A stretch of 64,000 nt of DNA from assembly GCA_037893245.1 (NCBI GenBank), contig JBAIAA010000518.1, forward strand, positions 248,001-312,000, read 5' to 3'. The DNA comes from Crossaster papposus. Taxonomy: Eukaryota > Echinodermata > Asteroidea > Velatida > Solasteridae. Shown here piece after piece: positions 1 to 64,000 of the stretch. Within the stretch, counting starts at the first letter, position 1. Every line of letters starts with the position of its first letter. The notes beneath the pieces are model-generated. The model searched no databases. It was not told the origin of the DNA and worked only from the letters and a program-made list of their open reading frames with translations. The position numbers and the translations under genes are program-made.

Positions 1-1930
1 GCGCAGCCACGGTAAATTATCAGGGCCGCAATGTGTGACATTCTGCCAGTCTCGAACAGCGAATGAACCGTTCCGTCGCGGAATATAAGTCCAGGTGGGA
101 ACGCGTGGTAGATTCACGCTAAGGAATGCCGCGGTAAGTTTCCGCGTGGCCGCGGAAGAAAAAGTCCAATGGGAACACGGCTTTAGGCCCTATTTGACGA
201 TTTACCGTCAACTTACTTTTAAGGTGGTCCTTGTAGAAGCAGAAAATCAAAAAATCGGCAGGCAAATACAAATGAAATAGCAACGATTACTTGCAAGTCC
301 GTCTGTGCTCTAAATCGAAATGGCCCAGACCTCGCATATGAATCAAGTCTTATATATAATTCAGGGGGCTCTTTTGTTTTATAACGCCCGGCCCACCCAC
401 AGATTCTGTGTCTTGATTGGCCGAGAGCGAGTCACGTGGTATTTTTTAAAATTGTTGTTACTATCTTTCTGTGCACGGTCAAAAGTACTATACCATGTCA
501 AAGTACTATATCGATGGCGCAGTACTTGTAAGCCTTGTTCAAGGCCATCGTCGTTCATTACTTAGTTGATTTGCATATATAGTGGCCGCGTGGGGTCGCT
601 GTTCGCGATGTATTTTTTGCACTGTGCATGCTGATCTTTTAAACTGCAGCGAGCGGGTGGATTTCGGACAAAATAAACGACGATGGCTCATCATAATAAT
701 AAGCCTGGTTTTCAACAAACGATGACAACCGGTAAACAAAATGTGGTTCCTCTTATTGTTACTTCATTGCATTTGATCTGTGATTGGTTAAGGGATCAAC
801 TCAAGGCCATCCTCAAACGGACGCGTGATCGGGCCGGATGGCTGGGCCATGCGTGCGTGTGCGCCGTATAATAACACTGCATTGCATGTAGTTTGGTGAG
901 GCACCCCAAAAAATTGTTTGCCGGTGTGAAAGGTAATTCTGTCCCCCCCTGGTAAATGTGTTCCCCCGGACAGACTTACCAGGCCGTTACCCGGTAAATC
1001 AGCCCGGGAAATACATTTACCTAGGTATTTATGTCTCTCTCAAGGGAATGTTGTCCCCCTTCCACCAACGTTAAAGGATCCACGGTTGTAAATAAGCCGA
1101 AAATTGCTTGCTTCGACCAGATCACATTTTGCATGCCCAGGAAATAATTGTCGAATAAGCATTTTGAGAGCCATGCATTTGAAGGATTGTAAAAATACAG
1201 TGTACCACCTCGGTCCGGGAGTGTGAGCTTCTAATTCTGAGCATTTGGGATGAATCTGGCCCTGGAATTGGCACTACTTGGCTCTTGAGCGAGAGGGTAC
1301 TTTTTCAAAATGGACGCTCTGCAGATTGGGCTTCAGCGCTAGTTTTAGGGGTGTTCTCCTTTGGAGGGAAATATCACCCCAAAGTTATGAGATGACCCCA
1401 CACAAATTGAAAAGAAAATGAAAGATGGTGAAATAAGCTTCATTTTGGTGTATAGTTTAGTCACCTTGGAGAGTTGCGAGTCTACGGCGTACGTTAGAGG
1501 GCGCCCCGCATCGCAAGGGTCGTCTTGCAAACAAGACTATGCGTACCCGTACGTACCACCAGGTCGAGAATGATTATGAATTTCACACAAACTCAGTTCC
1601 TTTGGATTGCCAGATAAAACAACGGCCAAGTGTATGCCAAAACCTTTTTTGTAGGACAGTACATGTATTACTTTTGACAGATGTAATATTACCTTGATGC
1701 TACTATCTCCACCCACGATTGGTCAGAAACTGATGCCACTATTATTTGTTTTGATAAGGACTCAATATGCTAAGTTTTAAATGTTTTTGTGATTGTCTGG
1801 TACAACTCAAATGTTATAAACATGTTCGTGGTGTTCTATTTTTTGTTATACATTGCCTCAAATGTTTACAACTATACATTTGTTAGCCACTGCACGCACA
1901 TCTATTTTACTAAATATGTACTGTAGACTA
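1..1930. other. Intergenic sequence, no gene seen
   Basis: Open frames are short and none shows a recognisable domain or a splice-supported chain. I see no RNA gene. The stretch lies upstream of the duplicated block and I found no paralogous match to it elsewhere in the window. Confidence 0.5.
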
Positions 1931-2226
1931 TCATAAATTCTTCCAAATAGGCACTTTGGGAGACAAATTAGCGATAGTTTTGATTCACTTGGGAGACAGT
2001 GGCACTTAGGGAGACATTTCAGTGTCTTCCTAAGTGTCTAGCTACCCCACAAAACGATATTTGGGAGTTATTTTTGCTCGGAGAAGACAGATTTGGGTCT
2101 AAATAGCATAAATATGAAATTTCGTGGAAAAAGCTCCAGGTAAAAACGGGTTAGGTTACAATAAAGATTGTGCACGACTCTATGGGATTGTCTCCCAAAG
2201 TGCCCATTTGGAGGTATTATTTATGA
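1931..2226. mobile_element. MITE-like element with ~35-bp terminal inverted repeats
   Basis: The left end (TCATAAAT... then GGCACTTTGGGAGACAA at about 1950) is mirrored at the right end (TTGTCTCCCAAAGTGCC then ...ATTTATGA). The ends are imperfect inverted repeats around about 225 bp with no coding capacity. A non-autonomous DNA transposon is the simplest reading; superfamily not assigned. Confidence 0.65.
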
Positions 2227-3045
2227 CATGAAATTATGAATGCAAAGTATAGCTGATTCTTGTCATAAAATCTTGTTAAAATATCATTTGGCAACTCGAG
2301 GTGACTTTTATAAGAAATATTGTACATATTCTTCAAAGACAGCTGTTGGAATTCTTGCCTTTCAGTTTTAATACAAATGATGATCTGGCAAATGAACAAT
2401 TCCAACTAGAATAGTATACACCTGTCATCACAATATGAGAGTAAAGTCGGAAATATTGAAAATTAAGATATTGGTATTTTCAAATTCTTCAGAAAGAGAG
2501 CTTTCCAATAATACATAACACTTTGGGGTTTTGCGATAAATACTGTTTACAGCGCTCTTAAAAGTCATGGGTTTCACAAAACGCTTTTGTGAGAAAACTT
2601 ACTTTAAACATCTTAAACAAAAACACGCAAAAGATTACAAACAGGACAAGTAAGGTTCGGTTGAGCATTGCAACGGCTATGTTCTAATCATTATTTCTTG
2701 TTGAAATTGTCCACACCTACAAACTATTGTATAAATAACAAAATATTAAAATTTCGAAAACGTGGGATACTTATGAGGACCAGATTTGCATATTTACTTA
2801 CCGTGTTAATTAGACCACAAATGGACTTTAATCCAAACACTAACTACGCAAAATCGCGTAATTTAAGAGGTTTTCGACCATCTGATCTCACCAAAAAAAT
2901 GAGAATATGTAGAGGACTTGGGCTTTCCAAATTACGCAAAATATTAAAGTTGACCACCCCTTCATATTTTGACTTTGGATAGCCATATCTCTGAATTACA
3001 TTGTGCGACTTTACTTCGGTCCAAAATATGACAGGAGTATCGTGA
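2227..3045. other. AT-rich intergenic sequence
   Basis: Nothing beyond short, unsupported open frames. Confidence 0.5.
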
Positions 3046-3361
3046 CCACTGACCTCTACACCTGGACGGATCATTGTCCATATTCTGCTGTGCTAACACT
3101 TGAAGTCGGCGCGAACTGGAAGTGCAACATGGCGGACCCGAGACGTCACTGCTGTGAGCCAATGAAATGTCCAGGTGTAGAGGTCAGTGGATTTACTCTG
3201 TACATTTTGTATTTATAAACATTACGTAATACGTATCGTACCAACACCTGGACATTTCATTGGCTCACAGAGTGACGTCGTGGGTCCGCCATGTTGCACT
3301 TCTCCGCATGCCGACTTCAAAATGAAACAATGATGATCTGTCCATGTATAGAGGTCAGTGA
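3046..3361. repeat. Nested foldback repeat
   Basis: A perfect 22-bp inverted pair bounds 3046-3190 (CCACTGACCTCTACACC on the left, its complement on the right). A further inverted copy of the inner arm (AATGAAATGTCCAGG, GGCGGACCC and flanks) lies at 3245-3361 and ends in another imperfect copy of the outer terminus. The whole can fold as two overlapping hairpins. There is no coding capacity; probably a MITE with a partial inverted duplicate. Confidence 0.65.
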
Positions 3362-3680
3362 TCGTGACCCGATCTAGACACCGCCATTGTTCATATTAAG
3401 ATGAGCCTGGCAAACCTCTTGAGGGCGCTGTAATAAGTCAAAAATGTTAAGTCTATTGCCTGTTTTGGGGGAACTATTTGCCACAAATTCACGGTGGCGC
3501 AAATCTCATACACTAGCCTATATTAGTTAACCCCACGTGACCGTCTTTCAGCCAACCAGAATACAGAACTAGCAAGAGGTGTGTTATAAAACAAAATGTT
3601 GGGGCATGTACGTTAGTTGATAGTTGCCATGCGATGTTTTGATAGTAATTGTAACTGCAATAATATATCATTTGTTTTGT
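3362..3680. other. Intergenic sequence
   Basis: No gene or repeat recognised. The duplicated upstream block begins at about 3680. Confidence 0.4.
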
Positions 3681-3786
3681 TTTGTTTTGCTTCACAATTT
3701 AACCAAACAAAACAATTTTCAGGTGAATTAGAGGATCATGTTTGCACCTTTTGAAAATAATTATAATTATGGTGCAAATTTGAGCC

Positions 3787-3983
3787 CTAAAAGAGGTGCA
3801 TATAGTTAAACCTATGAGGTGCACATTTGAACCTGAACATGGGGTGCAAACGTGCACCCCCTTTTCGGGGTGCAAAGTTGAACCCTAAAAAAGTTGCATA
3901 GTTAAACCTATAAGGTGCACATTTGAACCTGAACATGGGGTGCAAACTTGCACCCCCTTTTCGGGGTGCAAATATGAAGCTCG
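3787..3983. repeat. Two tandem ~96-bp units with GGTGCAA/TTGCACC hairpins
   Basis: Two direct units contain the foldback TTGCACCCC/GGGGTGCAA. The paralogous block upstream of gene C has a single unit (about 45269-45365), so one unit was gained here or lost there. Confidence 0.7.
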
Positions 3984-4851
3984 TGAACCAAAAAAGGTGC
4001 TCGTGGTGTAGCATAAGGTGGATATTTGACATTTATTTTTTAAGTGTGTTGTTTAGTGCGCAAAGTAAACAATAGGCCCTCACCGTAAACCACATTTCCA
4101 GGCACGGGCCTCACGAAGCTAGCCTTTTGTTGAAATCCACGGTGCGCTATTTTGTATACTATCATTTATTTTCTTTCCTATTTTTACGTTAAAGTGAAAA
4201 CAGCCAAACAAAAGATTTTCGCATGATAAATTGCAGAGTTTTAAGCCTCCGCTGGGTGACGTGTTTGTATACCTTCACGGCTCATGCAACCAAGGCCCAT
4301 TCCATTCACGCGCCAAATCTACCCATTGTGGACCATAACAACTGAACTAGCTTTGAACTTTGCTGTGTGCCGGAGGCGATGTCGATTTGTTTCTCTTCCC
4401 CTTACTATTCATCATAAGCAGCATGCAGCGTATCCAGGCGGTTTTTTGGGGGCAGGATAAAGGGTTGTTTTTTAGTTTTTTTTATTTCCGAGTAAAGAAA
4501 GTATGCCAGGGCAACTTATCTGTTAGAACATAATGTATAGTATTAGTAATTAATAGTCTTGCTCCAAGACTGTTTTTTTTCTTCTTCTTCTTCATTTGTT
4601 TCCAGGGCATGCCGTCCGTCTATGCAGTTCGATCAGCAATACGCCGAAAACGAGCCCATTGAGGGCGCCCTCGATTGTACACGCGATCTGTTCAGAACCC
4701 AGTCTTCTCGCAAAGCTCGAAAACTAGTATACCCAGCCAGACAAGGGACCGAGGGACTCCCCCCTATAGTCCCCCAAATCTATACACTCTCTAGAATATT
4801 GTTACCTAACGCACCCCTCCCTCCTAAAAACCTAAACATAATTCATGGGAA

Positions 4852-4910
4852 GGGGGGGGGGGGGGGGGGGGGGGGCGAGGGGGGGGGGGGGGGGGGGGGG
4901 GGCGGAGGGG
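4852..4910. repeat. Oligo-G tract
   Basis: Nearly uninterrupted guanines. The same locus in the C-side copy (53850-53907) is also G-rich. Length is likely variable and hard to sequence. Open frames that read it as poly-Gly are artefacts. Confidence 0.85.
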
Positions 4911-6756
4911 TGTTCTCTCTGTCCTAAATCTTCAAATGTCGAAAAGACCAGTAAATATAAACTATTGATGATGTTTATCGGAAAAGTAGTCATGGTTCCA
5001 GCTAGAAAATGTTCGCCTTGGACGTTTTAAAAAAAACACATTTTGTGCATACATGTTGTTCGCAATTTATAGGAAACACACAACGTACATGTATCGTACA
5101 TGTACATTGAATGAAAATGACAGACGTTTGCGTACATACCGGCCAGTTTCAGATGTAAACAACCGGGTTTTCCCCCGTCTTGTCTCGGGAACGGTAAGAC
5201 ATTAGGTTAGTTTGACGTATGCGCGTGGTCATTAGGGCTAATTGTCTGCTGTTGATAGACTCGACGATGCTCTTGCGTTTGCAGCTTAAAGTTGGGTATA
5301 TCTGCCAGCGACCGGCTCGCAAATCAAAATCGATGGCGTAGAGACTGGGAACCAGTCTATTGACGTGGTGATACAGCCGCGCAAGCGCACCATGTTGATT
5401 TGTTGTATAAGGTTCCACTGCACTTATTTATGTCCCATTGAAAACAGTGTAAAATCAACACAACCCATGGCCAAATAACATGCAAGCCGACATCACAGGG
5501 GTTTCTCAAACAAATTATCGTCTGATCCTTTGTCTTTCCATTTTTTTTAAATATTACCTCCGGAAGCCAATTACATGTTTAAATAAAGTCACACCCAAAC
5601 AAACTCGATCACCTCCCGAAAAGTGATACTTCCCAAACCTGTTTTCAGCCATTTTACAAAATGGCATCCCTCCACTTTCTCTGGCAAAAAAAATAGGACC
5701 CATTTTTCAAGCGTAATTTTATCAAGTTTGCCCTTAAATGAAAGGCCCAAACCCAGGGAGTTAACCCTCGGCTATATTTGTACAATCTCACTTCATTTTT
5801 TAAAGCCAAACCGTCTTTTTTTTTCAAAAGAAGTCGAGCTCGCGGAAAAATTCTCATTCCAAATAGTGCAGTGCACCCGACCGTAACCAACCGTCTGTAA
5901 TGGTATGCGGAAGTGAAGCTATACAAATCGCAACACAGCAGCCATGATTTTGTGATTTTGTGACTGTTTAGTTTTAATTAATTCCTTCTGCCTCCCTCGT
6001 GCACGCTAACTGAACAAAACAACCGGTTGACTTGTTTCTTCTGAATTAGGAATAATCGTCCAAATCAGATAGATTATAATCTATCTCTGATTTGAATGAA
6101 GTCAACCTACCGAGTCGGAAGGTAGAACCGAGGTGGAATTTACCCAGCCGTGAATGGACGAAAACTTAGTGTGAGAGAGACATAACACTACACTGGTAAA
6201 TATAATGTATACCAATATCAGCAGACATTTTTGATTTTAATTTATTTTGGAATTTTGCTCTTATAAAAGGAATTATAATTCAAAATTAGTCCAAGTAATT
6301 TGGACCAAAACATGATTTGGCAATAGTAGTAGTAGGCCCAAACATGCCAAATGTTAAAAGGCAATATTTTGATCCGATCTATGCCGTACATGTACAAATT
6401 GAAAGTGTATTTGTTTACAAACATGCGCATTCTTATACTTCACTCGTATAAACGTACATTCCATCTCAACCGAATTCGTATCCCATTTGTATGTTTCACA
6501 AGCACAATGAGTAAACCTGAGGCCCTATTTGAACACAAATTGTTTCGGCTCGATCAGGATCAAAGGTCAAAGTTTATTCACATTGACCTCGTGCCAATTT
6601 TCGTTTGCCCTCTCTGTCTTATTGGCATGAACTGTACGTAGTTTAGTTATGTACCGGTGTTGTAGGAAATGTTTAGTAAGCCGAGGCCACTGCTTTTACC
6701 CTCAAGGATAAGGCCAAGACAATCAAGCCTTGAAGGCCAAGACTCTCAAACCTTAA

Positions 6757-7015
6757 GGTACCAGTGTTGCGGTACTCGTACTAGGCTACTACTCTGTACT
6801 CGTACTCGATTATTACTCCTCGAGTACCGTTTTGGAGTACTCGTACTCGAATGCGAAAATTCATGTACTCGAACTGACGTACAAGTACTCGGGCAGTCAA
6901 TGTACATGTACTTGACATGTCAAAATTGCACTCGATCATCAAGGTACTCGTACTCGAATAGCAATACTCGATACCAAATCGTATATTTGTTCTCCAACAC
7001 CAACGTGTTGCTCAA
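6757..7015. repeat. GTACTCG-rich dispersed repeat
   Basis: Many GTACTCGTACTCG-like words in a degenerate palindromic stretch, repeated at 56875-57095 and partly at 9405-9440 and 9680-9765. No coding capacity. It behaves as a dispersed family, one copy of which is interrupted by the MITE at 9445-9680. Confidence 0.6.
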
Positions 7016-7035
7016 CAAAAGGTCATTCGACTAAC

Positions 7036-8675
7036 TAGAGCTCCTGCGTTTTAGACCGTCAATTACCGTTGTACGCAAGCCTAGCCAATCAGCACTTGCG
7101 AGTGTTCATGAGATGCTTGTGTCACATCCAAAGAACTGTCGGGACTGTATACGTACCTTAGCTTGTTGTTATTCGTAATAATTAAGGCCTGGCATACGAT
7201 CTACATGATTATTCTAATTATTAGGCCTAGTATATACACGTCCTCCTCCCGCTGGTGACTGACACACCAGATATGTACAATGGCGCTTACAATGACGCCC
7301 GGCCCGCTTCTATTGTTACAAGGTACAATGGGATATTATTGTACATTGCGGGACTTTCAATAGGGTATTTTCAACAGGCGGGTTGTAATTGTGAGGATCA
7401 GACCACTTTAAACGCAGGGAACACATAGGCCTGGTAAATACTTACACCAAGTATAGAGTATATAAACCAAGCTTCCAGAGGGGATGTTTGTCCCTGATGA
7501 TTATTCGTGCCGTCCACGCCAATTTTTTGTTTGTTTTTACATTCAGACGTACGAAAACGCAGATGCCTTAACTGGTGTATTCCATTTCCACCCCAGGGAG
7601 AGAAAAGGGGTATATTTATCAGAACTCATAATTAAACGTGCACCCATCCCCAAACATATTGTTAAATGGTGCAACATTGTCATGCTGAGTAACTTTGGAC
7701 CCTACATGCCAATATTGTTTTGTTGTTGATGGTTTTATTTGTATTTTGGAACATTTGGGGGGTTTATTCATGGAAATGATTAGGAAAGAGTTGGAAAAAT
7801 AACATCAAACTGGATTTTATGCGATATTTTATAAATGTTTTCCCCCAAACGATTTGAGCCAAAGTTGCCCCAACACTGAATTTCTTTCAATGAATATACA
7901 ACTTACAATACGCTTCTGGAAACTTATTCAACTCATTGTGTTCATAGAGGGCATCTTTTCAGGAAATTCGATCGTGTTTGAAGGATCAAATCGATATTTT
8001 AGCTTTATTCATAATAGTGTGGTGGCCATAGTTACCCCTAAATTCGACATTCAAAAAACCTTTTATTTGTAGTTCTCTTGTGTCCAATTTGTTTACGGTT
8101 AAAAATTATTTGTTGGCTCAAACCAAACTCTATTGTAAAACAACACGGAAAATGTAACATTATTGTTTAATATGCAGGAATATATTGTAAATTGTCTGAA
8201 AATATTGCCCAAGGTTTCCCCAATTTACTGTACAATGTTAACACACTGACATAATAACTTATAATTATTACTTGGATTACTGGCAACTAGCAGGCGTTCG
8301 TGTTCCCTGCATTTAAAATGGTTTGAACCTGACAACCCACGTGTAGAAAAATATCATTGAAATTCCCGTCATGTATCAAACTCTATCCCATTGTACCTTG
8401 TAACCATAGAAGCGAGGAGTCATTGCAAACGCCATTGTACACATCTGGCGTTTCAGTCAACAGCAAGAGAAGGGCGTGTATACTAATGTTAGAATAATCA
8501 TGTAGATCCTATACCAGGCCTTATATTATGAATAACAATAAGCTAAGGTACAGTACCGATAGTTCATTGGATGGAACGCAAGCACCGATGACCTCATGAA
8601 CACGCGCAAGTGCTGATTGGCTAGGCTTGCGTACAATGGTAATTGACGGTCTAAAACGCACGAACTCTACTTGGG
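7036..8675. mobile_element. Long inverted-repeat (foldback) element, copy 1
   Basis: About 390 bp at the left end (starting near GCGTTTTAGACCGTCAATTA) reappears inverted at 8285-8675, with matching internal landmarks: GCAGGGAAC, GGTACAATGGGAT, the GCCAATCAGCAC stretch and others. About 860 bp between the arms has no convincing coding region. A second copy lies at 57165-58495, so the element predates the A/C duplication. It resembles a foldback or long-TIR DNA transposon; no transposase is visible. Confidence 0.7.
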
Positions 8676-8866
8676 AGGTTGGAGCAAGGTACGAGGGGGC
8701 CTTTTCCAACCCCTGCTTCGGTCCGTATACGAGTCCATCCTGTAATTTGCAAACCTGCACGAATGGATCCAGCTATGCACCGAATCCAGAGTTTAGGAAA
8801 CGACCCTGCTAGGGCCGTTTTTTACAAACCACACCTTATGCTATAGTGGATCCATCACCATTGCTA

Positions 8867-10075
8867 AACTGCCTTTTCACAAATCCGACACGGAGACAAA
8901 TCTGAGCATTGGAAAACGGCCTAGAGTTCGAGGCTGCAGCGATAAAGCCAAACAAAAATAATAACATGTATAGCGTCACCGGCCGCCTCCTTTAAATTCT
9001 TTTGATGAACATTTTTTACATTTTATTATCTTTTTGAAAAACAAAAACAAAATTCAAAAAGATGTTAAGATCGTATTTTAAACTTGAGCATCACTGTGTA
9101 CATGCTGTGGAAGGCTAGGGTGTGACGTGTATGGTGCACACATGATCGACCCATATGAATTTGTATTTATGGTCGTGGGTGAGCCATGTTTTAATTTCAA
9201 ATAGGAAAGTAGGGTGCGGCATGTTCACTACATGACTCGCATTAAAAAGCCTTAAAAAAGCCTCCTCCTTCCTTTTTTTTTTAAAGGCATGACGCTAAAC
9301 ATGTTGTTTTTTGGCCTAATCGGGCCCAGATCACGGCCAGCTTCAGAACGATAGCGCAACGCGCGCATGACTTGTCGATGTCTACCCGGAAACTGTGCAA
9401 GCACTCGCGTACTCGGAAGCAAAAGTACTTGTACTCAGAGACCTGGGGCCAATTTCATAAAACATGTAAGCATAAACATTTTGCTTAGCATAAAAATTCT
9501 TCCTTGAGGAAAAAACAAGGTTACAAATCAAATCAGGTGATGTTTATAGTTTATGACTGATATTCAGCTGGTTTTAGCTTAGCATAAAAAAAAACATGGA
9601 GTTTGGGCTGGTAACCTGTTTTTACTGAGCAAAACTACTTTTGTGCTAAGCAAATTTGTGTGTTTTATGAATTTGGCTCCTGTACTTGTACTCAGTTGGC
9701 AAAGTAATCGGACTCGTACTCGGCAGTACTCGGTACTCGGGAAAAGTACTCGACAAAAACACTATGACAGGTACCCATCATTTACATCTGGGTGGAGAGA
9801 TCAGTAATGAGGGACAAAGTGCCTTGCCCATAGGGCACACGTCCCAGGTCGCTGTCCACGGTTCAACAGCATTGTATCCGCTCATGTTTATTTTGTAAAG
9901 TTGATAAGGTAAAAGGTGGTATTTTGTTATCAAAGTTGTTGCAAATGAAGTATTAATTAAGTTACGGTGAGGAATCGTGTACGTGGATATATACCTATAG
10001 CGTTGGCTGTCAATGAAATAGCTAGATCACAAATTACAATAAAACCAACAATTAAATCAACAATTATATCATGTA
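8867..10075. other. Segment present upstream of gene A but absent upstream of gene C
   Basis: Flanking sequence ...CACCATTGCT and ATACAAAATAGC is nearly contiguous at 58690 in the C-side copy, so this ~1.2 kb was inserted here or deleted there. It contains GTACTCG repeat fragments and the MITE at 9445-9680. No gene seen. Confidence 0.6.
9445..9680. mobile_element. MITE with GGGGCCAATTTCATAAAACA ends
   Basis: The left end GGGGCCAATTTCATAAAACA and the right end TGTTTTATGAATTTGGCTCC are imperfect inverted repeats. The 236-bp element contains repeated TTAGCATAAA words and interrupts a GTACTCG-type repeat. The element at 44071-44313 has a related terminus (GGGCCCAATTTC) and may be the same family. 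Confidence 0.65.
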
Positions 10076-10440
10076 TACAAAATAGCCCTTTTATCGGTCT
10101 CTCAAAAATGCAGTGTAGATCTAGAGAAAACCAGATGGTAGTGACAAATCATAGACATGGAGTTTTTTTTCTCCATGTCTATGGACAAATGTTGTTCACA
10201 TGCACGTGGTACACTACGAGCGGCCTTTTAGAGTTTGTTCGTAAAACATAATGTAACATGTAACGGCTATATACACTGAGCAAAGAAGGAAGTCACAGAG
10301 AATTTGGATGCTTGGTCAGTTTTACCGCACACTTTATAGATGGTACTGTCCTATTCTCCGCTAAGAAATGGCACATTATCTTAATTAATTCGTTCAGGCT
10401 CCTCGGTGTACTGCAGTACTTGGACCTGAATACTACCAAG
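10076..10440 (+). promoter_or_regulatory. Conserved proximal upstream region of gene A
   Basis: It is closely similar to 58695-59018 upstream of gene C, including the GAGCGGCCTTTTAGAG stretch and the last ~120 bp before the start codon. Gene B shows no match beyond about 8-10 bp before its ATG. A TATA-like CTATATAC at 10267 is not kept in the C copy, so I do not assign a core promoter. Some of this is probably 5' UTR. Confidence 0.4.
10150..10183. repeat. Perfect 13-bp hairpin with T8 loop
   Basis: CATAGACATGGAG and its exact complement flank eight thymines. The word GACAAAT occurs directly on both sides (10143-10149 and 10184-10190). The C-side copy lacks the hairpin and has one GACAAA, so this looks like a small insertion with a target-like duplication. 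Confidence 0.75.
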
Positions 10441-10676
10441 ATGCCGAAAAAGACCGTCCAGCAGTTGGATGCCTACGTAAAGGCAACAGCCGTCGTGTAC
10501 GACCACTCCAACACCAAACTCATCAACAGGAAGACTAAAGTCAAACCAAGCAAGAAACAGGCTTTCCTGTCTGTACTGCATTACAAGAAAACGACTTATG
10601 GTGATAGCTGTGCAGAGAAGCAACCATCGGAACAATGTGTTCAAAGACAATCGAGTGGCAAGCCTGAAAGTCGAAG
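10441..10676 (+). CDS. Gene A exon 1: basic N-terminal module of unknown function
   Basis: Encodes 78 residues starting MPKKTVQQLDAYVKATAVVY, rich in Lys, with conserved DHSNTK and KKQAFLSVL stretches. It ends in phase 2 at AAG|GTAAAA. The same module opens genes B and C, so it is under constraint, but I recognise no family. Confidence 0.75.
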
Positions 10677-13600
10677 GTAAAACAAAATCAGTTATTGTAA
10701 CTCAATTTCGAAGAATTTGTTCAATCTTTGACACTTTCATGAGACCCATATTAATGTGGCAGTGGACGTTACTTTAAGGAACATAATCAAAATGAACTCT
10801 TCTACATTGTAGAATAACGCGTTTCTAAAACTACACAGGATTGTCCCTCATTTTCACAGTGATACCAAAGACGTAAAGCAGACACTGCAGGTATTTGTCC
10901 GGACTCTTCCCTTACATACACCCAAGACACTTTGTTTCCAACTTCATCCCGAGACGACAGTCTCATTTTTAAAAGAAGAAATAGCCAAGAAGATCGGTGT
11001 CGAGGCACGATATCAGCAATTGTACACCAAGAGAGACTTCCAGGTAGGTATATAATTTATAAACCGGATACCTCGTTCTATTTGAAATATCAAAACCCAG
11101 ATTTGTTCATCGTAGGAGTTACAAATGTTGATCTAAATGCAATATCTCACATGTTCATGTTTGATTAATAATCTGTCAGTGTTTATGAAACTCCCACACA
11201 CATACGTAAGCTCAATTAATTCCCATATAAAGGGTTAAACGAATTTACTTCTCTAGATGTTTCAATTACAATGCACAAGTAAAACCCAACACTTTTCGTA
11301 ATTTACTCTCTAACATTATTCACTTCGTCAGCTCTGTGACTTACTCACGCTCGAGGAGAATGGTGTCAGCAAGGATGAAGTCATCTCACTCCGTCTATCA
11401 TCAGATGACCAGAATGAAGATAATGTACCAACAGGTAAATGACAACGTTTGGAAATAGAATATTCAAGTGAATAAACTACCTGCTTGTAATATTTTCGGT
11501 ATTTATTTCAGCTGTTAAGAACAAGAGTCTCTTGTTGGTGTAGGTGTAGGGCTTATCCTAATTGCTGCGTTGGTAACCTTTACAACACTGGACACTTTTG
11601 AGAATGTTTCACTGAAGTCACACATTCTTTTGGCAGACAAAGTCAACCTTGATGAAAAGTACCTTAAGGACTTGTCCTCGAATATTGAATCATCGTGGAA
11701 GGAACTGGCCAAACACCTAGGATACGAAGAAGCTGAAATTGCAGACATCCAAACCACCAACGAAGGCAGCACTGAAGCGAGCCGTCACATGCTACTCACT
11801 TGGTGGGAAAAAACGACAGATCGCGACGAAGCAGCTCAGAAGCTGAGACGAGCATTGGAGGCCATCGGGTTGAGTGAATTGGCTCAAGATATACCAGGTG
11901 AGCTAGAAGTGAAGACTAAACTTAAAACAGACTCCGTAATCCCAAGAGTCATGATACAAAATACTTGAATACTCATTTAACAACAACCAAACTTTACAAA
12001 TACATAGTTTACATGTATTTTAAACAACATACATGAATGAAATTAGTTTTAAAAACTAATTTAAACAGTAACATGACATTTGTTGTTATTGCCTCAGTAA
12101 CGAGCGAATCGAGAGACGAAGCAGCTGGACCCGAGCCAGAAAGGCGTCAAGATGCAGGAGAAAAAGAGAAGAGCAAACAAAACGAAAACAATCCACCGAA
12201 AAAGGACGTTTGTGATCAAGAAAAACCTGTTATCTGGTAAAATATGATTAAACGCTGCAATTTATAATGCACATTGTGTTTGAATAATTTAACTACATGT
12301 AATAGCCGAAAAGCTAATCAAATTTTGTTTTGTAGATCATACATAGACTGCCTTAACAAAACCTTAATAAAACGGTGTATACAGAATGTTTACAACTATA
12401 GTTGGTGGTCTTCATTCCTTTATATTACAAGAGCTCTAACATAAACACTGCACTCTGACAGTTTCAGATACGTGACCCAGAAGCTGCAAGTCTTTGTCCG
12501 ATGTCACCTCTCACACAAACCACAAACACTTTGTCTCCAACTGAACCCAGAGACATCCGTCTCGACCTTAAAGGAGATAATACACGAGAAACTTGAAGTC
12601 CAGCCTCAACAACAGCGACTGTACATCCGGAGGAACTTTCGTAACTTTGAGGTAAATTAAAAACGGCTCAATACTATAAAGTGCCCATCAACATTCCATT
12701 GAATTCATATAAATGCATTAAGTGACAACTTCTTCTGATTCCGAATTGCACCAGTTGGGTACAAATCGTGCTGCTTCTGATGTCGGCGTAGTTGAAGAAA
12801 CGATACTCAAATGGTTATTAGAAGGGAAATGGAAAAACGGAAGACTACCTAATTATTAACCGCCACAATGTCGCCTTTCGAACTTTACATTTCAAAGAGA
12901 ATCAGAATCTTAAATATGTTTGTTGCAGCTGTGTAACTTGCTGACACTTCACGACTGTGGAATTCATCAGGATGAGAACGTCTCACTCCGTCTGTCTACT
13001 GATGGTCTACTGGGCGGTGGACCAAAAGGTAAAATGGGTATGCTTGTGGCAACATTTACCTTTCAAATCGGGCTTAATTGAACAAAAGTTGCAAATCTTG
13101 AACAACCCTTTGGGTTTTATGAATCGTAGATTCACATGTTAAACGAAACCACATTTCAAAACATTCTACCTTGTTGGTGGTGAGATCTGATAGACGAGGA
13201 GCTGTCCTCTATTATCTTGCTTTTCAGTGGCACCCCTCATTGGTCATTCCCCAACCCGGTCTTCGACCGGGTCCTCGTAAAACTGCATGTTCTGCTGGTC
13301 ACATGCATGCATTATGTTGGCCCGTGTGCAAAGTTCACGATCGAAAAGCAGACGTTGAATAAAAAAAATAATAAAAAATAAACACTGTTAATGAGATTTG
13401 GATTAGTCGGGGCCAATTTTAGACATAAAACAGTGAATTTATGAGTGCAAGGAATGTGTCTATCAAAGCTTGTTACCAACCCAATTGCTTCCTTGTTGCA
13501 GTGCTAGCACTTGCTGATGTGTGCTAACGTTAGCCTGTGCTATTTTTTTGCATAACGCTTGTTTTTTAGATGTCTATCATGAATACTACTAATGCACACA

Positions 13601-16600
13601 CAATTATCATTTCAAGTCGCGTAGCAAATTCTTCTTCTATTCTGCGAGAATTTTGTTTTGCAGAAAGTCTGTGCAAGGTCTATGCATGGGTGTACGTACA
13701 CGTACATTGACACAGTGCAGTGGGTGTACCCCCTTAGGCAGTTTTTACACGCTTGGTGGCGCTGCATTCAAGATTGTCGCGGAATGTAAAACAACTTAAT
13801 TGGAAAGCTCTTAACTGTAAATGCAATTCTGCAAAATTATCCATTCAATTTGAAAACCTATTTTCGTGCACCCGTCCCACAAAGTAATTTCTCACCAAAG
13901 AAATACGAATTAGGACTGATATTTTAGTGTTACGTCTGGAGGAACTCCGATAAAAACGTTGCTTTTTATAACCAAAGTACATACAAGATGAGTAAAAAAG
14001 AAGTTCCCTCAACTTAACAAAACTATTAAAAATATTTTAGAACTAGTGTGGTGCAAATGAAAGTGCATCTAATTGTTAGTCTACGTTGAAAATAATGAAA
14101 GTTTTGAAATCACATTTTCAAATTACTTGTGATTGAATATATAATACCTGGTAAACGTATTATTGCACATAACTTTAGAACCAGAGGAGTAAATTCAGTA
14201 ATTCAAAAATATGTATAGAGCCAAAAATATTGTCTATCTGTTTGTTTATTTCTCTATAGCTGTGTGTACATTACTATTTTAGTCTGGATTTTTTTTTTTT
14301 AATATTCGTCTAGACTAAAGGGAAGTTGTTTTAACTCGCAATGTATAATGTTTAAAGTTCACTATCTTTCAATCCGAAAAGAATACAACTAAATTGCATA
14401 CCGGTACTGATAACTGTTATACGGACTAATTACGCACTGATAACTGTTATACGGACTCATTACGCACTGATAACTGTTATACTGACGCATTACATACTGA
14501 TAACTGTTATACTGACTCATTACATACTGATAACTGTTATACTGACTCATTGCATACTGATAACTGTTATACTGACTCATTACATACTGATAACTGTTAT
14601 ACTGACTCATTACATACTGATAACTGTTATACTGACTCATTGCATACTGATAACTGTTATACTGACTCATTACTGATAACTGTTATACTGACTCATTACA
14701 TACTGATAACTGTTATACTGACTCATTACATACTGATAACTGTTATACTGACTCATTACTGATAACTGTTATACTGACTCATTACATACTGATAACTGTT
14801 ATACTGACTCATTGCATACTGATAACTGTTATACTGACTCATTACTGATAACTGTTATACTGACTCATTACATACTGATAACTGTTATACTGACTCATTA
14901 CTGATAACTGTTATACTGACTCATTGCATACTGATAACTGTTATACTGACTCATTACTGATAACTGTTATACTGACTCATTGCATACTGATAACTGTTAT
15001 ACTGACTCATTACTGATAACTGTTATACTGACTCATTACATACTGATAACTGTTATACTGACTCATTACATACTGATAACTGTTATACTGACTCATTACA
15101 TACTGATAACTGTTATACTGACTCATTGCATACTGATAACTGTTATACTGACTCATTACATACTGATAACTGTTATACTGACTCATTACATACTGATAAC
15201 TGTTATACTGACTCGTTGCATACTGATGACTGTTATACTGACTCATTGCATACTGATAACTGTTATACTGACTCATTACATACTGATAACTGTTATACTG
15301 ACTCATTACATACTGATAACTGTTATACTGACTCATTGCATACTGATAACTGTTATACTGACTCATTGCATACTGATAACTGTTATACTGACTCATTACA
15401 TACAGATAACTGTTATACTGACTCATTACATACTGATAACTGTTATACTGACTCATTACATACTGATAACTGTTATACTGACTCATTGCATACTGATAAC
15501 TGTTATACTGAATCATTACATACTGATAACTGTTATACTGACTCATTGCATACTGATAACTTTTATACTGACTCATTGCATACTGATAACTGTTATACTG
15601 ACTCATTACATACTGATAACTGTTATACTGACTCATTGCATATCGACTGACTCATTACATACTGATAACTGTTATACTGACTCATTACATACTGATAACT
15701 GTTATACTGACTCATTACATACTGATAATTGTTATACTGACTCATTACATACTGATAACTGTTATACTGACTCATTGCATATCGACTGACTCATTACATA
15801 CTGATAACTGTTATACTGACTCATTACATACTGATAACTGTTATACTGACTCATTACATACTGATAATTGTTATACTGACTCATTGCATACTGGTAACTG
15901 TTATACTGACTCATTACATACTGATAACTTTTATATTGACTCATTGCATACTGATAACTTTTATACTGACGGAAAGATTTGTTTTGCAGACGAACACTCT
16001 GTTGATGATCAGCTCTTGCGCGACTTAGCTTCCAAAACAGAATCGTCCTGGGAAAAAATGGCAGAGTTCCTGGGAATTTTAGAAGCAGAAATCAAGCAAT
16101 TCCAAACCACTTATGAAGACAACAAAGAAAGGAGCCTGCAGATGCTAAACTCTTGGTGGAGAAAGCAAACAAATCACGAGGAAGGATTTCAGAGATTGAG
16201 AGATGCGTTAAATTCAATCGGGCACGCTGAGCTGGCCTTAATGGTACTGTCAGAAGAGCAACAGCGGACGAAACAGGACGAACCTGAACTAGTGGTTCAA
16301 GAGGGAGAAACTAAAGGGAAAACTAAATCATCTGAGGACCAAACACCAATTAAGAAGGAACTTGCTCATCGAGACAAACAGCCAGAGGTTGAAGTTGGAG
16401 GTGCCAAAGAACAAAGCACGCAGAGAGGTAATACCGGTACATCAAAAGACTCTTATTCTGGAATCCTTTTGCGCACAATTAAATCTCAAAATATACTCTT
16501 TTTCGGGTTCCTACATTATCGACACACACAAAGGTTACACATTTAGTGAAAACGTCATTACATGTCTTGTCGGGCATCAACAAAATTCAAAATTTGTGAA

Positions 16601-19600
16601 GTAATTATTAGTCCGTAGGTCTGCAAAGACCCATGCATTTTTGGGTACACTCTTTTAAACTTTCAGGGTAACACATTAATACATTAACGAGTTCAAAACC
16701 ACATAAAGCCATTTTTATTGGCTGAGCCATGACATTGGAAAGTGGGCGGCTTCGCCGACAACAACTATATTCCACTACTTTTGCTTTTCTTTTCACAGCT
16801 AAGATGCAACCCAAGCGAAAATTACACGTGAAAGCAAGACAACATGTACTTACATCAATACAATTATGAATTATTCATATTCAGATTAGTAATTGTTTTT
16901 ACCGATGTGTGATCTAGATGCCACTGCACCACAACATGAAGGCAAACAAGGGGCTAACGATAATGCCAGGTCATCAGCGACAGTTGCAGATCATAAGACA
17001 ACTCAGCAAGGGGAGCAAGAAATCACAGAGATGGCGCTATCTGTGCAAGAGAACAGAGACTTGATTCAAATGAACCTGCAGCAAGTGACGAAGACATCAC
17101 TCGAGGGAGCAAAGAGGCAGAATAATGTCAACATTGATGGGAGTAACAACGTCATTGTTTCAGGAGATGTCAATGTCGTTAATAATTATTATAGTAACGT
17201 ATTTACAGGTAAATATCACAAAATAATTGCCGAAGTGAATTTTAAACAAGCAATTGATAAAAAGAAAAAGCAGTGACTCCGTTAAGAAGGCTGGACCTAA
17301 GATACAGAAAGTAATTCGTGTATGTATTTGAAAACAAAAAAACAAAGGCTCAATAGTGTTGGGCTATTCATGGAAATGAAAGATAGCCGTCTTTTGAATG
17401 AGAAGCTCGATTACCGATTCGACTAAAAGTTTGGTTCTCTTATCTATCGTGATGCTTATGGTATTTGCTATTCCCTCAGAATACACAGCATTGTCCCATA
17501 GAAATGTCATAATTATATGCATAATTCTGAGCTTGCACTATACAGAAATACTTTGTATTCAAACGTGAATGCTTTTAGTTCTCATTGAGCCGGTATTTCT
17601 TCTGTTTGTGGGGTATTTGCTTGTTTGTTTTTCAGCAGCTATTGAAACAACAAATTGGTTTTAATGTCGAGGATTTACGGTGTTCATTTGTTTTCAGAGT
17701 TTCCAAAGTTGCCAATTAAAACGGAAGTCACAAGGAATGGGGCGACAAACGACTATTTGACTGAAATGTTCTTGCTAACCATGAAAGCTTTACATCAAGC
17801 GAAGGGAATGGATTATGTCCGTGATCAATTCTCAGCTTTCCTAAATTCATGTGATGGCAAGCTTAAGCAAGTAAAGAATGGGTCTGTAACATTTGTTGTT
17901 CGTATCAAGAGTCGGGTGGGTCTGAACAAACTCTGGAGCATGTACACCACTGGAGACCTCGCCAAGAAACTGACGGAGATTCTCATCACGGATGAACTGA
18001 CAACAGAAGATAAGAGTGACTTGGCTATTCAGGCGACTATACTGGAAAGCGACTACGAACAGGCTTGCAGATTGTTTGACAAGTTGGAAAAAGACCAACA
18101 GAAAGGTAGATTATATATAAATCCTATATCACTAAACATTTATGTCCTTTTTCACGTTTTGCCATAAATTTACGCTACCCTTGTCGGTTAAATACTTTAT
18201 TTACAGGTGAAGAGGACTCGGGAGACATGGAAGAAGCACAACCTGCAGGAAGCAGCACAACAACGACTGTCGGCAGCTCTGACCCGGCTGAGCACGCTGC
18301 TGAAATATGTAAAGAAAAACTGAAGACATTGTATTCGACCACAGGTAGATATTCACAAATGGTCAAATGGGTGGACGGTGACACCAAGAAGATTCGTATG
18401 CCAAAGCTAACGTTGGTTAAGGCTGACGATCAGATAGAGAACAAGGTAATATCATACGAAGATATGTTCCTCGCGAAAACACGGGAGGGCAATTCAATTA
18501 ATCTGGTCATTCTAAATGGGCCAGATGATGAACAAAAGTCCATTCTTTTAGAAAGCATTGCATACGATTGGGCAACTGGCTCCAATCCCACACTCAGTAA
18601 CTTCAAACTTGTTACTGTCCCGCAAATGGAAGCCATTGAACAAGAGTCTGACCTTATTGACTCGATCTATGCTCAACTGTTGGGTCAAGACACAGATATT
18701 GACAGAGGTGACTTGGAGTCATTTATTGACACCAACCCTCAAAAAGTGCTTGTCCTATGGGATGGATTTGATAAGTCAATCGGCAACCTTGATGAGAACA
18801 AAGTTAATTTGGTTCTCAAATTCCTCAATCGGATGGCAGCGAAGGGGATACGGGTACTTCTAAGCACTCGCCACTCTCACAAATTCCTGAGCAGCAAAAT
18901 GATCCAGGAACCTGTCACTCATGTGACAGCTTCAGAGGTCACTGAGGTCGAGATTGAAGCGCACTTAAAAGAAATTAACTCGGAGGAACCTGGTCTGGCT
19001 GAGAATCTCATTGACAGAATCAAATCCTCAGAGGTTCTCTCCGACTGGGCCAAGAGCTTGCAGCTGATTCCCTTATTGTGTTTATTGTCAAAACAATCGC
19101 CACTATCTGACACACTATCACGCCTATACAATCAGGTAATGAAATACATATTTACACAACAGACAGATATGTCGCAAGGAGAAATATCCGACGTACTGAT
19201 TTCCATTGGTAGGACTGCATTGGAGGGTCTGGTTTCTCCTCAGCAAAGGTTAACATTTCAGGAAGAAGAGTTTGAGAAAGGGGCTCTCGAAAAAACCTTA
19301 GATGCAGGTTTCCTTATTCGTCGACGAGTGCCTATTGGTAAAAAATCGGTCAGCGACTGCATACAATTTAGTCACAAATCAACACAAGCATACTGTGCTG
19401 CTAAATACTGCCAGAGTTTACCAGACAAAGAGTTTCAGGAGGTTCTTGATCAGATTGGCAACCCGTGTGATTTGCAGTATTTGTTGCGCTTCTGCTGCGG
19501 CGACAATGAGCAATGCTGCAAACATATATTGCGTATGCTGCACAAGAAGTCTACCAAAAGAAAGGAAGAGAAGGAATTGGCGTTACATTGCTACTTTGAA

Positions 19601-21568
19601 AGTCAGGCCACACGTGTGATATCAGAAGATGTTGTCGAGTCATTCTTGAGTGGGTGGATGTCGATAGAATACACAAGCCAGGACTCGTTGAAGTCGCTCA
19701 TGTGGTTGCTGCAGCACGTTGCCGAGCAGACAGAGCTCTCGAAATACCTCGATAAAATAAAGCGTGTTGATTTCAAGACATGTGATCTGTCAAGGTTGAG
19801 TGGGGTCGTAGCTTCGCTTTTGGTCACAATGAAAAATCTGTCTTCAGTGAGCTTAAAACGATGCAAACTAACAGGTAATCAACTTGATCCCATTTTAGCA
19901 TCACTTCAGAAGGCGGATAACTTGACTAAACTTGATCTTTCTAATATCGACATAGGCGGCACTGCAAACATGTGGGCTGCCCAATTGCGATGTTTAAAAA
20001 ACATGAAGTCACTATGTCTTTGTAAATGTAACCTAAAAACGGAAGATATGGAAAGTATTACATCTTATGGAAGTGAGATGACCAGCTTAGAAAACCTTGC
20101 TATTTCAGGCAACAAGGAGTTGGGTGGTTATGTGGGGAAATGGGCGGCTGGTTTGCAAACCATGATTCACCTGCAATCACTCGAGTTGCGTTCATGTAAC
20201 TTAAATGCACATGATATACCACACGTTGCATCATCAGTTGGAGCGGTCCTAAACCTGACCGATCTTGACCTTTTAGACAATGAGGGTTTGGGTGGAAAAG
20301 CCGAAACGTGGGCGGCTAGTTTGAAGACGATGATTCATCTGAAAAAACTCAGATTGTCTTCATGTGGCGTCAATGAGCAGGATATACCACATATTGCATC
20401 ATCAGTTGGAGCGATGCCAAACTTGGCCAATCTTCACCTTTCAAATAATGTGGTCTTGGGTGGTAAAGCAGTAACGTGGGCGGCTAGTTTGAAGACGATG
20501 ATTCACCTGAAATCACTCGATTTATCTGAATGTGGCATAAATGAACAAGATATACCACACATTGCATCATCAGTTGGAGCGATGCCAAACTTGGCTAATC
20601 TTACCCTTTCACATAATATGAAATTGGGTGGTAACGCAGAAACGTGGGCGGCTAGTTTGCAGTCGATGATTCACATAAGGAAGCTTGATATGAGTGACTG
20701 TGGCATTCACAGTCGCGATGTAAAATACATTGCTAGATCAGTGAGTCGCATGGGGAATCTGGTGGATTGTGATTTTGATAGTCACTCAGTGTGGTTCCGT
20801 GTACGGACATGGCGTAAAGGCATCGAATTGAGCATTCAGTGGGTCTCACTTACCAGCGATAATATGGTGGATATTTTACAGTCATTCAGTAATCGGAGAG
20901 ATTTATTTAGTTTGACCCTTAATAAAATTGACGGCCTAAGTGGTTCCACGGACTCGTGGGCCCCACCATTACAAAACCTAACGCACTTGGAGGAGATCGA
21001 AATAACAAGATGCGCATTAAAAAGCACTGATATTGAACCCATTGCTGCAGCAGTAAGTCAAATGTCAAACATGAAATCTCTCAACCTCGAGGATAATCGT
21101 TCTTTGAGTGGCTCTGCAAAATCATGGGCTCCCAGTCTGAAACAGATAAAGCATGTAAGAAGCCTGGAATTGGGCGGATGTGCACTGACAGAGGAAGATG
21201 AGAAACACATATTTGATGTTGGTTTCATGCCTAATCGATATTCTGAACAGCATATGATAAAAATGCATAAAAGAAGACGCACGGATTCGAGTGAGAGTGA
21301 GAGTGAGAGTGACAGTGTCTGTGAGAGTTTTAAATACGAGTCACATAAAACGATCACTGGGCCAATTCATAAATCAAGGAAAGGCGATGTTGATTTCGAG
21401 CCATCCATGCGGTCATTGCTAGAAATGGAGTCACTAACACACCTACCAAAGACCCTTGAGAGTGGGAGTTTGGAATACGAGTCACATGAATCGACCACTG
21501 GACCAAGTCATAAATCACCTGGATCGAGTCGGGCCGAAGACACCAGTAAGGTCGAGAGCCACGAGTAA
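10441..21568 (+). CDS. NLR gene A: Ubl-Death-Ubl-Death-TRADD-N-like-NACHT-LRR receptor
   Basis: Model: join of 10441-10676, 10860-11043, 11332-11434, 11637-11897, 12098-12236, 12462-12651, 12929-13028, 15990-16427, 16918-17208, 17698-18105 and 18207-21568. It totals 5712 nt (1903 residues plus stop), all introns are GT-AG and the frame is continuous. Order by residue: basic novel module 1-78, Ubl 1 ~86-165, Death 1 ~178-258, linker, Ubl 2 ~312-400, Death 2 ~407-490, charged linker, beta-rich Asn/Val segment ~615-645, TRADD-N-like ~650-783, NACHT ~880-1190, leucine-rich repeats ~1315-1800, Ser/Glu tail. No signal peptide or membrane segment is visible, so I infer a cytosolic sensor. By analogy with NLRs, NACHT would drive oligomerisation and the death-fold/Ubl parts would recruit effectors. 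The start codon is chosen because ACCAAGATGCC is conserved in genes B and C. Exon limits are inferred without transcripts; an additional 5' UTR exon is possible. Confidence 0.8.
10860..11043 (+). CDS. Gene A exon 2: first half of Ubl 1
   Basis: Follows TTTTCACAG and ends CAG|GTAGGT in phase 0. LQVFVRTL... LCFQLHPETTVSFLKEEIAKK ...QQLYTKRDFQ aligns by pattern with ubiquitin strands 1-2, the main helix and strand 3 (compare MQIFVKTL in ubiquitin). Confidence 0.8.
11332..11434 (+). CDS. Gene A exon 3: second half of Ubl 1
   Basis: Encodes LCDLLTLEENGVSKDEVISL..., matching the ubiquitin segment with the LEDGRTLSDYNI loop and last strand. There is no terminal diglycine; the domain runs into an acidic DDQNED stretch. 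Phase 0 in, phase 1 out. Confidence 0.8.
11637..11897 (+). CDS. Gene A exon 4: Death domain 1
   Basis: A single phase 1-1 exon of 261 nt. Features of a Death-fold six-helix bundle: SSWKELAKHLGYEEAEI, then LLTWWEK, then AAQKLRRALEAIGLSELA. The W-x-x-LA-x-x-LG pattern is characteristic. Nearly identical in gene B (28183-28443). Confidence 0.85.
12098..12236 (+). CDS. Gene A exon 5: charged linker
   Basis: Encodes a Glu/Lys/Asn-rich segment (about 46 residues) with no fold visible. Phase 1 in, phase 2 out. The donor is ATCTG|GTAAAA. Almost identical in B at 28644-28782. Confidence 0.65.
12462..12651 (+). CDS. Gene A exon 6: first half of Ubl 2
   Basis: Encodes KLQVFVRCHLSHK... LNPETSVSTLKEIIHEKL ...QQRLYIRRNF. 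I chose the acceptor CTCTGACAG because the next AG (TTTCAG) would create an in-frame TGA at the junction. Ends GAG|GTAAAT in phase 0, the same internal intron position as Ubl 1. Confidence 0.8.
12929..13028 (+). CDS. Gene A exon 7: second half of Ubl 2 with Gly-rich end
   Basis: Encodes LCNLLTLHDCGIHQDENVSL then RLSTDGLLGGGPKG. The GLLGGG tail just past the last strand recalls the diglycine end of processed ubiquitin-like proteins; the gene C Ubl has it too and B has GLLGGGLKG. Phase 0 in, phase 1 out. Confidence 0.8.
13029..14401 (+). other. 5' part of the long intron 7 of gene A
   Basis: AT-rich intron sequence between the Ubl 2 and Death 2 exons. No exon-like or RNA gene sequence recognised before the 30-bp array begins. 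Confidence 0.5.
14402..15972. repeat. 30-bp minisatellite, about 52 units
   Basis: Head-to-tail units of 30 bp beginning ACTGATAACTGTTATACTGA and ending CTCATTACAT or CTCATTGCAT. Some units are shortened to 26 bp by loss of the terminal ACAT/GCAT. The array lies wholly in intron 7 of gene A and stops only about 17 bp before the Death 2 acceptor. Long open frames on both strands (Gln/Asn/Tyr-rich or Ile/Leu/Thr-rich repeats) are a by-product of a stop-free unit whose length is divisible by three. Gene B has neither the array nor the adjoining Death 2 exon. Confidence 0.95.
15990..16427 (+). CDS. Gene A exon 8: Death domain 2 plus charged linker
   Basis: LLRDLASKTESSWEKMAEFL then ...QMLNSWWRKQTNHEEG..LRDALNSIGHAELAL gives a second Death domain, about 85 residues, clearly related to Death 1. 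A Lys/Glu-rich linker follows. Phase 1-1, acceptor TTTTGCAG, donor GAGAG|GTAATA. Gene B has no counterpart. Confidence 0.85.
16918..17208 (+). CDS. Gene A exon 9: linker ending in a beta-rich Asn/Val segment
   Basis: Starts with an SSATVADHKTTQQGEQEITE stretch that gene C exon 5 shares. It ends with NVNIDGSNNVIVSGDVNVVN NYY, an alternating hydrophobic/Asn pattern that suggests a beta-arch or amyloid-type strand. Phase 1-1. The acceptor (GTGATCTAG) is weak but is supported by the gene C counterpart. Confidence 0.65.
17698..18105 (+). CDS. Gene A exon 10: TRADD-N-like domain
   Basis: A 408-nt phase 1-1 exon. Core NGSVTFVVRIKSRVGLNKLW then GDLAKKLTEILITDEL and ILESDYEQACRLFD. This GSV-strand/helix pattern resembles the TRADD N-terminal-like domain found next to death-fold domains in many invertebrate NLRs. 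That assignment is from memory of the family and moderate. The first half differs from B and C; the second half is nearly identical. Confidence 0.65.
18207..21568 (+). CDS. Gene A exon 11: NACHT, leucine-rich repeats and tail
   Basis: One 3362-nt exon. NACHT signatures: P-loop-like GPDDEQKS (18518-18541) with Lys and Ser kept but the usual Gly replaced by Gln; Walker B-like VLVLWDGFDK; sensor-like VLLSTRHSH; and QFSHKSTQAYCAAKY, the typical end of the winged-helix/HD2 region. Leucine-rich repeats follow, including three near-identical 56-residue double units marked by DIPHIASSVGAMPNL. The tail has a SESESES run and repeated YESH..TTGP.HKS units before TAA at 21566-21568. Confidence 0.9.
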
Positions 21569-21780
21569 TCTAGTTGAAGACAGAGATTAACAAAATCCGA
21601 AGTCACGGCCGAGTCACTTGTATCGACTACTGAGCCAATTCATAAGTCACCTGGTTCAAGTCACCCCAAGGTCACAAAACGAGGCACAAAGTGTCACATT
21701 ATGTGATCTGTGGTTTGTTTTTTTGTAGACAAGTTTTTACAAGTTGTTCTTTTAAAATAAAGTTTCATTTAAAGACCAGT
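21569..21780 (+). promoter_or_regulatory. 3' UTR and polyadenylation signal of gene A
   Basis: AATAAA at 21756-21761 lies about 190 bp after the stop. In the CDS frame, after a second stop, the UTR still reads EPIHKSPGSSHP, a decayed copy of the C-terminal tail repeat. Confidence 0.6.
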
Positions 21781-22774
21781 GTGTGCATAATTTTATTTCC
21801 CTCATCTTGACTGCATGGTTAATAGTTTAGGCCTAATGAATGTTCAAGATAATCTATACATATGGTAACTATTATTCTTTGTCTCAGTTAAGAAAGCGTA
21901 ACGGCGGGTGGTTGATTGTACGTGCGTTAACACCGGAATGTGCCTATTGTTGGTTAATACAAACTGTCACAGTACCCATCGATGCCCACAGTGTTTTGTT
22001 TTACCGTGAACATCAATGACAATAGGTTCGTCGATTTAATATTCAACTTTGGCATTCTGTAACCTTTCATAACAATAATTGTTGATTATACAATTCGAAC
22101 TAATCAAACTATACACTTCATTGTGTTAAATATAGTGATTTCATATTGTGTACAGTGAACAAACGTGTTTTGTGTTTTGTTTTAATTTAAGCTGTTAAGG
22201 TTGTATAGATGTGGGGATTTAAACGGCTTCCTTTGCAGATGCTAATTAGCATAAAATATGTATGTGAATATATTTCAATATTGGCCCTGTTAGTTTAATA
22301 ATTATGTGTTGGCTACGATGTTATAATCGTAAATTACATGGACACTATAGCAAATCGATAATAGGTTAAAATTCATACGGGAAGTTTGAATTCTGTATTT
22401 AATAGTTTATTTGCATAAGCTAAATCGAAGCTAAAAACAGTTATTTTGAGAATGATGCAAACTTACCTAGTCAGCTTCCCTTGTGGTTTATTTGTTTAAT
22501 ATAATTCTCATGAGTTAAATTTACTAAATTATTTTCTTAGAACTGTTTTGTAATATACGCCTTACCATTTTCTACTGAACTCACGAGAGTGAAAAAGCAA
22601 TATATTATTCCTTTTGTTTTAACCAGTTTGTGCCGTGTTTATTTTGACATTGACCGAGCCCAGGCATGAAATTTGTTTGTATTGGCCCTCCCTATAAGCC
22701 GGTCCGTTATCACGCAGTGAAGGACCGGGTCCTCACATTGTTGATGTGATTTACATTTAAAATATCATTCATTG
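21781..22774. other. 3' flank of gene A, paralogous to the flank of gene B
   Basis: Matches 36840-38475 and 43236-43470 once the LINE fragment and the larger insertion there are removed. No gene seen. A copy of the AACCAGTTTGTGCC dispersed repeat starts near 22620. Confidence 0.6.
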
Positions 22775-23020
22775 TACACCCTAAAAAAAAGTAGATTGGT
22801 TGAAATAACCAGCAGATTGGTTGATATGTGTCCAACCAATGATATTGATCAATTTGAACCACAATAGTGGTCGAAATAACCAATAATGTTGGTCATTGTA
22901 ACGAAAGTATTGGTTAAAATAACCAATATTTTGGTTCAAATTGACCAATATATTGATTGGACACCTACATGTATCTACCAAACAATTGGTTAATTTTAAC
23001 CAATCTGTTGTTAGGGTGTA
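22775..23020. mobile_element. MITE with TACACCCTAA ends and internal hairpins
   Basis: Perfect 10-bp terminal inverted repeats, TACACCCTAA and TTAGGGTGTA. The interior is a series of small palindromes built from TTGGTT and AACCAA words around AATAACCAA, so the element can fold on itself almost throughout. No coding capacity. Confidence 0.75.
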
Positions 23021-24065
23021 TATAGTTGTTAGTGGTTACTGAGGCTACCTGCGGAATACAGTCGGTGTGAATTGTATTATAAGTCAACTTGTAGTTTGCA
23101 CACATTGACGTCAGTCTTTTAGTCATTCCGTTTAGTGTGCAAACTGCGCATGTCATGTAGGTTATACCTATGGCTTCCCTTCATAAGTTTGTCATCAACA
23201 CAATGCTTACATTAGACATGTTATTACTAATGAAACCAGATTTGTTTTTCCAAAACATTTACAGTTGTGCCATTGTAATATCTATGTTTTTACTTCAGAA
23301 CAAGTCAGATTTGGTTAAGTTACTGTCAGGATTTGATATAAACATTGTTATAATATTGAAGAGAAACTACGATTCTTAAGTTTACTGTTGTGTATCAGGA
23401 TATAAAGTTATGCTTTGTTAGATGCAAATGACCCTAACAAATAATGTGTAAATATGTGTTTATGTATCGTACATTTTTGCTATCTTTATATGTATTGAAT
23501 ACGATATTGGATTATAAACTATTTTCATGAGAGAAGTTTGTATATTTTGTTTAACGCTGTTTATTTTATACTACCGATTGTAAGTTCCAGCTTGTCAAAA
23601 GAATGCGAGTAAATTGCATCTTTGTTCAAAAGTTATTAATGAAATGATGTGTGGTATAAGGGATTAAAACGAGGCAGAAAACATAAGTCACGTGCTTTTG
23701 AAATTGTTCTTTGGTATGACATTGAATGCCCACGTCTGTACAGGCAAACAAATCCAAATCATTCAATGCAAAAGTGGAAATGTGTTTAACTCGAATTTGA
23801 AGCGCGAAAACTCAACCTGATGAAACCAATTCGCGTTTGTATTTGCTTTCGGGCCGTGTTTGAATCGGTGTTAACCTCGGCCTCGACGCATAACTGCAGG
23901 AGAAGGACGTGATTGTATTCTGTTCTCCAAAGCTGAAATTGAGGTGTTTTTTCCTTCTAAATTCTTCTGCTAAATGTGTAATACATTGCCATAGTGGGAG
24001 TATACTAGCTGTAACAAGTGGATTTATAATTGAAGATATATAATAAAAGCTGATATATTATTAAG
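23021..24065. other. AT-rich spacer between genes A and B
   Basis: No supported gene, RNA or repeat. Confidence 0.5.
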
Positions 24066-24236
24066 GGAATAAATATGTGGTTGGCCGGCTTTAAACGTAC
24101 GTACGCATGTACGTTTAAAACCGGCTGGGCCTGGACGTGTAAATGCCTGAGCCAAAGGCGAGCGCATTAACACGTCCAGGCCAATGGGCCGGTTTTAAAC
24201 GTAGGATTGATACCGGCCAACCATTATATTTATTCC
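24066..24236. mobile_element. Palindromic foldback element
   Basis: Outer arms GGAATAAATAT..GGTTGGCCGG and their complement, then TTTAAAC..CCGG arms, then an exact 13-bp inner stem GGCCTGGACGTGT/ACACGTCCAGGCC. The ~170 bp can form a nested hairpin. Related words (TTTAAAACCGGCC) recur near 24610. Probably a MITE; superfamily not assigned. Confidence 0.7.
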
Positions 24237-25287
24237 ATTCATAAATACCTTTCGGTAAAATACGTCAAAACTAAGTTGAAAAGCATACGTTTCCAACGAT
24301 TTTGTTGACTGAGAATTATACTTCCTACATTGTCATATTTTTGTGAAACGCCCCTCAAGCTATAATATGGCATGTTCTTCGCTCGCGTGATTGGTCAGGG
24401 AGGTAAACAGACTCCTAATATGGACATAAGCGCGCGCGTTCCGCGTACTGCGCGATGTTACAGGGAACGCAAGCTGCCGGTACAGCGTGAATTAAGGACT
24501 CCAAAATGTTGCGCATGCCTTGTGAGGTTTCAACCAATAAAAATGTAAAGCGACAGATTTCATGTGACATTGGAATAGTGTTTAATACCCGGCCCCAGTG
24601 TTTTATCATTCGTTTAAAACCGGCCACGTGATGGGATCTCGACCAATAGGAATGGGTAAACTCAGTCTCGGGTATTTAGGAATATAATAAAAGCCCTGTA
24701 CAACGAAACGACTAGGTACCCTTTGTCAATGTAGACGGCCTACGTGCGTTCAGATTATTAAATCGATGTTCCAAAAGTCCACAACTGAAGTGTTTATCGC
24801 ATTTGTGTGAATGTTTGCAAAGTCAGATGCCTCTGGTTAGATAAAACCAAATAAATGTGGGATTCGAGTATTCGGTTTTGGCTTCGGCAGAGTTTGTTCG
24901 AAGCCCCTGACTTAAGGGAATATGGATTAGTCCAGGTTTTGTTCTAATTCAGCTGCATTACATGTTATAAACCGAAGCAAACATTTCAAGTATTGCTATT
25001 AACAATTGATTCTGAAGTCAGAGACACAAAAGAGACAAAACCAAAGCCGGAGATAATCTGGGGTTTGAGAAAACCCCGAACAATAAATTCACGATCTGGT
25101 ATCTCGCCTTGTCGTATATAGTTGATACAACCCCAGCCTAGTTTAGTCTGTGGTCAGGGTTCATTTAGGGCGTATTCAGTAGGCATTTGTGGTGGTTCAT
25201 GAACAACTTCTCGTTGGTTTTTCTTTCAATCTGTATGAGTCTTCATGTTCCCCCTTTCTTCATCGTCAAACTGATAAATATACCAAG
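24237..25287. other. Spacer and upstream region of gene B
   Basis: I find no match to the upstream block of genes A and C; similarity to their exon 1 begins only about 8-10 bp before the ATG. A promoter must lie here or further upstream, but I cannot point to one. Confidence 0.45.
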
Positions 25288-25520
25288 ATGCCACAAAAGA
25301 CCGTCCAGCAGTTGGATGCCTACATTAAGGCAACAGCCGTCGTGTACGACCACTCCAACACCAAAGTCATCAGCAGGAAGACTAAAGTCAAACCAAAGAA
25401 GAAACAGGCTTTTCTGTCTGTACTGTATTACAGAAAAACTAATTCTGATCAATGTACAACAAGGAGACCATCGAAACGATGGGTTCGAAGACAATCGAGT
25501 TGCAAGCCTGAAAGTGGAAG
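25288..25520 (+). CDS. Gene B exon 1: basic N-terminal module
   Basis: Counterpart of gene A exon 1, one residue shorter, with the same ACCAAGATGCC start context and AAG|GTAAAA donor. Ends in phase 2. Confidence 0.75.
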
Positions 25521-28500
25521 GTAAAACAAATCAATTTCGAAGAATTTGTTCAATCTTTTACTCTTTCATGAGACCCATATTAATGTGGCTAAGAAGGTCA
25601 GCGTAATGGGGTCGTGTTCATTTCTGTTATTTTGTGTGCGAAAGTGCGTTGAAAATTGGCGCTGTTTAACCTTTTTTTTTTAACTCGAAAAGTTATTCTG
25701 ATAAGATGATTTCGGGGAGAATGATTTCGGAGAGAAAAGATGCATCTTTCCAATGATATATTTCTTTCGAATGATCACCGTGTGCGAAATTGTGAGTTCT
25801 GGTGTTGATTCTCGGAAAAGTTTGTGATCGGAGTCGCCTAAGGAGCGGCCATCTTATTTTTAGCACGTGACATTCACTTGTGTTTGGTTGCGAGGATTGG
25901 TCGGATAAAAATTGAAACTACATCACCGTAAAGACAACGAAATTATCGTTCGACTCGTACCAAGAGTAGGAAAGTTCGTTTGTGCTTTGCTTCAAATTTT
26001 GGATATTTTTTTCAGACACAAAAAACAAGTACAGATTTTCATGATTTTCGGGCCACTAAATCGTTAAAAAAAATAACATGAGGAGTTAATGGAAAACTAA
26101 GTAAGGAGTACTTTATGAAAGGGTGGAATTTTTGGAGTTTTTATAACAAGTTTTTTTGTTATGTTTTCCGTGACGCTTTTTGAGGAGGGAGGTTTTGTTG
26201 TCGGGTGCCATCGGCAAGATGATTAAAATAATGGCGGCGGTGCACTGTCACAATGGCTTCGTAGCTGCACATATATTCCTTTCACCATGCAGCTGTATGC
26301 ATGCATGAAGCAATAATGCAGCTATTACTTTTCGGTGGTTTGCTTTATTGGGGAAATTTACATCATTTATTAATGCAATTCTTCCAAAAAAATACTACAA
26401 CATATTTCAACAGTTTCCCAATGTGGCTGTCAGTGTCGCCATGGGTTGTAGAAACACAATGAATTATTAAGCCATCATCATTCATGATCATCGGCATCAA
26501 TCTTTATTTCTTTCTTTAAAGCATGTAATTATTTTGTACTCTATGACAGTACATTAATATTTCTTCTTGATACTATTAAACACTGTTACAACAGATACAT
26601 AAGGGCCATTATGAGTATAATCCTTGTTAGTTCTAGAAATTACAATGTTTATATAAATACAAAAGTTTGTATGTGTTGCTATTGCCTAAAACACGTTTTG
26701 AACGTAGTTTTTCACTGCACATCATTATATAAATTAGGTCCTATCTTTCAGTGCACTTGCATGTCAAGGTATTTTTATTATGCCTTGTCTGAAAATACAT
26801 CTCTGCAAGGCCCCCCCCCCCCCCCCCCACCCCCCCCCCCCAAAAAAAGAGGAAAAGTTTAGTCAGTTTCTACGGGAACCTTTTTATTCGAGAAGTTTTG
26901 TTTGTCAGCAAATACTTCCATACTCAAAAGATTTCTTTCCACTAAAATTCAAAAGCTTTTTTTAGGCCTAATACTTTAAACACACCGTTTGTTGGTTTTT
27001 AATGCAATGTTTCTACGCATTTCTATGTTAGGTCCCTGTACTGGATTCCCATCCTGGTTCAACCTCAAAGAACAGCGAGGTTCAAACAACAGCGAGGAAA
27101 TGTACACATTACCAGCTGTTAAAGGATAAAAGGGACCTAAGAATACTAATTTATGGAAATATTATTTCATCTAAATACACTTTAAAATGTTTTCCACACC
27201 TTTCAAACTAAATTGAGCCAGGCTGCTTTGGAGGTGTTATTTTTTATTTTAACACCCCGCACATGCTCGCGGAATAATTACGACTGGACATGTCCCTTTA
27301 ATTGACAATAACTTCACCAGAATCAAAATGAACTCTTCTGTTGTAGAAAAATGCGTTTCTAAAACTACACATTATTGTCCCTCATTTTCACAGTGATACC
27401 AAAGACGTAAAGCAGACACTGCAGGTATTTGTCCGGACTCTTCCCTTACATACACCTAAGAAACTTTGCTTCCAACTTCATCCCGAGACGACAGTCTCAT
27501 TCCTAAAAGAAGAAATAGCCAAGAAGATCGGTGTCGAGGCACGATATCAGCAATTGCACACCAAGAGAGACTTCCAGGTAGGTATATAATTTATAAACCG
27601 GATACTTCGATCCATTTGAAATATCAAAACCTAGATTTGTTCATCGTAAGAGTTACAAATGTTGATCTAAAATGCAATATCTCACATGTTGACATGTTCA
27701 TGTTTGATTAATATTCTGTTGGTGTTTTTGAAACTTCCACACACACAAGAAAGCTCAATTAATCCCCCATCTGAAGGGTTAAACGAATTTACTTCTCTAG
27801 ATGTTTCAATTAACGATACACAACTAAAACCCAACACGTTTCCTAATTTACTCTCTAACATTATTCACTTTGTCAGCTCTGTGACTTACTCACGCTTGAG
27901 GAGAATGGTGTCAGCAAGGATGAAGTCATCTCACTCCGTCTATCATCAGATGACCAGAATGAAGATAATGTACCAACAGGTAAATTACAAACTTTGGGAA
28001 TAGAATATTCCCAAAGTGAATAAACTACCTGCATGTGATATTTTCTGACTGATAAGTAAGCAATTCAGAACAAGAGTACATTGTTGGTGTAGGTGCAGAT
28101 ATCTTAATTGCTACGTTGGTAACCTATACAACACTGGACACTTTTGAGAATGTTTCAATGAAGTCACACATTCTTTTGGCAGACAAAGTCAACCTTGATG
28201 AAAAGTACCTTAAGGACTTGTCCTCGAATATTGAATCATCGTGGAAGGAACTGGCCAAACACCTAGGATACGAAGAAGCTGAAATTGCAGACATCCAAAC
28301 CACCAACGACGGCAGCACTGAAGCGAGCCGTCACATGCTACTCACTTGGTGGGAAAAAACGACAGATCGCGACGAAGCAGCTCAGAAGCTGAGACGAGCA
28401 TTGGAGGTCATCGGGTTGACTGAATTGGCTCAAGATGTACCAGGTGAGCTAGAAGTGAAGACTAAATTTAAAACAGACTCCGTAATCCCAAGAGTCATGA

Positions 28501-31500
28501 TACAAAATACTTGAATACTCATTTAACAACAACCAAACTTTACAAATACATAGTTTACATGTATTTTAAACAACATACATGAATGAAATTAGTTTTAAAA
28601 ACTAATTTAAACAGTAACATGACATTTGTTGTTATTGCCTCAGTAACGAGCGAATCGAGAGACGAAGCAGCTGGACTCGAGCCAGAAAGGCGTCAAGATG
28701 CAGGAGAAAAAGAAGAGAGCAAACAAAACGAAAACAATCCACCGAAAGAGGACGTTTGTGATCAAGAAAAACCTGTTATCTGGTAAAATATGATTAAACG
28801 CTGCTATTTATAATGCACATTGTGTTTGAATAATTTAACTACATGTAATAGCCGAAAAGCTAATCAAATTTGGTTTTGTAGATCATGCATAGACTGCCTT
28901 CAAAACCTTAATAAAACGGTGTATACAGAATGTTTACAACTACAGTTGGTGGTCTTCATTCCTTTATATTACAAGAGCTCTAACATAAACACTCCACTCT
29001 GACAGTTTCAGATACGTGGCCCAGAAGCTGCAAGTCTTTGTCCGATGTCACTTCTCACACAAGCCACAAACACTTTGTCTCCAACTGAATCCAGAGACAT
29101 CCGTCTCGACCTTAAAGGAGATAATACACGAGAAACTTGAAGTCCAGCCTCAACAACAGCGACTGTACATCCGAAGAGGCTTCAGAAACTTTGAGGTAAC
29201 GATAGCCTCAGGTTTTACAAAGATAGAACATGCGTGATGTATAAATTTCGGTTAATAATACATGAGTCGTGTATATCAAAATGTTGCTTGTGATGTCGGT
29301 ACACTGTTTTTTTGCAGTTGTATGTTACAGGCCATTGACTCGACAAGCATAATTTGTAAACAGTGCAGTGCTTTTTGAGGGTTTAGCAAAGCAAGGGTTA
29401 AAGTTCAAGCAATCATGCATAAACGATAGTTGGTTTTAGCCCGACCGGTTTCGTCTAACAATATAAAGGCACCGTTTGGTGGTTTGAGCTACAAAACACC
29501 AAACTGTCGTTTTTACAAACCTTTGTTCCAAAGATCGGGTATTTACATCGGTATCTTAAAAACTATTTTACCAGCTGTGTAACTTGCTGACACTTCACGA
29601 CTGTGGAATTCATCAGGATGAGAATATCTCACTCCGTCTGTCTACTGATGGTCTACTGGGCGGTGGACTGAAAGGTAAATAATTTCGTATTGGAACATAA
29701 TTACCTTTCAAGATGGGGGAAAGCCTGCTGACGTAATACCATCACAACTTTCCTTTAGATGTCACATCGTCCCGTATAACTGTCTTCATGACACTAAAAT
29801 ACATATGAGCATCTTTTGCTGGAAGGTGAACGTTTTAGAACATAACCGATACTGAATTACACTTTTTGTCGGTCTCATGAGTAGCGAGTATTTATTGTGC
29901 TGCATCCTGTAGTCCTTAGAAGGAACGAGGTTGAATAATTTGATTTTTCTGAAACAGAAATACATACAATGTATAATCTTTCAATCCGAAAGTTACATTA
30001 GTACGGAATACTACCAATAGTCTAAATGAATGTGCTGCATAGCCGTCACTTAATTCGATGTAGTTTTTCTCACACAGAACTCAACATTGTACTGTAAGGT
30101 CTGAAGGAAATCAGATTAATAATTTGGGACATTTTGCTTCACGTATTGGTCAATATTGGTGGCCCTAAGAATTGGTGCGCATGTCGTGTAATACGAGACC
30201 CAAAAAGACGCATCTGTAAAACCATACTGGGCAATTAAAAAACATTTTAGTTTTTAAAAAGACCACTGTCACACTGTTAATAGTGCACATCAGCGAAGCA
30301 TTAACTACAGGATGAGTCAAAAAGAAAGTGACCCGGAATACAAAAAATCTTAAAAATCAAATCAAATTTGATACACCAATCAAGCATGTCAATAATCTCT
30401 CACTCATTTAGAAAAAAACAAAGAATTACCAAGTGTCTTCATCCTAAGTAACATGTAATGTCTAGGTCCTTTACTTTTCATCTCAAAAGGCAGCAAACAG
30501 ACTGACGAAAATAAGAAAAAGACTGAATCTTCTGAGGAGCAGAGACAAAAGCAGCAAGGGGCAGAGGGAACGGATCAAAACATTCAAACGAAGAAGACGA
30601 TGCAATCATCAGAAGGTCCTGGATTGAAGGGGTCAACGCACCAGGAACCAGGCCGCGGGCAAGTGGGTGCTACATCAAGCAATCTTTCAGAGACACAAGA
30701 AAGAAAGAAAGGTACTGCATCTTCTGAGGAGGAGAGACAAAAGCAGCAAGGGGAAGAGGGAACGAATCCACACATTCAAACGAAGGAGACAATGCAATCA
30801 TCAAAGGATCCTGGATTGAAGGGGTCCGCACACCAGAAACCAGGCCACTGGCAAGTGGATGCTATACCAAGCAATATTTCAGAGACACAAGAAAGAAACA
30901 AAGGGACTGCATCTTCTGAGGAGCAGAGACAAAAGCAACAAGAAGCAGAGGGAACGGATCCAAACATTCAAACGAAGAAGACGATGCAATCATCAGAATG
31001 TCCTGGGTTGAAGGTGTCAACGCACCAGAAAACAGGCCAATGGCAAGTGGGTGCTACATCAAGCAAACCTTCAGAGATAAAAGAGACAGTGGTCAGAGAT
31101 GTGACATCACAAGACCAACGTCTAATGCCGGGTCCGAGCTCAGTTCAAGACATCGTACCTGCTGGTAGACACCAACTGGAAACATCACCACTGTCACATG
31201 CTGTACTAGCACGTGGACCTGCGCAACCCGTTTCACTGGGTTTCGTGAGTACAAGTGGCGATCACTGTCCTGTCTTAGTTGGCACGTTTAACCAACCAAC
31301 TTTCAACGTAAACTTTCAAAGTTTGAAAGTGACAGAAAATAGTTCAGGTACGACATGTTCCATAACTCTCGAACTTTATATAATTCGCTCTTTTGTGACT
31401 GTTAGCATCACGCACACTAAAGACTGCTGCATCAGATTGATACTGAATCTGAATCTACATTTGCTCTAACCTTTCAGGGAAACAATGACACTTTTCTCGG

Positions 31501-34500
31501 ATAAGTGTAGAAATTTCTTTTGAGCCGTTTTTCAACTTAGTTTTACCTTTCAAAGCTTGATTCTGACATAAAGCAGTCCAGGTATACACAATATTCCAAT
31601 AACCACGTTGTCTCCCACCTGCATCCTGTACTTTAGTATTTTATTGTCTCGCCTTTATAGGATTCCCCAGTTATTTCAACCGAACAACGCTATAGGCTCA
31701 ATTTGAAAATTTCAATTTCCAAAGGTTACCATGAAATCAGTTACATAGTTGCAATCACGGCAGCTGACCTGATACCGTTCCCGACGTCTATAAATTACTC
31801 CGTTTCGTATGAAGTAGGATCAAGAAAACATAAACCTTTTTTCAGCATGTACATTGTATGAGCACAAACCAGGTTATGTAGACATAATTTGTCATAAAAC
31901 ACCAGTCCCATAAATCCATCAATTTCTAAAATTTACAACAAAAGCAATTGTTATAATAATTACCTTTAATAAAGAAAAAACCCAATTGCTAGATACTCAA
32001 CAGACAGCCAATCACTCATTTTGTTTTAAATAAAACCCAAACAGCAAACTGTCAAACAACAAAACAACTAGGACTAAACGTATAGCGATAGATTACAATT
32101 TAAAATAGAAAAACAAACGACGCAACTAACACAATTTTTGATATAATTTTTGGTACAATGTGCTTGAAATTGAACAATTTACGTTCTTTCCAAAAGCGTC
32201 AAGTGATTTGGCGCAAAAATGTCAATGAATCATAAAGTTGTAATTAATTGTCAATTCATGCATTTTTTTAGCGGCTACGTGACTTGTACATGTATAGTTA
32301 CTAGCTGTTTTTTAGCCGTTCACATTTTTAATTGACCATGCTGCCTCGTAAAAAGCAATGGTACACCTAACATATTTTTGTTTTACCAGACCAACCTCTT
32401 CTAGATGTAAACACAACAGTCACAAGAAGGAAGACAATGGACGAAGGATTGACAAAGGTCCTTGAAGCTCAAATGCTCAGCTTAAGTCAAAGCTATGGTC
32501 TGCAATACGTTGAGGAAAAATACTTCGAATTTTTCGCGAAGTTAAGGGCCAAACTTCACGATGTAAAGTGCGGATCTGTGACGTTCGTTTTCCGCATCGA
32601 GAGTCGGGAGGGTCTGGACGAGCTTTGGAGTTTGTACACCAGGGGGGATCTCGCCAAGAAACTGACAGAGATTCTCATCACGGATGAACTGACAACAGAA
32701 GATAAGAGTGACTTGGCTATTCAGGCGACTATACTGGAAAGCGACTACGAACAGGCTTGCAGATTCTTTGACGAGTTGGAAAAAGACCAACAGAAAGGTA
32801 GATTATATATAAATCCTATATCACTAAACATTTATGTCCTTTTTCACGTTTTGCCAAACATTAACGCTACCCTTGCCGGTTAAATACTTTATTTACAGGT
32901 GAAGAGCACTCGGGAGACATGGAAGAAGTACAACACGCACAACCTGCAGGAAGCAGCGCATCAATGACTGTCGGCTCATTGACCGACCCGGCTGAGCACG
33001 CAGCTGATAAATGTAAAGAAAAACTGAAGATATTGTATTCGACCACAGGTAGATATTCACAAATGGTTAAATGGGTGGACGGTGACACCAAGAAGATTCT
33101 AATGCCAAAGCTAACGTTAGTTAAGGCCGGTGGTAATAAGGAAGACAAAAGGGTAATATCGTATGATGATATGTTCCACGTGGAAACACAAGAGGGCGTT
33201 CCGATTAATTTGCATAGTTTGGATGGACAAGATGCCGAGCAAAAGTCCATTCTTTTGGAAAGCATTGCATATGATTGGGCAACTGGCTCCAATCCCACAC
33301 TCAGTAACTTCAAACTTGTTACTGTCCCGCAAATGGAAGCCATTGAAGAAGAGTCTGACCTTATTGACTCGATCTATGCTCAACTGTTGGGTCAAGACAC
33401 AGATATTGACAGAGGTGACTTGGAGTCATTTATTGACACCAACCCTCAAAAAGTGCTTGTCCTATGGGATGGATTTGATAAGTCAATCAGCAACCTTGAT
33501 GAGAACAAAGTTAATTTGGTTCTCAAATTCCTCAATCGGATGGCAGCGAAGGGGATACGGGTACTTGTAAGCACTCGCCACTCTCACAAATTCCTGAGCA
33601 GCAAAATGATCCAGGAACCTGTCACTCATGTGACAGCTTCCGAGGTCACTGAGGTCGAGATTGAAGCGCACTTAAAAGAAATTAACTCAGAGGAACCTGG
33701 TCTGGCTGAGAATCTCATTGACAGAATCAAATCCTCGGAGGTTCTCTCCGACTGGGCCAAGAGCTTGCAGCTGATTCCCTTATTGTGTTTATTGTCGAAA
33801 CAATCGCCACTATCTGACACACTATCACGCCTATACAATCAGATAATTAAATACATATTTACACAACAGAGAGATATGTCGCAAGGAGAAATATCCGACA
33901 TACTGATTTCCATTGGTAGGACTGCATTGGAGGGTCTGGTTTCTCCTCAGCAAAGGTTGACATTTCGGGAAGAAGAGTTTGAGAAAGTGGCTTACGAAAA
34001 GGCCTTAGATGCAGGTCTCCTTATTCGTCGACGAGTGCCTATTGGTCAAAAATCGGTCAGCGACTGCATACAATTTAGTCACAAATCAACACAAGCATAC
34101 TGTGCTGCTAAATACTGCCAGAAATTACCAGACAAAGAGTTTCAGAAGGTTCTTGATCAGATTGACAACACGTGTGATTTCCAGTATTTGTTGCGCTTCT
34201 GCTGCGGCGACAATGAGCAATGCTGCAAACATATATTGCGTATGCTGCACAAGAAGTCTACCAAAAGTAAGGAAGAGAAGGAATTGGCGTTAAATTGCTA
34301 CTTTGAAAGTCAGGCCACACGTGTGATATCAGAAGATGTTGTCGAGTCATTCTTGAGTGGGTGGATGTCGATAGATTACACAAGCCAGGACTCGTTGAAG
34401 TCGCTCATGTGGTTGCTGCAGCACGTTGCCGAGCAGACGGAGCTCTCGGAATACCTCGATAAAATAAAGCGGGTTGATTTCAAGACATGTGATCTGTCAA

Positions 34501-36605
34501 GGTTGAGTGGGGTCGTAGCTTCGCTTTTGATCACAATGAAAAATCTGTCTTCAGTGAGCTTAAAACGATGCAAACTAACAGGTAATCAACTTGATCCCAT
34601 TTTAGCATCACTTCAGAAGGCGGATAACTTGACTAAACTTGATCTTTCTAATATCGACATAGGCGGCACTGCAAACATGTGGGCTGCCCAATTGCGATGT
34701 TTAAAAAACATGAAGTCACTATGTCTTTGTAAATGTAACCTAAAAACGGAAGATATGAAAAGTATTACATCTTATGGAAGTGAAATGACCAACTTAAAAA
34801 ACCTTGATATTTCAGACAACACGGAGTTGGGTGGTTATGTGGGGAAATGGGCGGCTGGTTTGCAAACCATGATTCACCTGCAATCACTCGATTTGTCTTC
34901 ATGTAACATAAATACACAGGATGTACCACACGTTGCATCATCAGTTGGAGCGGTCCTAAAACTGACCAATCTTGACCTTTCAGGCAATGAGGGTTTGGGT
35001 GCTAAGGCAAGAACATGGGCGGTTAGTTTGCAGAAGATGACTCACCTGAAATCACTCGATTTATCTTCATGTGACATAAATGCAGAAGATATACCACACA
35101 TTGCATCATCAGTTGGAGCGATGCCGATCCTGACCAATCTTGACCTTTTAGGCAATGTGGGTTTGGGTGCTAAGGCAAGAACATGGGCGGTTAGTTTGCA
35201 GACTATGACTCACCTGAAATCACTCGATTTATCTTCATGTGACATAAATGAACAAGATATACCACACATTGCATCATCAGTTGGAGCGATACCAAACTTG
35301 GCAGACCTTCAGCTTTCAAAAAATGATTTCTTGGGTGGTAAAGCAGGAACGTGGGCGGCTAGTTTGCAGACGATGACTCACCTGAAAAAACTCGATTTAT
35401 CTTCATGTGACGTAAATGAGCAAGATATACCACATATTGCATCATCAGTTGGAGCGATGCCAAACATGGCCAATCTTCACCTTTCGAAAAATGTGGTCTT
35501 GGGTGGTAAAGCAGGAATGTGGGCGGCTTGTTTGCAGACGATGACTCACCTGAAATCACTCGATTTATCTTCATGTGACATAAATGAAGAAGATATACCA
35601 CACATTGCATCATCAGTTGGAGCGATGCCAAACTTGGCCGATCTTGACCTTTCATGTAATAGCAAATTGGGTGGTAACGCAGAAACGTGGGCGGCTAGTT
35701 TGCAGTCAATGGTTCACATAAGGAAGCTTAAAATGAGTAAATGTGACATTCACAGTCGCGATGTAAAATACATCGCTAGATCAGTGAGTCGCATGGAGAA
35801 TCTGGTGGATTGTAATTTTAGTAGTCACTCGGTGTGGTGGGAGGCACATACAAGGTATAATGACATGGAACTGCACATTGAGTGGGTCTCACTTACCAGC
35901 GATAATATGGTGGATATTTTACAGTCATTCAGTAATCGGAGAGATTTATTTAGTTTGATCCTTGATAAAATTGATGGCCTAAGTGGTTCCACAGATTCGT
36001 GGGCCCCACCCTTACAAAACCTAACGCACTTGGAGGAGATCAAAATAACAAGATGCGCATTAAAAAGCACTGATATTGAACCCATTGCTGCAGCAGTAAG
36101 TCAAATGCCAAACATGAAATCTCTCAACCTCGAGGATAATCGTTCTTTGAGTGGCTCTGCAAAATCATGGGCTCCCAGTCTGAAACAGATGAAGCATGTA
36201 AGAAGCCTGGAATTGGGCGGATGTGCACTGACAGCGGAAGATGAGAAACACATATCTGATGTTGGTTTCATGCCTGATCGGTATTCTGTACAGCATATGA
36301 TGAACATGGATAAAAAGAGACGCACGGATCCGAGTGAGAGTGAGAGTGACAGTGTCTGTGAGAGTTTTAAATACGAGTCGTATAAAACGATCACTGGGCC
36401 AATTCATAAATCACGGAAAGGTGATGTTGATGTCAAGCAATCCATACGGTCATCGCGAGAAATGAAGTCACTAACACACCTACCAAAGACCCTTGAGAGT
36501 GGGAGTTTTGATTACGAGTCACATGAATCGACCACTGGACCAATTCATAAATCATCTGGATCGAGTCAAGCCAAAGACACCAGTAAGGTCGAGAGCCACG
36601 AGTAA
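25288..36605 (+). CDS. NLR gene B: Ubl-Death-Ubl-repeat linker-TRADD-N-like-NACHT-LRR receptor
   Basis: Model: join of 25288-25520, 27394-27577, 27877-27979, 28183-28443, 28644-28782, 29006-29195, 29575-29674, 30490-31347, 32390-32797 and 32899-36605. It totals 6183 nt (2060 residues plus stop) in one continuous frame with GT-AG introns. It is a close paralogue of gene A; exons 2-7 and much of the introns are almost identical. Differences: no Death 2 exon, a longer linker exon with a 64-residue repeat, five instead of three near-identical leucine-rich double units, a 1.7-kb insertion in intron 1, and an unrelated upstream region. The inferred role is the same as for gene A: a cytosolic sensor signalling through a single Death domain and two Ubl modules. 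No transcript support is available. Confidence 0.8.
25595..27322. other. Insertion in intron 1 of gene B
   Basis: Intron 1 is 183 bp in gene A and 1873 bp here; both ends match the A intron and the extra ~1.7 kb lies between. It holds an oligo-C tract (26811-26841) and a small GGTCCCT/AGGGACC inverted pair (about 27030-27140). No coding region recognised; probably one or more non-autonomous insertions. Confidence 0.65.
26811..26841. repeat. Oligo-C tract
   Basis: Thirty-one bases, all C except one A, followed by an A run. Length probably uncertain in assembly. Confidence 0.85.
27394..27577 (+). CDS. Gene B exon 2: first half of Ubl 1
   Basis: Same length and splice sites as gene A exon 2, with very few substitutions (for example QQLHTKRDFQ). 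Confidence 0.8.
27877..27979 (+). CDS. Gene B exon 3: second half of Ubl 1
   Basis: 103 nt, encoding the same LCDLLTLEENGVSKDEVISL segment as gene A. Confidence 0.8.
28183..28443 (+). CDS. Gene B exon 4: Death domain
   Basis: 261 nt, phase 1-1, nearly identical to Death 1 of gene A (changes such as ALEVIGLTELAQDVPG). The only Death domain found in gene B. Confidence 0.85.
28644..28782 (+). CDS. Gene B exon 5: charged linker
   Basis: 139 nt, same limits as gene A exon 5. Slightly more acidic (EKEESKQNE, PPKED). Confidence 0.65.
29006..29195 (+). CDS. Gene B exon 6: first half of Ubl 2
   Basis: 190 nt; KLQVFVRCHFSHKPQTLCLQ and the helix segment match gene A. Same acceptor CTCTGACAG. Confidence 0.8.
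29575..29674 (+). CDS. Gene B exon 7: second half of Ubl 2
   Basis: 100 nt ending in a GLLGGGLKG tail, phase 1 out. It splices directly to the repeat linker because Death 2 is absent. Confidence 0.8.
30490..31347 (+). CDS. Gene B exon 8: linker with 64-residue tandem repeat
   Basis: 858 nt, phase 1-1. About three direct 192-nt repeats (ATG landmarks at 30600, 30792 and 30984) encode units beginning TMQSS..PGLKGS and containing SETQER and SSEE(Q/E)RQKQQ; hydrophilic and probably disordered. The exon ends with QPTFNVNFQSLKVTENSSG, in the position of the beta-rich segment of gene A. The acceptor TTTCATCTCAAAAG follows a good pyrimidine tract. Confidence 0.7.
31348..32389 (+). other. Intron 8 of gene B
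   Basis: AT-rich intron. I looked for a Death-like remnant corresponding to the one in gene C and saw none. Confidence 0.45.
32390..32797 (+). CDS. Gene B exon 9: TRADD-N-like domain
   Basis: 408 nt, phase 1-1. Encodes EGLTKVLEAQMLSLSQSYGL, then CGSVTFVFRIESREGLDELW and GDLAKKLTEILITDEL. The first half matches gene C more than gene A. Confidence 0.65.
32899..36605 (+). CDS. Gene B exon 10: NACHT, expanded leucine-rich repeats and tail
   Basis: 3707-nt single exon. P-loop-like GQDAEQKS (Gly to Gln as in A), Walker B-like LVLWDGFDK, sensor-like VLVSTRHSH, winged-helix end QFSHKSTQAYCAAKY. Five consecutive 168-nt (56-residue) double leucine-rich units carry DIPHIASSVGA or variants, against three in gene A. 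Tail as in gene A with one fewer Ser-Glu pair. Stop at 36603-36605. Confidence 0.9.
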
Positions 36606-36840
36606 TCTAGTTGAAGACAGAGATTAACAAAATCCGAAGTCACGGCCGAGTCACTTGTATCGACTCCTGAGCCAATTCATAAGTCACCTGGTTCAAGTCA
36701 CCCCCAAGTCACGAGTGAGGTCACAAGACGAGGCACAAAGTGTCACATTATGTGGTCTGTCAGTTTTTATTGTAGACGAGTTTGTACAAGTTGTTCCTTT
36801 AAATTTATAAAGTTTCATTTATAGACCAGTGTGTGCATAT
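36606..36840 (+). promoter_or_regulatory. 3' UTR of gene B with altered polyA signal
   Basis: The position of the gene A AATAAA holds TATAAA (36806-36811), a weaker known variant. The decayed tail repeat beyond the stop is present here too, so the shorter tail predates the A/B split. Confidence 0.45.
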
Positions 36841-37371
36841 TTTGTATTTTCCTCATCTTGACTGGTTAATAGTTTAGGCCTAATGAATATTCAAGACTAA
36901 CCTATACATGTATATATATGGTAATACTATTATTATTTTACTCAGTTAAGAGAGCGTAACGGCGGGTGGTTGATTGTATGTGCGTTAACACCGGAACGTG
37001 CCTATTGTTGGTTAATACAAACTGTCACAGTACCCATCGATGCCCACAGTGTTTTGTTTTATCATGAAAATTAATGACAATAGGTTTGTCGATTTAATAT
37101 TCAACTTTGGCATTCTGTAACCTTTCATAACAATAATTGTTGATTATACAATTCGAACTAATCAAACTAAAAATACACTTCATTGTGTTAAATATAGTGA
37201 TTTTTTTGTACAGTGAACAAACGTGTTTTGTTTTATTAAATTTAAGCCGTTAAGGATGTATACATGTTGAGATTTAAAGGACTTCCTTTGCGGATGCTAA
37301 TTACCATAAAATATGTATGTGGATATATTTCAATATTGGACCTGCTACTTTGATTGTATTGGTTACGATGT

Positions 37372-38372
37372 TACGATGTTACGGAGAGGAATAGTAATAT
37401 CAACGTATACATAAATAATTCAAAATTAAATCAAATAAGTTCATTTAAATTTCTTGGTGTTAATATTGATAAAGGTCTTACCTGGAAATTACATTGCCAG
37501 CAGGTCCATACATCTGTCTCACGTATTTTAGGAATTTTGCGCAGGCTAAGATGTATAATGCCAACAAATATTTTATTTTCTATCTACAATACTCTGGCTC
37601 TGCCCCATCTTCAGTATGGATTGTTAGTCTGGGGTAATTCTCAGATAACTCCAATGAATAAATTACTAATACTGCAAAACAAATCGCTACGAGTAATCAC
37701 GAAGTCCGGCTCTAGAGATCACTCCGGACCCCTCTTTAAGAAACTCAATACGCTCTCGATTTATAATTTGTATAAATATCATCTGGGTATTCTTATGTAT
37801 AAATTTGAGCATAATCTTCTGCCCCTTGAAATCAAATCATTGTTTCAGAGGAATACCGATGTCCACTTACACAATACTAGATCAGCAGATAAGCTCCACA
37901 TTGGGAAGGCAAAAACTACTTTATTTATTAAAACAGTTAGACATCAAGGCCCACTGCTCTGGAATAAAATCACCCCAGTACCTTACTTTAGAAATATAAA
38001 CGGTTATAAAAAGTTCCTTAAGAATATTCTTATTTCCTGTGAAATATAATTTATTTATCCCGTAGCACGTAGTACATATATTTCATGTCTATTATATTTG
38101 TACGTATTGCATTGAGTTTTAAACATTCTTGGTTTTTTAAAATCTGGGCTTCAGCTGTACTTTCAGCCAGTTATTTGTTTCATATATTTTTTCTTTCTTG
38201 TAACAATAGTTGTACATGTATATTAATGCGTTAACTAAGGAACCAGGCCACGTACAAGCTTTTGCTTTTTGCCTGGTTTCCCCCATTCATCACCCTCTGT
38301 GCATTGTATAAATAACTGTGTGACATTATTTATTGTGATGTATGGAAATAAAACAATACCAAATACCAAATG
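37372..38372 (+). mobile_element. 5'-truncated LINE, C-terminal reverse transcriptase fragment
   Basis: An open frame to 38049 encodes the tail of a non-LTR reverse transcriptase: SFKFLGVNIDKGLTWKLH, a thumb segment with LPHLQYGLLVWGNS, and LLWNKITP near the end. A short 3' UTR and an AATACC-repeat tail follow. The gene A flank shows the uninterrupted site (CTACGATGTTATAATCGTAA near 22315), so the insertion followed the duplication. Clade not certain (jockey/CR1/Crack-like). Confidence 0.75.
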
Positions 38373-39064
38373 TTATATTAATCGTAAAGTACATGGTCAC
38401 TATAGGAAATCGATAACAAGTTAAAATTCATACGATAAGTTTGAATTCTGTATTTAATAGTTTATTTTCATAAGCAACAGCGATTGCAAATATCTGTATA
38501 CAAAAGTTACCTGTCCGAAGTTTTACAATCATGGATGCCAAGATAAACAAAACAAAGGGCGTTCGTTTTCAACCGGTGTCAGGTAGTGGTTCTTATGTTT
38601 TAGATTTTTTTCGCCGGCGATCGTAAATTAATTTTGTATATAAAACTCAGCTTTTCCTAATAATTATCGGATATCTAGCGCAATCCGTTTGCTGGACGCC
38701 TACAATCATTATTTACTTTCAAATAAGTAAGATATTTCATAATATAATTCGGAAGTTACAAGTTACCCTAGCCCTACAAAATAGGCTGTAATAGTTATTT
38801 TGCCAACTGTCTTATCGTGTCGCTATTTAGACGGCTAATAACAGCCCTATTTGTAGGGCTAAGGATTACCAACCAGTACGGCTAAACATTTTTCGGGGTC
38901 ACTTATTCTAGTCTTCCACCTTGTTATCCTCCGAAGGGTCGTCAAAGGTTCTCGTGGGCCTCGGGAGAATCACTGGCGGTCGATTTCAGCACCAAAAACT
39001 GCCCCCGAAAATACCTGCGTTTGTCAATGTCAGTCAGTTTCCCTGTAGGATGCACCAGCCTAAT

Positions 39065-39560
39065 TCAAGCCCCATTGAAAACAGTGTAAAATCAACAATG
39101 TTCACGACCAAGTTTCATGCACACCGACATCACTAGCACTGGGGTTTCTCAATTAAACAACAATCAGATTATTGTCTTGGTCTTTATCTTTCCATTTCTT
39201 TTCAATTTTTAGTAGGTTAGCCGATTACATTTTTTAATATTCACACCAAAAGAAACTCACCTTCCGAAAAGTGATACTTCCCGAGCCTGCAAGCAGCCAT
39301 TTTACAAATGGCATCCCTCCACATTCTAGGGCAATTAGGACCCATTTTTCAACCGTAATTTTTCAAGTCTGCCCTCAGATTGAAGCTTAAAAACCAGGGA
39401 GTTGATCCTATATGCTATATTTACACAATCCCACCATTTCTTTCACCAAACGGCATCTTTTTTCAAAATAAATTGTGGGGGGGGGGGGGGGGGGGGGGGG
39501 CACATTTCATGCTAATGAGTTGGCGGAGAAATTCTCCCGACGGTAGTGCACCCTCAATGT
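39065..39560. repeat. Diverged third copy of an upstream-block repeat
   Basis: Collinear with about 5435-5880 and 54030-54490 (landmarks CCGAAAAGTGATACTTCCC, GGCATCCCTCCAC, GCGGAGAAATTCTC). Since it also occurs here, outside the upstream blocks, it is probably a dispersed repeat. Confidence 0.6.
39477..39500. repeat. Oligo-G tract
   Basis: About 24 consecutive guanines inside the dispersed repeat. Confidence 0.8.
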
Positions 39561-39891
39561 TTTTCTAAAGCCCGCGTGTTTTGGGGGTCAGGGGGCAAAT
39601 GAGGACTATTGCGCGCATGCTCAGGAGGCGGGTCATACCAATTGTATAACAAAAGGGGAGCTTCCCACATTACTGTGATTACCGTTCTGACTACATTTAT
39701 ATTAGTATTGTTGTATTATATATTGTTTTCTGTTAAACGTCTAAGGTTAAAGATCAAGACATTGCAGTGGTTGGTGATTTTGACGGTTTGTTTTATCTAA
39801 TGACTGTTCTCCTTGGGGGCCAATGTATTATTATGCTGTATCCAGGCATACTGTATAAATCAATTGAAGATATTAATTATATACTTGAAAT

Positions 39892-42800
39892 AAAAAAAAA
39901 TACTGTTTAGAAAATGGATTATTCTTTTTATTTGTAGTTTCTACCAAGCCAATAAATTCTCAGTATTTTGTAATCTGCAAAACTTTTATTTGTACAATAA
40001 ATACGCGGTCACTTAAGAACAAAACAAGTGACTTCGTTGATTATGTCTGCAGTTCTGGTGCTGATATATTCGCATTGACAGAGACTTGGCTTAAAGACAC
40101 TGATGATGCTTGTAGAATTGAAGCAACACCCATAGGATTTAAATTTCTGGACCACCCGAGGAGCAGTCGAACTGGTGGAGGTACTGCACTGCTTTTACGA
40201 GACAACATGGAAGTTAGCAAGCTTGCCGCTGGTGAACGCCAGTCATATGAATTTTCGGAATGGTTAATTAAGTCTGGATCACAACCTCTTAGACTGGTTA
40301 TTATATACAGGCCACCTTACTCACCCAACCATCAGGTGACTCTGACAACATTTTTAACTGAATTTTCTGATTATTTAGAATCACTTGTATTATCTAGTGA
40401 ACCACTTGTGATTACCGGTGATTTTAACATTCATGTTGATGCGACTCAAACCCTTGATGCTATACACTTTTGTGAAATGCTTGAATCTATGAATTTACAT
40501 CAGCATGTCACTACCTCTACTCATGTACAAGGTCATACATTGGATTTAATAATCAGCCGTCAGTCTGAATCCATTATTCGGGGTGATCCAGTTTCTGATC
40601 AATTATTTTCTGATCATTGTTCAGTTGTGTGTAATCTACAATTCAGTAAACCTTGCTTATCTTCGAAAGAAGTGTCGTTCAGGAAAATTAAGGCCATCAA
40701 TCTGGCAAGGTTTAGGGACGATATACTTGATTCAGATTTGTGTAATATTGAGTCCTCTCATGTAAATCTGGATGATCTCGAGGGTCTTGCTAATTTATAT
40801 AGTGATACTTTAGGTGCCATTATTGATTGTCATGCTCCAGTTATCAATAGAACGATTATTGTTCGCCCACAGGTACCTTGGTTTAATGACAATATCAAGA
40901 AGGCCAAGTGTGACAGGAGAAAACATGAAAGGAAATGGCGCCAAACTGGGTTACAACATGATTTAGATTTGTTCAAGTTGAAGAAAAATTCTGTCACTTT
41001 TTTAATGAAAATTGCTCGTCAGGATTATTATACAAGATTTATTGAAGATAACAGTACAAATCAAAGAAAGTTTTTTAAAGCTGCATGTTCTCTTTTTCGC
41101 AACAACGTGTCATCATTACCTCCGCATACCGACGATTTACAGCTCGCTAACTGTATGGGTGACTTTTTTGTCCAGAAAATCTCCCGTATAAGGTTAGCAT
41201 TGTGTAGGGCAAACAGCCCACTGAATTATGGCATACCTCCCTTACCTCATCTTCGGACGGCTGTTTTTACTGATTTCTGTCAACTGTCTGAAAGCTGTGT
41301 TCATACACTTGTGACTGGTTCTAGTAAGAAAACATGTGTACTGGATCCAATTCCTATGCAATTATTCACAGAATGTTCAGATATTTTATTACCATTCATT
41401 ACGAGGTTGATTAACCTTTCATTACAAACTGGGCATTTTCCACTTATATGGAAGTCGGCTGTTGTTCTCCCTCTGTTAAAAAAGCCTGGTCTCGAGGCTA
41501 GGGTGGAGAACTTCCGACCTATTAGTAACTTAAAGTTTGTTTAAAAACTATTAGAAAGAGTTGTGGCAAGTCAATTACAGTCTTACCTGACTCAGAATAA
41601 TTTATATCCATTGATGCAGTCAGCATACCGTAAATTTCATAGTACTGAAACAGCTCTCTTAAAAATTCAGAACGAATTGTTAATGGCTATGAACAGAAAA
41701 CATGTATCACTGTTGGTCTTATTAGATTTAAGTGCTGCATTCGATACATTAGATCATAATATTCTATTGAGTGCACTTCAGTCACGTTTTGGAATTAACG
41801 GTACAGCCCTCAATTGGTTTTGTTCATATCTAGCCAACAGATCTCAAAGGGTTTTAATTAATGGTAAATTGTCTAATAACTATAACCTTGAATGGGGAGT
41901 CCCACAGGGATCATGTCTGGGCCCCCTACTTTTTATTTTGTATACCAGTCAACTGTTTGACATTGTCAAAGTTCATCATCCACAGATTCACTGCTACTCA
42001 GATGATACACAGTTGTATCTGTCATTCAGTCCTGACGAGGCTGGTAGTCAGGAGCTCGCTGTTTCTGCCATGGAAGCTTGCATCCATGATGTACGACAAT
42101 GGTTGCTTACTAATGGGTTATTTTTGAATGACAAAAAAACAGAGTTCTTGATAATTGGTACACGTCAGCAATTGTGTAAAGTTACATTGGACGGCATACA
42201 GGTTGGCCAGTCCATTCTCTCCCCTGTCTCCCTTGCCCGAAACTTAGGTGCATGGTTTGATGACAATATGTCAATGAAAACTCATGTAACTAAAGTGTGC
42301 GGTAGTGCTTTTTATTATTTGCATAACATTAGACGAATTAGGAAATATTTATCAAAGGAATGTACGGAGACACTGATTCATGCATTTATCTCTAGTAGAC
42401 TTGACTACTGTAATAGTTTGTTTTATGGTTTACCTAAGGCACAGATTGATAAACTCCAGAGAGTTCAAAATGCTTGTGCTCGGCTTGTCTGTAATGCATT
42501 CAAGTTTTGTCATATTACACCATTGTTTATGGATCTACATTGGCTTCCTGTTCGGTCTAGAATTGAATTCAAACTGTTATTGATTACTTACAAAATTTTA
42601 CATAGTTTAGCCCCACAGTATTTAAGTCAGCTTGTTTCTATCAAGTCCCAATCTCGTTACTGTCTTCGTAGTTCTAGTGATGGTATCTTTCTTAACTACC
42701 CTGTAGGTTGTGGCAAGGCTACTCTTGGGGACCGAGCCTTTGAATATAGTGCTCCATACCTCTGGAATAAACTCCCACTTCATGTTAGGAACGCTGCTAA

Positions 42801-43046
42801 TCTTGGTGTTTTTAAATCAGTCCTGAAGACTCATCTTTTTAAACAAGCTTTTTAATAATGTGGTTTAATAATAATAAGGTTTTTAATAATATTGTTACTT
42901 GTTCACAGTGTATGTCTTATTATATTTTATGTGCATGTAATTTTTAATTACCAATGTTTTAGCAATTATATAGTTGTTATGCGCCTGTGTACATTGTATG
43001 GAATGGGCGCAATATAAATCAATAAATTATTATTATTTATTATTAT
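39892..43046 (+). mobile_element. L2/CR1-type LINE with endonuclease and reverse transcriptase
   Basis: The element ends with GCGCAATATAAAT followed by an ATT-rich tail, typical of L2/CR1 3' ends. The reading frame is open from about 39894 and contains an APE endonuclease and a reverse transcriptase. No separate ORF1 is seen, so the 5' end is probably truncated. Its coding region is interrupted by one in-frame stop, so it is not active as it stands. Confidence 0.8.
39894..42858 (+). pseudogene. LINE ORF2, endonuclease-reverse transcriptase, one in-frame stop
   Basis: APE endonuclease landmarks: INTRSLKNK, ALTETWL, VITGDFNIH and SDHCSV. Reverse transcriptase landmarks: NFRPISNL, LVLLDLSAAFDTLDH, GVPQGSCLGPLLF and the catalytic YSDDTQLYLSF. 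A TAA at 41542-41544, just after FRPISNLKFV, breaks the frame; the same frame continues to 42855. A single base substitution would explain it. The host enzyme would prime reverse transcription at a nicked target. Confidence 0.85.
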
Positions 43047-43142
43047 GTCGCTTCCCAGGTTCGTAAAATCGGGCGTGATCCCTGGCCACACGGCATTCTG
43101 GTGTTTCTGACTAGCGACCTTGAACAAAGATACTGACAATTT

Positions 43143-43232
43143 GGGAGACCGCCAAGATAGCTCAGTTGGTAGCTAGCGCCGGTCCGGTATTCAAGAGGTC
43201 GCTGGTTCAAGTCCCGCCTTGCCGATTTCTTT
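43143..43232 (+). repeat. tRNA-like SINE fragment
   Basis: TAGCTCAGTTGGTAG matches an A box and GGTTCAAGTCC a B box of tRNA-type promoters, at appropriate spacing. The acceptor and T stems have mismatches and no clean anticodon arm can be drawn, so I call a tRNA-derived SINE head or tRNA relic. It lies about 100 bp after the LINE tail. Confidence 0.5.
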
Positions 43233-43417
43233 GACATTGATGTAAACTTACCTAATCAGTTTTGCTTGTGGTTTATTCGTGTATTTTAATTCTCATGAGT
43301 AAAATTTAATAAATTATTTTCTTAAAACTATTTTCTAATACACGCCTTACCATTTTCCACTAAACTCACTATAGTGGAAAAGCAATAATACATTATATTT
43401 TCTTCTTCTTCTTTTTA

Positions 43418-43668
43418 ACCAGTTCGCGCTGGGATTATTTGACATTGACCGAGCCCAGACGCGATTTTTTTTTTTTCGCGAAATTCGATCCGAGGCGGGT
43501 TCAGGCCGATATCAGTGAGAAGCACTCCCGGCCTCGCTCGCTGCGCGAATCGGTCGCTGACAAATATTTTCGGCCTTTCTCGTGACGTGTTTATCCGTCA
43601 CCCGTTTTGAATTCTGGAAAAACTTTGCGTGTATATATACCTGTCCTCCGACGCAAACTGGTTAAATT
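43418..43668. mobile_element. MITE with TTAACCAGTT ends
   Basis: Begins TTTAACCAGTTCGCGC and ends GACGCAAACTGGTTAA, imperfect inverted repeats around a GACATTGACCGAGCCCAG and GGGTTCAGGCCG core. Partial copies lie at 22620-22740 and 45000-45165. Confidence 0.6.
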
Positions 43669-44070
43669 ATCTAGAAGAACAAAATGGCTGGCCTATTCTA
43701 ATGTACACGAATTGTACAAAAAAACTACCGAAACGTCCCATTTGTAGTACCTTCCGATCAGGAAAACTAGTTTGGATGGACGAGGAATCTTTCTAGATGA
43801 AAAAACGATACAAGTTCAGCCGATTTGGTCCAGTATTTGTCATTCCAGCAGATTCCAGGGACCTTTTTTTACCGTGAGGCCCAAACATATGAAAACCCTT
43901 TATGTTCTAAACAAAAACGTGAAAAGTACAATAAGTTTTCCTTTCACGTATTTAAAAAGTGATAATGGGGCATATTTTTTACTTTTTACGTTTTTAATTC
44001 TAACAAATGGTTTTCATGTTTTTGGGCCTCGCAGTTTAGCGAGTTGTCACCGTTGACTTGGAGTTGAACT
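43669..44070. other. Intergenic sequence
   Basis: No supported gene; a 94-codon open frame here has no recognisable feature. Confidence 0.4.
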
Positions 44071-44313
44071 GGGCCCAATTTCTTGGCGCTGCTAACCACA
44101 GAATACCGCGCTTACAATCGCCATTGTGTGCTAACCGCGCTAGCAGAAAAATTATGAGCTCACCCTGTAAGCACAGGATCCTTAGTTACGGGATGTACGC
44201 ATGCTCAGAAGCCAAAATCCATTGCTAACGCGTGAAATACGCTTACGGAATTTTGTGCTACAGTAAGCAGGGATTTTTACGTTAACCGTAAGCAGAGCCA
44301 AGAAATTGGGCCC
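44071..44313. mobile_element. MITE with GGGCCCAATTTCTTGGC ends
   Basis: Perfect 17-bp terminal inverted repeats bound 243 bp rich in GCTAAC/GTTAGC and GTAAGC words. Related in its terminal GGGCCCAATTTC to the element at 9445-9680. Confidence 0.75.
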
Positions 44314-44999
44314 TGTTGTTCACACGTTATGCCACACTGTCTCGACGGGCTTCGCTTCACAGCCAGCCACAAGCTATCAAAATAAAAACAGAAATCAAGG
44401 ATGTCAAATTAACTGCAATCGTCCCCTGATTTCTTCATTTTTACTATTATTCCCTCGCTAGTACTAGTCCAAACCCATCAAACCCCAACTGCAGGTTTTG
44501 CTACCAGGTTTTGGCAGGTTTGCTACCAAACATTAGCATCATGTTGTTGGACTTTGTTCGACTCGGTACAGAAGGTCCAGAGATCGGAGACCCTGTCGAA
44601 TTCTGTGAGGTTCGGGGCAGAAAGGCATCAAGACTTGTAAGGAGCTTGGGGTAATGCACAGGCTTTTATTCGTGGGTGAGCTCACCCATGGTCACGGCAC
44701 AGTTCCTGGTCAACGGTAAGTTTGATGTGTACACCTGTGTGTCCCCACTTAAACACACAACCTATATGGCGAGTGAGTCACGACAGCCCTGATTCTGAAC
44801 ACTGAACAATGCATAGACCCTTCCGTACCAAACTCAATCAAACTTTAAAACAGTTGGAATTTGGCAGGTTTTATAGTACTATTTGGTTCAGTACCAATAA
44901 TTACTGAACGTGTGTGCAGTTGTTGAAGTTTGCTAGGTTTGGTATGTTTTCTAGTGCGAGAGCCGAGGGGATTATAAAGGGTCTAAATATGTGCTAGCC
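44314..44999. other. Intergenic sequence
   Basis: Nothing recognised. Confidence 0.4.
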
Positions 45000-45164
45000 A
45001 GTTTTAACCAGTTTGCGCCAGGATTATTTTAACATTGACCTGAACCTAGTTCATTATTTCTCATAAACCTCGATTCGTGACGGGTTCAGGCCGGAATCTG
45101 TGGGTAGCACACCCTGATATTTCAGGCCCCGCTTGCTGCGAGCTGGTCGCTGACCGCTATCTCT
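45000..45164. repeat. Partial copy of the TTAACCAGTT MITE
   Basis: Shares the AACCAGTTTGCGCC start, the ACATTGACC region and GGGTTCAGGCCG core with 43418-43668. The right end is not seen before the duplicated block begins. Confidence 0.55.
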
Positions 45165-45899
45165 GTTTTGTTTCACAATTTAACCAAACAAAGCAATTTT
45201 CAGGTGAATTAGAGGATCATGTTTGCACCTTTTGAAAATAATTATAATTATGGTGCAAATTTGAACCCTAAAAAGGGTGAATATAGTTAAACCTAAAAGG
45301 TGCACATTTGAACCTGAACATGGGGTGCAAACTTGCACCCCCTTTTCGGAGTGCAAATATGAACGCTAAAAGGTGCTCGTGCTGTTGCATAAGTTGGATA
45401 TTTGAACCTTTATTTGTTTAGTGTGTTGTTTAGTGCGCAAAGTAAACAATACTCTCACCGTAAACCACAATTCCAGGCACGGGCCCCATGAAGCCAGCCT
45501 TTTCTTGAAATCCACGGTGCGCTATTTTGTATACTATCATTTCTTGTCTTTCTTATTTTTACTTTAAAGTAAAAACGGCCAAACAAAAACTTTTCGCACG
45601 ATAAATTGAAGAGTTTTGGGCCTCCGCTGGGTGTTTGTACATGTATACCTTCACAGCCCATGCAACCAAGGCCCCTTCCCATTCACGCGCCAAATCTACC
45701 CATTGTGGACCATAACAACTGAACTAGCTTTGAACTAGTTTTTTTCCTACCCTTACTATTCATCATAAGCCGCAGCTTATCCAGGCGGTTTTTTTGGGGG
45801 GCAGGATAAAGGGTTGTGTTTTTTACATTTTTATTTCCGAGTAAAGAAAGTATGCCAGGGCAACCCATCTGTTGTATCTGTTGTATATAATAGTATTAG
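45165..45899. repeat. Segmental duplication, left part of the gene C upstream block
   Basis: Collinear with about 3680-4550 upstream of gene A. Interrupted at 45900 by the LTR retrotransposon, after which it resumes at 53763. Confidence 0.8.
45895..45899. other. Target-site duplication ATTAG (left)
   Basis: ATTAG here and at 53763-53767 flank the LTR element. The empty site upstream of gene A (AGTATTAGTAATTAATAG near 4540) has ATTAG once. Confidence 0.9.
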
Positions 45900-47360
45900 T
45901 GTCACAATCAAATTATTGTGAACGAGAAATGAAACCGTTTCTTTACCATGATTTCCCTTTATTTACGATTTCCCTAATAATCACTATACATTACAACTAT
46001 CTAAATATAATTTATTAATATTACTATGTCAAAAATAGGAATTATTGTTTAAGTTCAATCTAATAAATGAGTTTAGGCATTGATTCAATTCAGATATTAT
46101 TTCAGGTGCAAATTACATACATTTAAACTACTTTCAAACTATTGCTCGCATAGGGCCCATTTGCGCAACTTAATTTATCACCATGACGTCAAAATCTCAT
46201 TACATTTAAACTACAATAATCAACTTCAAACATTATATTCACTTCCAAGTCAATTACTTAAATGTATCACTTTTACGAGAATGCAATTAAATAAACGTAT
46301 TTAAAATTACTAATATTTTCTAACTACTTTAATTCTTTCAAAACATTAATTTAGTACAAGGCAAATACTACATAATTATAACTTTAGAGGCGATTTTAGT
46401 GCATTAAACTTTCAGTTCCAATTCAGCAAACCGATCTAAAGTTCAGTTCCAGTATACTTCAGTTTATCGGTCTCGAGCTTGTCCACATGGGCGGCCGTAG
46501 ACGTTGGGTCTCCAACTTGGCGATGAACCCAAGACGTACTTTAAATAGCTCCCGATCTCATGTCGAGTACCAGATTGGACCCCCAGTCCATAGTCAAACA
46601 TCAGTTGATGTATACGTAGATGCTACTGTTAGGTAGCAGGGCCATCTATAATTTAAATAGACCAAGCCTTTTCAAAGCAAATTAACCAATTTATCAAATT
46701 ACTAATACAATTAAATAATTACAATAATTCCACAAATTCAAAGCATTAAATATACGAGAAACATATTACTACAAGTACTTACGACAGTCGATATAAATAC
46801 CCGCCTGTCCGTGCCACTCGCACCTAGCCTCACAGAGCTGATTCACTGTGCTGGTAGCTGAGCAAGGACCGGACAGAGCAAAACGCCAGACGAAATAACC
46901 TGCATGTAGAACTACATCTGTTGTTCGTTTCATACGCACTACACCATTCACGTCACAACATGGTACTGCACTCTGTTCATTTCATACAGCACTAGACCAT
47001 TCACGTCACTCAGACAACATGGTACTGCACTGAGCCTCAATACAAATGGCTGAACCCTTGCCAACACTCCCAAGTCACTTTTATACTTACAGGTACAATA
47101 CTATCCTATAAATGGATTCACTCATGCACGCCTAGGTATCCTTGCTTAGAACCAAACAATACGCTGAAGGTACAGAAAGCCATTGTAGATTCACTCATGC
47201 ACGCTAAGACATTCCTACTTCAGGAATCAAACAACTTAAAAGCACAAAAACTATTATAGGTATCCAACCATCATGACCCTTCAAAAGAACAAGTGAAACA
47301 ACATCAGGTAAGTAAAGGAATAGAATAACAAAGTAAGGAACAGGTGAGACAGCTGTGACA
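45900..47360 (-). repeat. 3' LTR (left on the plus strand)
   Basis: 1461 bp from TGTCACAATC to AGCTGTGACA. Appears identical to 52302-53762. Confidence 0.92.
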
Positions 47361-47373
47361 CTTTCCTTCACCC
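47361..47373 (-). other. Polypurine tract of the LTR element
   Basis: On the minus strand GGGTGAAGGAAAG abuts the 3' LTR, the place where plus-strand DNA synthesis is primed in LTR elements. Confidence 0.65.
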
Positions 47374-47519
47374 TTAAGAGAAAAAAAATATATATATATA
47401 TATATTTTTTTTTAAGAAAACGCTTAGTTACATTATCACTTATTTGGTGCACTAATTTACAATTTAGCATCTGGCATTACTTATATACAGGTTTAGGTAC
47501 ATGTAGACGACAAATCGAT

Positions 47520-50500
47520 CTATTCGACACAGCGACTGAGGTAGTCTGCTCCGACATTGTCAGCTCCCTTTATGGATTGAATCCTAAACCTGAAAGGTTG
47601 TAGCTGAAGTGCCCATCTCATAATACGAGAGTTAGAAGACTTCTTCTGATTGAGATATACTAGCGGATAGTGATCAGTTTCTAGCAAAAATTGCCGTCCA
47701 TACAGATAAGTTTGAAATTTTTGGACAGCCCACAGTATAGCTAAGCATTCTTTCTCAATAGTTGAATACATACGTTCCCGTGGAAGGAGCTTACGAGATA
47801 TATATGCAACGGGAAACCTCTCTTCATCGTGCGTTTGAAGGAGAACTGCACCCAAACCAACGTTTGACGCATCCGTTTGTAGGATAAACGGTTCTGTAAT
47901 ATCAGGTAAGTGTAGAACAGGAACAGAAGTTAAAGAACCTTTCAAAGTTTGGAAAGCATATTCCTGGCTATCTCCCCAGTTGATAGAATTTGGTTCATTC
48001 TTCTTAGTTCTGTCCGTCAGTGGTACAGCAATCGCTGCGTAGTTAGGTATGAAACGTCTGTAGTAACCTGTTAGGCCAAGAAAAGACCTAAGTTGTCTCT
48101 TGGTCTTGGGAGTCGGGGCATTATAAATTTTTGTAATCTTCTCAGGAAGCGGCTCTAATAAGCCTTGACCAATCATATGACCTAGGTATTCCAATTTGTT
48201 ATACCCAATGAGACACTTTGTCGGTCTCGCTGTTAATTGGGCCTTGTCTAGTCTGTCAAACAATCCATCGAGTATGTTCAGATGTTCCTTCCAAGTACGC
48301 GTATGGACAAGTATGTCATCAATAAAGTTTGTGACATGTGGCAAGTTGCGCAATAGTTGTCGCATCATTCGACTAAAAGTAGCCGGCGCATTAACTAAGC
48401 CGAATGGCATTGTACAAAATTGAAACAAGCCATCGGGAGTAAGGAAAGCAGTTTTTTCCTTGGCCAAGTCACAGAGAGGTATTTGCCAATACCCCTTACT
48501 TAGGTCTATCTTTGAGAAATAAGAATCAGTTGAGAGTCGGCTGAAAATTTCTTCAGGATCGGGCATAGGCTCTGCATCAAATATTGTCATGCGATTAAGG
48601 CGTCTAAAATCAATGCAGAATCGCTGGGTACCATCCTTTTTGTTTACTAAAACAATAGGACTAGCATAGGGAGAGTTTGATCTCTCAATAACACCCATGT
48701 CCAACATTTGTTTTACTTCTTCACGAACCTTATCTCTAAGTGCATGTGGTAGGGGATATGGTTTAGAACGAAGTGGTTCTAAAGAAGTCATATTGATATC
48801 GTGATGTATTAAATCACATCTACCGGGAACATCTGTAAAAACCTTGTGATACCTTGACAACAAGTCTTTTACCTCACAAGTCTGACTTTCAGAAAGCTTG
48901 TCATTTATGTTTACATCACTCACAGTTTCCTTGGTAATCAGACTGGGTAGATGTAGGGACTCATCTGTAAATGTAGCGATCTCATGATCCTCGTCTAATT
49001 GCTCGATGACTGCAGTACCTACAACATCAAAGACGTCTTGTACCTGCTCACTAACAAAACAAGCAACATTTTGAATGTTTTCAGCTGGATCTGTTCGTTC
49101 AACATACAATTTCAGAAGATTTGCGTGAAACGTTTTCACTTTACCATTGATATCGATCTTGTAGTCACAACTACCTATACGCTTAGTAACCACGAACGGA
49201 CCCCTCCAATGTAACAGAAGCTTGTTATGATCTGTGGGAAGCAAAAGTAAGACTTTGTCTTCTTCTTTGAACTGTCGCTTCTGTGTTCTGCGGTCATAAA
49301 TATGTTTATACCTTTGTGCAGCCTTCGCAAGTTCTTCATGTGCCATTTCACATGTGTTTTCAATGCGAGATCTCAAGTCCACAATGTACTCATACGTGGT
49401 CTTGACTTCCGGATTTGTGATTTCACCTGACCAAAGTTCTTTAAGAATTGCCATTGGTCCTCGTACTGATCGGCCATAAAGCAGTTCGAAAGGTGAAAAA
49501 CCCAAACTCGAATGAGGAGCTTCCCTGTAAGCAAAAAGGAGTGGTGCAACATATCTATCCCAATCCTTAGGTTTCTCAGAACAAAGGCGCTTGAGCATTG
49601 GTTTTAGACTTCCATGAAACCTCTCAACTAACCCATTACAAGAAGGATGGTAAGGGGTGGTTGTGAGTTGCCTCAACGAAAGTAGACGACTCACCTCCTT
49701 CATAAGCCCAGAAGTAAATTGGGTACCTTGGTCGGTAAGGATCTCCCTTGGTACACCAACTCTTGCAAAGATTTCGACAAGAGCTTCAGCGACTCGATGA
49801 GTTTCGATCGACTTCAGGGGAACTGCTTCGGGGTATCGAGTAGCATAGTCAACCAACGTTAATAAATACCTATTGCCTCTATCTGTAATAGGTGAGATAG
49901 GACCCACTATATCAACTGCTACCCGTTGAAACGGTTCGTCTATAAGTGGCATTCGGCCCAATGGAACACGTGTCGTTCTACCCTTCGGGACAGTGCGCTG
50001 ACACACATCACATGATTGACAATATCGTTTGATATCAGAATGCATCCCTGGCCAAAAGAAGTGCGCAAGAACTTTGTCATCAGTTTTCTTAGCTCCCATA
50101 TGACCACCTAGAATAGATTCATGAGCCAGTTTCATTACAACTTTTCGATAAGGCTGTGGAACGACTAGTTGCAAAATGGCATCTTCACCCTCAACCTTGG
50201 AACCCGAAAAAGCTCTATAAATAAGATTATTCTTTTTGAAGAAATGGGACGAATTATTGCCTTTCCTAACTAATGTTTCACCTGAGGCTATCAAGTCTTT
50301 CACCCTCATCAGACTTGCATCATTTTGCTGTGCTTGACGAATGTCATCGGATGTCACTTCTGGTATTGCGGTAGGTACCTTCAATGGTAGGACAGGCTTC
50401 TGCGAGGCTTCCTTCTGCGCTCTCGTCTGTACAGCCTGCGCCTGGACACAGTCAATAGACGTCTCTACGGAAACACCTTGTACAGCATCATGTCTCCAGT

Positions 50501-52082
50501 CACAGTTAGGTTTACTGGGCTCATGAGCACCTGACACATTACCTATAATTATGTCATAAATAGGGTTAGTCATACAAAGAGCTTCCACTGAACCCACAAA
50601 GTAAGGGGAGTCAATGAAAACTTTGGCTACGGGCAACTGATGGACAGTGCCATCAACAAGGACGCAATATTTGCAAGAACCGGTAAGTTGATCACTGTGT
50701 ATCAAGCTTCTCCGAACTACAACTCCAGAGCATCCAGTATCCCGAAGAACAGAAACTATATTTTGCCCAAGTTTACCCGATGTAACTGGCATGCCTTTCA
50801 GATCCTCTACTCTACACGCAGCACTCATCAGTGGTAAGTAATGACCGCACTTCAATGTGACAAGCCCATCATATGAACAACACTGGTCCAGTTTCTTTGT
50901 ATCTACTACATACATACATGCCACCTTCTCCATGTTAACTGGTTGATTGTCGCCAACAGCAAGACTTCTGTTCTGTTGTTCGCTCTGTTGATTCATCGAT
51001 GGTTGTGGTGGGTAAAAGTTACCATAGTCCACCATACCAGCCACCTTGGTAGGAGCACGTTGGTTCTGCCAGCAATTCCTGGCTACGTGACCTGTCTTAT
51101 GACACAAGAAACAAGTTTTAAGCTCCGTTTGTTTAGGCGCTTGGAAATTTGGCCTATTAGTTTGAGACCTTCCTACCAAATTCTGCCTAGGTTTTTCGGT
51201 TGTTCTACCAGACTGGTTAAATCCAGCCTGTTGGCGAACATTTCTAGAACTAGGTTCTTGGGGAAAAAAACTATTACTATTAGTAGAGTTATACCCAAAC
51301 ACTTCTCCTCTAGCTTCAACATACTGTTCAGCTAATGCAGCCATTGCCGATATAGTTGCCGGTTGCCTTTCCTTCAGGAACACCGCAAGTGCAAGGTTGC
51401 AAGCATTAATGAATTGCTCTCGTAGTAAGAGATCTTTCAACCCATCATAATCTTGATTAATTTTGGCTAGTCCAGTCCACCTATTAAAGTAATTGTCTAA
51501 TCTTACCACAAATTGTTTAGGGTTCTCAAACTTCTCAGGTCTGGAGCTGCGAAACTTCTTCCGAAATCCGTCTTCTGTCAGATTGAATCTTTTCAACAGC
51601 GCATCCTTAAGGCAGTCATAATCCGACGACTCTAAAATTGACAGTCTAGCATAAACTTCTAGTGATTTGCCTCTTAACAAAGCACTTAAGTTCACGGCCC
51701 AGTAACTTTTTGGCCAATTATGAACTGAAGCAAATCTCTCAAAACGCTGAAGATAAGAATCCAACTCATCTTTCTCTTCATCGAAGGGAGGTAACTTTGG
51801 AGTTACAATTTGGTTAACAGGTTTAGTTTCAGAAGTAGCACCCTCATGTTTACCCTTCGACAGTGATTCTAACTGAATTTTTAATACCACCACTTCCTGT
51901 TGTTGTCGTGCTAATTCAAGTTTTTCTCTGCGTATTTCTCTTTCTGAAAGTTCTCTTTCTTCTCGCTCTCTAACTAATATTTCACGCTCTTTGTCCACAA
52001 ACTCTTTCAATTCCTCACCAATTAAACCAAACTCTTTTTTACCCAACTTCACCAGGCGTTCAACCTCCATCCTCCCAGACAA
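47520..52082 (-). CDS. Gag-pol polyprotein of Gmr1-type retrotransposon
   Basis: 1520 residues in a single frame. Gag: coiled Glu/Arg-rich start (~25-75), capsid-like region, and CX2CX4HX4C zinc knuckle at 324-337. Protease: DTG at 448-450. Integrase: zinc-binding His/Cys (H654, H661, C691, C694), then D724, D784 and E820 with 35 residues between the last two, and a GPF-type segment near 961. Reverse transcriptase follows: about 1105-1300, catalytic FIDD at 1253-1256. RNase H: D1404, E1445, D1470 and a late D1513. The integrase-before-RT order is opposite to ordinary Ty3/gypsy. All catalytic residues I can check are present. Its product would copy and integrate the element; it is not a host gene. 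Confidence 0.95.
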   Translation of the reverse strand: MSGRMEVERLVKLGKKEFGLIGEELKEFVDKEREILVREREERELSEREIRREKLELARQQQEVVVLKIQLESLSKGKHEGATSETKPVNQIVTPKLPPFDEEKDELDSYLQRFERFASVHNWPKSYWAVNLSALLRGKSLEVYARLSILESSDYDCLKDALLKRFNLTEDGFRKKFRSSRPEKFENPKQFVVRLDNYFNRWTGLAKINQDYDGLKDLLLREQFINACNLALAVFLKERQPATISAMAALAEQYVEARGEVFGYNSTNSNSFFPQEPSSRNVRQQAGFNQSGRTTEKPRQNLVGRSQTNRPNFQAPKQTELKTCFLCHKTGHVARNCWQNQRAPTKVAGMVDYGNFYPPQPSMNQQSEQQNRSLAVGDNQPVNMEKVACMYVVDTKKLDQCCSYDGLVTLKCGHYLPLMSAACRVEDLKGMPVTSGKLGQNIVSVLRDTGCSGVVVRRSLIHSDQLTGSCKYCVLVDGTVHQLPVAKVFIDSPYFVGSVEALCMTNPIYDIIIGNVSGAHEPSKPNCDWRHDAVQGVSVETSIDCVQAQAVQTRAQKEASQKPVLPLKVPTAIPEVTSDDIRQAQQNDASLMRVKDLIASGETLVRKGNNSSHFFKKNNLIYRAFSGSKVEGEDAILQLVVPQPYRKVVMKLAHESILGGHMGAKKTDDKVLAHFFWPGMHSDIKRYCQSCDVCQRTVPKGRTTRVPLGRMPLIDEPFQRVAVDIVGPISPITDRGNRYLLTLVDYATRYPEAVPLKSIETHRVAEALVEIFARVGVPREILTDQGTQFTSGLMKEVSRLLSLRQLTTTPYHPSCNGLVERFHGSLKPMLKRLCSEKPKDWDRYVAPLLFAYREAPHSSLGFSPFELLYGRSVRGPMAILKELWSGEITNPEVKTTYEYIVDLRSRIENTCEMAHEELAKAAQRYKHIYDRRTQKRQFKEEDKVLLLLPTDHNKLLLHWRGPFVVTKRIGSCDYKIDINGKVKTFHANLLKLYVERTDPAENIQNVACFVSEQVQDVFDVVGTAVIEQLDEDHEIATFTDESLHLPSLITKETVSDVNINDKLSESQTCEVKDLLSRYHKVFTDVPGRCDLIHHDINMTSLEPLRSKPYPLPHALRDKVREEVKQMLDMGVIERSNSPYASPIVLVNKKDGTQRFCIDFRRLNRMTIFDAEPMPDPEEIFSRLSTDSYFSKIDLSKGYWQIPLCDLAKEKTAFLTPDGLFQFCTMPFGLVNAPATFSRMMRQLLRNLPHVTNFIDDILVHTRTWKEHLNILDGLFDRLDKAQLTARPTKCLIGYNKLEYLGHMIGQGLLEPLPEKITKIYNAPTPKTKRQLRSFLGLTGYYRRFIPNYAAIAVPLTDRTKKNEPNSINWGDSQEYAFQTLKGSLTSVPVLHLPDITEPFILQTDASNVGLGAVLLQTHDEERFPVAYISRKLLPRERMYSTIEKECLAILWAVQKFQTYLYGRQFLLETDHYPLVYLNQKKSSNSRIMRWALQLQPFRFRIQSIKGADNVGADYLSRCVE

Positions 52083-52281
52083 AGCATGCAGCTGTAGGTG
52101 CGCTCTGCAGACCCGAAGCGAGCGGCAGGGACAAACAGCAATCTAATACAGACTTAAAGAAAACTTGAAACATACGATTCAATACAATTACATTCCAACA
52201 ATATATCCAGTAATAATTACAAACCTAATAAGTGCACAAACGGCTTCATTTCAACAAACTCGAGAATCATTCTCGAATCAC

Positions 52282-52299
52282 TTCCCGGACAAGCCCCCA
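52282..52299 (-). other. Primer-binding site, tRNA-Pro-like
   Basis: Two bases inside the 5' LTR boundary the minus strand reads TGGGGGCTTGTCCGGGAA, which matches the 3' end complement of tRNA-Pro as I remember it at 16 of 18 positions. Confidence 0.65.
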
Positions 52300-52301
52300 A
52301 A

Positions 52302-53762
52302 TGTCACAATCAAATTATTGTGAACGAGAAATGAAACCGTTTCTTTACCATGATTTCCCTTTATTTACGATTTCCCTAATAATCACTATACATTACAACT
52401 ATCTAAATATAATTTATTAATATTACTATGTCAAAAATAGGAATTATTGTTTAAGTTCAATCTAATAAATGAGTTTAGGCATTGATTCAATTCAGATATT
52501 ATTTCAGGTGCAAATTACATACATTTAAACTACTTTCAAACTATTGCTCGCATAGGGCCCATTTGCGCAACTTAATTTATCACCATGACGTCAAAATCTC
52601 ATTACATTTAAACTACAATAATCAACTTCAAACATTATATTCACTTCCAAGTCAATTACTTAAATGTATCACTTTTACGAGAATGCAATTAAATAAACGT
52701 ATTTAAAATTACTAATATTTTCTAACTACTTTAATTCTTTCAAAACATTAATTTAGTACAAGGCAAATACTACATAATTATAACTTTAGAGGCGATTTTA
52801 GTGCATTAAACTTTCAGTTCCAATTCAGCAAACCGATCTAAAGTTCAGTTCCAGTATACTTCAGTTTATCGGTCTCGAGCTTGTCCACATGGGCGGCCGT
52901 AGACGTTGGGTCTCCAACTTGGCGATGAACCCAAGACGTACTTTAAATAGCTCCCGATCTCATGTCGAGTACCAGATTGGACCCCCAGTCCATAGTCAAA
53001 CATCAGTTGATGTATACGTAGATGCTACTGTTAGGTAGCAGGGCCATCTATAATTTAAATAGACCAAGCCTTTTCAAAGCAAATTAACCAATTTATCAAA
53101 TTACTAATACAATTAAATAATTACAATAATTCCACAAATTCAAAGCATTAAATATACGAGAAACATATTACTACAAGTACTTACGACAGTCGATATAAAT
53201 ACCCGCCTGTCCGTGCCACTCGCACCTAGCCTCACAGAGCTGATTCACTGTGCTGGTAGCTGAGCAAGGACCGGACAGAGCAAAACGCCAGACGAAATAA
53301 CCTGCATGTAGAACTACATCTGTTGTTCGTTTCATACGCACTACACCATTCACGTCACAACATGGTACTGCACTCTGTTCATTTCATACAGCACTAGACC
53401 ATTCACGTCACTCAGACAACATGGTACTGCACTGAGCCTCAATACAAATGGCTGAACCCTTGCCAACACTCCCAAGTCACTTTTATACTTACAGGTACAA
53501 TACTATCCTATAAATGGATTCACTCATGCACGCCTAGGTATCCTTGCTTAGAACCAAACAATACGCTGAAGGTACAGAAAGCCATTGTAGATTCACTCAT
53601 GCACGCTAAGACATTCCTACTTCAGGAATCAAACAACTTAAAAGCACAAAAACTATTATAGGTATCCAACCATCATGACCCTTCAAAAGAACAAGTGAAA
53701 CAACATCAGGTAAGTAAAGGAATAGAATAACAAAGTAAGGAACAGGTGAGACAGCTGTGACA
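52302..53762 (-). repeat. 5' LTR (right on the plus strand)
   Basis: 1461 bp, same length and apparently same sequence as 45900-47360. It would carry the promoter for minus-strand transcription; I do not assign a TATA box. Confidence 0.92.
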
Positions 53763-53849
53763 ATTAGTAATTAATAGTCTTGCTCCAAGACTGGTTTTTT
53801 TTGTTCTTCTTCTTCATTTGTTTCCAGGGCATGCCGTCCGTCTATGCAG

Positions 53850-53907
53850 GGGGGGGGGGGGGGGGGGGGGGGGGGGGTGGAGGGTGGAGAGTGGGGGGGG
53901 GGGGGGG
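53850..53907. repeat. Oligo-G tract
   Basis: Counterpart of 4852-4910, interrupted by TGGAGGGTGGAGAGT. Confidence 0.85.
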
Positions 53908-55271
53908 TGTTCTCTCCGTCCTAAATCTTCAAATGTCGAAAAGACCCGTAAATATATACTATTGATGATGTTTATCGGAAAAGTAATCAGGGTTCCAGCT
54001 AGAAAGTGTTTGCCTTTTGTTTTGATCCAGACAGTGTAAAATCGACAACGATCAGGGCCAAATAACATGCAAGCCGACATCACAGGGGTTTCTCAAACAA
54101 ATTATCGTCTTATCCTTCGTCTTTCCATTTCTTTTAAATTTTAGGTGGGTAAGCCAATTAGATGTTTAAATAAAGTGACACCCAAACAAACTCGATCACC
54201 TCCCGAAAAGTGATACTTCCCAAACCTGTTTTCAGCCATTTAAAATAATGGCATCCCTCCACTTTCTCTTGCAAAAAAAATAGGACCTATTTTTCAAGCG
54301 TAATTTTATCAAGTTTGTCCTTAGATGGAAGCCCCAAACCCAGGGAGTTAACCCTCGGCTATATTTATACAATCCCACTTCTTTTTTTCAAGCCAAACCT
54401 TTTTATTTTTTCAAAAGAAGTTGTGGGTGCACTTGTCATGCTAATGAGAGTCGAGCTCGCGGAGAAATTCTCATTCCAAATAGTGCAGAGCACCCGACCG
54501 TAACCAACCGTCTGTAATGGTATGCGGAAGTGAAGCTATGATTTTGTGATTTTGTGACTGTTTAGTTTTAATTAATTCCTTCTGCGTCCCTCGTGCAGGC
54601 TAACTGAACAAAACAACCAGTTGACTAGTTTCTTCTCAATTAGGAATAATCATCAAAATCAGATAGATTATATTCTATCTCTGATTTGAATGAAGTCAAC
54701 CTACCGAGTCGGAAGGTAGAACCGAGGTGGAATTTACCCAGCCGTGGAATGAATGTAAACTTAGTGTGAGAGAGACATAACACTACACTGGTAAATATAA
54801 TGTATACCAATATCAGCAGACATTGCATTTTTTATTTATTTTGGAATTTTGCTCCTATGAAAGGAATTATAATTCAAAATTAGTCCGAGTAATTTGGACC
54901 AAAACATGATTTGGCACTAGTAGGCCCAAACATGCCAAATGTTAAAAGGCCATATTTTGATCCGATCAATGCCGTACATGTACAAATTAAAAGTGTATTT
55001 GTTAAGAAACATGCGCATTTGTATACTACCCTCATATAAACGCACGTTCCATCTCAACTGAATTCAGATCCCATTTGTATATTTCACAAGCACAATGAGT
55101 AAACATGAGGCCCTATTTGAACACAAATTGTAAACAAAATTGTTGCGGCTCGATCATGATCAAAGGTCAAAGTTTATTCCCATTGATCTCGTGCCAATTT
55201 GCGTTTGCTCTCTCTGTCTTGGCATGAACTGTACGTTTTTTTATGTACCGGTGTTGTAGGAAATGCTTGGT

Positions 55272-55627
55272 AATCCAAGGCCAAGGCCAAGGCTTTGACC
55301 CTCAAGGATAAGGCCAAGACACTCTAGCCTTTAGGGCAAGGCACTCGAACCTTAAGGCCAAGACACTCGAGCCTTAAGGCCAAGGCACTCGAACCTTAAG
55401 GCCAAGACACTCGAGCCTTAAGGCCAAGACACTCGAGCCTTAAGGCCAAGGCACTCGAGCCTTAAGGCCAAGGCACTCGAACCTTAAGGCCAAGACACTC
55501 GAGCCTTAAGGCCAAGACACTCGAGCCTTAAGGTCAAGACACTCGAGCCTTAAGGTCAAGACACTCGAGCCTTATAATTCCAAGATACTCGAACCTTAAG
55601 GCCAAGACACTCTAACCTTAAGGCCAG
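55272..55627. repeat. 22-bp minisatellite, about 16 units
   Basis: Units of AAGGCCAAGACACTCGAGCC plus TT with small changes. The gene A block has only about two units (6710-6757), so the array expanded on this side. It is split by the two foldback elements that follow; further units appear at 56800-56870. Confidence 0.85.
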
Positions 55628-56407
55628 TGGGCCGTATGCATAAAAACTAGTATTTGCTTTTACTACGGTACCAATTTTCAAGCATTTACTGGAATCTGTA
55701 TGAATAAAAATGAAGCAAAAGGTTTTACTGGAAAGTTTTTGCTAAAGACTAAAAGTATTTACTTTTTAAATTCCAGCATTTGCTAGAATACTAGTATTTG
55801 CTTCATTTGGTATGAATAAAAATGAGTAAATGCTTTAGATTTGCAGTATTTACTTGTAATTTTTCGAGGTTAGGTCGGGGCTACCTTGAAAAAAGAGAAG
55901 CAAATACTAATATTAAAAAGAGGAGCTTTTGTATGTGGTTAGGCAGGAAAAGGTATGAACATGGAAGATGGATTGTCTAGGATTAAAATATAATCAGTTG
56001 TACTGATTTTGGGGAAGGAAATGAGACGTAGATGGCCGATGATTTCTTGCAATATTGCTGAGACAGAAAAGGGCATCATGACTACGAAGCAGCAACTTGA
56101 GGTTCCGAATTCACTCAAACACCCCTCTCAGCGTACGAGCGTCTATGCGTGGGTGTGCATCGTACACACAATAGAGACTCTATTGTTATAAACCATTCGG
56201 CTGTGAAATCAATTGCAAGTAAAAAGCATTTACTGCTAATTCAGCCAGTAAATGCTAATTCAGCCAGTAAATGCTAAACAGTAAAACTTTATTTTATTCA
56301 TACGAATTTAAGCATTTGCTTTTCCTTAATGCTTTTACTTCGAAGTAAATGCTTTTACTTTTTGCTTGTACTTCATAGCATTTGCTGGTTTTTATTCATA
56401 CGACCCA
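55628..56407. mobile_element. Foldback element with TGGGCCGTATGCATAAAAAC ends
   Basis: 780 bp inside the 22-bp array. The left end TGGGCCGTATGCATAAAAAC is mirrored by GTTTTTATTCATACGACCCA (one gap or mismatch or so). The interior near both ends is rich in AGTAAATGCT/AGCATTTACT words. Absent from the gene A block, so it inserted after the duplication. No transposase frame. Confidence 0.7.
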
Positions 56408-56424
56408 ATGTACTTAAGCCTTAA

Positions 56425-56796
56425 AGGTAGTATACATAATATTTGCAGATATTTACTACCGAATTATTAATACATTTCTTACTCATCTGAAGGTAAATAA
56501 TGATTCTAGGCATCCAGCAAAACGATTGTGCTAGATATCCTGTAATTATTCTGAAAAATAAAATTTTATAAAGAAAACATTTGCGATCGCCGGACGGCGA
56601 TCGCGAAAAAACACAAATAACATAAAAATAACTGCTCGACGCCGGTTGAAAACAAACGCTGTTTTTCGTGTTTTTTTCGCCATCCATGATTGTAAAACTT
56701 TCGATAGGTCAGTTAAACAATATTTACTATAAAATACAACCCCCAAATCCACACATTCATGACAATTCAAGCAATTACCAATGGTGTATCCTACCT
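56425..56796. mobile_element. MITE with AGGTAG ends at TTAA sites
   Basis: AGGTAGTATAC at the left and GTATCCTACCT at the right, each flanked by TTAA (56421-56424 and 56797-56800), the target preference of piggyBac-type transposons. The interior holds GCGATCGCCGG/CGGCGATCGC. A related fragment lies near 38480-38640. No coding capacity. Confidence 0.65.
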
Positions 56797-57164
56797 TTAA
56801 GGCCAAGACACTCAAACATTAAGGCTAAGACAATCAAGCCTTGAAGGCCAAGACTCTCAAACCTTAAGGTACCAGTGTTGTAGTACTCGTACTACTACTC
56901 TGTACTCGTACTCGATTACTACTCCTCGAGTACCGTTTTGGAGTACTCGTACTCGAATGCGAAAATTCATGTACTCGAACTGACGTACAAGTACTCGGGC
57001 AGTCAATGTACATGTACATGTACATGTACTCGTATACGACACGTCAAAATTGCACTCGACCATCAAGGTACTCGTACCAGAATAGCAATACTCGATACCA
57101 AATCGTATAACTTGTTCTCTAACACCAACGTGTTGCTCAACAAAAGGTCATTCGACTAACTAGA

Positions 57165-58495
57165 GCTCCTGCGTTTTAGACCGTCAATTACCGTTGTATG
57201 CAAGCCTAGCCAATCAGCACTTGCGAGTGTTCATGAGGTCAGCGGTGCTTGTGTCACATCCAAAGTCGGGGCCGTACCTTAGCTTATTGTTATTCGTAAT
57301 AAGGCCTGGCATACAACCTACATGATTATTCATTTTTTTGGTAATATACACGCCCTCCTCCCGCTGGCGACTGACACGCCAGATGTGTACAATGGCGCTT
57401 ACAATGACGCCCGGCCCGCTTCTATTGTTACATACATTAGTGAGGATCAAACCACTTTAAACACAGGAAACACATAGGCCTGGTAATTACTTACACCAAG
57501 TATAGAGTATATAAACCAAGCTTTCAGAGTGGATGTTTGTCCCTGATGGTTATTCGTGCCGTCCACGCAAAAACCCAAAAATACCATTTCCACCCCAGGG
57601 AGAGAAAAGGGGTATATTAACTCCCACATCAAAACCCATAAACGTGCACCCCACCCCCAAACATACCGTAAAATGGGGCAACTTTGTCATGCTGGGTAAC
57701 TTTGGCCACTACATGCCAATAATCTTTTGTTGGTGGTTTTATTTATATTTTGGGTCGGGGGGGGGGGGGGATATTTTAGCTTTATTCATACTAGCGTGGT
57801 GGCCAACGTTACCCCAATTCTACATTAAAACAAAACAAACCTATTTTTATTTGTAGAGTTTTCTTATGTCCAAACTGATTTTTGTTACGGTTAAAAACTA
57901 TTTGTTGGCTCAAACCCAACTCTATTGTAAAACATAACACGGAAAATGTAACATTGATTATTGTTCAGTATGCAGAAATATATTGTAAATTGTCCGAAAA
58001 TGTTGCCCAAGGCTTCCCTTTTTACCGGTACGAACACACTGACTTTAATAACTATAAGGTACAAGGGGCACCATTGAGAAACACCTCAAGTGCTTGGTTA
58101 TTATTAAATGGCTTAGGCAAGTAGCAGGCGTTCGTGTTCCCTGCATTTGAAATGGTTTGATCCTGACAACCCGCATCTTGAAATTACAATGCACCATTGA
58201 AATTCCCGCCGTGTCACGTATCCCATTGTACCTTGTAATAATGGAAGCGGGGAGTCATTGCAAACGCCATTGTACACATCTGGCGTTTCAGTCAACATCA
58301 AGAGAAGGGCGTGTATACTAATGTTAGAACAATCATGTAGATCGTATACCAGGCTTTATATTATGAATAACAACAAGCTAAGGTACAGTCCCGATAGTTC
58401 ATTGGATGGGACGCAGGCACCGATGACCTCATGAACACGCGCAAGTGCTGATTGGCTTGTCTTGCGTACAACGGTAATTGACGGTCTCGCACGAA
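57165..58495. mobile_element. Long inverted-repeat (foldback) element, copy 2
   Basis: Orthologous in position to 7036-8675. Arms at about 57165-57480 and 58115-58495 carry the same landmarks (GACCGTCAATTACC, GCCAATCAGCAC, GGCGCTTACAATGACGCC). It is shorter, with an interior deletion and an oligo-G run at 57765-57774. Confidence 0.65.
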
Positions 58496-58694
58496 CTCTA
58501 CTTGGGCGGTTGGTGCAAGGCACGAGGGGGCCTTTTCCAACCCCTGCTTCGGTCCGTATCGGAGTCCATCATGTAATTTGCAAACATGCACGAATGGATC
58601 CAGCTATGCACCGAATCCAGAGTTTAGGAAACGACCCTGCTGGGGCCGTTTTCCAAACCCCACCTTATGCTATATCGTGGATCCATCACCATTG

Positions 58695-59018
58695 CTATAC
58701 ACAATAGCTCTTTTATCGGTCTCCTTATAAGAATGCAGTGTAGATCTAGAGCCAACCAGGTAGTGTTGACAAAAGTTGTTCACATGCACGTGGTATATTG
58801 CGAGCGGCCTTTTAGAGTTTGTTCGTAAAACAAAACGTAACATAACGGTTACTCAGAGCGAAGAAGTAGGCCACGGAGAATCTGGATGCTTGGCCAGTTT
58901 TACCGCACACTTTATAGATGGTACTGTCCAATGCTCCGCTAAGAAATGGCACATTATCTTAATTAATTCGTTCAGGCTCCTCGGTGTACTGCAGTATTTG
59001 GACCTGATTACTACCAAG
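58695..59018 (+). promoter_or_regulatory. Conserved proximal upstream region of gene C
   Basis: Closely similar to 10076-10440 apart from the missing 34-bp hairpin and small deletions. No core promoter motif shared by both copies could be named. Confidence 0.4.
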
Positions 59019-59254
59019 ATGCCAAACAAGACCGTCCAGCAGTTAGACGCCTACATTAAGGCAACAGCCGTCGTGTACGACCACTCCAACACCAAACTCA
59101 TCAACATGAAGACTAAAGTCAAACCAAGGAAGAAACAGGCTTTCCTGTCTGTACTGCATTACAAAAAAACGACTTATGACGATAGCTGTGCAGAGAGACA
59201 ACCATCGAAACGATGTATTCGAAGACCACCGAGTTGCAAACATAACAGTCGGAG
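59019..59254 (+). CDS. Gene C exon 1: basic N-terminal module
   Basis: 236 nt, start context ACCAAGATGCC, phase 2 at GGAG|GTAAAC. Same module as genes A and B with several substitutions (PNKTVQQLDAY, INMKTKVKPRKKQ). Confidence 0.75.
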
Positions 59255-62200
59255 GTAAACACCAATGACAAGTTTATTCAGGAAATGAAGGTGGACATCA
59301 CATTCAAACCTTTTTTTTTAGTTTGAGCAATCTCGTCCGCTAATGTGTAATTATTAGACCAATGACCATCACATCAGCCTTTTTTTCTTCTTCAAATTAA
59401 TGCATGATTAATTTAGTTCGGTTGAAGGAATCTCCAAGATTATATTGGCGACTCTTCCCTTTATTTCACAGTCATGCCGGAAAACAGAAGCTGCAGATAT
59501 TTGTCCGGACTCCCCTCTTACATACACCGAAGACACTTTGTTTCCAACTCGATCCACGGACCTCCATCTTAACTTTGAAAGAGCTAATAGGAAAGACGAT
59601 CGGTGTCGAGGCACGATGTCAGCGTCTGTACATCCGGAGAAACGTCCAGGTACAAGTGCAATTTCCAAACATACAGTCTCGCGCGCGCATCCTTTTCTTT
59701 TAAGTCAAGAAACAATGAAACAAATATTGACACAATCCACAAACATCCCAATCTATAAATATCTAAAAATGTTATAATGTTGATTTTCCTTTTCTCTTAA
59801 ATCTACAGCTTTGTGACTTGTTGACACTTCAAGATAACGGCATTGAGAAAGACGAGAACATCTCACTCCGTCTATCCTTTGGTGGTTTACTTGGCGGTGG
59901 ACCTAAAGGTATATTCATTAAAACAAATAGACAGTGAACAAACAAAATTGGTCACTAAACCAGTCTAAAATGTATTAAATTCTCTGGCCTCGCTGATCAA
60001 AGAATACCAAGAAATTAGGACCCCGACGCCCTCTGCAGATACTGCGCAGTGCCTACATCGGTATTCCAATCTAAATCCTGCTTGAGTCAACATTTACACT
60101 TATTATTCATGTCAGAACGAAACTTCTCTAGCTCTTGTTTAGGTACATTTGACCCTGAAACAGTGAGATTTAGATCAGGAAATGTGTCACTTTTGACTTT
60201 GGATATAGTCCCGAAAATTGAGAAAACATGGAAGGAACTGGCCAACAAGCTGGGATTTGAAGAAGCAGAGATTGTTGAAATCCAAGCTCAGAACGCAAAT
60301 GATTCTAACGAACAGAGCTTGACGATGCTGTTTGCTTGGTGGCAAAAGCAGAGAAAGAGCAAAAAGGCATCTCAGTGGCTAAGAGAAGCACTGATTGCAT
60401 CTGGTATGGCTGATTTGGCGTCCAAAGTACCAGGTAAACCATTACATTACATTAATTTAGATAACTTGCAGTTGTGCTTTTATCGAGTATATCACGGGTC
60501 CAGTGACAAAAAAACGTTTTTGGGTGACTGGATGACTTTAGTTCCTAAAATCTCCGAGATTCACTGACTAACGTCATCGCTCAATAAATATTACAGACCC
60601 AATTTGTTGCTTCTAAGATATTGCCTATATAAGGCTTCTTCAGCCATGAATGATCAAGCTAATTTCATTTTTATGTTTAATATTATCCTTAGATCTAATT
60701 GACACTGCACAACAAGACCAAGAAAGACAAGGGAGTGACGTCATTGCCACGTCATCGGCAACGGATGTCGATTATAAGACATCTCAGCAAGAGGAGCACG
60801 AAATCACAGAGATGACGGCACAGTCTGCGCAAGACAGAACAGACTTAAGTCAAGATACACCACATCAAGAAGGTGTCGTTAGGGTCTTGACAAAGAATCT
60901 GGAACAAGTGAAGACGCCATCACTTAAGGGAACACCAGAACACGAGACTGGCAAATCAGACATGTCTCAGTATGAGACGCATCAAGAGGGAGAGTTCACA
61001 GGTCTCAGGTCCCAACATGAGACGGCAGCATCGGTGGAGCGACTGGTACTTGGGGATGAGCAGATTCTTGATAAACACAGACCCATTACAGAAAAGAAAG
61101 AGGTCATCGTAGTGACATCAGCTGTTAATGAGAGGCTAGGTCAGGGGCAGTTCACTGCTCAGGCAGAGCCGAAGGTGACAGGTACGCACGAATCTGTCTT
61201 AGACCCACATGAGGTAGATGCACATATTCAAATTGCTCAGCAACGGATAGTGGCATTATCTGGACAACAGAGAGGAGATGAGAGTCACAGTTCTGCCACA
61301 GTATCCCAACAGGCCACTGCACTCTTACCCGTTGTACAACGACAGGAGCTGATGCAACCGGTTCCAGTTGATGTCAAAGTTGGTGGGAGAAACAATCCAA
61401 CCTTTCTTGCACCCGTTGTCAGACCTACTTTCAACTTCGTTCAGCATGTTTATGCAGGGGTCGATCCAGGTAAATATTATGCACTACATCAGTTTGATCA
61501 AAACGCACATGACATCTTCCGTTATAGACAACAATACAAAGCACAATGTAAAACAAGCTTCAGCTGTTTGTTTTTTTCAGGACAACGGGATAACAGAATG
61601 CAGAAAGAACATCAAACTGGATCCAAACGACAAACAGGTGAGCCTTAATTGGCAGTCATATGTATCAGTCATCTTTATCAAAGATGCATTTTGCAAGCAT
61701 TCAATTAGTCTCTGTGCTGAGCAAACACGTGTCTGGTTTGATCTGTGTAGTTTTTGTTGTATATTGTAGCGAAATTCAGCGAATCGTTCTTCACTGAGGC
61801 TATCGAGAAAAATTTATAGTGACTGGGAGAAGCCGGCTTTGATTTTAGGTTTTTCAAAGGAAAAGGTTGAATCATTCCAGGCTAAATCCAAAGACAACAG
61901 AGTGAGGCGATGTTAGGAGCCTGGCTGAAGGGGCAGAATAACGATGAAGAAGCGAGACAAATACTGAACAGTGCTTTTACGGAAACGGGTTGGAAAGATC
62001 TGGCACGAACGGTATTAGATAACTAAGCAATTCAGGAGTGATCTAGTAAGGCACTGGTTTACATAGGAAGTATCATACGTTGGAGAGGCACCGGGTGCAA
62101 ACAAAATCACGCGTCTCTCCCTAAAAACGGCCTATCAATGTCGCGAACTACTGCATTGAAGCCTGTTTGAATAGCTGTTGTTTAGCCAATTACATTTTTA

Positions 62201-64000
62201 ATGACATATTAAGCAATATTGACCGTAAAAAGCAATGATAGACCTAACGTATTTTTGTTTTACCAGAGCAACCACTTCTGGATGTAAAAACAACAGTCAC
62301 AAACAAGAAGAAGATGAACGAAGGATTGACAAAGGTCCTTGAAGCTCAAATGCTCAGCTTAATTCAAAGCTATGGTCTGCAATACGTTGAAGAAAAATAC
62401 TTCAAAATTTTCGGAAAGTTCAGGGCCAACCTTCAAGATGTACAGTGCGGATCTGTGACGTTCGTATTCCGCATCGAGAGTCGGGAGGGTCTGGACGAGC
62501 TTTGGGGTGTGTACACCAGGGGGGATCTCGCCAAGAAACTGACAGAGATTCTCATCACGGATGAACTGACAACAGAAGATAAGAGTGACTTGGCCATCGA
62601 GGCGACTATACTTGAAAGCGACTACGAACAGGCTTGCAGATTCTTTGAAGAGTTGGAAAAAGACCAAGAGAAAGGTAGATGATATATGAATCATAAATCA
62701 ATAAACAGTTAAGTCCTTTTCCAAGTTTTGCCAAACATTAAGCTACCCTTGTCGGTTAATATTTTATTTGCAGGTGAAGAGGACTCGGGAGGAATGAAAG
62801 AAGCACAACCTGCAGGAAGCAGCACAACAACGACTGTCGGCAGCTCTGACCCGGCTGAGAACGCTGCTGATAGATGTAAAGAAAAACTGAAGACATTGTA
62901 TATGACCACAGGTAGATATTCACAAATGGTTAAATGGGTAGACGGTGACACCAAGAAGGTTCTAATGCCAAAGCTAACGTTGGTTAAGGCTGACGATCAG
63001 ATAGAGAACAAGGTAATATCATACGAAGATATGTTCCTCGCGAAAACACGGGAGGGCGATTCAATTAATCTGGCCATTCTAAATGGGCCAGATGATGAAC
63101 AAAAGTCCATTCTTTTGGAATGCATTGCATATGATTGGGCAACTGGCTCCAATCCCACACTCAGTAACTTCAAACTTGTTACTGTCCCGCAAATGGAAGC
63201 CATTGAACAAGAGTCTGACCTTATTGACTCGATCTATGCTCAACTGTTGAGTCAAGACACAGATATTGACAGAGGTGACTTGGAGTCATTTATTGACACC
63301 AACCCTCAAAAGGTGCTTGTCCTATGGGATGGATTTGATAAGTCAATCCTCAACCTGGATGAGAACAAAGTTAATTTGGTTCTCAAATTCCTCAATCGGA
63401 TGGCAGCGAAGGGGATACGGGTACTTGTAACCACTCGTCACTCTCACAAATTCCTGAGCAGCAAAATGGTCCAGGAACCTGTCACTCATGTGACAGCTTC
63501 AGAGGTCACTGAGGTCGAGATTGAAGCGCACTTGAAAGAAATTAACTCAGAGGAACCTGGTCTGGCTGAGGATCTCATTGACAGAATCAAATCCTCAGAG
63601 GTTCTCTCCGACTGGGCCAAGAGCTTCCAGCTGATTCCCTTATTGTGTTTATTGTCGAAACAATCACCACTATCCGACACACAATCACGCCTATACAATC
63701 ATGTAATGAAATACATATTTACACAACAGACAGATATGTCGCAAGGAGAAATATCCGGCGTACTTATTTCCATTGGTAGGACTGCATTGAAGGGTCTGCT
63801 TCCCACTCAGCAACGGTTTACATTTCGGGAAAAGAAGCAAAGGTTTACATTTCGGGAAAACGAGTTTTTGAAAGGGGCTCTCAAGAAGGCCTTAGATGCA
63901 GGTCTCCTTATTCGTCGACATGTGCCGATCAGCGACTGCATACAATTTAGTCACAAATCAACACAAGCATATTGTGCTGCTAAATACTGCCAGAGTTTAT
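59019..64000 (+). CDS. NLR gene C (partial): Ubl-Death-TRADD-N-like-NACHT receptor
   Basis: Model: join of 59019-59254, 59472-59649, 59809-59908, 60143-60433, 60693-61469, 61581-61637, 62267-62674 and 62774 to the window end. The frame is continuous and all introns are GT-AG. It keeps the basic N-terminal module but has one Ubl (with the Gly-rich end of Ubl 2) followed directly by one Death domain, a long hydrophilic linker, the TRADD-N-like domain and NACHT. A broken Death-like exon lies in the intron before the TRADD-N-like exon. Leucine-rich repeats are expected beyond the window. Whether the gene is functional cannot be judged from the part present; no stop interrupts the visible exons. 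Confidence 0.78.
59472..59649 (+). CDS. Gene C exon 2: first half of Ubl
   Basis: 178 nt encoding KQKLQIFVRTPLLHTPKTLC, a main-helix segment TLKELIGKTIGVEA and QRLYIRRNVQ. It mixes features of Ubl 1 (HTPKTLCFQL) and Ubl 2 (LYIRR). Confidence 0.8.
59809..59908 (+). CDS. Gene C exon 3: second half of Ubl with Gly-rich end
   Basis: 100 nt encoding LCDLLTLQDNGIEKDENISL then RLSFGGLLGGGPKG, closest to Ubl 2 of genes A and B. Phase 0 in, phase 1 out. Confidence 0.8.
60143..60433 (+). CDS. Gene C exon 4: Death domain
   Basis: 291 nt, phase 1-1, acceptor CTCTTGTTTAG. Death pattern KTWKELANKLGFEEAEIVEI, then LFAWWQKQRKSKKASQWLRE and ALIASGMADLASKVPG. More diverged than the A/B pair. Confidence 0.8.
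60693..61469 (+). CDS. Gene C exon 5: long linker
   Basis: 777 nt, phase 1-1. Shares SSATDVDYKTSQQEEHEITE with gene A exon 9 and ends RPTFNFVQHVYAGVDPG, in the place of the beta-rich end segment. Glu/Gln/Thr-rich and probably disordered. Confidence 0.65.
61581..61637 (+). CDS. Gene C exon 6: small 19-codon exon
   Basis: 57 nt between TTTTTTTCAG and a GTGAGCC donor, phase 1-1, so the frame holds with or without it. No counterpart in A or B. Could be optional; evidence is only the splice sites and open frame. Confidence 0.4.
61770..62026 (+). pseudogene. Broken Death-domain exon in an intron of gene C
   Basis: After TTGTATATTGTAG the sequence reads SFFTEAIEKNL, then in another frame SDWEKPALILGFSKEKVESF, then in a third reading QSEAMLGAWLKG..EEARQIL and ETGWKDLARTVLDN. 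Together these follow the Death pattern of exons A4 and A8, but at least two frameshifts (near 61815 and 61900) and stops break it. It sits where gene A and B have only introns, before the TRADD-N-like exon. I infer a decayed Death exon that is skipped. Confidence 0.75.
62267..62674 (+). CDS. Gene C exon 7: TRADD-N-like domain
   Basis: 408 nt, phase 1-1, very close to gene B exon 9 (EGLTKVLEAQMLSLIQSYGL, CGSVTFVFRIESREGLDELW). Confidence 0.65.
62774..64000 (+). CDS. Gene C exon 8 (partial): NACHT region
   Basis: Open to the window end. GPDDEQKS P-loop-like, VLVLWDGFDK and VLVTTRHSH as in A. Differences: a tandem in-frame 27-bp duplication (two copies of QRFTFRE near 63810-63863) and a 15-bp in-frame deletion shortening VPIGKKSVSDC to VPISDC. 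The upstream part of the exon resembles A more than B. Confidence 0.88.

Follow-up and report, generated by a model that had tools for sequence, protein, structure and literature searches.

A candidate sea-star NLR gene combining tandem ubiquitin-like and Death modules with TRADD-N-like, NACHT and LRR regions

Gene Structure and Domain Composition

The window analyzed here, a stretch of 64,000 nucleotides from the sea star Crossaster papposus (GCA_037893245.1, contig JBAIAA010000518.1, positions 248,001 to 312,000), contains three paralogous genes, A, B, and C, all on the forward strand. When the 11 exons of gene A (10441-21568) are joined, they yield a chain of 1903 residues without inner stops, which reproduces the single open frame of the preliminary description. 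All 10 donors are GT, exons 2-10 have AG acceptors, and the acceptor of exon 11 reads TTTACAG/GTGAAG (slash at the splice point); exon phases are consistent across all junctions in the three paralogues. Judged from its sequence, the product of gene A appears to be an internal sensor of the immune type, with two ubiquitin-like (Ubl) and two Death modules at its front.

Exon 1 (10441-10676) supplies the start codon and a family-specific N-terminal segment, MPxKT(V/I)QQLDxxxKATAVVYDHSN..., that recurs in 16 of 26 proteins. The first Ubl (residues 86-167) begins in exon 2 (10860-11043) and is completed by its last strands in exon 3 (11332-11434), where tail comparison finds no GG tail; exon 4 (11637-11897) encodes the first Death domain (residues 180-260) and exon 5 (12098-12236), as read from the joined translation, a charged linker. 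The second Ubl (residues 314-402) is likewise divided between exon 6 (12462-12651) and exon 7 (12929-13028), the latter carrying the last strands and, in the alignment, a conserved tail, TDGLLGGGPK. Intron 7 (13029-15989) contains a tandem array of 52.7 copies of a 30-bp unit at 14405-15970. Exon 8 (15990-16427) adds the second Death domain (residues 410-490) and a charged linker; exon 9 (16918-17208) translates as a linker that ends in an N/G-rich beta-type stretch (NNVNIDGSNNVIVSGDVNVVNN); exon 10 (17698-18105) encodes a TRADD-N-like domain (residues 653-783), assigned by a home-made profile and by PF20694 matches of the paralogous exons; and exon 11 (18207-21568) encodes the NACHT domain (residues 881-1080), the LRR region, the C-terminal tail, and the stop codon.

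Pfam searches bear out the proposal that two Ubls are each followed by a Death domain. The ubiquitin profile PF00240 matched the whole chain in two stretches with 46.4 bits (cut-off 25.4), and the joined pieces of Ubl1 and Ubl2 reached 28.2 and 33.1 bits on their own; the Death profile PF00531 matched two stretches with 72.5 bits (cut-off 22.6), or 50.8 and 41.6 bits for Death1 and Death2 alone. An ordinary DEATH-NLR without genuine Ubls was considered and rejected as a description of gene A. The NACHT-LRR exon also withstood the profile comparison, with 33.8 bits for PF05729 (NACHT; cut-off 26.7) and 27.3 bits for LRR_4 (cut-off 27), so that gene A shows both profile matches that define an NLR here; LRR_14, LRR_6, and LRR_1 remained below their own cut-offs. 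Two further ubiquitin-fold models, UN_NPL4 and the Sde2 N-terminal domain, also reach their cut-offs on gene A.

Paralogues and Sea-Star Homologues

Gene B (25288-36605), an open paralogue obtained by splice joining and profile matches, has 10 exons and 2060 residues in the order Ubl1-Death1-Ubl2-repeat linker-TRADD-N-NACHT-LRR, without Death2. Gene C (59019-64000), also open after splice joining, is cut by the window end; its 7 exons provide 1072 visible residues in the order Ubl (GG type)-Death-linker-TRADD-N-NACHT, and a Death relic with stops is retained in this gene. The homologue search, which considered proteins within a length range that share exact words and scored the best 7987 candidates, found at least 23 homologues, all from Patiria miniata or Acanthaster planci. 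Three of these, from both species, resemble gene A in combining Ubl-Death-Ubl-Death-NACHT in one predicted chain: P0008 (A. planci, "protein NLRC5-like," 2212 residues, with LRR), P0009 (A. planci), and P0003 (P. miniata). Unlike gene A, they have no TRADD-N and their Walker motifs are intact; P. miniata P0010 (Ubl-Death-TRADD-N-NACHT with LRR) contains a single cassette where gene A has two. The exact full order of gene A recurs in none of the 23 homologues. As judged from sequence, at least two sea-star families carry ubiquitin-like modules on an NLR; the Ubl-Death-Ubl-Death-(TRADD-N)-NACHT-LRR chain is supported and kept in sea-star relatives. In the Ubl and NACHT trees, the window genes are nearer to Patiria than to Acanthaster.

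TRADD-N-Like Domain and Degenerate Nucleotide Site

The putative TRADD-N-like assignment is drawn from relatives, genes B and C among them; exon 10 of gene A itself has no Pfam match. The gene B exon scored 23.1 bits against a cut-off of 23.7 (E 6.6e-05, the best value) and the gene C exon 18.1 bits (E 0.0023); six of nine TRADD-N-like sequences match at E <=5, and a PDB profile search with nine such sequences found nothing at E values up to 10. When the TRADD-N exons of genes A, B, and C were aligned and folded by themselves, the model was poor (mean pLDDT 44); the corresponding stretch in the model of homologue P0006 has block means of 48-71 pLDDT. The RHIM amyloid core has the pattern [IV]Q[IVL]GxxNx[MLI]; no strict match was found in 26 proteins. 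A profile for a 33-residue N/G-rich beta-type motif ahead of TRADD-N or NACHT matched 10 of the 26, a count in which six proteins are the seeds themselves and gene B and P0017 are weak; gene A, including its exon 9 stretch, was not matched.

A switch-type nucleotide site was taken as Walker A GxxGxGK(S/T) together with a Walker B containing DE. By this definition none of the six members combining Ubl and TRADD-N has one: both motifs are degenerate in all six, in gene A as GPDDEQKS and DGFDK, with two of the three Walker A glycines retained in P0013. Nucleotide binding may still occur, given that P0010 and all three window genes keep the lysine and serine of Walker A. In the NACHT tree the Ubl and TRADD-N members form one clade spanning Patiria and Acanthaster, and the same clade was obtained after removal of 27 columns (the first tree included the Walker columns); since the six degenerate proteins share one clade, a single event is indicated rather than six. 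Neither this degenerate site nor the two further paralogues figure in the preliminary description.

Simple NG86 estimates between window genes gave NACHT dN/dS ratios of 0.29 and 0.34. The A/B ratios are less clear for Ubl2 with its flank (0.52), the linker (0.68), the C-terminal tail (0.94), and exon 1 (1.01; A/C 0.44); the stretch after NACHT (A/B 1.39) rests on 4 synonymous changes, and the Ubl1 A/B comparison has 5 synonymous changes plus 2 others. Death1 compared with gene C gave 0.62; Death1 A/B, with zero synonymous changes, and the saturated comparison of Death2 with gene C provide no ratio.

Tail and Surface of the Second Ubl

An L-x-G-G-(G/A) tail is present in 21/21 second or single Ubls and in 0/13 first Ubls; the count and the Ubl tree exclude P0019 and three partial Ubls, namely the second of P0005 and the first of P0018 and of P0020, and GLLGGG is found in P0019 and the P0005 second Ubl as well. 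L398, G400, G401, and G402 are invariant in a 16-protein alignment, the exact LRGG occurs in two A. planci proteins (P0006, P0017), and the tail is retained in the divergent P0014 and P0015. Such conservation counts in favor of the suggestion that the Ubls could be built-in tags. The LxGG of Ubl2 is internal to the chain, and in most rows its glycine pair is set approximately 3-4 residues farther beyond the last strand than that of ubiquitin. The best Ubl tree requires two changes between GG and non-GG Ubls (53% of 200 bootstrap trees, a single change), and the second Ubls of A. planci and P. miniata do not form one starred group.

Ubiquitin signals through the Ile44 patch, formed by L8, I44, H68, and V70, and R72 matters for the ubiquitin E1. 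Among the 21 GG-type Ubls, I44 occurs once (Y or F in 18), V70 never (R in 19), H68, G47, and K48 never, R72 never (2 gaps), and L8 never (2 gaps, in a loosely aligned position); among the 13 first Ubls, L8 occurs in 2 and I44, H68, and V70 in none. The idea that the Ubls recruit ordinary ubiquitin-binding signaling proteins is not supported: with the Ile44 patch of Ubl2 replaced, ordinary ubiquitin-binding partners are unlikely. The beta-grasp fold of the ubiquitin family and the six-helix Death fold are both borne out. The Ubl fold is confirmed in the predicted structure of homologue P0006, where the tandem Ubls of OASL and ISG15 are among the structure matches; the match list covers Ubl1, Death1, and Ubl2, and Death2 and TRADD-N lie outside it. 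Like gene A, OASL and ISG15 have two Ubl folds per chain; in contrast to gene A, these are adjacent, Death, NACHT, and LRR are lacking, and the GG tail of ISG15 is the chain end.

Discussion

N-terminal Death together with NACHT is a feature that gene A shares with other echinoderm receptors; in Chiridota heheva, 24 of 53 NLRs carry Death/DED, and the accessible part of that report does not mention a ubiquitin-like module (PMC8913654). The accessible text of Kaur et al. (2021; PMC8195603) describes an expansion of TRADD-N proteins among marine invertebrates, starfishes included, names Death-type and ubiquitin-system domains as TRADD-N partners there, as in gene A, and notes other inactive STAND modules; a Ubl-Death-NACHT-LRR protein, a GG tail, and a TRADD-N branch with a broken NACHT do not appear in it. 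No description of the Ubl-Death-Ubl-Death-(TRADD-N)-NACHT-LRR arrangement was found among the literature matches listed, mostly titles and abstracts; as far as we found, a Ubl/Death front end on an NLR has not been described before.

Gene A is an NLR-family variant and probably a scaffold-type receptor. More specifically, we regard it as somewhat likely that it represents a sea-star NLR subfamily with a tandem Ubl-Death N-terminal signaling half and a scaffold-type mechanism. Ligand contact in the cytosol would fall to the fast-changing LRR end, and NACHT together with TRADD-N would provide a scaffold for binding or assembly that works independently of NTP hydrolysis. Clustering would expose the Ubl-Death cassette, whose Death domains could nucleate a Death-adaptor or caspase complex. 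The Ubls would provide fixed surfaces for protein interaction instead of behaving like ubiquitin itself, comparable to the integral Ubls of OASL and TBK1/IKK, which have this role. Relatives with intact Walker motifs and no TRADD-N (e.g., P0008, P0003) may be classical switch-type receptors, or partners.

The conserved tail invites a different reading, in which Ubl2 is a working, cuttable modifier: protease cleavage after LxGG would free an attachable Ubl1-Death1-Ubl2 with a diglycine end, and Death2-TRADD-N-NACHT-LRR. The strict confinement of the tail to second or single Ubls, its invariant residues, and its survival in divergent members are what this reading would predict; yet the glycine pair is displaced, and with R72 lost and the Ile44 patch replaced, Ubl2 should escape recognition by the ubiquitin E1 and by many deubiquitinases. 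We know of no enzyme that cuts this tail, and we consider the reading unlikely; its fuller version, an inbuilt tail-processed modifier that releases a Death-bearing double-Ubl tag and leaves Death2 on a nucleotide-independent NACHT/TRADD-N scaffold, is a little less probable. The Ubls could also hold the receptor low as constitutive degradation or proteasome-docking modules, in the manner of the integral Rad23/Dsk2-type Ubls that act in this way, and the Ubl fold confirmed in P0006 would suit such a role; since docking uses an Ile44-type face, which is replaced here, this is quite unlikely too. A role of the cassette as integrated decoy or tripwire, directed at proteases or deubiquitinases with which pathogens attack ubiquitin-like tails, has its attraction in an LxGG tail adjoining a Death domain and in the precedent of NLRP1 and CARD8, known protease tripwires according to the accessible literature; the cut region of CARD8 is described as rapidly evolving in PMC10249858, whereas the LxGG tail is strongly conserved, and we hold a tripwire to be very unlikely.

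As a caveat, the chain is a predicted gene model, and two or more adjacent genes might have been fused by the splicing chosen; the 3-kb intron with its large repeat array between Ubl2 and Death2, and the Death relic of gene C, would fit such an artefact. The agreement of phases in three paralogues and the same order in one chain in public models from two species (likewise predictions) speak against it, and we give it the lowest probability of the alternatives. Only marginally less improbable is a decaying family of pseudo-receptors in which NACHT degeneracy marks loss of function, as degenerate Walker motifs in every Ubl and TRADD-N member could suggest; all three window genes are open-framed, however, the NACHT ratios are low, and the degenerate site, common to Patiria and Acanthaster within one clade, looks old and kept.

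Sea stars undergo mass die-offs. In the accessible portions of the literature searched, little work on their internal immune receptors is apparent. The candidate scaffold-type family offers two directly testable features, a diglycine-type tail conserved in one Ubl and missing from the other, and a TRADD-N NLR branch whose nucleotide site has lost standard residues while that part of the protein remains constrained; the latter bears on whether an NLR can do without its NTPase. Ubiquitin-like modules are an addition to the signaling heads known from NLRs and, if the modifier reading were true, sensing and protein tagging would be coupled in one chain.

Domain structure of gene A and its paralogues

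Gene A, the NLR gene at 10441-21568 (+), reads as the single frame that the preliminary description had proposed: rebuilt from the DNA, its 11 exons give exactly 1903 residues without inner stops, with GT-AG introns and matched phases at the exon junctions. The ubiquitin-like (Ubl; residues 86-167 and 314-402) and Death modules (residues 180-260 and 410-490) proposed from sequence were borne out in Pfam, where two ubiquitin stretches (46.4 bits) and two Death stretches (72.5 bits) exceeded the cut-offs, as did the individual pieces; the NACHT-LRR part was likewise recovered above cut-off by NACHT (residues 881-1080; 33.8 bits) and LRR_4 (27.3 bits), and the remaining LRR models stayed below their own cut-offs. 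Each Ubl is encoded by two exons, with a phase 0 intron preceding the last strands. A 30-bp tandem array of approximately 53 copies (14405-15970) occupies much of intron 7.

Two paralogues, both open with canonical junctions, lie on the same strand. Gene B spans 25288-36605 and encodes 2060 residues; of gene C, which extends from 59019 up to the end of the window, 1072 residues are covered. By home-made profiles, gene B has the order Ubl-Death-Ubl, a repeat-built linker in place of the second Death domain of gene A, and TRADD-N-NACHT-LRR; the seen part of gene C has a single cassette (a Ubl with an L-x-G-G-(G/A) tail, or GG-type Ubl, paired with Death), then TRADD-N and NACHT. A coding tandem repeat (30521-31084; 192 bp, 2.9 copies) forms part of the gene B linker, and a Death-like relic with stops was seen by eye at 61770-62030 (+), between the linker and TRADD-N exons of gene C. 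Genes A and B share 94% identity across 10782-12655 with introns counted, which indicates recent duplication or conversion of that stretch. The window also contains, by eye, a LINE-type element with endonuclease and reverse transcriptase parts, split by one stop codon (39889-42855, +), and a Ty3/gypsy-type retroelement in a single open frame of 1540 aa (47520-52142, -), near which a repeated stretch has copies at ~46518 and ~52920; its integrase part precedes reverse transcriptase and RNase H, the order of Gmr1-like elements.

The TRADD-N-like exon of gene A (residues 653-783) had no Pfam match; its counterparts in genes B and C reached 23.1 bits (6.6e-05) and 18.1 bits against a cut-off of 23.7. 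Six of nine TRADD-N-like sequences matched at E <=5, and the TRADD-N label, below the formal cut-off, is likely for these exons. In the model of the homologue P0006, this stretch begins with strands, followed by two helices, more strands, a helix, two further strands and a last helix. Such an order would fit the RRM-like sandwich attributed to TRADD-N by Kaur et al. (2021; PMC8195603), although the block means of this stretch reach only 48-71 pLDDT. Between gene A (17698-18105) and genes B (32390-32797) and C (62267-62674), the first half of this exon is strongly divergent and the second near-identical; the A/B dS of the exon is 0.67, compared with ~0.1 in Ubl1 and NACHT. This contrast between the two halves is suggestive of gene conversion or of shuffling of the exon. 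Directly before TRADD-N or NACHT, 10 of 26 proteins (gene C, residues 492-524; gene B, 651-685; eight homologues) carry a ~33-residue motif, VSVDxxVxGxNNPxFLxPVxxPTxNFVQNV, a count in which six are profile seeds and gene B and the homologue P0017 are weak; it could be a signalling motif of the amyloid type and differs from a strict RHIM.

Relatives in other sea stars

Protein searches yielded 23 different homologues, every one from Patiria miniata (Asterinidae) or Acanthaster planci (Acanthasteridae); restriction to sea stars holds within searches bounded by shared words and length, one of which scored the best 7987 candidates. Home-made profiles over these and the three window proteins gave Ubl-Death-Ubl-Death-NACHT in P. 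miniata P0003 and in two A. planci proteins, P0009 and the 2212-residue P0008 (annotated "NLRC5-like"), one additional Death in P0001, and in P0010 (P. miniata) the order of gene C, TRADD-N included; the complete gene A order of two cassettes, TRADD-N and NACHT was found in none of the 23. The NACHT tree places P0010 closest to the window genes, and in the Ubl tree the window Ubls are closest to Patiria. First Ubls of both genera separate there from second Ubls of both genera, but the best tree implies two changes, and a single change sufficed in only 53% of bootstrap trees.

Degenerate nucleotide site

Among 18 NACHT proteins compared with the Walker motif GxxGxGK(S/T), all six members combining Ubl and TRADD-N (A, B, C, P0010, P0013, P0020) deviate: the glycine preceding the Walker lysine and the Walker B glutamate are lost in every one, the middle glycine in five, and the lysine itself in P0013 and P0020. 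GxGK(S/T) and DE are retained in 10/10 proteins with Ubl and without TRADD-N (the complete motif in eight; A replaces the first G in P0014 and P0015) and in both proteins with TRADD-N and without Ubl. The six form one clade in the NACHT tree (100/100, both genera), unchanged after removal of 27 columns around the Walker motifs; one old change is therefore enough, and the six cases are not independent. By NG86 estimates without statistical tests, NACHT dN/dS is 0.29 (A/B) and 0.34 (A/C), so that NACHT has been kept as protein; values were 0.52 for Ubl2 and flank (A/B), 1.01 (A/B) and 0.44 (A/C) for exon 1, 1.16 for the LRR (A/B), and 1.39, from 4 synonymous changes, for the stretch after NACHT.

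Ubl surface and tail

When 34 Ubls were aligned with human ubiquitin, the 21 GG-type Ubls kept I44 in one case and L8, G47, K48, H68, V70 and R72 in none (two gaps each at L8 and R72); K27 was kept in all 21. The GG-type Ubls are, on this alignment, not working copies of ubiquitin, the face used by most ubiquitin-binding domains being replaced, which speaks against the earlier proposal that the Ubls recruit ubiquitin-binding proteins. The L-x-G-G-(G/A) tail terminates second or single Ubls in 21/21 rows and first Ubls of double-cassette proteins in 0/13, a count made without four rows, two of which also contain GLLGGG. It reads LRGG in P0006 and P0017; in most rows it exceeds the ubiquitin tail by 3-4 residues. 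All 15 invariant columns of a 16-protein alignment fall within Ubl2, four of them in the tail, partly because only the Ubl2 segment is present in all 16. The tail could serve for cutting or attachment, or it could form a structural turn; processing at the tail is the boldest reading, and an unlikely one.

Implications

Among the papers listed for architecture, hosts, tripwires and degenerate NACHT, none describes a Ubl-Death NLR in its title or the opening of its abstract. Ubiquitin-system domains already occur among TRADD-N partners, according to Kaur et al. (2021), and the Pfam domains of single proteins are already marked in public databases. The sequences establish the architecture, its conservation and the loss of standard nucleotide-site residues. 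On the proposed reading, the family would comprise cytosolic receptors with a changing LRR end, in which the NACHT/TRADD-N middle may serve as a scaffold and the Ubl-Death head as the signalling part that would gather Death adaptors.
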